A stretch of 46,179 nt of DNA from a virus. The notes beneath the pieces were generated by a model. It worked only from the letters and a program-made list of their open reading frames with translations, was not told the DNA's origin and searched no databases. Of the stretch, positions 1 through 46,179 are shown one piece after another. The stretch lies in IMG/VR virus record IMGVR_UViG_3300038468_000020, positions 1 to 46,179 of that record; one strand, given 5' to 3'. The translations under genes were made by a program, and so were the position numbers. How positions within the stretch are numbered: position 1 is the first letter of the stretch; every line of letters starts with the position of its first letter.

Positions 1-127
1 CTGCCCGCCGGGTGGTGCAGGAGCGCGAGGAGTGGCGCAAGTCCGCCGCGTCGTGGCAGAAAAAGTACGAGGCAGCCGTGGCCGAAGTGGCGCGGCTGAA
101 AGCTGAGGTTGCCCACCTGCGCGAGGA
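1..127. repeat. Terminal overlap, left copy (circular genome)
   Basis: These 127 bases recur without a mismatch at 46053-46179, the other end of the window. The gene broken at the left edge is restored in frame when the two copies are merged, so the sequence is a closed circle of 46,052 bp rather than a linear molecule with a functional repeat. The length of 127 matches a common assembler k-mer, which supports an assembly origin. A real short terminal redundancy cannot be excluded from sequence alone. Confidence 0.93.
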
Positions 128-683
128 GTACGGCCGCACGATTCGCACGGACACCGGCCCGGTGGCAACCGTGCCGGCAGACCCACGAATCCTCGCAGCG
201 CTACAGCGGGCCGAAGAACAGTCCGAGCAAGCGCTCAAGGCCGATCAAGAGTATAGGGCCGCCGTGCTGTTGCGGACGCAGCCGATCGACACCCGCGAGG
301 CCAGGCGATGGGAGGCGGCGAAAGAGGCGTGGCTGAAACTCTTGCCGCCGCAGTCCACCTACGAGACCACGCTTCACGACTACTGCGTCGGTGGTGCGGA
401 CGCGCTGTGCCGAGCGTTCGAGGCCGACACAAAGGAGCGTGAGGGCGAGCCCGCTGGCGCGTTCGTGCACGACAACACCACCGTGTACCCTATCACGACG
501 AAGCCCGCCCCCACCCCGCCCGCCGAGCCGAAGCGCGGCGAATTGCCGGAGTGGGCGAAGGAACTGCAACGAGCCTGGTGCGATTTACCAGAACTTCCCG
601 GCAAGAATTGGGACCGCATGGACGCCGCGGTAGGCGACGCAACCGACGCCGCGATCGCCGCGGCCAGGGAGGGGGGCAAATGA
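1..683 (+). CDS. Coiled-coil hypothetical protein, 5' part across the junction
   Basis: The frame is open from base 1. The true start is ATG 45977, behind AAGGAGGA, giving a 252-residue protein once the circle is closed (29 residues precede the GTG at 12). The N-terminal half is a charged helix rich in E, R, K and A with heptad-like spacing (about residues 31-70 of the full protein), so a coiled coil is likely. A proline-rich linker precedes a tryptophan-containing C-terminal segment (GELPEWAKELQ). I recognise no enzyme motif. Its TGA overlaps the next ATG (ATGA), so the two are translationally coupled. Function unknown. Confidence 0.8.
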   Translation, partial: ARRVVQEREEWRKSAASWQKKYEAAVAEVARLKAEVAHLREEYGRTIRTDTGPVATVPADPRILAALQRAEEQSEQALKADQEYRAAVLLRTQPIDTREARRWEAAKEAWLKLLPPQSTYETTLHDYCVGGADALCRAFEADTKEREGEPAGAFVHDNTTVYPITTKPAPTPPAEPKRGELPEWAKELQRAWCDLPELPGKNWDRMDAAVGDATDAAIAAAREGGK

Positions 684-985
684 GCAGCTATTTCAACTCC
701 GAGCAGAACGCCGCAATCGCGAGCTGCGCCAAGGCAGGTCACCACTTCTCACCAAACTCGACGTGCTCTTGCTGCGGGTGGCCAGCCAATTCAATCGACC
801 AAGGCAGAAGGAAATATATCGAAACACAAGAGAAGCGCATCGCCGAGCTTGAGACGGCGCTGCGAAATGTGATTCGTGACGGGGGGACGATGTCGATGTG
901 TCTGCCGGGGAAGGCCCCCGTTGTGGTTGCATGGGACTCTACGGTCGCCGCGGCCCGCGCCGTGCTGGAGGGCAAAAAGCCATGA
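680..985 (+). CDS. Small cysteine-rich hypothetical protein
   Basis: This 101-residue product starts at an ATG overlapping the previous stop (ATGA). Near the N-terminus (about residues 15-33) there is a cluster of cysteines and histidines, SCAKAGHHFSPNSTCSCCGW, that could hold a zinc ion. A short charged helix follows (about residues 45-65) and then a C-terminal segment ending in EGKKP. The layout resembles many small phage early proteins with a metal knuckle plus helix. No family is recognised and the metal site is inferred from spacing only. Confidence 0.7.
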   Translation: MSSYFNSEQNAAIASCAKAGHHFSPNSTCSCCGWPANSIDQGRRKYIETQEKRIAELETALRNVIRDGGTMSMCLPGKAPVVVAWDSTVAAARAVLEGKKP

Positions 986-1290
986 CCATCGAACACGCCG
1001 AGAGATACCTTCAACGTCTGCGGTGCGAAAGCCCCAGCGTGATGCGCTTTCTGGACTACAAGGGGGAGCATATAAAACTCAAGAGGTCTTACACCCCGCG
1101 CCAGGCGAAGAAGCTGGCGAAGGCGGCGGAGCGTTCGCTTTTTTCCATGGCAGTCCCGGCGTTCCCACCAGCGGTGAAATCCCTTTCTAGCTACAGTGAA
1201 TGGCTCATCCGTCTCATTGAGTGGTGGCGCTTTCTTCTTCGCGTCTACGACGAATCCCGGCGCCTGCGAGCGATCGGGGAGGGGCGGTGA
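982..1290 (+). CDS. Basic small hypothetical protein
   Basis: A 102-residue product beginning at ATG 982, which overlaps the preceding TGA by four bases. It is basic, with a lysine/arginine-rich stretch at about residues 30-50 and a tryptophan-rich helix near residues 75-95 (SEWLIRLIEWWRFLLRVYDE). That helix is amphipathic with hydrophobic runs but broken by charges, so a true membrane span is unlikely. No domain recognised. Its stop shares one base with the next start (TGATG), placing it firmly in the co-translated early run. Confidence 0.68.
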   Translation: MTIEHAERYLQRLRCESPSVMRFLDYKGEHIKLKRSYTPRQAKKLAKAAERSLFSMAVPAFPPAVKSLSSYSEWLIRLIEWWRFLLRVYDESRRLRAIGEGR

Positions 1291-2222
1291 TGACCACAGC
1301 ACACGACAAGTTGCCGTCGATCGTGACCCGAGAGGCCGACACTGACGTTGATATGGACGTCGCCCGGGCACAACTGCGCACGTGTGCCGAGTCGGTCGGG
1401 ACACTCCTGCCGATCGCGAGCGCGAAGACGCTTGCCGACGCATTCAACGCCCTCAATGCCGAGCGCGACGCCTTGGCGGCCGAGTACGGCACTCTGTCCG
1501 AAATGTACCGAGACGCGGTTGACGTTATCAGGGACGCCATCGGCGGTGATTTTGAAACATTGGCCGAAGGGGCGGGCCGCCTGGCCGAAATTTGCGCCGC
1601 GCACCGGGGCGAGAGAGACGACCTGCATCGCAAACACGAGGCGGTGAAAGTAGAGCGCGACACCTACAAGGCCGAGGCCGACGAGGCCCAGCGGGCCAAC
1701 GACGGGCTGGCGGAGTCGGTGGCGAGGCTGGCCCGTGAGCGCGACGCCTTGGCGGCCAAGTGCGATAAATTCGCCGAGGATTTACAGAAGACGAGCATGG
1801 AACTAGCGGAAACCCAAGCACTGGAGCTGAACCATCAAGGTGCATGCGTGCGTTTGAAAACGGAGCGCGACAGAGCCCAGCAACAATTACTAGAAGCGCA
1901 AGCCAGCCTGCGCGTTCTTGGCGGTGATTTGGAGGCTGCGAGGCGCGGACGCGACGCCTTGGCGGCTCAGCTCGCGGACATGTCAGAAAACGCCGCGGGC
2001 GCCTGGTGCGTGCTGGGCAAGAAGGCGTGCACCCCAAAGTGCCGCTGTCTGGTGCACGCCGAGGCGGACAAGTCCGCCGCCGACCACGCGGTTGCGGAGG
2101 CGGTCTCTGCGTGCATTGACGCGACCGATAGGATGGGAGACGACGAGCACAAATACACATTGGTCCACCCGGAGACATGGGACGCCGTATTCGACGCCGA
2201 CGCAAATAGGAGGGGACGGTGA
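1290..2222 (+). CDS. Long coiled-coil protein with internal repeats
   Basis: A 310-residue, strongly charged protein. ATG 1290 is chosen over the in-frame GTG 1221 because it overlaps the previous stop as TGATG. Most of residues 50-240 looks like coiled coil made of repeated units beginning ERD or GRD (ERDALAAEYG, ERDDLHRKHE, ERDTYKAEAD, ERDALAAKCD, GRDALAAQLA). The DNA for RDALAA is nearly identical in three places. The C-terminal part carries five or more cysteines (around CTPKCRCLVH), suggesting a small metal-binding or disulfide patch. A structural or scaffolding role is possible; nothing in the sequence proves it. Confidence 0.72.
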   Translation: MTTAHDKLPSIVTREADTDVDMDVARAQLRTCAESVGTLLPIASAKTLADAFNALNAERDALAAEYGTLSEMYRDAVDVIRDAIGGDFETLAEGAGRLAEICAAHRGERDDLHRKHEAVKVERDTYKAEADEAQRANDGLAESVARLARERDALAAKCDKFAEDLQKTSMELAETQALELNHQGACVRLKTERDRAQQQLLEAQASLRVLGGDLEAARRGRDALAAQLADMSENAAGAWCVLGKKACTPKCRCLVHAEADKSAADHAVAEAVSACIDATDRMGDDEHKYTLVHPETWDAVFDADANRRGR

Positions 2223-2407
2223 ACAAAGAGCAGGTCAGATGCCAGCGTTGTGGTTACGAATTCGCGCAGGTGGTCGCGCTCAACGCCCTACAGGCTCTCT
2301 CGGTTGATATCCCGCCAGAGGTAAAGGCAGCGGTGCGCTATTGCGTGGACGGGACTCCGCATGTTTTCGACATCACCGCCCTCGACGCCCGGCGCGGGGG
2401 CAAGTGA
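2219..2407 (+). CDS. Small zinc-ribbon-like protein
   Basis: A 62-residue product starting at GTG 2219, which overlaps the upstream TGA as GTGA. The N-terminus carries one CxxC pair (VRCQRCGYEF, residues 8 and 11), and a third cysteine lies near residue 43 (RYCVDG). Half zinc ribbons like this are common in small phage proteins and may bind metal or dimerise around it. The next gene starts in the stop (TGATG), so the protein is made together with the radical SAM enzyme. Function unknown. Confidence 0.68.
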   Translation: MNKEQVRCQRCGYEFAQVVALNALQALSVDIPPEVKAAVRYCVDGTPHVFDITALDARRGGK

Positions 2408-3129
2408 TGCGCGCAATCTACGAACCCCGCGGCGCCGCGCGTGAGTACGCCGAGAGGGCGGTAAATTTGTATACGGGCTGCTCGCATGGGTGCCTTTACT
2501 GTTTCGCGCCGAACCTCCCGGGCAAGCTGAGGATGACACGCGAGCAATTCAAGCACTGCGCGCCAAGGGACGGCATCCTCGATGCTATTCGCAAGGATGC
2601 GCCGAAGCACGCGGGGCGAGAAGTATTGCTTTGCTTCACCTGCGACCCGTATCCTGACGGGCAACCGCATCAGCTCGCCAACGACGCAATCAAGGCGCTC
2701 CACGACGGTGGTTGCAGGGTCAACGTGCTGACCAAGAGTGGCGGCGGCAGCAAGTCGTGCCTGCCGCTACTCACCCCGCGCCTGGATAGCTACGGCGCGA
2801 CGCTGACGTTTGCGAATACGGACGACTCATACAAGTGGGAGCCGGGCGCGGCGCCACCGCATGAGCGAATTGATTATCTGTGCTATGCGCACAGCCGAGG
2901 CATCCGCACATGGGCCAGCATCGAACCGGTGATCGACCCCGAGCAGAGTCTTTACCTGATTGAGCAATGCAAGATCGGTGTCGACGTGGTGAAGATCGGG
3001 AAATGGAACCATGACGCCCGCGCCAACGCGATCGACTGGCAGGCCTTCGCCGAGCGGGCCGTCGCGCTCTGCAAGTCGCTCGGCCTGCCCTACGTACTCA
3101 AGGCCGACTTGGCGAGGTGGGCGGGGTGA
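2407..3129 (+). CDS. Radical SAM protein, SPL/Rv2578c-like
   Basis: A 240-residue protein with the radical SAM cluster motif CSHGCLYC (C25, C29, C32), whose three cysteines ligate a 4Fe-4S cluster that cleaves S-adenosylmethionine. The preceding NLYTGCSHGC context matches the spore photoproduct lyase/Rv2578c-like group (COG1533) rather than the phage Gp37/Gp68 group. A central stretch (LLCFTCDPYPDG, then VNVLTKSGGG) and a late IEPVID motif fit the partial TIM barrel. It lacks a long C-terminal extension. Possible substrates are DNA photoproducts, a modified base or a protein. Which one cannot be told. Co-translated with the nuclease that follows (GTGA). Confidence 0.85.
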   Translation: MRAIYEPRGAAREYAERAVNLYTGCSHGCLYCFAPNLPGKLRMTREQFKHCAPRDGILDAIRKDAPKHAGREVLLCFTCDPYPDGQPHQLANDAIKALHDGGCRVNVLTKSGGGSKSCLPLLTPRLDSYGATLTFANTDDSYKWEPGAAPPHERIDYLCYAHSRGIRTWASIEPVIDPEQSLYLIEQCKIGVDVVKIGKWNHDARANAIDWQAFAERAVALCKSLGLPYVLKADLARWAG

Positions 3130-3872
3130 CGATTCTCGAGCAGCTCGCCGCGCGCCACTCGTCGGACACCTTCGTCCCCGAGTGCCTGTGTGGGTCGGCC
3201 GGCAGCCGGCGGTTCGACGCCTGGGCCTTGGTCTCCACCTGGTCGCCGATGACGACGATCGGCTACGAGGTCAAGGTGTCGCGCTCGGATTTCGTACGGG
3301 ACACCAAGTGGCCGGAGTACCTGCCCTACTGCCACCTGTTCTACTGGGTGTGCCCGCCGAAGGTGATCGCGGTGAACGAGGTCCCCGAGGGCTGCGGGTT
3401 GATCTATGCCGGGGCCCGGCTGCTGACCAAGGTCAAGGCCCCGCGCCGGGAATCTGACCCGAAGTGCCTCACCGAGATCATGACCCACGTCCTCATGTGC
3501 CGGGCGCGCGTTGCGCCGGGGTTTCGTGCGGGGTACATCGAGCCTGAAAGCGGCGCCGACTACTGGCGGCGGTGGCTTGCTGAGAAACGCGAGCACGCGG
3601 ATCTAGGGCGGGCGGTAGGTGTCGCGCTTCACGCCGAGGTCAGACGGGCACAACAAGAGGCGATGGAAGCGCAGGCCGAGGCAAAGGGCTACGAGGCATT
3701 CAAGGAAGCCCTCCGGGCCGCCGGCATGAACCCCGACCACCCGAGCCAGTGGAGCGCGCGGCGCGAGGTGCAGAGGTACGTGCATGGCGACGACAGGCTC
3801 AGGAGACTCGCGGAGAGTGCGCGGCGGCTGAGCGCGGAACTCGACGAGGTGGCGGGTGACGCCCATGTGTAA
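3126..3872 (+). CDS. MmcB-like PD-(D/E)XK nuclease domain protein
   Basis: A 248-residue protein from GTG 3126 (GTGA overlap). Residues 28-75 match the MmcB-related DNA repair fold of the PD-(D/E)XK superfamily: RRFDAWAL (D31), then YEVKVSRSDF (E48, K50) and KWPEYLPYCHLFYWV. The E-x-K with following SRSDF and KWPEY is the family hallmark. The C-terminal half (from about residue 140) is helical and charged. MmcB proteins are linked to mutagenic repair and in phages to DNA processing. Here it sits beside radical SAM, HNH, methylase and helicase genes. Cleavage activity is inferred. Confidence 0.8.
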   Translation: MTILEQLAARHSSDTFVPECLCGSAGSRRFDAWALVSTWSPMTTIGYEVKVSRSDFVRDTKWPEYLPYCHLFYWVCPPKVIAVNEVPEGCGLIYAGARLLTKVKAPRRESDPKCLTEIMTHVLMCRARVAPGFRAGYIEPESGADYWRRWLAEKREHADLGRAVGVALHAEVRRAQQEAMEAQAEAKGYEAFKEALRAAGMNPDHPSQWSARREVQRYVHGDDRLRRLAESARRLSAELDEVAGDAHV

Positions 3873-3988
3873 CCCCGACCTCCTCACCCGCCACGAGGCG
3901 GACGAACGATCGACGTGATGGCCAGGAGATGAAAACGTGACCGGCATTTGGCGAAGTGCGGATGGATCGATTGAGCTGAGATGCTGTT

Positions 3989-4017
3989 ATAACGGTTGAC
4001 ACAAAACCAATAACGGT
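3989..4017 (+). promoter_or_regulatory. Tandem ATAACGGT repeats, candidate operator
   Basis: The octamer ATAACGGT occurs at 3989-3996 and again at 4010-4017, start to start 21 bp, exactly two helical turns. The first copy touches the -35 box and the second lies in the promoter spacer. A protein bound to both would face one side of the helix and cover the promoter. The binding protein is unknown. Confidence 0.5.
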
Positions 4018-4024
4018 GTATACG
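3996..4024 (+). promoter_or_regulatory. Sigma70-type promoter upstream of HNH gene, leaderless
   Basis: A perfect -35 box TTGACA (3996-4001), a 17-bp spacer, and a -10 box TATACG (4019-4024). The expected start point about 7 bases later falls on the ATG at 4030, and there is no Shine-Dalgarno sequence. The transcript would therefore be leaderless. This is one of the best promoter matches in the window and one of the few in non-coding DNA. Confidence 0.75.
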
Positions 4025-4029
4025 TCATC

Positions 4030-4560
4030 ATGGGAAAACAAAAACCATTCGATCTGGAAAAGGCATCGGAGATGTATGCGTCCGGACTTTCTACTCCCGA
4101 TGTCGCAAAAGCGATGGGTGTTTCGCCTGCAACGGCGCAGCGGAGGCTTCGAGGATCTGGGGTTGTAATGCGGTCCTGCTCGGAGGCAGCGGCTGCGTCG
4201 TTCGCCAACGGGAGATCACCACCCAGATTCTGGCTTGGCAAAAAGCAACCGGCTGAGATGGTGTTAAAGAGGGCGAAGAAAACAACCGGACCAGGAAACG
4301 GAAGATGGATCGACGGTAGATCGGTACGCGAGTACAGAAAACTGGTTGAAAAGTACGAATGCGAAAAATGTGGTACCAGGATAAAATTAGTTATTCACCA
4401 CATCAACGCCGACCACTACGACAACACAGACGGCAATCTGTCTGTTTTGTGCGAGTCGTGCCATAACGCCCTTCACGTCATGGCCCGTCATGCGAGAAAC
4501 AGAGGTGAAAAAACCATCCCAAAAAGCAACACGCCGTGCGGGTGGAATCGTGTAAAATGA
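4030..4560 (+). CDS. HNH endonuclease with N-terminal HTH
   Basis: A 176-residue HNH nuclease. Residues 12-44 form a helix-turn-helix of the resolvase/sigma type (MYASGLSTPDVAKAMGVSP). Residues 109-149 are the zinc-bound HNH core, with CEKC (C111, C114), VIHHINADH (H123/H124), DGNLSVLC (N136) and CESCHNALH (C141, C144, H149). This is the layout of free-standing phage homing or packaging-associated HNH proteins. Its codon use and base composition are noticeably AT-richer than its neighbours, and it has its own promoter with no ribosome site. These are signs of a separately acquired, mobile gene. It ends in ATGA overlap with the methylase. Confidence 0.87.
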   Translation: MGKQKPFDLEKASEMYASGLSTPDVAKAMGVSPATAQRRLRGSGVVMRSCSEAAAASFANGRSPPRFWLGKKQPAEMVLKRAKKTTGPGNGRWIDGRSVREYRKLVEKYECEKCGTRIKLVIHHINADHYDNTDGNLSVLCESCHNALHVMARHARNRGEKTIPKSNTPCGWNRVK

Positions 4561-5084
4561 ACTCTGAATTATTCCCTGTGCCCGAGTGCGACCGTTCGCG
4601 CGATGCCTGGCGGACGCCGCTCTCGTTGTTCAAGGCGCTTGATGCGGAGTTTCACTTCGTCATCGATCTGGCGGCGGACGAAACCAACCACCTCTGCCCT
4701 CGGTACTTCACGGCCGGCGACGATGCGCTCAGACAGGCGTGGCCGCGGGCGGACGAGGGTTGGTGTTGGCTCAATCCGCCGTTCTCTCGACTGCCGGGAT
4801 TCTCGGCAGAGGCGGCCAGCCAGCACAAGCACGGCTCCAACGTCGTCATGCTGGTTCCGGCGCACCGTGTCGAGCAGGCGTGGTGGCACACGAACGTCCT
4901 AGGTGTTGCGTCTGAAATCCGGTTCCCACGGGGCCGCGTCGAGTACGTGCCGCCGCCGGGCGTCAGGTCGAGCGGGCCGGCGTTCCCGTCTGTGATCGTG
5001 GTGTACCGGTGGCCTGTGACGTTCGAGACGCGCGCCGTGAGCTGGTCGCCCCGCCTCTTCGCCGACCAGGAGGACGCACTGTGA
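4557..5084 (+). CDS. Phage Dam-like DNA N6-adenine methyltransferase
   Basis: A 175-residue enzyme that would methylate adenine in DNA using S-adenosylmethionine. The pattern WRTPLSLFKALDAEFHF, then VIDLAADETNHLCPRYFT and CWLNPPFSRLP (catalytic NPPF at 73-76) is typical of the phage N-6-adenine methyltransferase family (PF05869). The length is normal. The start is ATG 4557, overlapping the HNH stop. No partner restriction enzyme with a recognisable motif lies next to it, so protection of phage DNA from host restriction or regulation of packaging is more likely than a restriction-modification pair. Confidence 0.88.
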   Translation: MNSELFPVPECDRSRDAWRTPLSLFKALDAEFHFVIDLAADETNHLCPRYFTAGDDALRQAWPRADEGWCWLNPPFSRLPGFSAEAASQHKHGSNVVMLVPAHRVEQAWWHTNVLGVASEIRFPRGRVEYVPPPGVRSSGPAFPSVIVVYRWPVTFETRAVSWSPRLFADQEDAL

Positions 5085-5305
5085 ACCACAGGGACAGACT
5101 CCATGCGGAGAGAGAGGTTTGCCGCGCACTCGCCGAGGCTCAGTCGCGGCTGCTCAACTACAACGATCTCTCCGGGGCGATCGGGTGGTCGCTGCTCGCC
5201 GTGATTCGCATATCGAATTTTCCCGGCGGAGACCTTGCTGCTGCGGCGCTTGCGGAAGAGTTCGCCGAGCATAGGCGGGGCGCCGACCAGGAGGACGCCC
5301 GATAA
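5081..5305 (+). CDS. Small hypothetical protein
   Basis: A 74-residue product from GTG 5081, which abuts the methylase stop and is preceded by AGGAGG at 5069-5074. It begins with a charged helix (RDRLHAEREVCRALAEAQ) and ends GADQEDAR, echoing the FADQEDAL end of the methylase upstream, because 17 bases around the ribosome site are duplicated. No domain recognised. It is likely an alpha-helical accessory protein co-made with the helicase, whose ATG overlaps its stop (TAATG). Confidence 0.62.
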   Translation: MNHRDRLHAEREVCRALAEAQSRLLNYNDLSGAIGWSLLAVIRISNFPGGDLAAAALAEEFAEHRRGADQEDAR

Positions 5306-6981
5306 TGGACCTCCGCCCCTACCAGCTTTCGGCCGTCTCCGCCTACCAAGCGGCTCTCGCCGACAAAGTACGCCGGTCCTTGATCGTGTTGCCGACCGGC
5401 ACCGGCAAGACGGTTGTCGGTCTGCGCATTGCGCGAGAAGTCGGAGGCCGCTGTCTGTGGCTCGCGCATCGCGAGGAGCTGCTCGACCAACCGTTGCGCA
5501 CGTTGCCGCACGTCTGGCCTGTGCGGGGTGGCGTGGTCAAGGCGGCCCGTGATGACTGCCGCGCTCAAGTGGTGTTCGGGAGCGTGGCAACATTGCGCAA
5601 CGAGGCACGTCTAGATCGCTGCGGGCTGTTTGATTTCGTGGTGGTCGACGAGGCGCACCATGCGCCGGCCGAAAGTTACCGGATGATCCTTGAACGGCTC
5701 GGCTGCTTCACCAGCGGTCCGCCGATTCTCGGGTTGTCGGCGACGCCGGAGCGCGCGGACAAGCAACAGCTCGATCAGATATTCGAGTCGGTCTGCTACA
5801 GCTACCCGCTCCGATCGGCGATTGAGCAAGGGTATCTCGTTGCGGTCAAGATGGAGGCGAGGCCGATCGCCGTTGATCTAGACGCCATCAAACAGCGGGC
5901 CGGAGATTTCGAGACGAGCGAGCTGGCGTTGTCGCTGTTGCGCGCCGGAATCGTCGAGCAGGTGGCACTTGCTGTCCGCGAATTGGCGGCCGATAGGCGC
6001 ACGCTGGTCTTCACGGTTTCGGTTGACCAGGCGCGGTTGACAGCAGAGGCGTTGACCGCTGCGGGCGTATCGGCGAGCTGGGTTGCTGGTGAGCTAGCGA
6101 CGTCGGAGCGGCGCGCGCGGATCACGGCGTTTGCCGCCGGGCGCATTCGCGTTTTGTGCAACTGCATGGTGCTGACCGAGGGATTTGACGATCCCGGAGT
6201 CGAATGCATCGCGATGGCGCGGCCGACACAGAGCAAGTCGCTCTACGTGCAGTGCGTCGGTCGCGGGTTACGGATCGCGCCGGGGAAAGCGGATTGCCTG
6301 TTGATCGACATGGTCGGGTTGTCACGGCGTCACACGCTGATCCAGGCGCCGATCATCTTCGGCGAGGAGGCCGGGCTTGAGGCGCGGCGCGCTGCCGATG
6401 CGGCGTTGACCGCCGAGAAGGATGAAGAGATCCGGCTGCGGCATTGGGCGCCGATCATGATCCATCAGGTCGTCGGCCTGCAAGGGTTCTCGCGGTCGTC
6501 AATGTCGTGGGTACGGACGGAGGACGGGCGTCTGGCGATGAGCTGCGGAAAGTTCGGCACGCTGCGGATCTCTCCTGATGCCGATCTCTGGACGGTGGAT
6601 GTTGTCGGCCGTCGTGAGGGTGCCTCGCGCGAGGCGCTGACCGTCGAGCCCGTGGATCTCGAATTTGCCCAGGGGCTCGCTGAGGACTACGTCCGCCGGA
6701 TCGGCGTCACGTCGATCGCGATCAAAGAGGCGTCTTGGCGGTTGCGGCCGGCGAGCGATAAGCAGATCGCCGCGCTCAAGAGATGCGGCGTTGCCGTTCC
6801 ATCGACGCTGACCGCGGGAGAGGCGAGCGACGCGCTCACGGCGTCGGCAGCGGCGTCGAAGGGACATGACCCGGCGACACCGAAGCAGATCGCTTACCTC
6901 GCACGGCTTGGGATCGAGACCGAGGAGGGGATCACCAAGCGGGAGGCGGGGAGGCTGATCGCGGGGGCGCGGGGAGAATGA
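5305..6981 (+). CDS. Superfamily 2 DEAH-box helicase
   Basis: A 558-residue ATP-driven nucleic acid translocase. Visible motifs in order: Q-like RPYQLSAV (4-11), Walker A PTGTGKT (30-36), DEAH (115-118), motif III SAT (145-147), TEGFDDP (291-297) and motif VI QCVGRGLR (316-323). Both RecA-like domains are complete. The C-terminus bears two copies of a small domain, SDKQIAALKRCGV (about 484-511) and TPKQIAYLARLGI (about 525-553), seen in other phage helicases and possibly binding DNA or a partner. It lies just before the primase, so a replication or replication-restart role is likely. Start ATG overlaps the previous stop. Confidence 0.92.
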   Translation: MDLRPYQLSAVSAYQAALADKVRRSLIVLPTGTGKTVVGLRIAREVGGRCLWLAHREELLDQPLRTLPHVWPVRGGVVKAARDDCRAQVVFGSVATLRNEARLDRCGLFDFVVVDEAHHAPAESYRMILERLGCFTSGPPILGLSATPERADKQQLDQIFESVCYSYPLRSAIEQGYLVAVKMEARPIAVDLDAIKQRAGDFETSELALSLLRAGIVEQVALAVRELAADRRTLVFTVSVDQARLTAEALTAAGVSASWVAGELATSERRARITAFAAGRIRVLCNCMVLTEGFDDPGVECIAMARPTQSKSLYVQCVGRGLRIAPGKADCLLIDMVGLSRRHTLIQAPIIFGEEAGLEARRAADAALTAEKDEEIRLRHWAPIMIHQVVGLQGFSRSSMSWVRTEDGRLAMSCGKFGTLRISPDADLWTVDVVGRREGASREALTVEPVDLEFAQGLAEDYVRRIGVTSIAIKEASWRLRPASDKQIAALKRCGVAVPSTLTAGEASDALTASAAASKGHDPATPKQIAYLARLGIETEEGITKREAGRLIAGARGE

Positions 6982-7089
6982 CACGCGGCCCGACTTGCGC
7001 TATACGCCACCGCCCCGGTAGCTCCGGGGCATAACCGCGCGGCGCCCCGTTCCCCCCTGCGGGGCGCCGTCGCAGACAGGGGTTTTGAC
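6982..7089. other. 108-bp gap with two strong hairpins
   Basis: Between helicase and primase lie two perfect stems: GCCCCGG-tagct-CCGGGGC (7012-7030), and a 10-bp stem, 7040-7049 pairing with 7060-7069, with a 10-base loop. Neither is followed by a T-run, so simple intrinsic termination is doubtful. They sit in the leader of the primase-helicase mRNA and could slow the polymerase, protect the RNA or tune translation. The primase ATG has only a weak ribosome site. The ATACGCCACC motif at 7002-7011 recurs at 39905 and 40266. Confidence 0.7.
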
Positions 7090-9900
7090 ATGCTGACGTG
7101 CTCTCTCGGAACCAACCGCAAATCTCCGCGTGGCACCCGCTACTCGTTTGCCGCACCACACGACCTCGCGGCACTACTCACCTCACGCAAGCCGGACGCC
7201 GAGCACTGGTGGTCGCCGTACTGCTGGACCGGCGACTTGCGGTCAGGGGAGGCGTGGGAATCGGCCTGCGCCGTGGCGATCGACCTCGACTACCACGACG
7301 ACACCGGGGCGCACGCGGTGCCGCCGGATGACGTCCGGCAGCGGCTCGGCGAGGCACGACTTTCGGCGACGCTCCGGCACGAGACGCCGCGGGGCGAGCG
7401 GCTGATCCTGGTCTTCGATTCGCTGTGCACCGATGCCGATGCCGTGGGGGCCGCGCTCGACGGGGCGTTGGTGCGGGCCAGGCAAGAACTTGACGCCGCC
7501 GGGCTCCCGGCTCCGGTCACGCCTCGGGATGGCCCGGGGACCGCCGGCGTGGTCGTGGACGGCGCTGTACGTGATCGGGCCCGCATCCTCTTCTGCCCGC
7601 GCGCCTTGGTGCCGTCGGACGAGCCGGACGCAGAGGGTGTCGTCCAGCCGCGTGACGCGCAGGTGCGGGTGTGCGGGCTGCTGACGCCGATCGGCGATCT
7701 TCTGGCGCTCGTGAAGCCGCCGCCACCGCCCGCCAGCATTCCGCAGGGCCCGCGGCTCACAGACGAGAGGCCGGGCGACGCCTTCAACCGCCAGGCGAGC
7801 TGGGGTGATGTGCTCGAGCCGCACGGGTGGCGCATCGCCGGGCCGACGGCGCGCGACGGCAACACGCCATGGACGCGGCCGGGGAAGGACTCGGGGACAT
7901 CGGCGACGACCAACGAGACCCATTGCTACGTCTTCACCTCATCTACGTGCCTCGAGCCCAACCGCTCATACTTGAAATTCACCCTTTACGCGGCGCTCAA
8001 CCACGGCGGGGATCTGAGCGCGGCCGCGCGCGAGCTTGCCGGAAAGGGCTTCGGATCGCACAGGCCTTCGCGCTCTGTGCCGAGTCCGCTTGCCCAGCCG
8101 AGCCCGGGCGGTGCCGTGGTGGGCCCGGCTTCCGCCACCGGCGCAACATCCCGGCCCGGCGAGCCGCCCGCCGCCGCTGCCGTCGCCGGAGAACTCGACC
8201 GTCTCGACGGCAAGCCGATCTACTACTGGGATCCAGGCTCGTTCGACAAAGCGATCGTCTTCGCGCTCGACAGGTTGCAAGAGGAGAGCGAGGTATTCCA
8301 ACGCAGCGGACGGCTCGTGATGGTAGCGCGCTACAGCAAGACGCAGGACGAAGAGGACGTGAAGCGGCACGAGGGACAGCCCGTCATCGTCCCGATCTCG
8401 GGTGGCCGGATAAAAGAGATGCTCTGCCGCGGGGCGTGGCTCAGATTCGACGCCCGCAACGAGAGGTGGAAGCCGTCCGACCCACCCGACAGCGTGGTCA
8501 AGGACCTTGTCGAGCGTTACGACTATCCCGGCATCCGGCCGCTCGACGGTATTTCCTCGGTGCCGATCATCCGAGAAGACGGCTCAATTTGGGATGCGCC
8601 TGGATACGACCACGCCACACGCTACCTGTACGCGCCATTCGGCAAGACATTCTGCGCGCCGATTGTTGCCACTCACGAGATGGCCAGGCAATCCTATCGC
8701 GAGCTGCTGGAGGTTATCGAAGACTTCCCGTTCGTCGACCAACACCACCGCTCTGTTTGGGTGTCGTGCCTGTTGTCGGTTGTCGGTTGGAACACATTCA
8801 AAGACGGTGCTCCGATGCACATGTTCGACGCCAATGGTTCGGGCACAGGCAAGACTAAATGCGCCGATTGCGTGAGCCTGATCGCGCGCGGCGTTGAAGC
8901 CGCCTCGATACCGCCAGGGTTGCGAAACGAGGAGCTGGAGAAGCGGCTGACCGCTTGCGTGATCAGCGGTGACACGATCGTCATGTTCGACAATCTCAAA
9001 AACGGCTCACTGTTCGGCGACGAGCTGCTCGACATGACGCTTACCCGCCACATTTGGAAGGGCCGACGACTCGGGGAGAGCGAGAACGTCGAACTTCCGA
9101 TGAATATCGTCTGGATTTCGTCGGGCAACAACATCGGCGTGCGGGCGGACGCCGCGCGGCGCGTGCTTCGCGCCAGAATCGAGTCTCCGCTGGACAACCC
9201 GGGAGTCAGGAAGCCGGAGGACTTCCACCATTGGCCGCTGGAGAGTTGGGTGCTCGACGAACGCGCGCGATTGGTGAGCGCAGCTCAGGTGATTCTCAAG
9301 GCGTACATCGACGCCGGCAAACCAAGGCACGGCCGAGACGCGCTCGGCTCTTACGACGGCTGGGATACAGTTATCAGGGGGGCGATTATCTGGGCAACGG
9401 ATGGCGACGCCGACCCCGTCCAGTGTTCGTGCCTGCACGACCCGAGTGCGGACCCCGACGCCGAGTCACACCGCAAGATTCTCCACGCATGGCGCGTTGT
9501 CGACGGGCCGGTCACGGCGTCTCAGTTGTTGGCCGAGATGAACTCCCGTGGTGGTATCTACTCGGAGCTGAGAACGGCAATCGAAGAGACGATACCCGGG
9601 CGCAATGGGCGTGTCGAGCTGACGGCAAAGTCAATCGGCTACGCGCTACGGAAAATCAAAGGCAAATGGCGCAGTGTCGACGGCCAGCAGATGGCAATCG
9701 GGGCGAAGAATGGGAAGTTGGGTCAGACGTGGTTTTTGATGGTCAATGATGGGAAAAACGACGCCGGTGACGCTCGCGGTGGCCGCGATGATGGCGACAA
9801 CGTCGGCCATGGCGACAACGGAAACGGCCACCGCGGAGAGCCATCGGGTCCCGGGCAGCAAGACCTCGGGTTCGAGGACGATCAGGGCGTGCCATTTTGA
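7090..9900 (+). CDS. Primase-helicase (PrimPol-like N-terminus, AAA+ C-terminus)
   Basis: A 936-residue replication protein. The N-terminus resembles an archaeo-eukaryotic primase/PrimPol fold: a metal-binding DLD (D65, D67) in AIDLDYHDD, TPRGERLILVF (99-109), and a later RILFCPRA. A middle proline-rich linker (about 320-370) joins a helicase domain of the phage/plasmid D5-like type, with Walker A GSGTGKT (583-589), Walker B IVMFDN (about 629-634) and sensor VWISSGNN (about 674-681). The last residues are acidic and aromatic (GFEDDQGVPF), like the tip of SSB proteins. It would prime and unwind phage DNA. It follows the helicase and precedes a candidate origin. Confidence 0.9.
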   Translation: MLTCSLGTNRKSPRGTRYSFAAPHDLAALLTSRKPDAEHWWSPYCWTGDLRSGEAWESACAVAIDLDYHDDTGAHAVPPDDVRQRLGEARLSATLRHETPRGERLILVFDSLCTDADAVGAALDGALVRARQELDAAGLPAPVTPRDGPGTAGVVVDGAVRDRARILFCPRALVPSDEPDAEGVVQPRDAQVRVCGLLTPIGDLLALVKPPPPPASIPQGPRLTDERPGDAFNRQASWGDVLEPHGWRIAGPTARDGNTPWTRPGKDSGTSATTNETHCYVFTSSTCLEPNRSYLKFTLYAALNHGGDLSAAARELAGKGFGSHRPSRSVPSPLAQPSPGGAVVGPASATGATSRPGEPPAAAAVAGELDRLDGKPIYYWDPGSFDKAIVFALDRLQEESEVFQRSGRLVMVARYSKTQDEEDVKRHEGQPVIVPISGGRIKEMLCRGAWLRFDARNERWKPSDPPDSVVKDLVERYDYPGIRPLDGISSVPIIREDGSIWDAPGYDHATRYLYAPFGKTFCAPIVATHEMARQSYRELLEVIEDFPFVDQHHRSVWVSCLLSVVGWNTFKDGAPMHMFDANGSGTGKTKCADCVSLIARGVEAASIPPGLRNEELEKRLTACVISGDTIVMFDNLKNGSLFGDELLDMTLTRHIWKGRRLGESENVELPMNIVWISSGNNIGVRADAARRVLRARIESPLDNPGVRKPEDFHHWPLESWVLDERARLVSAAQVILKAYIDAGKPRHGRDALGSYDGWDTVIRGAIIWATDGDADPVQCSCLHDPSADPDAESHRKILHAWRVVDGPVTASQLLAEMNSRGGIYSELRTAIEETIPGRNGRVELTAKSIGYALRKIKGKWRSVDGQQMAIGAKNGKLGQTWFLMVNDGKNDAGDARGGRDDGDNVGHGDNGNGHRGEPSGPGQQDLGFEDDQGVPF

Positions 9901-10173
9901 CACGGGTGATGGTGGTGACTCTGCGGAGTTTACGGCGAAAAGTTTCAGAATTAAAACGACAAACTTAAACAATGCCGAGCAACCTGGTGGTGATGAAGGT
10001 TATAGCAGGTTATCCTAGTATCCTACGTGGGCTGAATGGCATATATAACATATGGTAGATGTGATATATGACATACTGCCTAGGGGGACGGGGGGAATCA
10101 CCTGTTATCGTTCCATCACCTACCGGCTCTTTTCAGGCTTGACATCTCTGGTTTAATTTGCTAGATAATCGCA
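9901..10173. other. AT-rich non-coding region, candidate origin or control region
   Basis: The longest gene-free stretch in the circle. It is clearly AT-richer than the rest and repetitive: AGGTTAT at 9997-10003 and 10007-10013 (10-bp phase), TATCCTA at 10011-10017 and 10019-10025, ATCACCT at 10097-10103 and 10115-10121, and an inverted repeat CATATAT/ATATATG (10040-10046 and 10064-10070). It directly follows the primase-helicase. Iteron-like repeats plus AT-rich DNA next to a primase fit an origin; operator sites for the promoter at 10139 are the alternative. The only long frame across part of it (9746-10018) is discounted. Confidence 0.55.
10139..10167 (+). promoter_or_regulatory. Sigma70-type promoter, leaderless
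   Basis: TTGACA at 10139-10144, a 17-bp spacer, and TAGATA at 10162-10167 (GATAAT at 10164 is a second possible -10). The ATG of the next gene begins at 10174, where transcription should start, and no Shine-Dalgarno precedes it. The layout matches the promoter at 3996 almost base for base in spacing. It probably drives the run 10174 to about 12507 or beyond. Confidence 0.75.
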
Positions 10174-10467
10174 ATGGAAAAACTTCTACAAAATCCGTCA
10201 CCAGAACCGGACGCCGACCTGGTCACTGAACTCAAGTTTGCCTACGACGAATATTTCTTCGCAGCTAAGCGCGTCGAGATCGCCTATCTTGAAAAGCTGT
10301 TCCCGGTGCTCAGGTCCGCCCTTGCCTCGTCTGGCTACTCGATCAGGGTGGCGGCCGGCAAGCTTGGGTGCCAGGTGCCGTGGCTGCGGTCGATGATCAA
10401 GCGGTCGGATGAGCTTGAACGCGAGTGTCGGGCCAACAACAAGCGCGGAAGGCCGATCGGGTCGTGA
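10174..10467 (+). CDS. Small HTH-like protein
   Basis: A 97-residue protein whose ATG coincides with the predicted transcription start. The acidic N-terminal half is followed by a helix-turn-helix-like segment (about residues 52-80; YSIRVAAGKLGCQVPWLRSM) and a basic tail KRGRPIGS. The pattern resembles FIS/NtrC-type DNA-binding helices and suits a regulator or origin-binding protein, given the repeats just upstream. The evidence for DNA binding is the HTH pattern and charge only. It overlaps the next gene as GTGA. Confidence 0.68.
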   Translation: MEKLLQNPSPEPDADLVTELKFAYDEYFFAAKRVEIAYLEKLFPVLRSALASSGYSIRVAAGKLGCQVPWLRSMIKRSDELERECRANNKRGRPIGS

Positions 10468-10904
10468 CTCGTTCGTCTGCACCCGTACCGGCCACGCCCG
10501 ATGTCGCCGCTCTGGTGCGCCAGATGCGCGAACTCGGCGCCGACATCCGGCTCGAGGGCGACGGCAAGGCGACGCTGGTCGGCGGAGAGAAGCTGGGCCC
10601 GGAGCTGAGGAATGCGCTGGGCGCGGCGAGAGACGCTGTGCTGGGCTACCTCGCAGCCGAACAAGGGGGAGTCGAAATAGAGGCGCCATCGGGGCGCTGG
10701 CGAGTCGGAGAGGGCAGCGGGGAGGCGGGCGATGGGCCGGCCTGGCTTGGAGTGGCTGAGATCAGGGCGATGGCTCCAAGGGGTCGGTGGCCAGACGAGA
10801 CGCTGCGCCACCTGCACGAGGTCAAAAAGATCCTCGGAGGAAAGATTATCGATGTTCTACCCGTTGAAAAAACATGTGATCTTGAAGAAGGCGATACCGA
10901 TTGA
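10464..10904 (+). CDS. TubC-like docking domain protein
   Basis: A 146-residue protein started at GTG 10464 because it overlaps the upstream stop (GTGA); an ATG at 10425 in frame is less likely. Residues 14-62 (VRQMRELGADIRLEGDGK, then LGPELRNALGAARDAVLGYL) resemble the N-terminal docking domain of TubC, a small alpha-beta fold that pairs proteins in megasynthases and turns up in phage replication loci. The remainder is acidic and glycine-rich, with a helix near the end. It may bridge partners in the replication complex. The family match is from memory of the pattern and is moderate. Confidence 0.62.
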   Translation: MTRSSAPVPATPDVAALVRQMRELGADIRLEGDGKATLVGGEKLGPELRNALGAARDAVLGYLAAEQGGVEIEAPSGRWRVGEGSGEAGDGPAWLGVAEIRAMAPRGRWPDETLRHLHEVKKILGGKIIDVLPVEKTCDLEEGDTD

Positions 10905-11319
10905 GCACACGACGGCGAAGCGCGGACGCAATTACGGCGAGTCGAAGATCCAGAAGTCGTGCGTGCGTTGGTTGCGCGAGCGCGGTGTGTTGGTCCAACA
11001 CCTCAAGCAAGGGAGCAAGTCGTACAACGCCAGGCGCAACGATTACGAGATGGGGTGCACTCTCGGGGCGGCGGACATCGTGATATTCGACAGAGTGTGC
11101 GTACCCGGCACGACATCGGCCAACGGGTTCAATCGCGCGCTCGCCGTCGAGTTCAAAACTCTCACAGGCAAACAGTCCGACGATCAGAAGCGATGGCAAG
11201 CGGCTGTCGAACGCCGTGGGTGGGCGTATCGAATCGTTCGCAGTCTGACGGAGATGGAAGCGGTTGCTCGGGAGTTTGGGTTGCCGACTGAGGTTCCTAT
11301 GACAATGGAAGGAGTCTAG
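10852..11319 (+). CDS. VRR-NUC domain nuclease
   Basis: A 155-residue nuclease of the VRR-NUC branch of PD-(D/E)XK. E30 in GESKIQKSCVRWL, GAADIVIF (D75), VEFKT (E100, K102) and SDDQKRWQ (Q112) form the standard active-site order, and the size suits a stand-alone phage VRR-NUC, known for Holliday-junction or flap cleavage. ATG 10852 is preferred because CGGAGGAAAG lies 12 bases upstream, although it overlaps the previous gene by 53 bp. It probably resolves branched DNA during replication or before packaging. Confidence 0.87.
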   Translation: MFYPLKKHVILKKAIPIEHTTAKRGRNYGESKIQKSCVRWLRERGVLVQHLKQGSKSYNARRNDYEMGCTLGAADIVIFDRVCVPGTTSANGFNRALAVEFKTLTGKQSDDQKRWQAAVERRGWAYRIVRSLTEMEAVAREFGLPTEVPMTMEGV

Positions 11320-11322
11320 GAA

Positions 11323-11730
11323 ATGCTGACGATTGAAGAGCGAATGTCATCGGTGGAGGATCTGGTTAAGGTTCTCTGTGGCAGGATTGGCGCGCTGGAG
11401 GAGGCGAGAAACAGAGGCCAGCATAAGTTTCACGACGAGGTTTACGCTACCATGGAGATCGACCGCTATCGCGGCACGATTGCATCACAGGAGAAGAGGA
11501 TCAAGGAGCTGGAGGCGCAGTGCAAGCTTACATGGAGGCTCGACGACAACGCCGAGGCCCCGCTTGCGGTGGCGTGCGAGAAGATGGAGGCGACGATCAA
11601 GAAGCTAAAGGCCGAGCTTGCGAAGGCTGATGATCAATGCGTCAGCCTGACGACCGAGAGAGACAAACTGATTGCGTCCATGTTGGAGATCAAGCGTTTG
11701 GCCATTTCGTCCGGGAGGTCGGGGTCATGA
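11323..11730 (+). CDS. Coiled-coil hypothetical protein
   Basis: A 135-residue charged protein from ATG 11323 behind AAGGAGTCTAGGAA. Two helical stretches (about residues 50-75 and 85-125) have heptad-like patterns: RGTIASQEKRIKELEAQ and KMEATIKKLKAELAKADD. It belongs to the set of coiled-coil early proteins of this phage but shows no obvious sequence kinship with that at 1290. No catalytic motif. It overlaps the sulfotransferase gene as ATGA, so both are made together. Confidence 0.68.
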   Translation: MLTIEERMSSVEDLVKVLCGRIGALEEARNRGQHKFHDEVYATMEIDRYRGTIASQEKRIKELEAQCKLTWRLDDNAEAPLAVACEKMEATIKKLKAELAKADDQCVSLTTERDKLIASMLEIKRLAISSGRSGS

Positions 11731-12281
11731 TCACCTTTGTCTGCGGTTTCGGCCGATGCGGCAGCAGTCTCGTGATGCAGATGCTCGACGTTGCGGGGCT
11801 GCGGTGCGCTGGTTTCTACCCGGCGTTCGAGGTCGAGCACCCGCTGCGTGCTACGTTCGATCACGACGCGATAAAATGGCTCAACCCGCAACCCGGCGAC
11901 GGTATCGTGCCTCGCGAGTGCAGGGCAGTGTGGCTCGACCGCAACGCAAAACAACAAGCGCAATCGGTGTCGAAGTTTCTGAAGGCGGCCAGCAGACCAA
12001 TCTCGCCGAAGTCGGAACGCGGCTACCGCGAGGCGTTCGGGGAGGACCGCCCGACATCGCTAGCGTATGTGCGGCGCGCAACATTGGATCACGTGCTCGT
12101 GATGCGATTCGAGGACTTGATTGCGAGACCGTTGGAAAGCGCACAACAGCTCGCCGTGTTCGTCGGTCAAGGCGACCCTGAGAAGATGGCAGCGGTTGTC
12201 ATGGATCGTGGGCCGGAGTGCTTGCCGGGGTTGTTGGAGGAGGAGCTGGCGAAAAGAGGGAAGCGAGATGGGCGTCTTTAA
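11727..12281 (+). CDS. P-loop sulfotransferase family protein
   Basis: A 184-residue protein. The N-terminus CGFGRCGSSLVMQML (6-20) is the 5'-phosphosulfate-binding loop of the sulfotransferase family, which usually reads RSGTSL or KSGTT; here RCGSSL. A later MRFEDLIARPLESAQQLAVFVG (126-147) matches the second conserved block around the 3'-phosphate site. The protein is shorter than most cellular sulfotransferases but typical of phage versions. It would move a sulfuryl group from PAPS to an unknown acceptor, perhaps a host sugar or phage protein. Start ATG overlaps the stop upstream. Confidence 0.8.
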   Translation: MITFVCGFGRCGSSLVMQMLDVAGLRCAGFYPAFEVEHPLRATFDHDAIKWLNPQPGDGIVPRECRAVWLDRNAKQQAQSVSKFLKAASRPISPKSERGYREAFGEDRPTSLAYVRRATLDHVLVMRFEDLIARPLESAQQLAVFVGQGDPEKMAAVVMDRGPECLPGLLEEELAKRGKRDGRL

Positions 12282-12327
12282 ACTACCGAGCCGCAAGCGC
12301 GGTCGCGCAACAAAAGCGAGGAGAGAC

Positions 12328-12507
12328 ATGGGCAAGGGAAGTCGAGCGCGCCCGTTGTCGGTGACGCGGGAGGAGTACGATCGGCGATGGGCGGCTACGT
12401 TCGGGCGCAAGGTTGACAAATCGCCCATTACTGAGGCACAACAAGATCAGGATGCCTCTGACGACTCAGCAGATCGAATGGGCCAGGCGGTACTCGCGAA
12501 GCCGTAG
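12328..12507 (+). CDS. Small conserved phage protein (MGKGSxxRPLSV type)
   Basis: A 59-residue product beginning MGKGSRARPLSVTREEYDRR. I have seen this opening and the following WAATFGRK-type segment in many phage small proteins of unknown function. ATG 12328 is chosen because GCGAGGAGAGAC lies directly before it and the family begins there; ATG 12268 in frame would add 20 basic residues. It precedes and overlaps the terminase small subunit by 56 bp in another frame. Function unknown. Confidence 0.68.
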   Translation: MGKGSRARPLSVTREEYDRRWAATFGRKVDKSPITEAQQDQDASDDSADRMGQAVLAKP

Positions 12508-13045
12508 CACGGTCGACGCAGGCAAGCCGCTCGGCGTGTCACCGACCCAGGGCCGCGCGTGGCTAGCCGATCCCGAGGTAGCGCAAGAGATCGCAGACGC
12601 ACAAGACGAGCGCGCGGCGGCGCATCCGCAGCCGGAAGATATCATCGAAGAGTGGCACGCCCTGTCGCGCGTCGACCTCCTCCGCGATTTTGTTATCGAG
12701 GGCGGGGTCGTCATGCTGTCCGAACACGCAAGCGCGGCGGCCGGGCGGTGCGTGCGCAAGCTTAAGATCAAGGCAAACGGCGACGTGGAAATCGAGCTGC
12801 GCGACCGTGACGAGATGCTCCGTCACCTGGCCGAGTGGAGGGGGATCGCGACGGTGCAACAGCCGGGGATGCGACAGGGGCAGCCGTTCGAGACGACTCT
12901 CGTCGTGAGCTCGGCGGACCCGCGTGTCGTGTCGCCCGACGAGCTGCGAGAGGCCAGCGGGCAGAGCGCGATCCAGGTCAACCGATTCGAGATCCCGAAA
13001 GAACCGCAGCGCGACGGGAACCCCCCCCAGGTTGACGGCAAGTGA
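12452..13045 (+). CDS. Terminase small subunit
   Basis: A 197-residue protein with an N-terminal HTH pattern QQIEWARRYSRSRSTVDAGK then GVSPTQGRAWLADPEVAQEI, as in terminase small subunits of the Terminase_2 type. These recognise the packaging site on phage DNA and load the large subunit. The middle (about 60-115) is helical and likely oligomerises. The C-terminus is proline-rich and flexible. The gene sits immediately before the large subunit and overlaps it (GTGA). The start has only a weak ribosome site, so coupling to the overlapping upstream gene is likely. A run of eight or more C bases sits near the end. Confidence 0.85.
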   Translation: MPLTTQQIEWARRYSRSRSTVDAGKPLGVSPTQGRAWLADPEVAQEIADAQDERAAAHPQPEDIIEEWHALSRVDLLRDFVIEGGVVMLSEHASAAAGRCVRKLKIKANGDVEIELRDRDEMLRHLAEWRGIATVQQPGMRQGQPFETTLVVSSADPRVVSPDELREASGQSAIQVNRFEIPKEPQRDGNPPQVDGK

Positions 13046-14403
13046 TCAGGATCCCTCTCGACCGACTCAACCCCGGGCAACGGCGCCTCCTGGCCGCGCG
13101 TTCGTGGCGCGTGCTGATGGCCGGCGGTTACGGCTCGGGCAAAACGACAGGGCTTGCGATCAAACTCCTGACACTCAAGTCGATCAACGGTGAGGCCCCG
13201 GGGATGCTGATTGCGCCGACTTGGCGGATGATGTGGTCAGTGACGCTGCGCAACCTGTGGCGCATTTTGAGACAGTCTCTGCCGCCTGACAGGATGCCAA
13301 AGATCCGTGACCGTAACGGCGAGTGCTATCTGGACTTCGGCGACGGGAGCCCTGTGTTTCTTCGCAGCGCGAGCGATCCCGGGAAGATCGACGGGCTCGA
13401 CGTTGGATGGGTTTGCGGCGACGAGCTGCGCTACTGGAAACAAGAGGCGTTCGAGGTCACGCAGGGCCGCGTGCGCGTGCGGTGTCCTCTGCCCCAGCTC
13501 GCCTTTGCTTCGACGCCGGCAATGGGCTGGATGTCGGATGAGTTCAACACGGGCAAGGTGAATCACGAGCTGATCACGGCGCCGACGCGCGAGAACCTGG
13601 CGAACCTCGCGTCGAATTACGTCTCGAACCTCCGACAGTCGTATTCGCCACGGCTCCAGCGCGCGGTGCTGGACGGGCAATTCACCATCCTCGAGGGTTC
13701 GGTCTTTGAGGCGTTCGACCCCAACCCCGAGACATCTCCCTGGATCGTGAACTACAACCCGCGGTGTAACGGGGTCGAGTACAAGCCGCACTACCTGGCG
13801 TGCGACCCGGGCTACCGACGGTCGGCTTGGATCTGGGTGCAGGAGATCGGCGCGATGCAGTGGATCGTGGTTGACCAGATGATGCTCGACAACACGACGG
13901 ACGGCGACGCGGTGCGAGCGGTCAACGCCAGGGGTTGGCCGGTTGACGAAATCTGGGTTGACCCCGCGGCGCGCGCAAAGCAGAGCACGATGGGGCTCGA
14001 CACGATCCAGTTGATGCGGCAAATCAAGACGCGCAAACAGGAGGCGATCCGGTACGTGACCGGAGTGCATCGCGGGATCTCCTACGGGGTCGACAAGCTG
14101 CGGGTCCTGATCGGCGACCCATACAACATCTACCAGCCTTTGCGCCTGGGCTTCACGCGCGAGCTCGCGCTGCGCGAGGCGGGGAAAGAGCGTGGGATCG
14201 TGCGCGACCTCGGGGCCCTGCGCTACCCTGACGATCGCGAGGGGCGGCCGGTCGCCGACGTTCCGGTTGACGACGGGGTGACCTCGCACTCGACGGACGC
14301 GATCCGGTATTTCGCGGTCGGGCGTTGGCTGTGCGATCGAGGGTTGCAAAAGTTGGAGGTTGCGGGTAGGGTTGGCGGTGCGGGGTACAAGATCGCCGCG
14401 TAG
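13042..14403 (+). CDS. terL: Terminase large subunit
   Basis: A 453-residue packaging motor. ATPase: Walker A GGYGSGKTT (28-36), Walker B VGWVCGDE (121-128, catalytic E128) and coupling motif LAFASTPA (153-160). RNase-H-like nuclease: YLACDPG (D255), EIWVDPAA (D307), and a late SHSTDAIRY that supplies a third acidic residue. Both halves are complete and the length is standard. It cuts concatemers and pumps DNA into the prohead at the portal. Start GTG 13042 overlaps the small-subunit stop. Confidence 0.95.
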   Translation: MIRIPLDRLNPGQRRLLAARSWRVLMAGGYGSGKTTGLAIKLLTLKSINGEAPGMLIAPTWRMMWSVTLRNLWRILRQSLPPDRMPKIRDRNGECYLDFGDGSPVFLRSASDPGKIDGLDVGWVCGDELRYWKQEAFEVTQGRVRVRCPLPQLAFASTPAMGWMSDEFNTGKVNHELITAPTRENLANLASNYVSNLRQSYSPRLQRAVLDGQFTILEGSVFEAFDPNPETSPWIVNYNPRCNGVEYKPHYLACDPGYRRSAWIWVQEIGAMQWIVVDQMMLDNTTDGDAVRAVNARGWPVDEIWVDPAARAKQSTMGLDTIQLMRQIKTRKQEAIRYVTGVHRGISYGVDKLRVLIGDPYNIYQPLRLGFTRELALREAGKERGIVRDLGALRYPDDREGRPVADVPVDDGVTSHSTDAIRYFAVGRWLCDRGLQKLEVAGRVGGAGYKIAA

Positions 14404-14413
14404 GAGCATTGCA

Positions 14414-14737
14414 ATGGGTTCTCCGTTTGGAATGGTCAAGGTCAACGTCGAGATCACCCCCGCCGCCGGGCAAGGTCGGTTGTGGTTCGCCATCGAAGCG
14501 GGCGCAGGCGAAGGCGTGCAGACGTACAAGCAGCTCGGCGCGTGGATCGGCGAGCGTTGCGCCAAGCAGCTCGAGATCCTGAGTTCCAAGATCGCCGCAG
14601 ATTCTGTCGAGCAATCGGCGTCCCTGTCAGCCCCCGCGCCCGCGGCCAAGCCAGCGTTGCCGGCCACCGTCTCCGAACAGACCGAGCGCGCGCGCCCGAC
14701 CACTGCCGTCGTCGAGCCCAAGCGTCGCCGGAGCTGA
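14414..14737 (+). CDS. Hypothetical protein between terminase and portal
   Basis: A 107-residue product from ATG 14414 with TAGGAG upstream. Residues 1-60 form a mixed fold ending in a helix (YKQLGAWIGERCAKQLEIL). The rest is alanine/proline-rich, low-complexity and basic at the very end (EPKRRRS). Small proteins at this place in phage genomes can be packaging accessories, but I recognise no family and claim no function. Confidence 0.68.
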   Translation: MGSPFGMVKVNVEITPAAGQGRLWFAIEAGAGEGVQTYKQLGAWIGERCAKQLEILSSKIAADSVEQSASLSAPAPAAKPALPATVSEQTERARPTTAVVEPKRRRS

Positions 14738-14740
14738 CCC

Positions 14741-16345
14741 GTGGGAATCTTCGACTCGGCCAGCGCCGATCAGATCCGCGCGCTCGCGCGCGAGGCGGTC
14801 TTCACCAGGTCGCCGGCCGGCACCGACTACGATACCGCTTGCCGCTACCTTGCGGGGCAACAATACGAGGACGTGGCTGGCCTGCTGCGCCAGCGGTTTC
14901 CGTCGTCGCAATCGGGCGAGCCCGGTCAAGAGATGGTGCCGTTTACGATCAACCTCACCGAGCGATACGTCTCGGAAGCGGCCAACGTCTACGACAAGGG
15001 CGCCAAGCGTAAGCTGGTAGACGAGAATGGCGAGGAGTCGGAAGCCACCAAGGCCGTTACTGAGGCGATGAATCGCCATGCGGACGAGATCCAACTAGAC
15101 GAGACGATGTGTCGCGTCGATCAGATACAGAATCTAATCGAGTCGTGCGCGTTGTCGTTTGGCCAGAAGCGCGCGAAGCTCAGCCTTCGGATCGTGCTCC
15201 CGCAGCACGCGGCGCTGGTGAAGAGCGATGAGCAGACGTTCGACGACGCAGACCAGGAGGACTACCGGGCGTACATCGTTCGCCTGACCGAGCTGGACAA
15301 TCAGGCGCGCGCGCGCTTCGCTTGGTACGCCCGAACCGAGACCGCGATCTTTCGCGGGATGGACGCGCAGAAGGTCGACACGATCGAAGGCGTCTACCCG
15401 AACCCGTGGTCCTGGCCGCAGGCCGTGCAGACCGACCCGACGAAGAAAGCCGAGACGCAAGATCGGCCGCTGATGCCGCTCGTCTGGTGGCATCGGGTCG
15501 AGCCGATCGGCGAGCTGTTGTCGCCCGGCGAGTCGTCGATCGTTGCCGCAAACCGAGAGATCAACGTTGCGCTGTCGGTGTTGATGGACACGTTTCGCTT
15601 TCAGGGGTTCGACACGCCGGTGTTCAATCTCGCCGATCCGAACTCTCCGAAGGCGAAGCGCAGGGTCGGTGCGCGGTTCCCGGCGACGTTGGGGATTGAG
15701 GAGACGTTCTCGTTTGCCCATTCGTCGGCGCCGTATACCGAGATGGTCAAGACGATCACCGATTACCTGCGCATGGTCGCGATGTGCCTGCGCATGAGCG
15801 GCAACGACTTCTCGATTGATGCTCAAGCCGCCACGTCGGGGTTTTCCAAGTTGGTCGACGCATTGCCGAAGATCGAGGCGCGTGCGGCTCGCGTTCGTCG
15901 GTTGCGCCGGATGGAGTCGGAATACCTGTGGCCTCGGATGTGCGCGATCCTGCAATGGCTGGACGTGCTACCGGCCGGCACCGAGAAGTTGCGGCTCGTG
16001 ACCGAGTTTCCCGATGTCGAGTTCCCGCAGACGCCAGAGGAGATCGCGAAGGAGTTGGAGACGGATATCAAGTACAACCTCGACACGGCGGCGAACGTCT
16101 ATGCGCGCCGCCATGGGGTCAGCGTCGAGGAGGCCGAGGAAGCAGTCAAGAAGAACGCCGAGAAGAATCGCGAGTTGCGCCAGGCTGAGCAACAGGCGGG
16201 CGGGGCTCAGGGTCCTGGGCAGATGTTCGGGCAGGCGCCTGGGCAACGGCCCGGTCAACAGGTCGGCCAACCTGGTGGGCCACAGCAAAGCCGGCTGGGC
16301 TCTCTGATCCGAAAGCAGCGGAGCGGAAATGCTGACGCGGAATGA
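14741..16345 (+). CDS. Portal protein
   Basis: A 534-residue protein directly downstream of the terminase, of the size of portal proteins. It has an N-terminal helical segment, a central alpha-beta wing region with PLMPLVWWHRVEPIGEL and VAANREINVALSVLMDT (about 245-285), and a long helical stem (about 380-470). The glutamine/glycine/proline tail (GPGQMFGQAPGQRPGQQ) is low-complexity. Portals form the dodecameric DNA gate of the head and dock the terminase. The call rests on position, length and the stem-like helices more than on a signature motif. GTG start, CGGAG upstream. Confidence 0.82.
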   Translation: MGIFDSASADQIRALAREAVFTRSPAGTDYDTACRYLAGQQYEDVAGLLRQRFPSSQSGEPGQEMVPFTINLTERYVSEAANVYDKGAKRKLVDENGEESEATKAVTEAMNRHADEIQLDETMCRVDQIQNLIESCALSFGQKRAKLSLRIVLPQHAALVKSDEQTFDDADQEDYRAYIVRLTELDNQARARFAWYARTETAIFRGMDAQKVDTIEGVYPNPWSWPQAVQTDPTKKAETQDRPLMPLVWWHRVEPIGELLSPGESSIVAANREINVALSVLMDTFRFQGFDTPVFNLADPNSPKAKRRVGARFPATLGIEETFSFAHSSAPYTEMVKTITDYLRMVAMCLRMSGNDFSIDAQAATSGFSKLVDALPKIEARAARVRRLRRMESEYLWPRMCAILQWLDVLPAGTEKLRLVTEFPDVEFPQTPEEIAKELETDIKYNLDTAANVYARRHGVSVEEAEEAVKKNAEKNRELRQAEQQAGGAQGPGQMFGQAPGQRPGQQVGQPGGPQQSRLGSLIRKQRSGNADAE

Positions 16346-16577
16346 CCAAGCGGTCGCCGCGCTGCATGACGCGCAGGACGCGGCAGAGGACAGGATCGAG
16401 AGGGCGAAGGAGATCAGCGACAAGATCGTCCGTCGCGAGATCGTGAAGATGCTGGACGATGGTAAGCCGATAGAAGAAATCTTCGAGGCGCTGGCGCTTT
16501 CCGTCGAGGACGCGCTTGCCGATGAGACGACGCGCGCCGTGCGCGAAGGATACGAAGCCGCGAGGCGCGCGTCATGA
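16329..16577 (+). CDS. Small helical head-region protein
   Basis: An 82-residue, almost wholly helical, charged protein that starts inside the last codons of the portal gene (17-bp overlap) and ends in ATGA overlap with the next. The sequence is rich in E, D, R and A (DAQDAAEDRIERAKEISDKI) without cysteine or tryptophan. It may be a chaperone or minor head component. No family recognised. Confidence 0.65.
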   Translation: MLTRNDQAVAALHDAQDAAEDRIERAKEISDKIVRREIVKMLDDGKPIEEIFEALALSVEDALADETTRAVREGYEAARRAS

Positions 16578-17020
16578 TCAGCGTCGAATGGGAGATCCCG
16601 CTCAAGTTCCCCGACTTCAAGCTCGACGAGAAGGCGTTGAGGGAGATCGGGCGCGCGATCGAGATCGACACCGTCACCAACATCAAGGATCAGAAGAGGA
16701 TCGACGGAAGCGCCATCAAGAAGAACTCGCCGTACTACGCCAAGTGGAAGCGGGCGGCAGGGTACGGCACCAGGTCGCTGATCGCAAAGGACAAGAGTCT
16801 GGTCAAGCTGAAAAACAAGAGCTTCGCCGCAAAGACCAGCGTCTCCGAGCGTTCCGTTACGGTTGCGCCAGCGGCCGGGAATGCGGCGGACCGATCGGGA
16901 TGGGCGCAGGAGAAGGGATACACTGAGTGGTTTGGGATCTCGCCGCGGGCCGTTGACGCGATCCAAGCGGCTCTCGCGCGATTCATCGAACGGGCGTGGA
17001 AGAAGGCGGCCGGTAAGTGA
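16574..17020 (+). CDS. Mu gpG-like virion morphogenesis protein
   Basis: A 148-residue basic protein. The central stretch IDGSAIKKNSPYYAKWKRA followed by LIAKDKSLVKL resembles the part of the Mu gpG/phage virion morphogenesis family that reads G-P-F-x-x-L-x-P-x-Y and then K-I-L-x-x-x-G-x-L. The C-terminus KGYTEWFGISPRAVDAI fits the family's ending. In Mu this protein follows the minor head protein and acts at head-tail joining. Here it precedes a gpF-like gene. The match is by pattern and is moderate. ATGA overlap upstream, GTGA overlap downstream. Confidence 0.62.
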   Translation: MISVEWEIPLKFPDFKLDEKALREIGRAIEIDTVTNIKDQKRIDGSAIKKNSPYYAKWKRAAGYGTRSLIAKDKSLVKLKNKSFAAKTSVSERSVTVAPAAGNAADRSGWAQEKGYTEWFGISPRAVDAIQAALARFIERAWKKAAGK

Positions 17021-17748
17021 TTCCCTACGATCAGGCGTTTGTGATCCGTGCTCGCCGAGCCATCGACCATGGACTCGCGGACGCGAGGGCGTTCGTGTCG
17101 CTGGCGAAGGCGTCGGGTCTGTCGCTCGATCGCACGGCTGAACTGTTGCAGGAGGACCTGGAAAACGAGGGCCCAATCTTCGGGAAGTTCATGCGCTCCC
17201 TCCGCGGGGCGGCCGCGGCCAGCGTTGAGACAGCCGCTCGACAGGGTGAAGTCCTCGGGTACTTGAATCGCAATCGTGAGTTCAACCAAGACGAGATCGA
17301 CTACATCATCGACGGCGCGGACCCCGACGATCTGGCGGAGGCTGCCGGTAACGCCGACGATGAGGAGGTGGTCTATGTCGCCATGCTGGTCAACACCTGC
17401 GAGCGCTGCCTCCCGTATCATGGTACGGTGATGACGCGGCGTGAATGGGCTGAGCGCGGGATCGAGCCCGGCCCAGGCGGCACCATGCACGAGGGATGGG
17501 ACAGCGAATGCAAATGCCGATTCATGCCGGTCGAGGACCTGGATCGCCCCGAGCTGATGGCGCCGCTCAAGCGTGTCCCAAAAAAGGACAGCGAAGGGCG
17601 CAAAATCAGCGGGCGTACCGTGCGCGACGTGTCGCAGATCGACGTTGACAAAGCACTGGCAGCAGTCGAGAAGGCGAAAGAGAGCGAAGCCGGTCGCCGC
17701 GCGTTGCGGTGGATGGGCAAGGCAAATGAAGGAGCAGACGATGAATGA
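17017..17748 (+). CDS. Head morphogenesis / minor capsid protein, Mu gpF-like
   Basis: A 243-residue protein. Residues 125-170 carry NTCERCLPYHGTVMTRREW and then GWDSECKCRFMPV, the C-x-x-C, H-G and C-x-C arrangement found at the end of the SPP1 gp7/Mu gpF head morphogenesis domain. The N-terminal helices match the region usually preceding it. Such proteins enter the prohead in few copies, near the portal, and influence DNA ejection or assembly. The portal-scaffold neighbourhood agrees. GTG start overlaps the gpG-like stop; it overlaps the next gene by 8 bp. Confidence 0.72.
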   Translation: MIPYDQAFVIRARRAIDHGLADARAFVSLAKASGLSLDRTAELLQEDLENEGPIFGKFMRSLRGAAAASVETAARQGEVLGYLNRNREFNQDEIDYIIDGADPDDLAEAAGNADDEEVVYVAMLVNTCERCLPYHGTVMTRREWAERGIEPGPGGTMHEGWDSECKCRFMPVEDLDRPELMAPLKRVPKKDSEGRKISGRTVRDVSQIDVDKALAAVEKAKESEAGRRALRWMGKANEGADDE

Positions 17749-18133
17749 AGAAGCCAAGACGGACACAGCGGCGCAGGTCGTGACCGGACCAGAGCCCGCT
17801 GAAGCCGAACCGAACAAGAAGCTCGAGCAAGAGACGCCGCCCGATCCCGACAAGTGCGAGCAAGGCGTCTACCGAGTGGCGGTGACGTTCAAGTGCTCGT
17901 GCGGGTACGCCACCGGCAACACGAGCCGAGCGGCGTTGCAGGCCGCAGTCAACAACGGATCGATCCGCGCCAAGTGCACCTCGTGCGGCAAGTGGCTTTT
18001 CCTGTTGCCGGCGCAAACCATGGTGATGCAGGCCGGTCCCGCTCCTGGTCAGATCGTCCGGCCAAACCGGCTACAGCGGCGCGCGGCGAGAGCAATGGCT
18101 CGCACCAAGGGCGGGCTGATCGTGCCGAGGTAG
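17741..18133 (+). CDS. Zinc-ribbon hypothetical protein in the head operon
   Basis: A 130-residue protein. ATG 17741 is taken because GAAGGAG lies at the right distance; an ATG five codons earlier is possible. The acidic N-terminus is followed by KCSCGYATG (about residue 51-59) and later KCTSCGKWLF (about 79-88), two CxC/CxxC knuckles that together can form a zinc ribbon. The basic C-terminus (RLQRRAARAMARTKGG) could bind nucleic acid. Its role in the head module is unclear. Confidence 0.68.
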   Translation: MNEEAKTDTAAQVVTGPEPAEAEPNKKLEQETPPDPDKCEQGVYRVAVTFKCSCGYATGNTSRAALQAAVNNGSIRAKCTSCGKWLFLLPAQTMVMQAGPAPGQIVRPNRLQRRAARAMARTKGGLIVPR

Positions 18134-18137
18134 GGCC

Positions 18138-18593
18138 ATGTGGCGGAATTTTGATTGGGTCTGCAAGACCTGCGGCTTGCGCAGCGGGCAGTTGATCCAG
18201 GTGGCGCAAGGGACGCCCCCCGCCCACTGGCCCCGCTCTGCCGATCTGCCATGCCGCCGCTGCCGGCGAGACACGGCGCACGATCGCGTGGTGTCGCGCC
18301 CGGCGTGCTACTCGCGCGCGAAGATCCGGGCGCAGATCGCCGGCGGGACATACGACACGATGGGATACAGGCGGTTGACGCCATTCCCGAAGTCGCCCGA
18401 CAAGTTCGAGTCGTATGCCGAGTTCAAGGATTACGTGAACACGCCAGAGTATCGAGAGGCAACGGCAAAGCGCAAGGTTGAACGTGAGCAAAACGAAGCC
18501 AAGCAGGCTCGGACAAAGCTGATGGAGGCCGGTGTCGACATCGATCTAAGAGAGTATCAGTTGCCCGGTGACGATCCGTTCATCCGGGAATAA
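18138..18593 (+). CDS. Zinc-ribbon plus helix hypothetical protein
   Basis: A 151-residue protein with paired knuckles WVCKTCG (C9, C12) and LPCRRCRRD (about C39, C42) at the N-terminus, a usual zinc-ribbon geometry. The rest contains a tyrosine-rich stretch and a long charged helix (about 100-130), ending acidic (PGDDPFIRE). The start is ATG 18138, with GAGGTAGGG upstream. It follows another zinc-ribbon gene, and the two may form a pair. No family recognised. Confidence 0.68.
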   Translation: MWRNFDWVCKTCGLRSGQLIQVAQGTPPAHWPRSADLPCRRCRRDTAHDRVVSRPACYSRAKIRAQIAGGTYDTMGYRRLTPFPKSPDKFESYAEFKDYVNTPEYREATAKRKVEREQNEAKQARTKLMEAGVDIDLREYQLPGDDPFIRE

Positions 18594-18605
18594 CAGGAGA
18601 GACAA

Positions 18606-19307
18606 GTGGCAGAAGACATCAAGCAGGATCCAGAGAAGAAGCCCGACGACAAGCCGGCAGATCCCAACGCTCAGAAGTTGGCCGAGCTGCAAAAGGCCAA
18701 CGAAGAGCTGGTGAAGAAGATCAAGGCGGCCGACGACGCCGAGGCGAAGAAGAAGGCCGACGAGAAGAAGAAGGCCGAAGAATCCAAGAACGCGAAGGCG
18801 ATCGAGGAAGGCAAAGCGAAGGAGCTGGCCGCTGAACTCGACGCCAAACTGAAGGCTGCGAACGCCGAGAACGAGCGGCTTAACAAGATGTTTATCGAGC
18901 GCGCCGAGGCCGTGGTTAAGACGCTGCCGGAGGCCGAGCAGAAGCGGCTGGAGGGCTACAGGTCGAAGGTGTCGATTGACGTGTGGCTCCAGATGATCGA
19001 CGACGCGAAGGGTGCGCCGCCACCGATCGTCAAGCCCGGCGCTCCTCCCGCGGCCGGTGGCAACCCCGGGGTCACGTTGCCTGATGGTTTCACGCCGAAG
19101 CCGGCGACGCTTGAAGTGCTGGAGGAGATCGGCCGCACCGATGCCGCCGCGCAATTCAAGCGGATCGGGATGCATCGGGCCGTGACCGGGTCGGAGGGTT
19201 CGGGCGACGCTCCCGCCGGGGCGCGTGTGTTTTCCAAGTCGGTCAAGGCTATGTTTGCCGATATGAACCGCGTGCCCGTGCGCGCGATCGAGCCGGCGAA
19301 GAAATAG
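18606..19307 (+). CDS. Putative scaffold protein
   Basis: A 233-residue protein from GTG 18606 behind CAGGAGAGAC. The first 110 residues are extremely rich in lysine, glutamate and alanine and surely coiled coil (KKKADEKKKAEESKNAKAIE). The C-terminal part has a proline-rich linker and ends basic (VPVRAIEPAKK), the kind of tail by which scaffolds grip capsid protein. The place, two genes before the major capsid protein, and the composition fit an internal scaffold. No protease motif is visible, so maturation cleavage, if any, must come from elsewhere. Confidence 0.72.
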   Translation: MAEDIKQDPEKKPDDKPADPNAQKLAELQKANEELVKKIKAADDAEAKKKADEKKKAEESKNAKAIEEGKAKELAAELDAKLKAANAENERLNKMFIERAEAVVKTLPEAEQKRLEGYRSKVSIDVWLQMIDDAKGAPPPIVKPGAPPAAGGNPGVTLPDGFTPKPATLEVLEEIGRTDAAAQFKRIGMHRAVTGSEGSGDAPAGARVFSKSVKAMFADMNRVPVRAIEPAKK

Positions 19308-19320
19308 CCCAACTGCCGCG

Positions 19321-19341
19321 CGCCTGTAATTCAGGCGGTTT
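19321..19341 (+). terminator. Weak hairpin after the scaffold gene
   Basis: CGCCTG (19321-19326), loop TAATT, CAGGCG (19332-19337), then GTTTCG. This is a perfect 6-bp stem with a very short T-run just downstream of the scaffold stop. It may end part of the transcription before the capsid block or stabilise the upstream message. The T-tract is too short for a confident call. Confidence 0.4.
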
Positions 19342-19362
19342 CGAGCGCGCCCCAATTCTCTC

Positions 19363-19391
19363 TTGACAAATCTCGCGCGTTGCCGCATCAA
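19363..19391 (+). promoter_or_regulatory. Possible promoter for capsid block
   Basis: A perfect TTGACA at 19363-19368 lies in the 93-bp gap before the next gene. The -10 position at 17 bp reads CATCAA, a poor match, and ATCAAT at 18 bp is only a little better. The placement between a hairpin and the structural genes is sensible, and the GTG at 19401 would again be close to the start point. It is supported mainly by the -35 and position. Confidence 0.35.
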
Positions 19392-19400
19392 TCGGGCATC

Positions 19401-19652
19401 GTGTCCGAATTGGTCTACAAGCGCCCCGGATTGGTTGGCAAGGAACCCAAGGGGATGACCCTTGCCTTTCCGACCGGGACGCAGAAGACCCGTTTTTTCC
19501 CGAACCTGGGCGTGCCTCAGATCATCCCGCAGGAAGACGCGGAGCCAAGGGCCATCCGCTGTCGACAGTGCGGGCAGCCGATCGAGGACACGTCCGAAAT
19601 TTCCTCCTGTCCGGGTTGTGACTCGGACAATTTCGAGGGGAGGGTTTTTTAA
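19401..19652 (+). CDS. Small zinc-ribbon protein before capsid genes
   Basis: An 83-residue protein. GTG 19401 (MSELVYKRPG) is preferred over TTG 19380, which lies inside the promoter-like element. No Shine-Dalgarno is visible for either. The C-terminus is a clean zinc ribbon: IRCRQCGQPIED and then SSCPGCDSDNFEG, CxxC twice. The N-terminal half is a loose beta-rich segment (MTLAFPTGTQKTRFF). It may be a regulatory or structural minor protein. Function unknown. Confidence 0.62.
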   Translation: MSELVYKRPGLVGKEPKGMTLAFPTGTQKTRFFPNLGVPQIIPQEDAEPRAIRCRQCGQPIEDTSEISSCPGCDSDNFEGRVF

Positions 19653-19679
19653 TGCTCTTCTCTCGGGAGAATTTGAACC

Positions 19680-20441
19680 ATGGCCCTTACTGCCTCACGA
19701 ACCACGAAAGGCGCAGAGTACCTGCGCGACATCGATCCGAATGAGATCGTGTGGCTGCCGGGCGATCCCGGCGTCACCTTCACCCGCGGCGACAAAGTCG
19801 ACTTCACCAATGGCGTCCTGAGCGTCATTACCAAGGGCGATCAACCGCTCTACGTGGTCGAGAAGACCACCGTCTGCCCCGCCGCCACCACCTACGGCTT
19901 CCCGGTCGTCGGGCTGCACACCGGCGCCGAGCCGGGATCGACGGCCGACATCATGAAGTGCCTGGTGCCGTGCCGCCCGCTCTTCCGCGGGCCGATCTAC
20001 CTGGAGACCTTCTCCGGCCAGTTCGACGACCTGGTTGCCGCGACGACTCCGGCGACCCCGAGCATCACGCTCACCACGTCGCCCGGCGCGAACGACGACA
20101 CCAACGGCGCGATCATCTACACCTACGCCGGCACCGGCGCTGGTCAGTGGAACATCGGCGACGACTACGTCCACACCACCAAGGTTCTGACGATGCATCG
20201 CAAGTTCGAGTCCGCGGTCTCGACCGACACCTACGCGATCGTCCTCGAAGGCGAAGGCGGCAGCGTCGGCGGCATCGGCTACGGGACGCGCCTCGACGAT
20301 GGCGACCACAACAACCTCGTGGTCGACGACGGGTACAACGACGGCGAGAACGTTATCTACATGGACGCTCTCCAGATCTCGAAGTACCTCAAGGACCTCA
20401 TGCTGCCGGTGGTTCGCGCCTCCGACGTCTATTACTCCTAA
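19680..20441 (+). CDS. Putative head decoration or minor capsid protein
   Basis: A 253-residue beta-rich protein, rich in D, G and T, with ATG 19680 behind GGGAGAATTTG. It lies between the scaffold and the major capsid gene, where decoration proteins, fibers or capsid stabilisers are common. The centre (about 120-170, TTPATPSITLTTSPGANDD onwards) is threonine-rich, and the last 30 residues are a helix/strand ending DVYYS. No cysteine pattern or known motif. Virion location is inferred from place and composition only. Confidence 0.58.
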   Translation: MALTASRTTKGAEYLRDIDPNEIVWLPGDPGVTFTRGDKVDFTNGVLSVITKGDQPLYVVEKTTVCPAATTYGFPVVGLHTGAEPGSTADIMKCLVPCRPLFRGPIYLETFSGQFDDLVAATTPATPSITLTTSPGANDDTNGAIIYTYAGTGAGQWNIGDDYVHTTKVLTMHRKFESAVSTDTYAIVLEGEGGSVGGIGYGTRLDDGDHNNLVVDDGYNDGENVIYMDALQISKYLKDLMLPVVRASDVYYS

Positions 20442-20459
20442 GAAAGGAGGGGACACACC

Positions 20460-21353
20460 ATGATCACCAGTGAATCCCTCAGCTACGCTCTCGACGAGAT
20501 TGTTTCCGCGGTCACGTTTGATTCCTTCTATGGCATGCCCTTCATGCTGCCTCAACTCTTCTCGGTTCGGCCGTCAAGCCGGCGGCGCGAGCGGTTCGCG
20601 TCTCTCGGCGGTCTCGGCGTGTGGACCGAGAAGACCCGCGGCGCCGCTGCCGACAGCGACGCGCTGGTTCAGCAGTTCGAGAAGGACTTTGTGCATACCG
20701 CGTTCGGGAAAGAGATCCCGATCGAGCGCGAGTTGATCGACGACTGCGAAGTCAACATCGTCGGCGAGATCGGGGTGCAGATCGGCGCCACCGCCGCGTA
20801 CACGATGGAGACGCACGCCGCCGAGGTCTTCAACGACTTCTTCGACGGTGCTACCTTCAAATCCGAGGATGGCGTGACCGTGTGCAACAACACGCACGTC
20901 AACAGCGACGGGACCACGCTCTCGGACAACTTGAGCACGACTAACGCGCTCAACACTGATGGCGTGTCGGCGGTCCGTACCGCGATGCGCGGATTCGTCA
21001 ACTCCCGCGGACTCAAGGACCCGTCGATCTTGAGGCTGATCCTGGTGCCGCCCGCGCTCGAAACCACTGCCGCACAGTTGGCCAAGAGCGAGCGCACCCC
21101 AGAGAACGCGATGAACACGGCGAACGTGTTCCAAGGCTTGCAATACGGGGTCTGGGATTTCCTGAGTTCGACGACCGACTGGTTCGGCATCGACACCGCG
21201 AAGATGAAGCAGGAAGTCCTGTGGCTCCAGCGCATCCCGCTGGAGGTCTTTTCGTCCGGCGACATGTTCACCGGCACGAAGAAGATCGGTGGCTATATGC
21301 GGTATAGCCGCGGCGTCAAGGGCTGGAACTGGGTCTACGGCAACAACGTCTGA
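20460..21353 (+). CDS. Major capsid protein, Mu gpT-like
   Basis: A 297-residue protein whose C-terminal half (LILVPPALETTAAQLAKSER then NAMNTANVFQGLQYGVWDF) is the conserved segment of Mu-type gpT major head subunits (HK97 fold). The N-terminus (SESLSYALDEIVSAVTFDSFYG) and the loop rich in DALVQQFEKDF fit the N-arm and E-loop. The start has an exceptionally strong ribosome site, AAAGGAGGGG, as expected for the most abundant virion protein, and a terminator-like hairpin follows. It forms the icosahedral shell. Confidence 0.9.
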   Translation: MITSESLSYALDEIVSAVTFDSFYGMPFMLPQLFSVRPSSRRRERFASLGGLGVWTEKTRGAAADSDALVQQFEKDFVHTAFGKEIPIERELIDDCEVNIVGEIGVQIGATAAYTMETHAAEVFNDFFDGATFKSEDGVTVCNNTHVNSDGTTLSDNLSTTNALNTDGVSAVRTAMRGFVNSRGLKDPSILRLILVPPALETTAAQLAKSERTPENAMNTANVFQGLQYGVWDFLSSTTDWFGIDTAKMKQEVLWLQRIPLEVFSSGDMFTGTKKIGGYMRYSRGVKGWNWVYGNNV

Positions 21354-21365
21354 TGACGAACGCGG

Positions 21366-21403
21366 GCGCGCCCGGGTCTCGCTTCTTCAACCGGGCGCGC
21401 TTT
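21366..21403 (+). terminator. Strong hairpin after the capsid gene
   Basis: Ten perfect GC pairs, GCGCGCCCGG (21366-21375) with CCGGGCGCGC (21391-21400), a 15-base loop, then TTT. It lies directly after the major capsid stop. It may attenuate read-through and keep capsid mRNA high or protect its 3' end. The T-tract is short, so partial termination is more likely than complete. Confidence 0.6.
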
Positions 21404-21438
21404 CGCGTAACGGGCGCAACGCGCCAGGAGAATGAACG

Positions 21439-22488
21439 ATGCGACACACGATTTTTGCGATTCTTGCCATTGGACTGACCGCGATCCCTGCGGGGGCGCG
21501 CGAGACCGAGTTTCAGTCGGGCATCATTTCCAAGACTGCTTCCGCTACCCCGACCGTCTGTGCGTCCGCTGCCGCTGGAGACATTTGCGCGGCTGACGAC
21601 GTAATCGTTGGCGACGACCTCGTACTTGAAAACAGCGGTGTGGTCCGCAACGACACCAACGGCGAGATCGAGTTCGCCGAGGGCACAGAGGATCTCAGCT
21701 TCGGATTCGGCACGTCGAATATGATCATCTTGACCAGCGACAGCGGTGTGATCATGGTCGAGCCGGCAGCGATCGATATCTTCAAGTCGATGAGCTACAC
21801 GATCGATACGTTGGTCGGTGCCGGAATCGGAATGGCTGGGATCCAGACCGACGCCACCGCATTGTCGAACACGGCAGCCGAAGAGAATTTCCTCTATTTC
21901 GCCAACGGCGCGATGCTTAACGAGGTCAGCGTCACCGATGCCGGCGGCGGCGGCGCATGCACTCCGACGATGGATGCCGAGGGCCTCGATATCTGCGTCG
22001 GCGTCGCGGACAATGATGCGGTGGAACTCTGGGGCGGAATGTACGGTGCCAGCGGTCGGGCATTCGTTGCGGGCACCGACGCGATCACGTTCTGCACGAC
22101 CTGGAATATCCATGACGTCAGCGGGTCGGATGCGATGTACTGCGGCGTGCGCACGATGAGCGACGCGGCGCAGGAGCCGATCACTGGGTATACCGACTAC
22201 TGCGGCACCGGCCATGTGCAAGGCCAGTACAAAGTCACAGACAAGACCACTGGCGACACCGACTGCGGCGCCGACGCCATCGCCGACGACGAAACCGATA
22301 CGTGGTGCGTGATCGTCTCGGCGGCGGGAGCTTGTACGTACACGGTCGACGGTGTTGCACCGAGCACGACCGACGCCCACACCCTGACATCGGGCAAACT
22401 GTTTATCCCGTTCTGCAACATGCGCAGCCACAGCGACGTTGCCGACGACACGTGGCTGACCGATTGGACTTTCTCCAAGACCAACTAG
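21439..22488 (+). CDS. Secreted hypothetical protein 1
   Basis: A 349-residue protein with a Sec-type signal peptide: MRH, then a hydrophobic core (TIFAILAIGLTAIPAG), cleavage probably after GARE or AGA near residue 20. The mature part is acidic, beta-rich, with ten or more cysteines (VCASAAAGDICAADD, GACTPTMD, TDYCGTG, DTDCGAD, DTWCVIV, GACTYTV) that could make disulfides in the periplasm. The last third resembles a jelly-roll-like carbohydrate-binding or structural fold, but no family is certain. First of three consecutive secreted genes downstream of the capsid gene. Good ribosome site CCAGGAGAAT. Confidence 0.75.
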   Translation: MRHTIFAILAIGLTAIPAGARETEFQSGIISKTASATPTVCASAAAGDICAADDVIVGDDLVLENSGVVRNDTNGEIEFAEGTEDLSFGFGTSNMIILTSDSGVIMVEPAAIDIFKSMSYTIDTLVGAGIGMAGIQTDATALSNTAAEENFLYFANGAMLNEVSVTDAGGGGACTPTMDAEGLDICVGVADNDAVELWGGMYGASGRAFVAGTDAITFCTTWNIHDVSGSDAMYCGVRTMSDAAQEPITGYTDYCGTGHVQGQYKVTDKTTGDTDCGADAIADDETDTWCVIVSAAGACTYTVDGVAPSTTDAHTLTSGKLFIPFCNMRSHSDVADDTWLTDWTFSKTN

Positions 22489-22499
22489 GGAGGATCATC

Positions 22500-23054
22500 A
22501 TGAAGTGCCTGATCGCCCCGGCCGCGCTGACTCTCGCGCTGGCGGTGCTGACCCTTGCGGCGTCGACCGTTCTTGCCGTCCCGGTGGAGACTCGTCGTGT
22601 CGACAACACGGCGCTCGGATACGGCACCGTGATTACGGCAAAGGCCCTGACATCGGACCGCTACACGGCGACCGAGTCTGGCAGATGGATCAATGTCAGC
22701 GACGTTCGCGCCGTCGCGTTCGACATTTCGTTGACCGATGCTGATTCAAGCTGCACCGCCATCACCATGACCTGCGAGGTCTCAACCGAGGTTGTGACCA
22801 CGAATGACGCCGGGTTTGAATACCAAGCGCCTATGACATGCTCGGGCGGCGCCTGTGTCTACGTGCAGAAGACTTGGTGCAAAGGTACGGCCGCGGCCTG
22901 TGGGCTGGGGTCGGGTTCGGCTCCGGGATCGCGCAAATGGACCTGGATGGTTGACTCGATCCCTGGCCCATATCTTAATTGTCTATTCCACGCGGCCGGG
23001 ACGCCAGCCGGTACCGATCTTCTGACCGTTGTTGCCCGGGGGCTCACGCCATGA
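22500..23054 (+). CDS. Secreted hypothetical protein 2
   Basis: A 184-residue protein with a clear signal peptide (MKCLIAPAALTLALAVL, then LAASTVLAVPVE; cleavage likely after VLA near residue 26). The mature portion is a small beta protein with paired cysteines, CTAITMTCEV, TCSGGACVYV, WCKGTAAACGL and a late CLFHAAG. ATG 22500 is preceded by AGGGAGGATCATC. It overlaps the third secreted gene as ATGA. Periplasmic or outer-surface location is inferred. Whether it ends up on virions is unknown. Confidence 0.74.
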   Translation: MKCLIAPAALTLALAVLTLAASTVLAVPVETRRVDNTALGYGTVITAKALTSDRYTATESGRWINVSDVRAVAFDISLTDADSSCTAITMTCEVSTEVVTTNDAGFEYQAPMTCSGGACVYVQKTWCKGTAAACGLGSGSAPGSRKWTWMVDSIPGPYLNCLFHAAGTPAGTDLLTVVARGLTP

Positions 23055-24367
23055 TCCGGCCCATCTTCGCATTCCTCGCCGTTTTTGCCCTGTCCTGGTC
23101 GGCCGCCGCGCAGTGCTGGGACCAATCCGGGGCGGGGTTGTGCGGGGATTGGTGCGGCGACAACAACGCTGCCGGCTACGACATCACCAACATTGACGAC
23201 ATCTACGACTCCGCAGCGCAAAGCAGCGATGTCGCCTGCACCCCGACGCCGGTTTGGTCGGGCGGGTGCGTGCCGTTCGCGGGCGTGGGCGCGGCGAATA
23301 ATGCCGGCGGGCCGGTGTGCGCCATTCCGCCGAGCGGGAACAATCAGCTCACCGGCGTAACGTGCGGCGCGGTTGCCGAGGGCACGACGGTCACGTTGAC
23401 GGTAATCGATTTGACCTGCGCGGTCACCACCGTGGTCCTGACGGAGGGCGACGGGACGGGGGGCACCTTCTCCTGCAATGGCGGCGGGTGTACTGACGCC
23501 GGGTGCATTGCGAACCTGTCTGCCGTGGCTGAGGCGGCGGAGGCGGCGGGGAAATTCGGCAGCACCTACACGGCGGCCTCCGAGACGATGAATTTTTATC
23601 TCGTCCCCGGGACCTCGGTTTGGGTCAGCGCTGTGTCGAGCGACACCGATATTGCGATCGCACAGGGCAACGACGGGCAGGTGATGGTGCCGCCGGGGAC
23701 TGCGGCGTTGCCAGCCTTTGTCTATCCAGGCGATCCCGACAGCGGGTGGTATTGGTATGGCAGTAACGCCTGGGGCTGGTCCGGTGGCGGCGTGATCCGA
23801 TATATTTTCTCGACCGGCGGGATCAGCGTGGGGGCGCTGCCTGTCTATTCGTCCGGCGGCATACTCTCGCTCGGCTCGGCGACAGCCGTGACCACAAGCC
23901 ATAGCCTGGCCAACGGCTCCGTCGGGATGCTCTTGGATTTAGAGATCGACGGCAATGACCTTTGGGTCGATAGCGCCAAAGGCGCGGGCGGCCATATGTC
24001 AAGCATCACCGAAAGCGTCACCTTTGCCAACGACGCCAGCAAGGCCACGGTCGGCAGCATCCTGCCGGACGGCGCTTTCATCTTCGGGGTGTCGGGGCGC
24101 GTGACGACCTTGCTCGCCGGCTGTACCTCGGTCAACGTCGGCGACGGGGTTGACCCGGACCTGTTCAAGGCCGGGCTCGCACTCGCCGCCGGCTCGACGT
24201 TTACCAACGCGGACGCAACGGCGGCATTCACGACCATTTCGGGCGGGTTCGCACCGCGCATCGCTGCCGGCGAGATCACCGTCACGGCAGTCGGCGGCAA
24301 CTGCACCGCGGGCGTTGTCGCGCTTACGGTGCATTACCTCGATGTGACCGCGGCGACGAGCAATTAA
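23051..24367 (+). CDS. Secreted hypothetical protein 3 with phage structural-type C-terminus
   Basis: A 438-residue protein. The signal peptide is IRPIFAFLAVFALSWSAAAQ (cleavage after AAA near residue 20). The early mature part is cysteine-rich (QCWDQSGAGLCGDWCGDN, GGCVPF, FSCNGGGCTDAGC). The last 110 residues (ITESVTFAND, then ILPDGAFIFGVSGRVTTLL, then VNVGDGVDPDLF) look like the C-terminal domain of phage structural or fiber-like proteins. Two cysteines there (AGCTSV and GNCTAG) sit where I recall ordinary residues in relatives. A secreted version of a virion domain is unusual. The next start shares its stop (TAATG). Confidence 0.72.
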   Translation: MIRPIFAFLAVFALSWSAAAQCWDQSGAGLCGDWCGDNNAAGYDITNIDDIYDSAAQSSDVACTPTPVWSGGCVPFAGVGAANNAGGPVCAIPPSGNNQLTGVTCGAVAEGTTVTLTVIDLTCAVTTVVLTEGDGTGGTFSCNGGGCTDAGCIANLSAVAEAAEAAGKFGSTYTAASETMNFYLVPGTSVWVSAVSSDTDIAIAQGNDGQVMVPPGTAALPAFVYPGDPDSGWYWYGSNAWGWSGGGVIRYIFSTGGISVGALPVYSSGGILSLGSATAVTTSHSLANGSVGMLLDLEIDGNDLWVDSAKGAGGHMSSITESVTFANDASKATVGSILPDGAFIFGVSGRVTTLLAGCTSVNVGDGVDPDLFKAGLALAAGSTFTNADATAAFTTISGGFAPRIAAGEITVTAVGGNCTAGVVALTVHYLDVTAATSN

Positions 24368-24732
24368 TGCCAATCGCAGGAAAAGAGTCAAAAGCCATGA
24401 AAGTCTACCTGGCAATGGGAGCGCTTCTGCTCGCGTCGGTCGCGGGCAACGCCTATCTGCTCTCAGGCGGCGAATACAAACAGGTCGAGGTCACGGGTGA
24501 GGTGACATCTGACGCCCTGCTCTCCGCCGCCACCCCCGCCTGCCGGGCTCAGGTCGCCGAGGTGCGGCCGGACGCTACCTGCGAGTGGCGCGTGGTTAAG
24601 AAATGGAACGGCACACAACTAGTGGCCTCCCCCGGTTGGTATTGCGGCGGGTCTTTCGTGCCCACTGTCACGCAGGCCTGTCTCGACGACGCCAAGGCAA
24701 TCATTGCGGGCGAAGGGCAGATGGAACCATGA
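24367..24732 (+). CDS. Membrane-anchored or secreted small protein
   Basis: A 121-residue protein. ATG 24367 overlaps the previous stop; ATG 24397 (MKVYLAMGALLLASVAGNAY) would begin exactly at the hydrophobic segment and is the better signal-peptide or anchor start, though it lacks a close ribosome site. The exposed part holds four cysteines (PACRAQV, TCEWRV, WYCGGSF, QACLDD), suggesting two disulfides. It joins the secreted run to the lysis genes with an ATGA overlap. Function unknown; an entry-exclusion or lysis role is possible. Confidence 0.68.
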   Translation: MPIAGKESKAMKVYLAMGALLLASVAGNAYLLSGGEYKQVEVTGEVTSDALLSAATPACRAQVAEVRPDATCEWRVVKKWNGTQLVASPGWYCGGSFVPTVTQACLDDAKAIIAGEGQMEP

Positions 24733-25088
24733 CACCCGAGGAATGGACACGGCTTGAGGCAATGGTCGCCTCGCACAGCCCGGCGCCGGCCTGGGTATCA
24801 TGGGCCAAAGGCCTCGCCGCCGCGGTCGTGGTGGCGGGCGCTCTGCTCGCGGCGGCCGGGGTTCTCTTTGTGACCAGGACCGATGCCGACGCGGCGCACA
24901 CGACAATCCTCAAGGATCACGATGCCGACATAGCCCCGATCGTCCAAACCATGCACGAGGTCGCCACCGACTCCAAGCTACTCGGCCAGCGCCTCGGCCA
25001 GACCGAGGAGCGGGTGCGCGAGCTTCGAGAGGCATTCGACCGACGACGACGGCCGGCGCCCGAACCGGACCCGGGGTCCGGTCCATGA
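24729..25088 (+). CDS. Membrane protein with coiled coil, spanin- or holin-like
   Basis: A 119-residue protein with one or two N-terminal membrane spans (about 24-50, WAKGLAAAVVVAGALLAAAGVLF), then a helical, charged periplasmic-type stretch (about 60-105, TMHEVATDSKLLGQRLGQTE) and a proline-rich end. Anchor plus coil is the shape of an inner-membrane spanin, or of a membrane accessory to endolysin. It precedes the amidase. The topology is inferred. Confidence 0.66.
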   Translation: MTPEEWTRLEAMVASHSPAPAWVSWAKGLAAAVVVAGALLAAAGVLFVTRTDADAAHTTILKDHDADIAPIVQTMHEVATDSKLLGQRLGQTEERVRELREAFDRRRRPAPEPDPGSGP

Positions 25089-25195
25089 TGCGCTACGGAC
25101 CCTGCCACGCCGCCGCGGTCGGCGCTGCTGCCGGGGTGCTCGCCCGCTGGCTGTGGCCCTGGGCTGCGTGGCTCTATGAGAGGGCGAGACCATGA
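25085..25195 (+). CDS. Tiny membrane peptide in the lysis cassette
   Basis: A 36-residue peptide, MMRYGPCHAAAVGAAAGVLA and then RWLWPWAAWLYERARP, fitting neatly between two genes: its ATG overlaps the upstream TGA and its TGA overlaps the amidase ATG. The alanine/glycine/tryptophan core could be a short membrane span. The double ATGA coupling supports it being translated. It may be a holin modulator or an unrelated leader; no family is known. Confidence 0.55.
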   Translation: MMRYGPCHAAAVGAAAGVLARWLWPWAAWLYERARP

Positions 25196-25779
25196 AACCT
25201 CTCGTCTGTGGAATTGCCGCCGGGCACGGCGGCGAAGACGGGGGCGCCGTGTCGGGCGACCTCGTCGAGTCCGATCTCAACCTCGCGCTGGCCAACGCAA
25301 TCGTGACAATCCCTTCTGGGCCGCACCTCGTCTTTGAGATGATTCGCCTGCGCGACGACGATCTACCGCTCGACGTTCGCAACAGCATGGCCAAGCAGCT
25401 AGGGTGCGATTTCGTGGTCGAGCTGCACCACAACAGCCTGTCAGTCAACCAAGCGGCGCATGGCGCGCTGATCTTCTGGTATCGCGGCTCGGGCAAGGCT
25501 GGCTCTCTCGCCGACAAGATCGCAGCGGCCATGCCCAAGGCCCTGCAGCCGGCACGCGCGGTGCGCATCGGGCCAGTGACCGGCGGCGACTCCGACGACT
25601 ACCCGCGCGCCCGCCACGTCCTCGAGTCCTACTCGGCGCCGTGCCTGGTGGTCGAAGTGGCCTACTTGTCAAACGTGAGCGATCGGGAGTACCTTCGCAA
25701 GCCAACGTCTACCGCCGAGGTGGCGGCAAGCATTCACGCGGGGCTGATGCAGGCGCCCGCTGTCTGGAGTATCCGATGA
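25192..25779 (+). CDS. Endolysin, N-acetylmuramoyl-L-alanine amidase (Amidase_3)
   Basis: A 195-residue zinc amidase that cuts the bond between N-acetylmuramic acid and L-alanine in peptidoglycan. The order AAGHGGEDGGAVSG (H12), VESDLNLALA (E26), VVELHHNS (H79/H80) and VVEVAYLSN (catalytic E155) is the complete Amidase_3 active site. It has no signal peptide and no separate wall-binding domain, so holin-dependent release is expected, as in Gram-negative phages. It is translated with its neighbours via ATGA overlaps. Confidence 0.93.
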   Translation: MKPLVCGIAAGHGGEDGGAVSGDLVESDLNLALANAIVTIPSGPHLVFEMIRLRDDDLPLDVRNSMAKQLGCDFVVELHHNSLSVNQAAHGALIFWYRGSGKAGSLADKIAAAMPKALQPARAVRIGPVTGGDSDDYPRARHVLESYSAPCLVVEVAYLSNVSDREYLRKPTSTAEVAASIHAGLMQAPAVWSIR

Positions 25780-26063
25780 CTGACGTTTCCCATACACCCG
25801 TCGAGACTCCGATCACGGCGCCCGCCGTCGAGCCCATCCCTCACGACGGGTGGGGCTCACGAAAGGTGATCATCGGCTGCGCCGTCGTCGGCCTGATGAT
25901 CGGCCTGCCGTTCGCGTGCCTCCTGCTTACCGCGCCGGGGGCCACGGCCCCGATCGCCACCTTCGATCAGGTGACCTCGTTCTGGCAGCTCGCGGTGCCG
26001 AGTGTTTTGGTGCCGTTGTTCGCGGCGCTCGGCTACGACAAGCGGCTTGAGGCGGGGCGGTGA
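25776..26063 (+). CDS. Holin-like two-span membrane protein
   Basis: A 95-residue protein with two hydrophobic segments, KVIIGCAVVGLMIGLPFACL (about 30-50) and FWQLAVPSVLVPLFAALGY (about 69-87), and a short charged tail (DKRLEAGR). Two spans with both ends inside fits a class II-like holin that would open the inner membrane for the amidase encoded just upstream. Start ATG overlaps the amidase stop. Other small membrane proteins nearby could play the same part, so the assignment is moderate. Confidence 0.66.
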   Translation: MTDVSHTPVETPITAPAVEPIPHDGWGSRKVIIGCAVVGLMIGLPFACLLLTAPGATAPIATFDQVTSFWQLAVPSVLVPLFAALGYDKRLEAGR

Positions 26064-26470
26064 GCGCCGGTGTCCTCGCAAAGCTCCGCCAGCTCCCCGC
26101 ATGGGCAAAGGTCACCGCTGCCGTCGTGGTCCTGGCCGGCGTGGCTTTCGCGGCTTGGCTCGTCTATGGCCCTGCTGTCGGCGGGGCAACGGCGGTCGTC
26201 GGGGCAATCCTCGGCGCCTTCGGCCTTGGGAAGAAACGTGACAGCGACCTCGGCCTTGCCGTCGATCTCGCCGTCGAGCGCGCTGAGCGCGCCGAGCGGG
26301 ACGCTGAGACTGCGCGCCGTGGCGCATCCGCCCGAGCTCGTGCGGTGGTTTCGGATCGCGTGCGTGAGGCTCAGGCGCGGGTGGACGCTGACGGCCGTAG
26401 CGACCGCGATGTGCTCGATGCCCTCACAGCTCCGCGCCGAAGAGCCGGAGACGACGACCCTGCTCCCTGA
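26060..26470 (+). CDS. Membrane protein with charged tail, inner-membrane spanin candidate
   Basis: A 136-residue protein. Residues 13-56 hold one or two membrane spans (VTAAVVVLAGVAFAAWLVYG and VGGATAVVGAILGAFGLG). Residues 62-115 form a long arginine/glutamate helix (AVERAERAERDAETARR), the form expected for an inner-membrane spanin or a holin accessory. A second reading frame (26340-26876) overlaps its last 131 bases, recalling Rz/Rz1. GTG start overlaps the holin stop. Confidence 0.63.
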   Translation: MSAGVLAKLRQLPAWAKVTAAVVVLAGVAFAAWLVYGPAVGGATAVVGAILGAFGLGKKRDSDLGLAVDLAVERAERAERDAETARRGASARARAVVSDRVREAQARVDADGRSDRDVLDALTAPRRRAGDDDPAP

Positions 26471-26876
26471 CCTCCGGCTGATGGAACCGGGCTTGCCGTA
26501 CCCGTGCGAAGTCGGCGCGGACGGCGCGCTGATGGAGGCGTCCGACGGGGCGACTTGCGACCCTCACGAGCCCGGCGCGCGGTTGCTGCCTCGCCTGCGG
26601 TGGCTCGCGGTCAAACGCCAGCTTCTCGATTGCCTGGCGTATCGTGGGCTCTGCCGAGATGCGCTCGGCGAGAGCGACCGCGTGTGGCGCGTGGTGACCA
26701 GGGCCTCACTTGCTGCACAGGCGGCGCGGTTGTCGGTGGACCAGATTCAGGCGGTGCAAGCCGAGTCGACCGACTGGCCGGCATGGCGCGCCTACGTCTG
26801 GATCGTGGCGGTCGGGATCGGGTTGTTTTTTGTCGGCGCTGGGGCGGGCGCAATCGTCGCGTTGGTGTCGGGGTGA
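26340..26876 (+). CDS. Signal-peptide protein with C-terminal span, overlapping lysis gene
   Basis: A 178-residue reading frame in the +1 frame relative to the previous gene, sharing 131 bp with it. GTG 26340 is the most likely start because it places a signal-like segment (WTLTAVATAMCSMPSQLRAE) at the N-terminus; ATG 26410 is an alternative. The body carries five cysteines, mostly paired (PYPCEVG, ATCDPHE, LDCLAYRGLC), and the last 25 residues are a membrane span (YVWIVAVGIGLFFVGAGAGA). The overlap suggests an outer spanin-type partner, but a C-terminal span is not normal for one. Exact start uncertain. Confidence 0.58.
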   Translation: MRWFRIACVRLRRGWTLTAVATAMCSMPSQLRAEEPETTTLLPDLRLMEPGLPYPCEVGADGALMEASDGATCDPHEPGARLLPRLRWLAVKRQLLDCLAYRGLCRDALGESDRVWRVVTRASLAAQAARLSVDQIQAVQAESTDWPAWRAYVWIVAVGIGLFFVGAGAGAIVALVSG

Positions 26877-26879
26877 TCC

Positions 26880-27605
26880 ATGGCCTATGAGCAGATCAGG
26901 ATGGCTCGGCAAAAGGTGCTGTATGACAACACCAACGCAGCGACGCCGCTGACGGCTCAACTCGTGCTCGCGGGCGCAAAGGTCACACCGGCTAGCGCGA
27001 CGATCACGATCTACCGAAAAGGTGTGTCGACTGCGCTGGTATCAGCGGCGTCGATGACCGTGTCGGGAACGCTGATGACATATTCGGTTGACACCACAAC
27101 CGAGGCGAGTTGGCCGATCGAAACTGGATACCGAGCCGTTTTGGCGGTTACGGTTGGGTCAGGTGAATCCGCAGTCGTTCACCAAATGCACCTGATTTTT
27201 GACATCGTGCGCTACATGGTGCGGTGTCGCGTCACATGGGATCGATTGGTCGCGATTGATGACTCGATCGTCGGCTCACTCCACAACGGAGATGAAGACC
27301 TCTCGCCGTTGATCGAAGCGGTGCGCGACATGGCGCAAGCGGCGCTTGAAGCGAAGATCGTCAACGGGAAGAAGATGGTCGAGAATTACATACTCGACAC
27401 GTCGGCAACCGACACGGCCGTCGCGTTTGGCGTGCTCGCTCAACACATGCTCAATAAGGGCATGATGGAGAAATATAAAATCTATCGCGATTATTTCGAG
27501 CGCACGCTAAACGACGTTCTAGCTACGCTTCGATTCGACACGGGGCAGAGCGGTGAGGAGTCGGCGACACCTGGCGGGATTCACGAGGTGACGTTCGTAA
27601 CATGA
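26880..27605 (+). CDS. Putative head-tail connector protein
   Basis: A 241-residue protein with a beta-rich N-terminal half (TPASATITIYRKGVS, about 20-110) and a helical C-terminal half (DLSPLIEAVRDMAQAALEAK, then EKYKIYRDYFERTLND). It is the first gene after the lysis cassette and begins the tail block, a position usual for head-tail joining proteins. The ribosome site is weak (GGGGTGATCC), so coupling to upstream translation is likely. The function is inferred from position only. Confidence 0.55.
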   Translation: MAYEQIRMARQKVLYDNTNAATPLTAQLVLAGAKVTPASATITIYRKGVSTALVSAASMTVSGTLMTYSVDTTTEASWPIETGYRAVLAVTVGSGESAVVHQMHLIFDIVRYMVRCRVTWDRLVAIDDSIVGSLHNGDEDLSPLIEAVRDMAQAALEAKIVNGKKMVENYILDTSATDTAVAFGVLAQHMLNKGMMEKYKIYRDYFERTLNDVLATLRFDTGQSGEESATPGGIHEVTFVT

Positions 27606-28384
27606 CGACGTTGCTAACAGAGGTGATCGGCGCCATCCTCGACAACTACGGCGACGTGGTCGAGGGCGGCAACGCCTACCGCGGATCAGGCACGGCGTAC
27701 AAGGGGATCCCCGGCACGCACTCCTGGCACGATTGGGTCAAGGACAACGGCACGGGGCTAGCGGTGACGACCGCGGCGCCGAGCACGACGTCGATCAAGC
27801 TCGCGGGGGTACCAGCGGCCAACGCCGCGACCATGATCCGAACGAGCGCCCCGCCGTTCTTCATCCTCACAACGATCGCGGCAGCCGGCGGAGTCACCGG
27901 CGCCGCGCGCAAGATTGCGTCTCACGACGGCACTTCGACTTTCGTGACCGCGGCGTTCCCCGGCAACGTCGCCAACGGGGACACCGTCTCGATCCTCGAA
28001 GGGTTCAAGCGATGCCCGGACGGCATCGATCTCGAGGGCGACGGCGACACCGAGGCAAAGGACGGATTCGATCGCCTGTTCCGCCTGACAATGCTCCCGG
28101 GCGAGCGGATGGCGTGGACGGGCAACGGCTCGGCCATGTACCGCACTACGCTTAACCTCGACCTCCGTATCCTGCGGCGCTCACGTCAACACCAGTGCGC
28201 CGAGTCCGCGCTGCAAAACGTCCAGCGGGTCGCCGAGGCGCTGTGTCGCGGCGAGCATCGCGGAAGCTACACGCAATCGCTCTTGCAGGCCGGGCCGCCG
28301 GTGTTGCTGAAAGACGACATCAACAAGGCAGTGGTCAGGCTGCCGCTAAATCTGGTATACCAGCTCGTCACGAGCTTTTTGTGA
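27602..28384 (+). CDS. Putative tail terminator or connector protein
   Basis: A 260-residue protein overlapping the previous gene (ATGA). The N-terminal helix (LLTEVIGAILDNYGDVV) and the C-terminal part (QSALQ-like helix, then LLKDDINKAVVRLPLNLVYQ) resemble the fold order of tail terminator proteins, which cap the tail and pair with the connector. The middle is a threonine-rich beta insertion (about 45-130). It sits just before the tail tube gene, where terminators belong. No motif is decisive. Confidence 0.52.
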   Translation: MTTLLTEVIGAILDNYGDVVEGGNAYRGSGTAYKGIPGTHSWHDWVKDNGTGLAVTTAAPSTTSIKLAGVPAANAATMIRTSAPPFFILTTIAAAGGVTGAARKIASHDGTSTFVTAAFPGNVANGDTVSILEGFKRCPDGIDLEGDGDTEAKDGFDRLFRLTMLPGERMAWTGNGSAMYRTTLNLDLRILRRSRQHQCAESALQNVQRVAEALCRGEHRGSYTQSLLQAGPPVLLKDDINKAVVRLPLNLVYQLVTSFL

Positions 28385-28391
28385 GGTCACC

Positions 28392-30074
28392 ATGAGCAGC
28401 TTCCTTGCGCGCACGTTTGAGAACAAGCAGGTCGGGTACGTCCCGCACACGTCCACCAGCGGTGAGACCTGGGCCAAGACGACCGAGGGGACCACGACCG
28501 GCGCGGGCAACGCGGGCGGCACCACGTTGGTCAACACCAGCGGCGACAGCGGCGCGGCCGACACGTACAACGGGCAGTATTGGATCGAGATCCTGAGCGG
28601 CACCTGCAAGGGCGAGGAGCGCCGCATCGTCGATGACGACGGCGCCGGCACCCTCACGGTCGAGACCGCGTTTTCGGCCCAGATCGCCGGCTCGGTGGAC
28701 TATGTGATCCGCAAGAGCCCCGAGCCCGTGGTTGTTGCGACGACGGGGGGGACGCTCTCGACCACGCAGATCAACATGGACGCGCGCAATGAGGACGACG
28801 ATTTCTGGAAGGGCTACTATCTCGTCCCGCTCTACGGCGCTTGCGCGGGCGAGGCGCCCAAGCTGATCTCGGCGTTCGACCAAACCGGCGGCGCGAGCGA
28901 GGGCCTGTTCACCTTCGCCGCTTTCGTTGGCACCCCCGTTGGCGGCGATGTCTTCCTGTTGCGCAAGTTCATCGACGTCGACCTCGACCCGGGCGCCTTC
29001 ACCCGCGCGTATCACGCGCGCCCCGGCGTGCGCCTGGGCCACACCCAGGGCGACGGCGTCGTCGGTGCCAAGGACGCGCCCGTCTCGTTCAACCTGCCCA
29101 TCCGCCCCAGCGGCACACTCGCCGCAGCCGACGCCAACGCCAACGCAGCCGAGGCGAGCGGTCTGATGCAGGCGATTGGGCTCGAGGAGGTGGTCCAGAA
29201 GTCCGTCACGGTGGGCGCCGGCAACGCAAGCGCGAGCGCTGTCAGCATCGCGACCGGCGACCGCGAGAACCTGGCGATCGGCGGGCTCGTCTGCTGGAAC
29301 AACAACTGGCGCCGCATCACGTCGCTGGCGGACGGTGGCGCTGGCGTCGATACGATGAACGTCAGCCCGGCATTCCCGCTCGTCCCGCCCGCGGCCGACG
29401 TGATCTACGCGGCCCGCATGTACAAAAAGAGCACGACCCCCGGCAACCTGCTCGGCGCCTGCATCGAAGTCGAGGTCGACGGCGTGCGCCACACGCTCAC
29501 GGGCTGCAAGGGCAACGCATCGTTGGCCAATGCGGGTCACGCCGATCTCGCCTTCTCTCTCCAAGCCGATCACTGGATCAAGGATCCGAGCACCGCGGCC
29601 TACAACGCGGGCGCGGCCTACTCGACGATCCCGCCGGTGCTCGCGCACGACTGCGAGTTCTACCTCGACACCACGGCGACCGGGATGGCTGGCTTTACCG
29701 CCACGCCCGGGACCAAGGTGGCGGCCAAGAAGATCCCGGGCTCGGTCGGGATCAACGGTCGCGCCGGCTTCGAAGTCACGGGCTACGCGGCAAGCGCGAC
29801 GTTCGACGAGCTGTTGAACGCCGCAGTCGACACGCTGCCGCAAGAGCTGAAGTTCACGGCGCGCACGGCCAAGGCACTGCTCGCGGTCTTCGGCTCGGCC
29901 GGCGACATCTTCGCGGTGACGATCCCGGTGGCGCGCATGGTCGCGCAGCCGGCAACCAAGAACGCCGACGGCATGATCGCCGCGCCGAACGTTCTTGCGG
30001 CACATGATGCCGGCACCGCTTTGAACAACACCACCTACGAGCGAGTCCCCGACTTCGCGTTTCATATCAGCTAG
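28392..30074 (+). CDS. Putative major tail tube protein
   Basis: A 560-residue beta-rich protein with ATG 28392. It lies immediately before the G/GT frameshift pair, the normal place of the tail tube. The sequence contains at least one extra beta domain (about 20-110, TYNGQYWIEILSGTCKGEER) and a central region with PGVRLGHTQGDGVVGAKD and VSFNLPIRPSG that recalls tail tube repeats. At 560 residues it is longer than usual tube proteins, probably because of decorating domains. A frame on the opposite strand spans it but is only a GC-driven shadow. Confidence 0.7.
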   Translation: MSSFLARTFENKQVGYVPHTSTSGETWAKTTEGTTTGAGNAGGTTLVNTSGDSGAADTYNGQYWIEILSGTCKGEERRIVDDDGAGTLTVETAFSAQIAGSVDYVIRKSPEPVVVATTGGTLSTTQINMDARNEDDDFWKGYYLVPLYGACAGEAPKLISAFDQTGGASEGLFTFAAFVGTPVGGDVFLLRKFIDVDLDPGAFTRAYHARPGVRLGHTQGDGVVGAKDAPVSFNLPIRPSGTLAAADANANAAEASGLMQAIGLEEVVQKSVTVGAGNASASAVSIATGDRENLAIGGLVCWNNNWRRITSLADGGAGVDTMNVSPAFPLVPPAADVIYAARMYKKSTTPGNLLGACIEVEVDGVRHTLTGCKGNASLANAGHADLAFSLQADHWIKDPSTAAYNAGAAYSTIPPVLAHDCEFYLDTTATGMAGFTATPGTKVAAKKIPGSVGINGRAGFEVTGYAASATFDELLNAAVDTLPQELKFTARTAKALLAVFGSAGDIFAVTIPVARMVAQPATKNADGMIAAPNVLAAHDAGTALNNTTYERVPDFAFHIS

Positions 30075-30083
30075 GAGGTTCCC

Positions 30084-30557
30084 GTGCTCAAGCCCGTCAG
30101 TATCACGACCACGGCGGCGGTAGCGTGGCCGCTCGACCCCGCCTTTGACGCCACCCAAGCCGAGCGCGAGGCGTGCGCGGCCAAGATGGTCGACGACGTC
30201 GGAGCCTGGAAGCAGTTGAAGGTCAAGGCCGGTGAGCAACCGACCGTCTTCACGATCGGTGTGATCCCGGCTTCGACGCTGACGCTCTACGAGGACCAGT
30301 GCGGCCCGCGCACGTCGCGCATGCTCTACTGGCTGTGCTTCAAGCGCGGAATCCAGGGGCTCGCTGGCTATCCGCCGGCCTGGCTCTATAACGAAAAGGA
30401 GATCCCGATGGTCGACCCCGGCAATGGGATGCCCAAACACGTCAGCGCCGCGTGGCTCGAACAGCACTTCAACGGCCAGCTTCGCGAGTGCGGGGTTTTC
30501 ATCGGGACCGTGATCTACCGCTGGCAAGACCTCGCCGGGGGCGACGTAAAAAACTAA
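30084..30557 (+). CDS. Tail assembly chaperone G
   Basis: A 157-residue protein from GTG 30084 behind the strong CTAGGAGGTTCCC. It is alpha-rich and lies exactly between tail tube and tape measure, the place of the chaperone pair that guides tape-measure assembly in siphoviruses. It ends DLAGGDVKN at TAA 30555, and the last codons form the slippery sequence A AAA AAC. Most ribosomes should stop here; a minority would shift and make the longer GT form. The assignment rests on location plus the frameshift signal, which is very strong evidence together. Confidence 0.85.
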   Translation: MLKPVSITTTAAVAWPLDPAFDATQAEREACAAKMVDDVGAWKQLKVKAGEQPTVFTIGVIPASTLTLYEDQCGPRTSRMLYWLCFKRGIQGLAGYPPAWLYNEKEIPMVDPGNGMPKHVSAAWLEQHFNGQLRECGVFIGTVIYRWQDLAGGDVKN

Positions 30558-30961
30558 TCCGGGCGGTCGAGGCCCGGGAGCTACTGGACCGCCCGATGTG
30601 TCACGTTTGCACCGACAACAACAAGCGCCGCCGAGGCTGCCGCATCCAAGGCCGCAGCATCAAGCGCGAGTCGGCCCCCGTGCGCTGGTGCTCACCGGCG
30701 TTGCAGGCCAAGGCCGACGAGCTTAGCGAGTGTCCGACAAGCTATCTCGCACGCGAGGCGCCGTGGGTCTGGGATGCGATTGAGGCGTCAACGATGGTGG
30801 AACGGATGGGCCCTGACGCCTGGGCGTCGGCGCCGCGTGCCCTTCGTACCGCGGCGCGCATCTATTCGTCCGAGATGGAGCGCGCTCGCCAGATCAACGA
30901 GAAGCGCAAGCGCAGCAAGGCCGCGAGCGAATACGGCCAAAGGGCGGTGAGCCGTGGTTGA
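30084..30961 (+). CDS. Tail assembly chaperone GT by -1 frameshift
   Basis: The zero frame (30084-30554) joins the -1 frame (30554-30961) at A AAA AAC, giving a 292-residue fusion. The frame after the shift opens LIRAVEARELLDRP and continues 135 residues with a cysteine/histidine patch (MCHVCTDNN, then GCRIQ and RWCSP), a helix and a basic tail that ends 4 bp inside the tape measure gene. A frame starting independently at 30452 has no ribosome site and reads as shadow before the slip. The T part would hold the tape measure while G drives assembly, as in lambda. Confidence 0.85.
30548..30594 (+). promoter_or_regulatory. -1 ribosomal frameshift signal
   Basis: The heptamer A AAA AAC (30548-30554) is in the correct phase (codons GTA AAA AAC). 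After a 6-base spacer comes a perfect 8-bp stem, GGGCGGTC (30561-30568) with GACCGCCC (30587-30594), and an 18-base loop. A smaller stem CCGGGC/GCCCGG competes in the same region. The zero-frame stop follows the heptamer at once, as usual in such signals. Confidence 0.9.
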
Positions 30962-32603
30962 TCAGATTGTTGGCGAAGTCAAGCTCAAGGCCGACACCAA
31001 GGACGCGGAGGCTGGGGCCAAGCGGGTTCAGGAGTCGTTCACGGGCGCGATGATCAAGTCGCAACTCGCGACTCAGGCACTCAGCAAGGCCGTTGACCTT
31101 CTGGTTTCCGGCATCACCTCAACGTTCAAGGCCGCCGAGGAATACCGAGTCGGCGTCGAGAAGTTGACCCGGGCGCTGTCGTCCGCTGGCCACGACGCCA
31201 AGTATTGGGTCGACATTCTTGAACAGGAATCGTCGGCGCTACAGAAGCGCGCCGGGATCTCGGACGACACGATCCGCGATCTCCAGACGATGGCGACCAA
31301 CCTCGGGGTGATGCCGTCCGAGATGGAAAAGTATATCGAGGCTGCGATTCGGATGTCGCGGGCCACAGGGCGCGACTTGAACGGCAGCCTGGAGTCCTTG
31401 ATCAAGCTCGAGACCGGCGTCGTTGACCGCACCCTCAAGGTGATCCCGGAGATCGACAATCTCACCAAGGCGCAGCTACTCAACGGCGACGCCGTCAACG
31501 TCATCAACGAGAGGTGGGACGAGTTCCTCGACGTGAGCGATACCGTGTCTGGCGGGCTCACGACGCTGCGGCTGAGCTACGAGGATTTGCTTGAAACGAT
31601 TGGCAAGAATATCTCCGACGACGGTACTGTGATCTGGGCTCTTAGCAAGGCCAATAGTTTGCTGGAGACAATTGACAAGTATATGGGTCAACACGCCAAG
31701 TGGGCCCGGTTCCGCGATGAGTGGGCGCCGGCAGAAGAAGAGACAGGCGGCGGCGGCAAGATCGTTGGGACCCATACCGTCACCGAGGAGATCAGTAGGG
31801 CCACTAGAAAGAGCGCGAAGAAGTCGGGCAAGAGCAAGCAGGCTCCGCTCCGTGACCTCGGCGGCGGCGGTGGTATCGATGAAGGCGTTATCATGCTCGG
31901 AGGTCTACCTTACGATCCCGTGTCGGGGCAATTTCTCCCGCCGGAACCGCCCGACCCGGCCAAGATCAAGGCCGCGGTCGACCAATACCAAGACGACATC
32001 TTCGCGTCGATCGAAGTGCGTCGCGAAAAGCACAGTCAGCGCATGGCTGAGTTCGCCGACAAGGATCTGGCCTACGCCATCGCCAAAGACGAGGAGCGGG
32101 CGGCGAATTACCAGTGGATGACCGATACCATGATGGGCGCAGCAGAGAGCTTCACCAATGCCGGGGTCGGGCTTCTGATGGATCTTGCGGGTGCGAGCGG
32201 TGAGCAACAAGCGATCATCCTTAAGCAGTTCTTGTCGAGCACAGGCGAGCAACTGATCGGAATGGGCATCCGCGATTCATTCGCGGCTACATCCGAGCTG
32301 ATCGGCTCCTACGGCATGAGCCCTAAAGGGTGGGCCTTGCTCGCCATGGCCGGTGCCGAGATTGCGGGCGGTGCCGCAATGATGGGGGGGTCGACGGCGA
32401 TCTCTGTGCCGTCCGGCGGCGGCGGCGGCGGCGGGACTGGCGCCGTGGCGTCGGGCGGCGGTTCGAGCGCCGCCGGCAACCTGGGCCAGATGGGCGGGGA
32501 TCGGATGAGCAACACGACGGTCATTATCTATGGCGAACCCAGCGCCAGGCTCGGTGTCATCGTTCGCGACTCGGTCGCGCTTGCCGCCAATCGAGGGGTA
32601 TAG
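30954..32603 (+). CDS. Tail tape measure protein
   Basis: A 549-residue, mainly helical protein directly after the chaperone pair. It starts with GTG 30954 (MVDQIVGEVKLKADTKD), a typical TMP opening. The N-terminal 230 residues are long helices (IEAAIRMSRATGRDLNG), a hydrophobic region follows near 420-470 (MGIRDSFAATSELIGSY, then ALLAMAGAEIAGGAAMM), and a glycine-rich stretch leads to the C-terminus. At about 0.15 nm per residue, it predicts a tail near 80 nm (an estimate from the rule, not a measurement). It sets tail length and reaches the membrane at infection. Confidence 0.88.
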   Translation: MVDQIVGEVKLKADTKDAEAGAKRVQESFTGAMIKSQLATQALSKAVDLLVSGITSTFKAAEEYRVGVEKLTRALSSAGHDAKYWVDILEQESSALQKRAGISDDTIRDLQTMATNLGVMPSEMEKYIEAAIRMSRATGRDLNGSLESLIKLETGVVDRTLKVIPEIDNLTKAQLLNGDAVNVINERWDEFLDVSDTVSGGLTTLRLSYEDLLETIGKNISDDGTVIWALSKANSLLETIDKYMGQHAKWARFRDEWAPAEEETGGGGKIVGTHTVTEEISRATRKSAKKSGKSKQAPLRDLGGGGGIDEGVIMLGGLPYDPVSGQFLPPEPPDPAKIKAAVDQYQDDIFASIEVRREKHSQRMAEFADKDLAYAIAKDEERAANYQWMTDTMMGAAESFTNAGVGLLMDLAGASGEQQAIILKQFLSSTGEQLIGMGIRDSFAATSELIGSYGMSPKGWALLAMAGAEIAGGAAMMGGSTAISVPSGGGGGGGTGAVASGGGSSAAGNLGQMGGDRMSNTTVIIYGEPSARLGVIVRDSVALAANRGV

Positions 32604-32604
32604 C

Positions 32605-33711
32605 GTGTCGATCCCTATCCCAAAAATCCTACCGGCGTTCACGCTCGATTCGGCCCTGACGCTCAAGCTCGCGATCGACGGCGTAGGCGCCTTCGATGTC
32701 ACAGTCACGGTCACGATTCCGGCCGGGACCTATTTTATGCGCTGGGACGCTCAATCGGATGACTTCCTGCGCGTGCTACACTTGGCTTGTTACACCGCGC
32801 TCGATGCCTGTGCGGTTGTGGCGTACAACGGGGCCGACAACGACGGGAAGCCGATGTTTGGGATCGATGCCAATCATAAGGTCACGATCACGATCGGCGG
32901 CGGACTCGACATGCGCTTCGACTGGACGCTCAATGACGGCGCGACCGTCGCTGGGATTTTGGGGTTCGACGCCACCGCCAACCTGGAGGTGACGGCCGGC
33001 GAGACCGAGACCGCCAATTGGCAGCACGCCTATGGCTGGTACGCGAGCGCCGAGGGGCAATACACGGGCGGCGTCGTCGAGGACACGGAGACCGCGCACG
33101 TCGCCCAGGCGCGCGCGATCGGCGGCGAAGTTGTGACCCAATACCTCGCCAGCATCTATGACAACCACCTGTCACTGCGCTGGCTCGAGCGGCTTGATAC
33201 CTTCTCGCGAGGCGTCGGCTACACGACGGCGCCCGTTGACCCCTACGAGCGCAACCGCGGGATCGAGTGTCTGTGGCGCGCCATCCGCGACGGCTCGCGC
33301 TTCTGCGTCTACCTAGACAGCATCCTCGACACGACCAAAGCCGAAGAGATTGGGGCTTATGATTTCACGGGCTCGCTGACGGTTCTGACTGACGCGGCCA
33401 AGGGGTGGGGCGTGGATCCGCAAGAGCACGTGGGCAAGCTCCTTTTTATTGACGAGTGGGGGGACGTCGCAAGCGGGAGCGCCCCCCAGCGGTTCTATGT
33501 GTCGAGCAATACGGCAACTACGCTCACGGCGCCGAACTCGCTCAACAACACGCCGCTGTCGGGGCTCGGTGATTCGACCTACCACATTTTCGATCAGCGA
33601 TACGCAACCTACGTGCTCGATCTCGCGAAGATGCGGACGTTCGCGCCGAACGAGATCCCCGATATCGACAAGTATGAGATCGACTTGCCGTTGTTGAGGT
33701 ATGTCCCGTGA
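32605..33711 (+). CDS. Tail tip protein, distal-tail-like
   Basis: A 368-residue beta-rich protein, first gene after the tape measure. It starts at GTG 32605 with GAGGGG upstream. The N-terminal 130 residues form a beta domain that includes GIDANHKVTITIGGGLDMRF; the C-terminal portion has a second beta domain inserted (about 250-330) and ends KYEIDLPLLRYVP. Position and length suit a distal tail (Dit)-type or baseplate wedge protein that joins the tube to the hub. Identification is by order, not by motif. Confidence 0.62.
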   Translation: MSIPIPKILPAFTLDSALTLKLAIDGVGAFDVTVTVTIPAGTYFMRWDAQSDDFLRVLHLACYTALDACAVVAYNGADNDGKPMFGIDANHKVTITIGGGLDMRFDWTLNDGATVAGILGFDATANLEVTAGETETANWQHAYGWYASAEGQYTGGVVEDTETAHVAQARAIGGEVVTQYLASIYDNHLSLRWLERLDTFSRGVGYTTAPVDPYERNRGIECLWRAIRDGSRFCVYLDSILDTTKAEEIGAYDFTGSLTVLTDAAKGWGVDPQEHVGKLLFIDEWGDVASGSAPQRFYVSSNTATTLTAPNSLNNTPLSGLGDSTYHIFDQRYATYVLDLAKMRTFAPNEIPDIDKYEIDLPLLRYVP

Positions 33712-36575
33712 CGGTCCAAGGAGAACTGGACGGCGATGCTCAGTCGCTTGAGTATATCGCTTGTATCGAAGGCATCGGCTGGCCGGGCGACATTCACGAC
33801 TTGACTGCGGCCTGGCAGGGGACCGTGATCGCCACAGCAGACCAGGCGGGCACGCTGGCCACGGTGCTCGGCTGCACCGTGGTCGGCGGACTCATGCCGC
33901 CCGCTGCTTTCTCGGACTCGATCGACCCGGTGACGATGGATTTTTCGTTAGGCGCCGTCGACTTTGACGTGGTGAATGTCGGCGGTTGGCTCGACACTAC
34001 AATTACGCCGCGCAAAAACACTGAACAGGCCGGGGCCGAGGGGACCGGCGAGCTGATGGTGGACCTGCTCTATCAGACCACGACGGTCTATATCCAGTGG
34101 GTCAACCCCGGCGGTATAGTTGACACCTTCGACGAGGGTGACGTCGCGTGGGTAGGCGGAAGAGAGGCGATTTTGCTTGGAGCTAAAACGGCGTCCGCGC
34201 CTGGCTGGCGCTACGCCGGATGCACCCGTGGTTATGTGGGCACGCCGCGCGGCACATGGGATCCGAGAGCGAGCTGGATTGGGCAACGGGCATTTAAAAT
34301 TGGGACCGCCTGCTATCCGTTCTGTCAATTCTGGCGTGGTCGACGTGTCGCCATCTTCGCGCACGTGGCCGGGGAGGTGCGCGGGAATTGTGTGCCGGTG
34401 TTTATGGGCCGTTTGACCAACATGAAGCGCGTCGGTTATGGGACTGTCTGGAGTTTCGGCGCGACGGCAGACACGTTTCTCGGGCACCGGCGGACGCACG
34501 AATCACCGCAATACGTGTCAGGCGGATCGATGAGCGGCAGAACGACTCAAACCTTCATACCGCTCGAAAGATCCGAGGAGTCAAGAAACGACGGCGTTGA
34601 CGCCTACAGCATCTATTATGCCTACCGCTATCGCACTGTCCCGGGGGGCGCCGCGCTGCCGGGCGTGACGGAATACGCCCCACAGGCTGAGATCGGCTCG
34701 GCCAACTGGCCCGAGACCGGAGAGCAAATCGGCGCAACCAGTTTATACTTGGCTCAGACACTTGCCAAAATCGGAGACGCCTTCATCCGGCTCATAGCGA
34801 AATGCCCGGATGCTGGCGCGCTGGTTTCCGGGTATGGGAGTGTCTGGTGGTTTTACGTCTCATATTTTTTTATTGGGGAGACCGCAGAACAATCGCTTTT
34901 GGCTTCCGGGGACACCATATTCAAACCCGGGGATAGGGTCCGGCTGTTGCTGGATAACTACCTAGATGAAGCCGGCCCCAACCGATTTACGGTCAACGGC
35001 ACGGTGCGCTACAACGTTGTTGACGTCGCTTTGATTTGGATGACCTCTTGCGATTCGGAGTTCTACCGTGGCGATGCTGCGGCTGGTGGCGATGCGGACG
35101 AAGTCAACTTCACGGCCCCGGGCTGGGACGTCAACCAATGGGTTGGGTACGCGCTTCACTGTGTTGAAGGCAACAACAAGGGGCAGGCCAGAGTCATCAT
35201 CTCGAACGACGCCGACACCATCCGGGTGGATTCCGCATGGTCTTCGGCGGTGCATGTCGGCAATGAGTATCAGATCCGAAACTCGATCTATGACGTCTTG
35301 CCTTGGGGCTGGGGCCTGCAATTTCACAACGCCGACGTCGACATTGAGGCGTGGGAGGATCTGCGAGACCGTTATCTGGCTAGCGCCGAGGTTGGCCGCT
35401 TCGCTGTCGGCACCGAGCCCAACACCGACTACTGGGATCTGATCACCGAAAACATCTTTCGCCCCTACGGCATCATGCCCTACGTCGACCGGGCGACGGG
35501 GAAGCTAAAACCCAAGTTCATTTTCTCGCTGACCGTTGACGCAGCCTTTGAGACGTTGGTCGCGGTGACCGATACTGATCTCTTGCCTGGTTCGTTCGAG
35601 TCGATCAACCTCTCGCCGCGGGCGCCCGTGACCAGAATCAGGATCGCAACGCGGAAATCCTCAGTCATCGCAGTGGCGCCCGGGGCCGGGAAATGGGTTA
35701 TGGCCCCGGGCGGCGGCGGGTATTTTACGGGCGGGTATCATCTCGGGGAGGTCAACGACCCCACACCTGACGGAGATGGTGGGCACGTTCTGGAGATCGT
35801 GGCGGGAGACGCTGAGCTGCAATACGACGTCAACGAGCGCTCGGTACTCGACGTGACGGCGATGCTGAACGACAAGGATCATCTTGGAGCGATTGGCGCG
35901 ATGCAGATGGCCCGGCTTCGCGACCTCGTGAAGCCTTGCTATGAGTCGACGATCTACCTGCACAACCGGCTGATGCTCCAGGTTCAAGCGGGTTCGTTGC
36001 TTTCGATCACGTCGACCAAAACCGGAGTCAGAGACCCATTCACCAACGCGGTGGGGCTCGCGAGTGTCCCCGCGCGCGTGCTGTCGTCCCGGATCATAGT
36101 CGAGCCAGAGGGCAAGACTCTAATCGAGTGTCTGGTGCAGTTGCTTGACCCGATCGACTCGGCGCGGGTGGCGCCTGCCTGCGATGTCACAGGTAAGGGA
36201 TCGAAGGATGCCGATGAATACTTCATCGTCGATTGGGACAAGTACGTTGACAACCCTGTTGCGTACACCGTAACGGATTTCATGCTTTTTCGCCCCGGAG
36301 ATTTAATCGAGCTTCGCGATAAAACCGGGGCGCTCAAAGAGGGCCCGCTCACTGTCGCAAACTTTGGCAGCACACACAAGGCTGATCCTACAGACGCGAT
36401 AGATCCATGGATCTGGGTCCTGGAGGCGATTGCATCGGCAATCGTGGCCGGAGACTATTTGACGTTTTCTCCCTGGTCCGCTGCGTCTACCGCCAACATG
36501 GAGCTGTATTCGGCTTATTCCGACGCCGTTGATGAAGAGCTTGGAGCAGGTGATCCGCCGAAGGAATACCTATGA
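33708..36575 (+). CDS. Large tail hub/baseplate protein
   Basis: A 955-residue protein, the largest of the tail tip. GTG 33708 overlaps the upstream stop (GTGA). It contains several beta-rich segments, including SMDFSLGAVDF-like N-terminal strands, CTRGYVGTPRGTWDPRAS (about 165-180), a middle insertion with aromatic residues (GSVWWFYVSYFFIGE), and a C-terminal strand-rich region. Phages of this layout place the tail hub or fiber-bearing baseplate protein here. The locally AT-richer stretch from about 34,540 to 34,960 suggests domain exchange in the middle. Role inferred from size and order. Confidence 0.65.
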   Translation: MTVQGELDGDAQSLEYIACIEGIGWPGDIHDLTAAWQGTVIATADQAGTLATVLGCTVVGGLMPPAAFSDSIDPVTMDFSLGAVDFDVVNVGGWLDTTITPRKNTEQAGAEGTGELMVDLLYQTTTVYIQWVNPGGIVDTFDEGDVAWVGGREAILLGAKTASAPGWRYAGCTRGYVGTPRGTWDPRASWIGQRAFKIGTACYPFCQFWRGRRVAIFAHVAGEVRGNCVPVFMGRLTNMKRVGYGTVWSFGATADTFLGHRRTHESPQYVSGGSMSGRTTQTFIPLERSEESRNDGVDAYSIYYAYRYRTVPGGAALPGVTEYAPQAEIGSANWPETGEQIGATSLYLAQTLAKIGDAFIRLIAKCPDAGALVSGYGSVWWFYVSYFFIGETAEQSLLASGDTIFKPGDRVRLLLDNYLDEAGPNRFTVNGTVRYNVVDVALIWMTSCDSEFYRGDAAAGGDADEVNFTAPGWDVNQWVGYALHCVEGNNKGQARVIISNDADTIRVDSAWSSAVHVGNEYQIRNSIYDVLPWGWGLQFHNADVDIEAWEDLRDRYLASAEVGRFAVGTEPNTDYWDLITENIFRPYGIMPYVDRATGKLKPKFIFSLTVDAAFETLVAVTDTDLLPGSFESINLSPRAPVTRIRIATRKSSVIAVAPGAGKWVMAPGGGGYFTGGYHLGEVNDPTPDGDGGHVLEIVAGDAELQYDVNERSVLDVTAMLNDKDHLGAIGAMQMARLRDLVKPCYESTIYLHNRLMLQVQAGSLLSITSTKTGVRDPFTNAVGLASVPARVLSSRIIVEPEGKTLIECLVQLLDPIDSARVAPACDVTGKGSKDADEYFIVDWDKYVDNPVAYTVTDFMLFRPGDLIELRDKTGALKEGPLTVANFGSTHKADPTDAIDPWIWVLEAIASAIVAGDYLTFSPWSAASTANMELYSAYSDAVDEELGAGDPPKEYL

Positions 36576-37432
36576 CCTTGATGCGTGCTGCCACGATCCC
36601 AGCCGAGTTCATCCGGTTCGATACCAGGGTCACGGACGCAGATCAGTTTTTCAACGTACGCGACGCGCAGACGGCCAGAGAGAACCTCAACGTTTTGATC
36701 GCCCGTCGTCTGCGTCGGGTCTTGCTGTCCGTGCGGTTTCGCAGGACCGGGTATACCACGGCTGGGCAGTGGGTGTACGGCTATGGTGATCTTGGGTTGA
36801 CCACGGATTCTCCTGGGGCCTACTGGCTCGGCCCGTGGCGGCTTTGGGTGCCGCCATTCTGCAAGGCCCTGAGGATCCGTTTGCTGGCCGCAAGCGACAA
36901 CGCAGGCGGGGACATCCTTGTCTATCCAGCCTTGCGCGGCATCAATGGCGGGTTGGAGATATACCCAAGCACCAACTACCGCTTAACCGTAACAGGGACA
37001 GTGCCGGCCGAGTACGAGCTGGATTTTCCGCTTCCGGCATCATATAGCGGCTGTTCGCATTGGGTGGACCTGATGTTTGCATATTCCTGCGAGGCATACG
37101 GCGCGGACGAGAAGGGGGGCGCCCATCAAGTGGTAGCCTGGGCGGAAGATCGGGCCGTGGTCGCAACGGCGGCAATCAGTGGTGGGGTGTCGTCCCTGCT
37201 TTACTTTGTGAGCCCTGCGGCTACAATCAATCCCCAGCGAATCGTGCGTAAGGACACGCTGACTGTGGACGGATCGACGTACTACCGGGCGCATGTTGCG
37301 ACGCCTTGGAACGTCATGCCGCAGCCGGGCGACACCTTCGACTCCAGGGCGCTGGCCGCATTCGTCCCGACCAGCCTCACCGTTATTCCGGTGGCGATTA
37401 CTGATTTCGGCACTGTCGCGGGGCTCACCTAA
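36572..37432 (+). CDS. Tail tip/receptor-binding candidate 1
   Basis: A 286-residue beta-rich protein with many aromatic residues (WVYGYGDLGL, YWLGPWRLWVPPF). The start ATG 36572 overlaps the hub stop. The aromatic pattern and terminal position fit a tail-tip or adhesin subunit contacting the host surface. It shows no catalytic motif. It ends sharing one base with the next ATG (TAATG). Confidence 0.57.
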   Translation: MTLMRAATIPAEFIRFDTRVTDADQFFNVRDAQTARENLNVLIARRLRRVLLSVRFRRTGYTTAGQWVYGYGDLGLTTDSPGAYWLGPWRLWVPPFCKALRIRLLAASDNAGGDILVYPALRGINGGLEIYPSTNYRLTVTGTVPAEYELDFPLPASYSGCSHWVDLMFAYSCEAYGADEKGGAHQVVAWAEDRAVVATAAISGGVSSLLYFVSPAATINPQRIVRKDTLTVDGSTYYRAHVATPWNVMPQPGDTFDSRALAAFVPTSLTVIPVAITDFGTVAGLT

Positions 37433-38106
37433 TGGCTAGGATCACTAATCCGAAAGGTCGAGTCGTCCCGGAAATACCGAAGGCTGTCCAGGCCGGCAAT
37501 CCGCACACGAGCGCACTCGATATCGGTCTATCACGCGACGTGATCACGACCTGGTACGAGAGTATACGGCAACCGTGCTGCTTCCCATTCCCCAACCCCG
37601 ACACAGCGCCATCGGTCGACATCGTCAGCAGCTTCACCGACTACACCTTTGCGTTTAAAGATGGCACGTGGGACGACCCATACAATCAGCCGTGGGTTGT
37701 GGGCGACGACGCGGACACTGTCCACGTCCATCTGGCACTCGTGACGGCAACCCCACTAGGTGGACTCACTATCAGGGCCGAGTCGGTAACGCTCATTGCG
37801 GCGGTTTCGACTGTCATCGGCGCCATGAAGCCCGTCCCATGGGGGAATCCCGAGAGGATCCCAACAGGCCCATGGTGGCAGGCAGTCGACGACCCACTGA
37901 ATTATGATGGGAACTATTTGCTTCGCGTTGATCTTGAGATTCACGATCCAGATCTCACGCCCGGCGGCGGCGAGGTGGCGTTGGTTTTCAAAGCACAATG
38001 GCGGCCGACAGGGGAAACCGTAAGCAACGCCGAGCAGGTAAACTGCAATCTCAAAATTTTTCAGGCGAGCGTTTGGAATGAGATCCGCGATCTGGGGGAC
38101 TACTGA
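37432..38106 (+). CDS. Tail tip/receptor-binding candidate 2
   Basis: A 224-residue, beta-rich, proline-containing protein (YESIRQPCCFPFPNPDTAPS, WDDPYNQPWVVGDD). It begins with the ATG overlapping the preceding stop and ends in TGATG overlap with the next. It lies late in the tail block, where host-range proteins usually are. The asparagine/threonine-rich strands fit such a protein but no family is identified. Confidence 0.55.
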   Translation: MARITNPKGRVVPEIPKAVQAGNPHTSALDIGLSRDVITTWYESIRQPCCFPFPNPDTAPSVDIVSSFTDYTFAFKDGTWDDPYNQPWVVGDDADTVHVHLALVTATPLGGLTIRAESVTLIAAVSTVIGAMKPVPWGNPERIPTGPWWQAVDDPLNYDGNYLLRVDLEIHDPDLTPGGGEVALVFKAQWRPTGETVSNAEQVNCNLKIFQASVWNEIRDLGDY

Positions 38107-38618
38107 TGGCTGCTCGTAACCCCACCGAGTTCACGACCTGGTTTAATGAAGAGGCGATGCTCCCCCGAGATCCGATCGTCGAAACGGTTCCCGATCAAAT
38201 TTTATCCGGCATGGAGGAGATCCTTGACAACCGCCAGCTCGTGGCCGGCGGGATGTTCTGGCCTATCCGCACGGACCAGACAGGGGTATGGGCAGCGGGG
38301 ATGGAGGTGGATCGCTATTACCTTGAAGCGCCGGACCTCTGCGGCGTGGATGATGCGGCGGGGGCGGTCACGTTCAACGTGTCTGCTCGAGTTTGGGTGG
38401 ATGTCGGGGTGACAGGGGAGATCCGGGTTCAGACGTTGGTCGGCGCCGGCTCAGTGGCGCACGTCTTCAACAACGTCGCCCCGGCCTGGATCCCTCTCCT
38501 CGCGCTGACGGCAGTAGGCGACGGAGCGGATGAGACCATTCAAGTTGACTTGCGGACCAACGCCGGCCAGGATTACGCCTGGATTGACGGCATTTTTATT
38601 TACATGCTGCACCAATGA
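38106..38618 (+). CDS. Tail tip/receptor-binding candidate 3
   Basis: A 170-residue beta-sandwich-like protein (FNVSARVWVDVGVTGEIRVQ, then LLALTAVGDGADETIQVDLR). The last gene of the structural run, co-translated with its neighbours. Small jelly-roll proteins at this site often trimerise at the tail tip and bind the receptor. No other evidence of function. The terminator-like and promoter elements that follow mark the end of the late block. Confidence 0.55.
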   Translation: MAARNPTEFTTWFNEEAMLPRDPIVETVPDQILSGMEEILDNRQLVAGGMFWPIRTDQTGVWAAGMEVDRYYLEAPDLCGVDDAAGAVTFNVSARVWVDVGVTGEIRVQTLVGAGSVAHVFNNVAPAWIPLLALTAVGDGADETIQVDLRTNAGQDYAWIDGIFIYMLHQ

Positions 38619-38742
38619 CGCGCAAAAAACAGGGCGCCAAATAGCACGCCGAAAAACCCTGTTGACTCTCGCTGTCGGTCTGTAGTACAAGACGCGCAAC
38701 CACTATCGCTGATCTTGTGAGATCGGCAATGGAGAGAAGAAG
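38619..38742. other. Intergenic region between tail and HTH genes
   Basis: It holds an inverted repeat AACAGGG (38628-38634) with CCCTGTT (38657-38663), the promoter described separately, and, downstream of it, a palindrome CTGATCT-tgtg-AGATCGG (38709-38726). The first could end the tail transcript. The second lies in the leader of the HTH gene and looks like an operator for autoregulation. Confidence 0.6.
38662..38691 (+). promoter_or_regulatory. Possible promoter for HTH pair
   Basis: TTGACT (38662-38667) with TACAAG (38686-38691) at 18 bp; the alternative TAGTAC at 15 bp is worse. Four of six -10 and five of six -35 bases fit consensus. It is placed correctly to drive the two HTH genes and overlaps the right arm of the preceding inverted repeat. 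Confidence 0.5.
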
Positions 38743-39063
38743 ATGACAGAGAAGAAGCAGAAGCAAGCGAGCAAACCGCGCACCGCGACGAAATTGGCGT
38801 TTGCCGACAACATCGGACGCACGGCCCCGACGCCGGAGGAAATCGAGCGAGCGCGGGCGGTGCACGAGGAGCTGGTCGACGGCGACGCCGAGGGCAATCC
38901 GATCTATCCGACACGCGCTGTGTATATCGCCGCGTGCGATAAACGCGGGCTGTCGGTCCGAGCGATCGCCGAAGCGAGCGGGATCAACCTCGGCACCGTG
39001 CGGGCTGCGATCCTCAAAATCCATCCCGAGCGTCGCCGGCCGCGGCCGCCGAAGGCCGCGTGA
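38743..39063 (+). CDS. HTH regulator candidate
   Basis: A 106-residue protein. After a basic, disordered N-terminus (KKQKQASKPRTATK) there is a conserved-looking middle (IERARAVHEELVDGDAEGNP) and a good helix-turn-helix, LSVRAIAEASGINLGTVRAA (about 70-90), then a basic tail. It resembles small phage transcription regulators. A palindrome lies in its leader. The ribosome site GGAGAGAAGAAG is strong. It overlaps the following HTH gene as GTGA. Confidence 0.66.
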   Translation: MTEKKQKQASKPRTATKLAFADNIGRTAPTPEEIERARAVHEELVDGDAEGNPIYPTRAVYIAACDKRGLSVRAIAEASGINLGTVRAAILKIHPERRRPRPPKAA

Positions 39064-39272
39064 CCCTGCGGGAAATCAGAGAGATGAGCCGGCGCGCTGC
39101 CGATCGGGTAGCGCGCCGCGCCCTCGCGCTCGAGACTGTCGCCGCTGGCCGAGACGCCCGTGCGCTTGCCGCTCGGCTCGACTGCGGCGTCGACTCCGCG
39201 CGCCGCTGGTGCCGCCGGCTTGACGTGGCACTCGGCGATACGCGCGGTCGGCCGCGTCTACCAACCACGTAA
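39060..39272 (+). CDS. Small HTH DNA-binding protein
   Basis: A 70-residue, very basic protein from GTG 39060. Residues 28-55 (GRDARALAARLDCGVDSARR) form a helix-turn-helix of the MarR/resolvase-like sort, and the C-terminus GRPRLPTT is AT-hook-like. With its upstream neighbour it forms a two-gene regulatory unit closed by an intrinsic terminator. It could be a repressor, activator or nucleoid-type protein. No family recognised. Confidence 0.62.
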   Translation: MTLREIREMSRRAADRVARRALALETVAAGRDARALAARLDCGVDSARRWCRRLDVALGDTRGRPRLPTT

Positions 39273-39290
39273 GCGCCGCTTAACGGCGTC

Positions 39291-39320
39291 GAAAAAAAAC
39301 GCATGGCGTGCGTTTTTTTC
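39291..39320 (+). terminator. Intrinsic terminator, bidirectional in form
   Basis: Arm GAAAAAAAACGCA, loop TGGCG, arm TGCGTTTTTTTC. The A-run and T-run on either side of the ACGCA/TGCGT stem allow termination on both strands, although only the plus strand carries genes. It is the clearest intrinsic terminator in the window and separates the HTH pair from the promoter immediately after. Confidence 0.85.
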
Positions 39321-39348
39321 TTGACTCCCCCGGCGCCTGCGGTAAGAT
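39321..39348 (+). promoter_or_regulatory. Promoter after the terminator
   Basis: TTGACT (39321-39326), a 16-bp spacer and TAAGAT (39343-39348). It begins immediately after the terminator's T-run and about 45 bases before the next start, leaving room for a normal leader with the repeated GGATCCGGC-AGGA element. Likely drives the small genes and perhaps the recombination module. Confidence 0.68.
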
Positions 39349-39366
39349 GATCTCGTAATCAGGAGC

Positions 39367-39392
39367 TGGTTGGATCCGGCGAGGAGAAAAAA
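39367..39392 (+). repeat. Repeated translation-leader element, copy 1
   Basis: The sequence TTGGATCCGGCGAGGAGA directly precedes ATG 39393. The same unit occurs before 39620 and 39997 (copies listed). It contains the palindrome GGATCC and the ribosome site, so it may act as a shared translation-initiation cassette for three small genes. Confidence 0.7.
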
Positions 39393-39587
39393 ATGGCGAC
39401 CTGGAGCGATCTGAAGTGGGCCGAAAAGCGCGCGGTCGAGGTTTTGACTTTGGCGGATACGGAGATGAATGCGCGTCAACGGACGGCGGTCGAGGTGCAC
39501 CTGCGGGCCCTGGCGCGCGCCGCAGCTCTGCGCGAGCTGGAGGAGATCCGGGCGGATCTGCGCGCGGCCGAGGCCGACTGCGATTAA
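39393..39587 (+). CDS. Small helical hypothetical protein
   Basis: A 64-residue, alpha-helical, charged protein (VLTLADTEMNARQRTAVEVH, then LRELEEIRADLRAAEADCD). It starts at ATG 39393 behind the repeated leader element. No motif. Small helical proteins in such early clusters often inhibit or redirect a host protein, but nothing in this sequence allows a specific claim. Confidence 0.65.
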   Translation: MATWSDLKWAEKRAVEVLTLADTEMNARQRTAVEVHLRALARAAALRELEEIRADLRAAEADCD

Positions 39588-39592
39588 CAGCC

Positions 39593-39619
39593 CGTTGGAT
39601 CGGGCGAGGATAAGAGACG
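39593..39619 (+). repeat. Repeated translation-leader element, copy 2
   Basis: GTTGGATCGGGCGAGGATAA precedes ATG 39620. It differs from copy 1 at a few positions (GGATCG instead of GGATCC) but keeps the spacing to the start. Confidence 0.65.
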
Positions 39620-39889
39620 ATGACGAAACCATGGCGCAAGCTGCCACTCAAGGTGTCCGGTTGGGATTGGCAGCAAGCCGAGATCTTTGTCGCAAGGGCA
39701 AAGCGCCCGTGGGGCGACGGCTGGGCGCTGCTTAGCGACGCGATCCAGGAGGCGATGCTGGACCAGACGTGCCTGGTTGTCGCGGTCTCGCAGCACCGAG
39801 ACCTCGTCAGCATCGAGGCGGTTGAGCAGCTCCGCCGACAAATGCGAGTCGTGGCTGGTATGTCGCGCTGTGCCGATTGGGCTGCGTAA
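39620..39889 (+). CDS. Small hypothetical protein
   Basis: An 89-residue protein (KPWRKLPLKVSGWDWQQAEI, then a helix SIEAVEQLRRQMRVVAGMSR). It begins with the second copy of the leader element. A tryptophan/lysine-rich N-terminus is followed by two helices. No similarity recognised. It is one of three genes under the shared leader element. Confidence 0.65.
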   Translation: MTKPWRKLPLKVSGWDWQQAEIFVARAKRPWGDGWALLSDAIQEAMLDQTCLVVAVSQHRDLVSIEAVEQLRRQMRVVAGMSRCADWAA

Positions 39890-39996
39890 CCACCCCACTC
39901 CCACATACGCCGCCACGCGCGGCGCGCTGCCCGGGCCTGCGCCGGGCGGTGGACGTGAGAACAACAGCGGCCGGTGGATCCGGCAGGAGAAAGACC
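39890..39996. other. Intergenic region with repeated hairpin
   Basis: Contains ATACGCCGCC (39905-39914) and the hairpin GCCCGG-gcctgcg-CCGGGC (39929-39947), then copy 3 of the leader element. Nothing coding is seen. Confidence 0.6.
39971..39996 (+). repeat. Repeated translation-leader element, copy 3
   Basis: CCGGTGGATCCGGCAGGAGA precedes ATG 39997. The CCGG-tggat-CCGG part can fold into a small stem just ahead of the ribosome site. Confidence 0.67.
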
Positions 39997-40254
39997 ATGT
40001 GCGAAATTTGCCACGGGACAGGGATGGGGCGGACCGACGGCGGGGCTTTCCCGTGCGGATGCGGGGATGGGCCGGACAGCCGGCCCATCAACCCTTGGCC
40101 CTACCGCATGACGATCCAGGGGCACCCCGCCGTCGGCGACGACGAAACCTTCGAAGCCGCCGGGCGGCGATGGCGCGCCTACCGGGCCGAGGACGCTGAC
40201 CTGGCCTGGGAAGTTCCGAACGACGGAGGGCCGGCCATTCGCATCGGCGGCTGA
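39997..40254 (+). CDS. Small DnaJ-type zinc-knuckle protein
   Basis: An 85-residue protein. The N-terminus MCEICHGTGMG and FPCGCGDG forms a CxxCxGxG plus CxCxG pair, as in DnaJ zinc fingers, suggesting a bound zinc. The remainder is a mixed alpha-beta segment with aromatic residues (RRWRAYRAEDADLAWEVPND). It starts at ATG 39997 behind leader copy 3. Possible function: chaperone-like or metal-binding accessory. The exact role is unknown. Confidence 0.66.
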   Translation: MCEICHGTGMGRTDGGAFPCGCGDGPDSRPINPWPYRMTIQGHPAVGDDETFEAAGRRWRAYRAEDADLAWEVPNDGGPAIRIGG

Positions 40255-40416
40255 CCTATCCACCCATACGCCGCCCCGCGCGGCGCTCAGCCCCGGCAAT
40301 TCGAGCGGGGCTGAGGTGTCAGAGGGCCGGCCCAGGTATCCCGCCTGATCCACCCCTCTGGCCCAGCCCGTGAGGCCGTGGCGGGCGGGGCACTATCGCG
40401 CGGCCAGAGGATTCCG
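40255..40416. other. 162-bp intergenic region with repeat and terminator-like hairpin
   Basis: It holds ATACGCCGCC (40266-40275) and a 9-bp perfect stem CTCAGCCCC (40286-40294) with GGGGCTGAG (40307-40315). A second structured stretch, AGAGGG...CCCTCT (about 40321-40360), precedes the ATPase. It could end transcription from the small genes or form part of the leader of the recombination module. No gene or tRNA is present. Confidence 0.6.
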
Positions 40417-41742
40417 ATGCGTCTGATCGAATGGCAGGTCGAGGATTTCATGCGGGTCAAGTCGGCGCTGATCAACGCGGACGGCAAGCGCATGCTACGG
40501 GTCGGCGGCGACAACGGCGAGGGCAAGACCTCGGCGGTCCGCGCGCTGGCCTGGGCGGTCGGCGGCGCGCAGTACGCGCCCGAGGTGGCGATCAGGCGCG
40601 GCGCGAAAAAGGCCGAGGTGTTGGTTGACCTCGGCGAGGTCAAGGTCGTCAAGACCGAGACCAAAAGCGGGCCGTCGCTTACGTTGACCGGCGCGGACGG
40701 CGAGACGATCCCGCGTCCTGCCGAGAAGCTCAAGGCGTTTCGTTCGGCGCTGACCTTCGATCCGATGTCATTCGCGTCGGCGCCGCCGGCAGAGCAACGG
40801 GCGACCCTGTGCGCCGTCGCCACGGTCGACACGTCGGCCGTCGACACGGAGCGCGAGGAAGCGTTCGCAGCGCGCACCGAAGCCAAGCGAGACCTGAAAA
40901 AAGCAGAGGCCGTTTTGGCATCGCTACCGCCGGCGGTCGACGCTCCCGATCAAGAGGTTTCGATCGCTGCGATCGACGCCGAGCGACGCCGGCTCACGAC
41001 GGAAAACGCGGAGCACGCCGAGCGGCGCGCAGCCCTCGCACAATCGCGCGTCGAGTACAAATCGCTCGCCGATCGCGCAGCCGAGGCCGAGGAGGCGGTC
41101 AATAACGCCCGCCGACGAGGAGAAGAGGAAATCGCCGCGGCTCGAGCGCGGGCCGAAAACGCGGTCGAAACGGCGCGCACGAAGGCGTCACACGCCGAAG
41201 CGGAGCGGGTGAAGGCTGCCGAGACCGGCGCTGCACTCGCCGCCGAGGTCGAGGCGCTGGTCGATCACGACCTTTCTAGCCTCGACGCTCAGATCGCCGG
41301 TGCGCAGGATCTCAATCGAGCCGTGGCGAACAACCGAGCGCGCAGGGTCGCCAAGGCCGACGTAGACGGCAACGCCGCCGAGGTCAAGCGCCTCGACCGC
41401 GCCATCGCAGACGCGGAGGAGGCGAAGGCCAAGATCCTGGCCGAGGCCAAACTGCCGATCCCCGGGCTCGCGCTCACCGACGACGGGGTGACCTACAACG
41501 GGCTGCCGTTGTCGCAAGCGAGCACGGCCGAGCGCACGCGGATCAGTGTTGCGGTCGGCTTCGCCCTGCACCCGCAGCTCAAGATCCTCTGGGTCGAGCA
41601 CGGATCCGAGCTGGATGAGAAGAATCTCGCTCTCCTGGAGCAGCTCGCCACCGAGCATGACGGCCTGGTGATTGTCGAGCGCGTTGGCACCGACGCTGGC
41701 AAGGCTGATGTCGTGATCGTCGATGGGGAGGTGGCGCCGTGA
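40417..41742 (+). CDS. SbcC/RecF-like coiled-coil ATPase
   Basis: A 441-residue SMC-like ATPase. Walker A GGDNGEGKTS (30-39) lies near the N-terminus, a long coiled coil follows (about 140-330, rich in A, E and R), and the C-terminal half holds the signature-like SQASTAERTRIS (366-377) and LKILWVEHGSELDE (388-401) as Walker B, where the usual DEP appears as VEHGSELDE. It is shorter than cellular SbcC, as phage versions are. It probably works with the exonuclease encoded next in recombination or DNA end processing. ATG 40417 is chosen over GTG 40378 because CAGAGGATT precedes it. Confidence 0.82.
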   Translation: MRLIEWQVEDFMRVKSALINADGKRMLRVGGDNGEGKTSAVRALAWAVGGAQYAPEVAIRRGAKKAEVLVDLGEVKVVKTETKSGPSLTLTGADGETIPRPAEKLKAFRSALTFDPMSFASAPPAEQRATLCAVATVDTSAVDTEREEAFAARTEAKRDLKKAEAVLASLPPAVDAPDQEVSIAAIDAERRRLTTENAEHAERRAALAQSRVEYKSLADRAAEAEEAVNNARRRGEEEIAAARARAENAVETARTKASHAEAERVKAAETGAALAAEVEALVDHDLSSLDAQIAGAQDLNRAVANNRARRVAKADVDGNAAEVKRLDRAIADAEEAKAKILAEAKLPIPGLALTDDGVTYNGLPLSQASTAERTRISVAVGFALHPQLKILWVEHGSELDEKNLALLEQLATEHDGLVIVERVGTDAGKADVVIVDGEVAP

Positions 41743-42590
41743 ATTTCGCACAAGGCATCCACCGCAACGTGCCGATGGCTGACTACGTCGCCGACCGGCT
41801 CACCGACAAGCCGTCTCTCAGCAAGAGCACGGTCAAGACGATCTGGGAGCGGTCGGTGCTCCACGCGACGCACGCCCACCCGAGGATCGGAGGGCATGAC
41901 GACGGCGGATCGCGTGATGCCGACACCGGCTCAGCGATCCACGCGCAGGCACTCGGCGGTGCGTCGATCCACTGGATCTGCGCGCTCGGCAAAGACGGGG
42001 TGCCGGTCGAGGACTACCGCACCAAGGCGGCGCAAGAGGAGCGCGACGCGGCGCGCGCCGAGGGGCTGATCCCGATGCTCCAGTGTGAGCGGCCGGCGGT
42101 CAAGGCGGCAGCGGCCGTGCTCGACCCGTACATCGGCAAAGACGACACACGCGAGGCGACGGTGCTCTGGCAAGAGCCAGGCGTCTGGCTGCGGTGTCGG
42201 CCCGACGTGCTCAGCGAAGCCGCTAGTCGCGTGGTCGAGATCAAGACCTGCACCAATGCCGAGCCGCGGAGCTGGTGCCGGCATTCGCTCGGCCAAGGCG
42301 GATACGATATCCAAGCGGCTCTCGCGCTGCGCGGGTTGCGCGCGGTCACCGGAGAGGAGTGGTCGTATTCGTGGGTGGTCGTCGAGACCGAGGCGCCGCA
42401 CGCGGTGTCGGTGATTCAGCCGTCGCCTGCGATGATCACGATGGCCGACGCCAAAATCGCCCACGCGATCGAGGCGTGGCGCCGCTACCTCGACACCGGC
42501 GTTGCCGTCAGCTACTCTCCCGAGCCATGGATCGCGATGCCGGCGTCTTTCGAGACCTACGATTTCGAGGAGAGGATGGCCACGCGATGA
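41739..42590 (+). CDS. RecE/YqaJ-like PD-(D/E)XK exonuclease
   Basis: A 283-residue protein. The core CRPDVL (D155) and RVVEIKTC (E167, K169) with a downstream glutamine helix (GQGGYDIQAALALRGL) is the standard active site of RecE/DUF3799-type exonucleases that resect double-stranded ends to leave single strands. A conserved DADTGSAIHAQAL precedes it. GTG 41739 overlaps the ATPase gene. It forms a recombination pair with the annealing ATPase that follows. Confidence 0.85.
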   Translation: MNFAQGIHRNVPMADYVADRLTDKPSLSKSTVKTIWERSVLHATHAHPRIGGHDDGGSRDADTGSAIHAQALGGASIHWICALGKDGVPVEDYRTKAAQEERDAARAEGLIPMLQCERPAVKAAAAVLDPYIGKDDTREATVLWQEPGVWLRCRPDVLSEAASRVVEIKTCTNAEPRSWCRHSLGQGGYDIQAALALRGLRAVTGEEWSYSWVVVETEAPHAVSVIQPSPAMITMADAKIAHAIEAWRRYLDTGVAVSYSPEPWIAMPASFETYDFEERMATR

Positions 42591-43621
42591 CGATCGCCTA
42601 TTCACCAGCCGTCAACAAGCCGGCAGTCCTCCGTGTGTTGCTCGGCCTCGGCGGGCCTACCGGGAGCGGCAAAACCTACTCGGCGATGGAGATCGCCAGC
42701 GGGATCGCGAAGGGCAAGCCCTTCGCCGTGCTCGACACGGAGAACGGGCGGGCGCTGCACTACCGGGCCGATTTCAATTTCGACCACGCCGAACTCTCGC
42801 CGCCGTTCCGACCCGAACGATACACCGAGGCGATCCGCGCCGCCGAAGGCTACCCGGCGATCGTGATCGACTCGGGCTCTCACGAGCACAACGGAGACGG
42901 TGGGCTACTCGACTGGCACGAGGAGGAGCTTGAACGGATGGCCGGCGACGACGACGCCAAGCGCCAGCGGTGCGCGATGGCCGCGTGGATCAAGCCCAAG
43001 GCCGCACACAAGGCTTTCGTGCAGGAGCTTCTCCGGTCGCCGATGCAGGCGGTGATCATTTGCTTCCGCGCCGAGGAAAAAACCAAGCCGATGAAAAACG
43101 AGAAGGGCGCGATGGTGCCCACAAACATCGGCTACCAGATGATCACTGAGAAAAATCTCCCGTTCGAGCTGACCGTGGCGCTGATGATGTCCGACACGGT
43201 GCCGGGCGAGTACAGCTTGATCAAGTGCACCAAGCACCTTCTGCCGTTGTTCGACGGTCGGCGAATCACGAGCGCGATCGGCGACGGGCTGATGGCGTGG
43301 GCGAAGGTCGGGCAACCGACCGGTGGCGCACCCGGCGAGCGCGATCCTGTGCGCGAGCGCGAACCCGGCGAAGACGACGACAAACCGACCGAGCAACCGC
43401 CGCCGGTCTCAAAATCGAATCTCGCCGACGCGATCAAGGGGGCAGCCGAGCAACAGATCGGGCGGGCTCGGAAAATGATCACCGAGGCGAAGTCAATCGA
43501 GGACATGACGGCAATCGGCAGCAAAATCCAATCCATGGGCTTGCCGCCGGATGCAATTCAACAACTGCGCGCGATGGCGACGCAGAAAATTAAGGAGTTG
43601 AAAAATGGCCATTCCGCGTGA
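42587..43621 (+). CDS. Sak4-like single-strand annealing ATPase
   Basis: A 344-residue RecA-like ATPase with Walker A GPTGSGKT (23-30), Walker B YPAIVIDSG (89-97) and a middle AAWIKPKAAHKAFVQELLR. The pattern matches phage Sak4-type annealing proteins (AAA_24-like), which pair exonuclease-made ends with complementary strands. Beyond about residue 250 the sequence becomes acidic and flexible, and a last helix binds the tail. It sits between the exonuclease and the SSB-like gene, a very common phage arrangement. ATGA overlap upstream; the next ATG lies 17 bp inside its end. Confidence 0.84.
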   Translation: MTIAYSPAVNKPAVLRVLLGLGGPTGSGKTYSAMEIASGIAKGKPFAVLDTENGRALHYRADFNFDHAELSPPFRPERYTEAIRAAEGYPAIVIDSGSHEHNGDGGLLDWHEEELERMAGDDDAKRQRCAMAAWIKPKAAHKAFVQELLRSPMQAVIICFRAEEKTKPMKNEKGAMVPTNIGYQMITEKNLPFELTVALMMSDTVPGEYSLIKCTKHLLPLFDGRRITSAIGDGLMAWAKVGQPTGGAPGERDPVREREPGEDDDKPTEQPPPVSKSNLADAIKGAAEQQIGRARKMITEAKSIEDMTAIGSKIQSMGLPPDAIQQLRAMATQKIKELKNGHSA

Positions 43622-44012
43622 AACCAAAGACGCCAAAGATGCGCCGGATCCGGTGGCGGGGGAACAGGACTTCGTGATCGTCGCGGCGAAAGAAGAGACC
43701 TACTCGAGCGGCAACCTCGGGCTGACCTGCTCGCTCAAGGTCGAGAACGGGGCGATCTGCTTCGCGCGCAACGCCTACACCGAGGGAATGCTCTGGCGGT
43801 TGCGGCATTTGTGCGAGTCGATCGACTTGCCGATGGAGCCGCCGCCCGAGGCGCGGGCGTTCGTCGGTCGACGGGGTAGGGCGAATTTCAAGGTCGAGAA
43901 GTACCAGGGCCGAGATCAGCTCGCGGTGGTCGACTACACCAAGCGCGGGGATGCGGCGGGACGGCCGGCAGAGAAGACGGCGGAGCCGACTGGTGAGGAT
44001 TTGCCTTTTTAG
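43605..44012 (+). CDS. SSB-like protein with acidic PF tip
   Basis: A 135-residue protein. Residues 20-110 form a beta-rich OB-type fold pattern (DFVIVAAKEETYSSGNLGLT, then FKVEKYQGRDQLAVVDYT), consistent with phage single-strand binding proteins of the DUF669-like kind. The C-terminus EPTGEDLPF is an acidic, phenylalanine-ended tip like that of bacterial SSB (DDIPF), which recruits partner proteins. It follows exonuclease and annealing ATPase. Start ATG overlaps the annealing gene. Confidence 0.78.
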   Translation: MAIPRETKDAKDAPDPVAGEQDFVIVAAKEETYSSGNLGLTCSLKVENGAICFARNAYTEGMLWRLRHLCESIDLPMEPPPEARAFVGRRGRANFKVEKYQGRDQLAVVDYTKRGDAAGRPAEKTAEPTGEDLPF

Positions 44013-44025
44013 GGCGGAGGAAACC

Positions 44026-44286
44026 ATGGCGAAAACAACCAACCAAGACGAGTTCCGTCGCGATGTCCTGCTGCGTGCCTGGGACCACCACCTTGTGACG
44101 CTCAAACCCAACCCGGCGCCGCTCGCCGATCCGCGTGTGCTGCGGCCGGCACCGAGGCCCGACGCTGTGGTTGACTTGTTCGATTCGCGGCCAGCCCCCG
44201 ACATCAGCCGCCCGCTCGCAATCGGCGGCGCCCTGACCGTGATCTTCTGTGCGCTGGCCTTCGCGGCGCTGGTGCTGTGGTCGTGA
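44026..44286 (+). CDS. Tail-anchored small membrane protein
   Basis: An 86-residue protein from ATG 44026 behind GGGCGGAGGAAACC. The hydrophilic N-terminal part (about 1-62) is followed by a hydrophobic C-terminal span (LAIGGALTVIFCALAFAALVLW), leaving almost nothing outside. This is a tail-anchor topology. A role in superinfection exclusion or membrane attachment of replication is possible but not shown. It overlaps the next start as GTGA. Confidence 0.66.
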   Translation: MAKTTNQDEFRRDVLLRAWDHHLVTLKPNPAPLADPRVLRPAPRPDAVVDLFDSRPAPDISRPLAIGGALTVIFCALAFAALVLWS

Positions 44287-44558
44287 GCCGGGGCGTCTCG
44301 ATCGAGCGCGCCGAGCGCGCAGACTTCGGCCTGCCGCCCGACCCGCCGGACCCCGAGAGCTATCGCTGCCACGACTGCGGCGAGTGGTGCGACGAGGACG
44401 AGCTGGTCTGCGGGCGTTGCCCGCTGTGTGGCGGGCCGTGCTCGAGCGAGCACGAGCTTGCCGCCGAGGCGCGAGTGGAGCGGGCCATCGAGGCCGCAGA
44501 GGGCCGCTGGCTGGGTCTCGACGAGCCGGAGGACCGGCGGTGGTGGAGGGCCCCGTGA
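44283..44558 (+). CDS. RING/zinc-ribbon-like small protein
   Basis: A 91-residue protein; GTG 44283 is preferred over GTG 44277 because it overlaps the previous stop. The centre has seven cysteines plus a histidine in YRCHDCGEWCDEDELVCGRC and PLCGGPC, enough for two zinc sites. An acidic helix and a tryptophan-rich end follow. RING- or rubredoxin-like folds share this pattern. Function unknown; interaction with nucleic acid or a host protein is possible. Confidence 0.66.
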   Translation: MSRGVSIERAERADFGLPPDPPDPESYRCHDCGEWCDEDELVCGRCPLCGGPCSSEHELAAEARVERAIEAAEGRWLGLDEPEDRRWWRAP

Positions 44559-44836
44559 CCGCCCGCTTGCACATCGTCCGCGAGCCCCGCGCCCCGATCG
44601 TTGCGCGCTGCGCCTGCGGCGAGGAGTTCTCCGAGGAGCGCTGGTGCGAGCTGCCCGACCGCGCCGTGCAGCGCGACCTCGACCCCGCGTACGACCGCGA
44701 ACTCCGCCGGTGTTGGTGTGGCGCCCCGATCGGCCGCCCCCTCGCCGACTGCCAGGCCGCGGTCGACGTGCGTCGGCCTGGGTGGGTCTGCCTCGGGTGG
44801 GACCGACTGCTCAGACTTGTGGGGATGAAACGATGA
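44555..44836 (+). CDS. Small cysteine-rich hypothetical protein
   Basis: A 93-residue protein from GTG 44555 (GTGA overlap). Cysteines lie in VARCACGEEFSEERWCEL, RRCWCGAPIG and later (DCQAAV, WVCLGW). A zinc knuckle is plausible. The rest is basic with tryptophans and likely folds compactly. It forms with its neighbour a pair of cysteine-rich small proteins. Unknown function. Confidence 0.62.
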   Translation: MTARLHIVREPRAPIVARCACGEEFSEERWCELPDRAVQRDLDPAYDRELRRCWCGAPIGRPLADCQAAVDVRRPGWVCLGWDRLLRLVGMKR

Positions 44837-44855
44837 TACTGCTTGAGAAAAACCA

Positions 44856-44877
44856 ACCGCCCGGCATAGTGCCGGCG
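44856..44877 (+). repeat. 22-bp hairpin repeat, copy 1
   Basis: ACCGCCCGGCATAGTGCCGGCG, given by its key part CCGGC-atagt-GCCGG, a perfect 5-bp stem. The same 22 bp recurs at 45055-45076. The two copies flank the gene at 44891 almost exactly. Confidence 0.85.
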
Positions 44878-44890
44878 CAAGGAGAACAAA

Positions 44891-45055
44891 ATGCCAGGAA
44901 AAAAACGGACAGAGGCGCTTGCAGCGAAACAAGACCGCAAGGCCCGCGCGATGCTGACGCCAGGCGCGGAGAGCAAATACGCGCGAAAAAAGAAATATTG
45001 CGATAAAAATGGGGTTTGGGGGTTTGAGGTCGCAGAGCCAAAGCCCTGGAAATGA
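44891..45055 (+). CDS. Small conserved phage protein
   Basis: A 54-residue basic protein (KKRTEALAAKQDRKARAMLT, ESKYARKKKYCDKNGVWGFE, EPKPWK). The opening and the SKYARKK-NGVWGFEV-PKPWK pattern are familiar from many phages as a short protein of unknown function. ATG 44891 lies directly behind CAAGGAGAACAAA, an excellent ribosome site. A second frame here (44833-45006) is judged a shadow. The gene is bracketed by the 22-bp hairpin repeat. Confidence 0.74.
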   Translation: MPGKKRTEALAAKQDRKARAMLTPGAESKYARKKKYCDKNGVWGFEVAEPKPWK

Positions 45056-45076
45056 CCGCCCGGCATAGTGCCGGCG
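45055..45076 (+). repeat. 22-bp hairpin repeat, copy 2
   Basis: Identical to 44856-44877. It begins at the last base of the stop codon of the gene at 44891 and continues directly into a larger GC-rich stem. Confidence 0.85.
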
Positions 45077-45118
45077 GGCGGGCGGCGACGTTGCTCTGTT
45101 TGGGGACCGCCGCCCGCC
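45077..45118 (+). terminator. Strong GC hairpin, possible attenuator
   Basis: GGCGGGCGGCG (45077-45087) pairs with CGCCGCCCGCC (45108-45118), eleven perfect pairs, loop of 20 bases. No T-run follows. Together with the adjacent 22-bp repeat it makes a heavily folded spacer between the small gene and the membrane peptide. Read-through control is possible. Confidence 0.55.
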
Positions 45119-45140
45119 TTGAAGCGAGAGATGTGACGAG

Positions 45141-45230
45141 ATGGAAGAAACGATTGTGGTGTTGGTGCTATTCTCGCCGATCTTCATCGCCGACGCACTG
45201 ATCATTATTTGGCTGGTGTTCAAATGGTAA
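45141..45230 (+). CDS. Tiny membrane peptide
   Basis: A 29-residue peptide, MEETIVVLVLFSPIFIADAL then IIIWLVFKW, almost wholly hydrophobic with an acidic N-terminus: a single membrane span. It starts at ATG 45141 after GAAGCGAGAGATGTGACGAG, which offers only a weak ribosome site, and it overlaps the next ATG by seven bases. Its pattern of uncharged residues and closeness to the next start suggest a genuine small gene or a leader peptide. No family. Confidence 0.5.
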   Translation: MEETIVVLVLFSPIFIADALIIIWLVFKW

Positions 45231-45955
45231 CGCTTGCAGCGCTCTCGGGCGGCAAAGACAGCACGGCTATGGTGTTGTTAATGGCCGAGGCCGGCGAGCA
45301 ATTCGAGTGCCTGTTCACCCCGACGGGCGACGAGCTGCCAGAGGTAGCCGAGCACATCGATAGAGTGATCAAGCGTATCTGCCGCCCACTCGTGAAGCTC
45401 GACGCTAAACCGCTGTCTTTCTGGGTCGAGAGTCAGAAGGCGTTGCCGAACTGGCGGCAGCGGTGGTGTACCAGGCTGATCAAGATCGAGCCGTGCGTCC
45501 GCCACATGAAGAGCCTGCCAGAGCGCCCGATCTTGTGCGTTGGCCTGCGGGCAGACGAGCCGGAACGCAAAGGGCTCTACGACGACTGCGCCGAGTACCG
45601 CTACCCGCTGCGCGAGCGCGGCCTCAACAAGCAAGACGTGATCAACACCTGCAAGCGAGCCGGTCTCATGCCGCCGGCCAGGACCGACTGCGCCCTGTGT
45701 TTCGCCCAGCGGCTCAGCGAGTGGCGCGAACTGTGGCGGGAACATCCAGACAGGTACGCCAGGGGCGAGGCATGGGAGGCCGAGATCGGGCACACGTTGC
45801 GGTCGCCTGGGCGGGATACATGGCCGGCGCCGCTGTCTGAGCTTCGCAAGCGATTCGAGGCTGGCTACCTGCCGCGTGGTGCGACAGACCAACTCGACCT
45901 GATTGACGACGACCAATACGAGGATGAAGGGCCCTGCCGGGTGTGCAGGCTTTAG
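45224..45955 (+). CDS. PAPS-reductase-family enzyme (PP-loop, CxxC)
   Basis: A 243-residue protein with the PP-loop SGGKDST (8-14) that binds an adenylated nucleotide. Downstream are WCTRLIKIEP (C82), GLRADE (107-112), and DCALCFAQRLSEWRELW (C156, C159), then GEAWEAEIGHTLRSPGRDTW, plus a C-terminal CRVC (C238, C241). This set is the phage version of the phosphoadenosine phosphosulfate reductase family. C82, C156 and C159 could ligate an Fe-S cluster as in DndC and thiouridylases. The substrate could be PAPS, a nucleic acid to thiolate, or a nucleotide. ATG 45224 is chosen over TTG 45209. Confidence 0.86.
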   Translation: MVTLAALSGGKDSTAMVLLMAEAGEQFECLFTPTGDELPEVAEHIDRVIKRICRPLVKLDAKPLSFWVESQKALPNWRQRWCTRLIKIEPCVRHMKSLPERPILCVGLRADEPERKGLYDDCAEYRYPLRERGLNKQDVINTCKRAGLMPPARTDCALCFAQRLSEWRELWREHPDRYARGEAWEAEIGHTLRSPGRDTWPAPLSELRKRFEAGYLPRGATDQLDLIDDDQYEDEGPCRVCRL

Positions 45956-45976
45956 CCGTTCAAGGAGGATGAAGAG

Positions 45977-46179
45977 ATGACGACAGCAGATCACGTCGGG
46001 CACGGAATCAGAGGAATACTCGGGGCCGGGGCAGACGAGGCTCCTGACGACGCTGCCCGCCGGGTGGTGCAGGAGCGCGAGGAGTGGCGCAAGTCCGCCG
46101 CGTCGTGGCAGAAAAAGTACGAGGCAGCCGTGGCCGAAGTGGCGCGGCTGAAAGCTGAGGTTGCCCACCTGCGCGAGGA
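45977..46179 (+). CDS. Coiled-coil hypothetical protein, 3' truncated by the window edge
   Basis: ATG 45977 follows CAAGGAGGATGAAGAG, a strong ribosome site. The sequence MTTADHVGHGIRGILGAGAD leads in frame into the coiled-coil protein that starts the window (GTG 12 corresponds to 46064). Merging the repeat gives a 252-residue protein. Only its first 67 codons are in this part. It directly follows the PAPS-reductase-like gene, and may belong to the same transcript. Function unknown. Confidence 0.82.
   Translation, partial: MTTADHVGHGIRGILGAGADEAPDDAARRVVQEREEWRKSAASWQKKYEAAVAEVARLKAEVAHLRE
46053..46179. repeat. Terminal overlap, right copy
   Basis: Identical to bases 1-127; see the left copy. 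It joins the last gene to the first. Confidence 0.93.

Follow-up and report, generated by a model that had tools for sequence, protein, structure and literature searches.

A probable late gene run in a siphophage-like virus encodes predicted Sec-exported proteins, one of them with a tail-fibre knob

The window analysed here comprises an entire IMG/VR virus record (46,179 bases) and encodes a siphophage-like virus in which four consecutive genes (P1 to P4) start with sequences resembling Sec signal peptides. The third of them codes for P3, which is probably a receptor-binding protein of the fibre type, with a knob that, judged by homology, derives from the tail-fibre lineage of R4C and RcGTA. 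P1 and P2 are probably companions of P3 in a late operon, likewise predicted to be exported. As the best explanation, which we hold with some confidence, these genes specify late-expressed, Sec-exported fibre or adhesin proteins, which would fold in the periplasm and subsequently either become part of virions at lysis or cover glycans of the host.

A run of signal-peptide genes between capsid and lysis genes

Annotation with Pfam and PHROGs located the head, lysis and tape measure genes listed in Table 1, while the tail genes at 28392–38618, apart from the tape measure gene, matched no PHROG or Pfam family. P1 to P3 together with P4 form a run between the capsid gene and the Amidase_3 endolysin gene, which agrees with the original prediction that a trio of exported proteins lies right behind the capsid gene and ahead of lysis. 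That trio stands, but its limit does not, as the adjacent fourth gene also scores above the cut-off, albeit closest to it of the four.

Table 1. Features of the window and the evidence for them
Feature	Position	Strand	Evidence and remarks
Terminase	13042-14403		Pfam/PHROG annotation
Portal	14741-16345		Pfam/PHROG annotation
Major capsid protein, directly upstream of P1	20460..21353	+	Pfam Phage_capsid_4 E 2e-9; Mu-like gpT E 1e-4; PHROG major head protein
P1, predicted Sec-exported, 349 aa, 11 Cys, orphan	21439..22488	+	open frame, RBS, signal score
P1 predicted signal peptide, residues 1-20	21439..21498	+	score 5.01, cut MRHTIFAILAIGLTAIPAGA^RETE
P2, predicted Sec-exported, 184 aa, 7 Cys in mature chain, orphan	22500..23054	+	open frame, RBS, signal score
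P2 predicted signal peptide, residues 1-26	22500..22577	+	score 4.18, cut ..TLAASTVLA^VPVE
P3, predicted Sec-exported fibre-type protein, 438 aa	23051..24367	+	signal score, knob homology
P3 predicted signal peptide, residues 1-20	23051..23110	+	score 4.92, cut MIRPIFAFLAVFALSWSAAA^QCWD
P3 C-terminal knob, residues ~301-438 (~140 aa)	23951..24364	+	homology to R4C/RcGTA-type tail fibre tips
P4, small, signal-like hydrophobic start, 111 aa, 4 Cys	24397..24732	+	score 4.06
Endolysin; the lysis genes begin here, behind the block of predicted exports	25192..25779	+	Pfam Amidase_3 E 2.6e-26
Tape measure protein	30954-32603		Pfam/PHROG annotation

N-termini were assessed by a simple rule of our own, which scores charge, hydrophobic core and the residues at -3/-1 and employs a cut-off of 4.0. 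Calibrated on annotated E. coli K-12 proteins, this cut-off admitted none of 55 from the cytosol; 13 of 20 exported proteins passed it, as did 2 of 12 that span the membrane several times. Among ~61 candidate genes of the window, values of at least 4.0 were reached by P1 to P4 and one doubtful 90-aa ORF only, and the chance that four of five passing genes lie in a row is P ~5e-4. The signal peptides that had been proposed for the genes at 21439, 22500 and 23051 are thus borne out by their scores. In all four N-termini the n-, h- and c-regions are canonical and the residues at -3/-1 small, in conformity with the Sec/signal peptidase I type, i.e. a positive start, a hydrophobic core and small -3/-1 residues. 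Ribosome-binding sites are present at the signal-peptide starts of P1 (AGGAG) and P2 (GGAGG), the start codon of P3 overlaps the stop codon of P2 as ATGA, and GC3 of P1 and P3 follows the pattern typical of genes.

The mature chains of P1 to P3 contain 31 Cys in 905 residues (3.4%) as compared to 72 in 6666 (1.1%) in the other structural genes, which amounts to a threefold enrichment (Fisher P 6e-7). The original prediction, which spoke of many paired cysteines, therefore holds for Cys richness, but complete pairing is not borne out: the counts per mature chain are odd (11 in P1, 7 in P2, 13 in P3), excluding full pairing within one chain and leaving free or intermolecular thiols.

No relatives of P1 or P2 were detectable by single-sequence scans of viral contigs or by tblastn in 50,697 phage records, and neither belongs to a family in Pfam, PHROGs, NCBIfam or PADLOC. 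P3 and the capsid protein, used as single-sequence queries against viral contigs, gave no relatives either, and none of P1 to P4 matched a defence protein among the PADLOC models at E up to 1. Since P1 and P2 lack relatives, we infer their role from position and signal peptide only.

P3 carries the knob of R4C/RcGTA-type tail fibres

P3 consists of the predicted signal peptide (residues 1–20), a Cys-rich part reaching to residue ~152, in which 11 of its Cys residues are located (22–152), a fibre-like shaft motif (~216–255) and the knob (~300–438). In a profile search with hmmsearch the knob matched chain S of PDB entry 8gtc (8gtc_S, E 8e-34), and Foldseek aligned the knob model with 8gtc_T (E 1e-5). 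Structure prediction of the mature chains, as suggested originally, was informative for this part of P3 but not for P1: the P3 model, built from a 47-row alignment, is confident in the knob only (pLDDT mostly 80–96), whereas the AlphaFold2 model of P1, made without relatives, was useless (pLDDT 33). The knob model also showed weak Foldseek likeness to the subunits of Ena endospore appendages, pili that are linked by disulfides (ranks 4 and 6), and to the Pam1 capsid.

Entry 8gtc is the baseplate of R4C, in which the homologue of the P3 knob belongs to one of three trimeric fibres (PMC10276861). The baseplate fibres of R4C and RcGTA (8gtc, rcc00171) carry a C-terminal knob homologous to that of P3. 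Using tblastn, residues 216–437 of P3 matched fibre genes of the Roseobacter and Dinoroseobacter phages RDJL Phi 1/2 and DshS-R5C, which are located directly behind a tail gene resembling GTA orf15 (L003, L004, L005). Fibres of the RDJL type have the shaft motif just ahead of the knob in common with P3. In roseophage records such proteins go by the name 'ribonuclease III' (e.g. L003 9653–10735), a label that we rejected as misannotation of a DUF2793 tail fibre because 8gtc shows the protein as a fibre of the baseplate (PMC10276861). The PDB entry 8gtc itself also bears this name.

P3 differs from the R4C/RcGTA fibres in several respects. DUF2793 (PF10983), which most fibres of this type contain and with which the RDJL and R5C proteins begin, was absent from P3 by Pfam search, and its place is taken by the signal peptide and the Cys-rich N-terminus. 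Its gene does not follow an orf15-like hub/megatron gene but P2 and the capsid gene. Within the knob, an Ala and a Phe of the R4C/RcGTA fibres are replaced by Cys358 and Cys418; 45 of the 47 aligned sequences have Ala and Phe at these sites, one has Pro and Phe, and no aligned knob other than that of P3 has Cys at either. Judged by this exchange, Cys358 and Cys418 likely constitute an added disulfide. No virion-attachment domain was recognisable in P3, and a search for the Pfam Head_binding domain PF09008 gave no match in P1 to P3.

Fibres and spikes with predicted export signals in other uncultured phages

The notion of a conserved trio acting as a 'system' was not sustained: P1 and P2 have no detectable relatives, and the exact P1-P2-P3 trio was found nowhere else in the viral contigs or the 50,697 phage records. 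What recurs is the design, namely consecutive small beta-type proteins with predicted signal peptides accompanied by a fibre, and not the sequence.

We surveyed 80 knob loci (64 on viral and 16 on bacterial contigs). A signal peptide on the knob protein was present in 2 and absent in 78 of them, and a signal-peptide-bearing knob protein is thus a rare form. Locus L023 encodes a 791-aa tailspike composed of signal peptide, P22-type head-binding domain (PF09008, E 5e-16), beta-helix and knob, whose gene comes last in a P22-like gene order, as read by eye from translations. Here, a signal peptide resides on a virion receptor-binding protein that has the same knob as P3, while P3 has neither the head-binding domain nor a match to a beta-helix family. 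In L052, a spike with beta-helix and knob as in L023 but a different N-terminal part is likewise preceded by a signal peptide.

Signal peptides also occur on fibres with other tips. A tail-collar protein (PF07484, E 1e-21) bearing one is encoded in L019 and L100, near-identical contigs that count as about one case, and in L100 a capsid gene with kinship to that of the window is followed after 14 bases by the gene of a 723-aa signal-peptide fibre. A scan with the C-terminal domain common to two exported fibres retrieved L124 to L128. A signal peptide is present in all six members with a visible start (L100, L124, L125, L126, L127 and L128) and absent from the three distant relatives L129 to L131 (3/3). 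Members of the family neighbour connector and capsid genes in L124 and L126, follow a connector gene in L127 and are flanked by terminase and connector genes in L125. The closest match to the arrangement in the window is provided by L125 (4351–7324), where three consecutive signal-peptide genes (159, 147 and 684 aa) extend from the large terminase to the connector gene; a protein related to the 159-aa one is encoded in L128 (157 aa, E 7e-13). Hence, the fibres of L100 and L124 to L128 resemble P3 in having a signal peptide, a fibre-like build and a position among head genes, with small exported neighbours in L125 and L128, but they differ from P1 to P3 by another C-terminal domain, few Cys residues and the lack of any sequence match.

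Comparison of these six fibres revealed that within the first 22 residues 5–9 of 16–22 are shared, whereas the last 110 residues are 50–91% identical. N-termini that diverge and yet stay signal peptides, next to conserved C-termini, represent the evolutionary pattern of true signals. The fibres of L100 and L124 to L127 contain 0–3 Cys, indicating that disulfides do not explain export in general and that Cys richness is particular to the phage of the window.

A longer run is found in the 42.3-kb contig of L023 (G001; L097 1215–5140), where five consecutive signal-peptide genes (140, 77, 339, 228 and 528 aa) are flanked by lysis genes (M15-type peptidase-like, Rz/Rz1-like) on one side and by the terminase gene on the other; the 528-aa protein comprises an Ig-like domain and a beta-helix. 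Related observations were made elsewhere. L110 (136–3274) encodes a 773-aa beta-helix protein and a 113-aa protein, both with signal peptide, near packaging genes and a tail-collar fibre. In six viral contigs (L108, L112 to L116), conserved pairs of adjacent small signal-peptide proteins (119–121 and 176–187 aa) are encoded on the minus strand beside a collar protein, and gp45 of Pelagibacter phage HTVC023P (L088 15385–16041) has a similar make-up.

In search of an isolated phage with virion proteomics and an exported fibre, queries with three of the exported proteins retrieved no isolate, and within the first 50 kb of the Cellulophaga phage phi17:2 genome no structural protein had a signal peptide. 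A published description of Sec-exported tail fibres was not found in the open-licence literature.

Possible fates of the predicted Sec-exported proteins

Since the assembly of tailed phages takes place in the cytoplasm, it is odd to find signal peptides next to virion genes, as was remarked originally, and the accompanying suggestion of external display or alteration of the host surface fits the fibre knob of P3 and the recurrence of the design. For the further suggestion that the proteins may block other phages, a comparison with defence-system models gave no match. According to the explanation we favour, region 21439–24732 would constitute a late operon for four proteins exported by the host Sec machinery. 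P1 to P4 would be made late alongside the capsid genes and pass through Sec. In the periplasm they would fold, acquire their disulfides and build up until the adjoining lysis genes open the cell. Following lysis, they would act as sugar-binding adhesins outside the cytoplasm.

Two end uses may be considered. Joining of released virions is ranked first because in L023 one protein has both a signal peptide and a domain for virion attachment, and because virion genes surround the genes in question. Such attachment after lysis would resemble that of P22 tailspikes, which add to heads late, also in vitro. Second comes the use as free proteins that occupy host surface glycans, since P3 has no recognised attachment domain. 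For P3 itself, the two uses fit the observations equally well.

The second use, if taken as the sole one, amounts to the strongest rival explanation, which we consider unlikely, though a serious contender: the proteins would never join virions but attach to sugars of the capsule or of LPS, either within the periplasm or on the cell surface. The consequence, to be regarded with the same reserve, would be that re-infection of the host is prevented and progeny is not trapped on lysis debris. A comparable protein is the phage receptor-blocking lipoprotein Llp of T5, which is phage-made, exported and acts on the receptor. Llp would work like P1 to P3 under such a model, but P1 to P3 are far larger and lack a lipobox where cleavage is predicted. 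The related tail fibre of RcGTA binds capsule polysaccharide, and its addition to cells was reported to block RcGTA gene transfer, which was read as receptor blocking (PMC10218006). Likewise, P3 keeps the receptor-binding knob and is devoid of DUF2793 or any recognised virion-binding domain, and lysis genes adjoin the block both in the window and in G001. However, the exported L023 tailspike retains its P22-type head-binding domain, which would be needless for a blocker, the genes are located among capsid and connector genes, and no defence model was matched.

It appears improbable that the proteins are not exported at all, and that the hydrophobic starts are elements of virion assembly or membrane insertion in ordinary cytoplasmic structural proteins. 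Location in the structural block, the cytoplasmic assembly of tailed phages and the dependence of the predictions on a home-made score speak for this possibility. On the other hand, all N-termini have the canonical regions and small -3/-1 residues, a combination that no cytosolic control reached, the N-termini of L100 and L124 to L128 changed without ceasing to be signal peptides, and the Cys-enriched mature chains suit an oxidising compartment. Even less probable are cargo (moron) adhesins that alter the surface of the living host and have no role in the lytic cycle. The proteins are adhesin-like, exported by prediction and unconserved between phages, which speaks for morons, but their genes run on one strand with the late genes, closely spaced and overlapping, a promoter-like site was not found within 20300–26500, and the P3 domain is that of a phage fibre. 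Wrong start codons or chance scores are hardly credible: high-GC DNA is indeed prone to spurious reading frames, and scores >4 also occur in a few overlapping ORFs of the window, but gene-typical GC3 (P1, P3), ribosome-binding sites at the signal-peptide starts, four genes in a row and knob homology contradict an artefact, which is already refuted for P3.

Receptor-binding proteins that bear export signals, encoded amid head and packaging genes of unrelated uncultured phages, contrast with the taught view that tailed-phage assembly is wholly cytoplasmic. As a tentative generalisation, some tailed phages may possess an export branch of virion assembly, in which fibres or spikes travel via Sec, are oxidised and folded in the periplasm and become attached at lysis. 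If our explanation is true, either a part of the virion is completed beyond the cytoplasm, or receptor-binding proteins are secreted by phages in free form before the cell lyses, which would bear on host range, superinfection and the loss of progeny to cell debris. Phage annotation would be affected as well, as the labels 'ribonuclease III' and 'hypothetical' hide fibres here.
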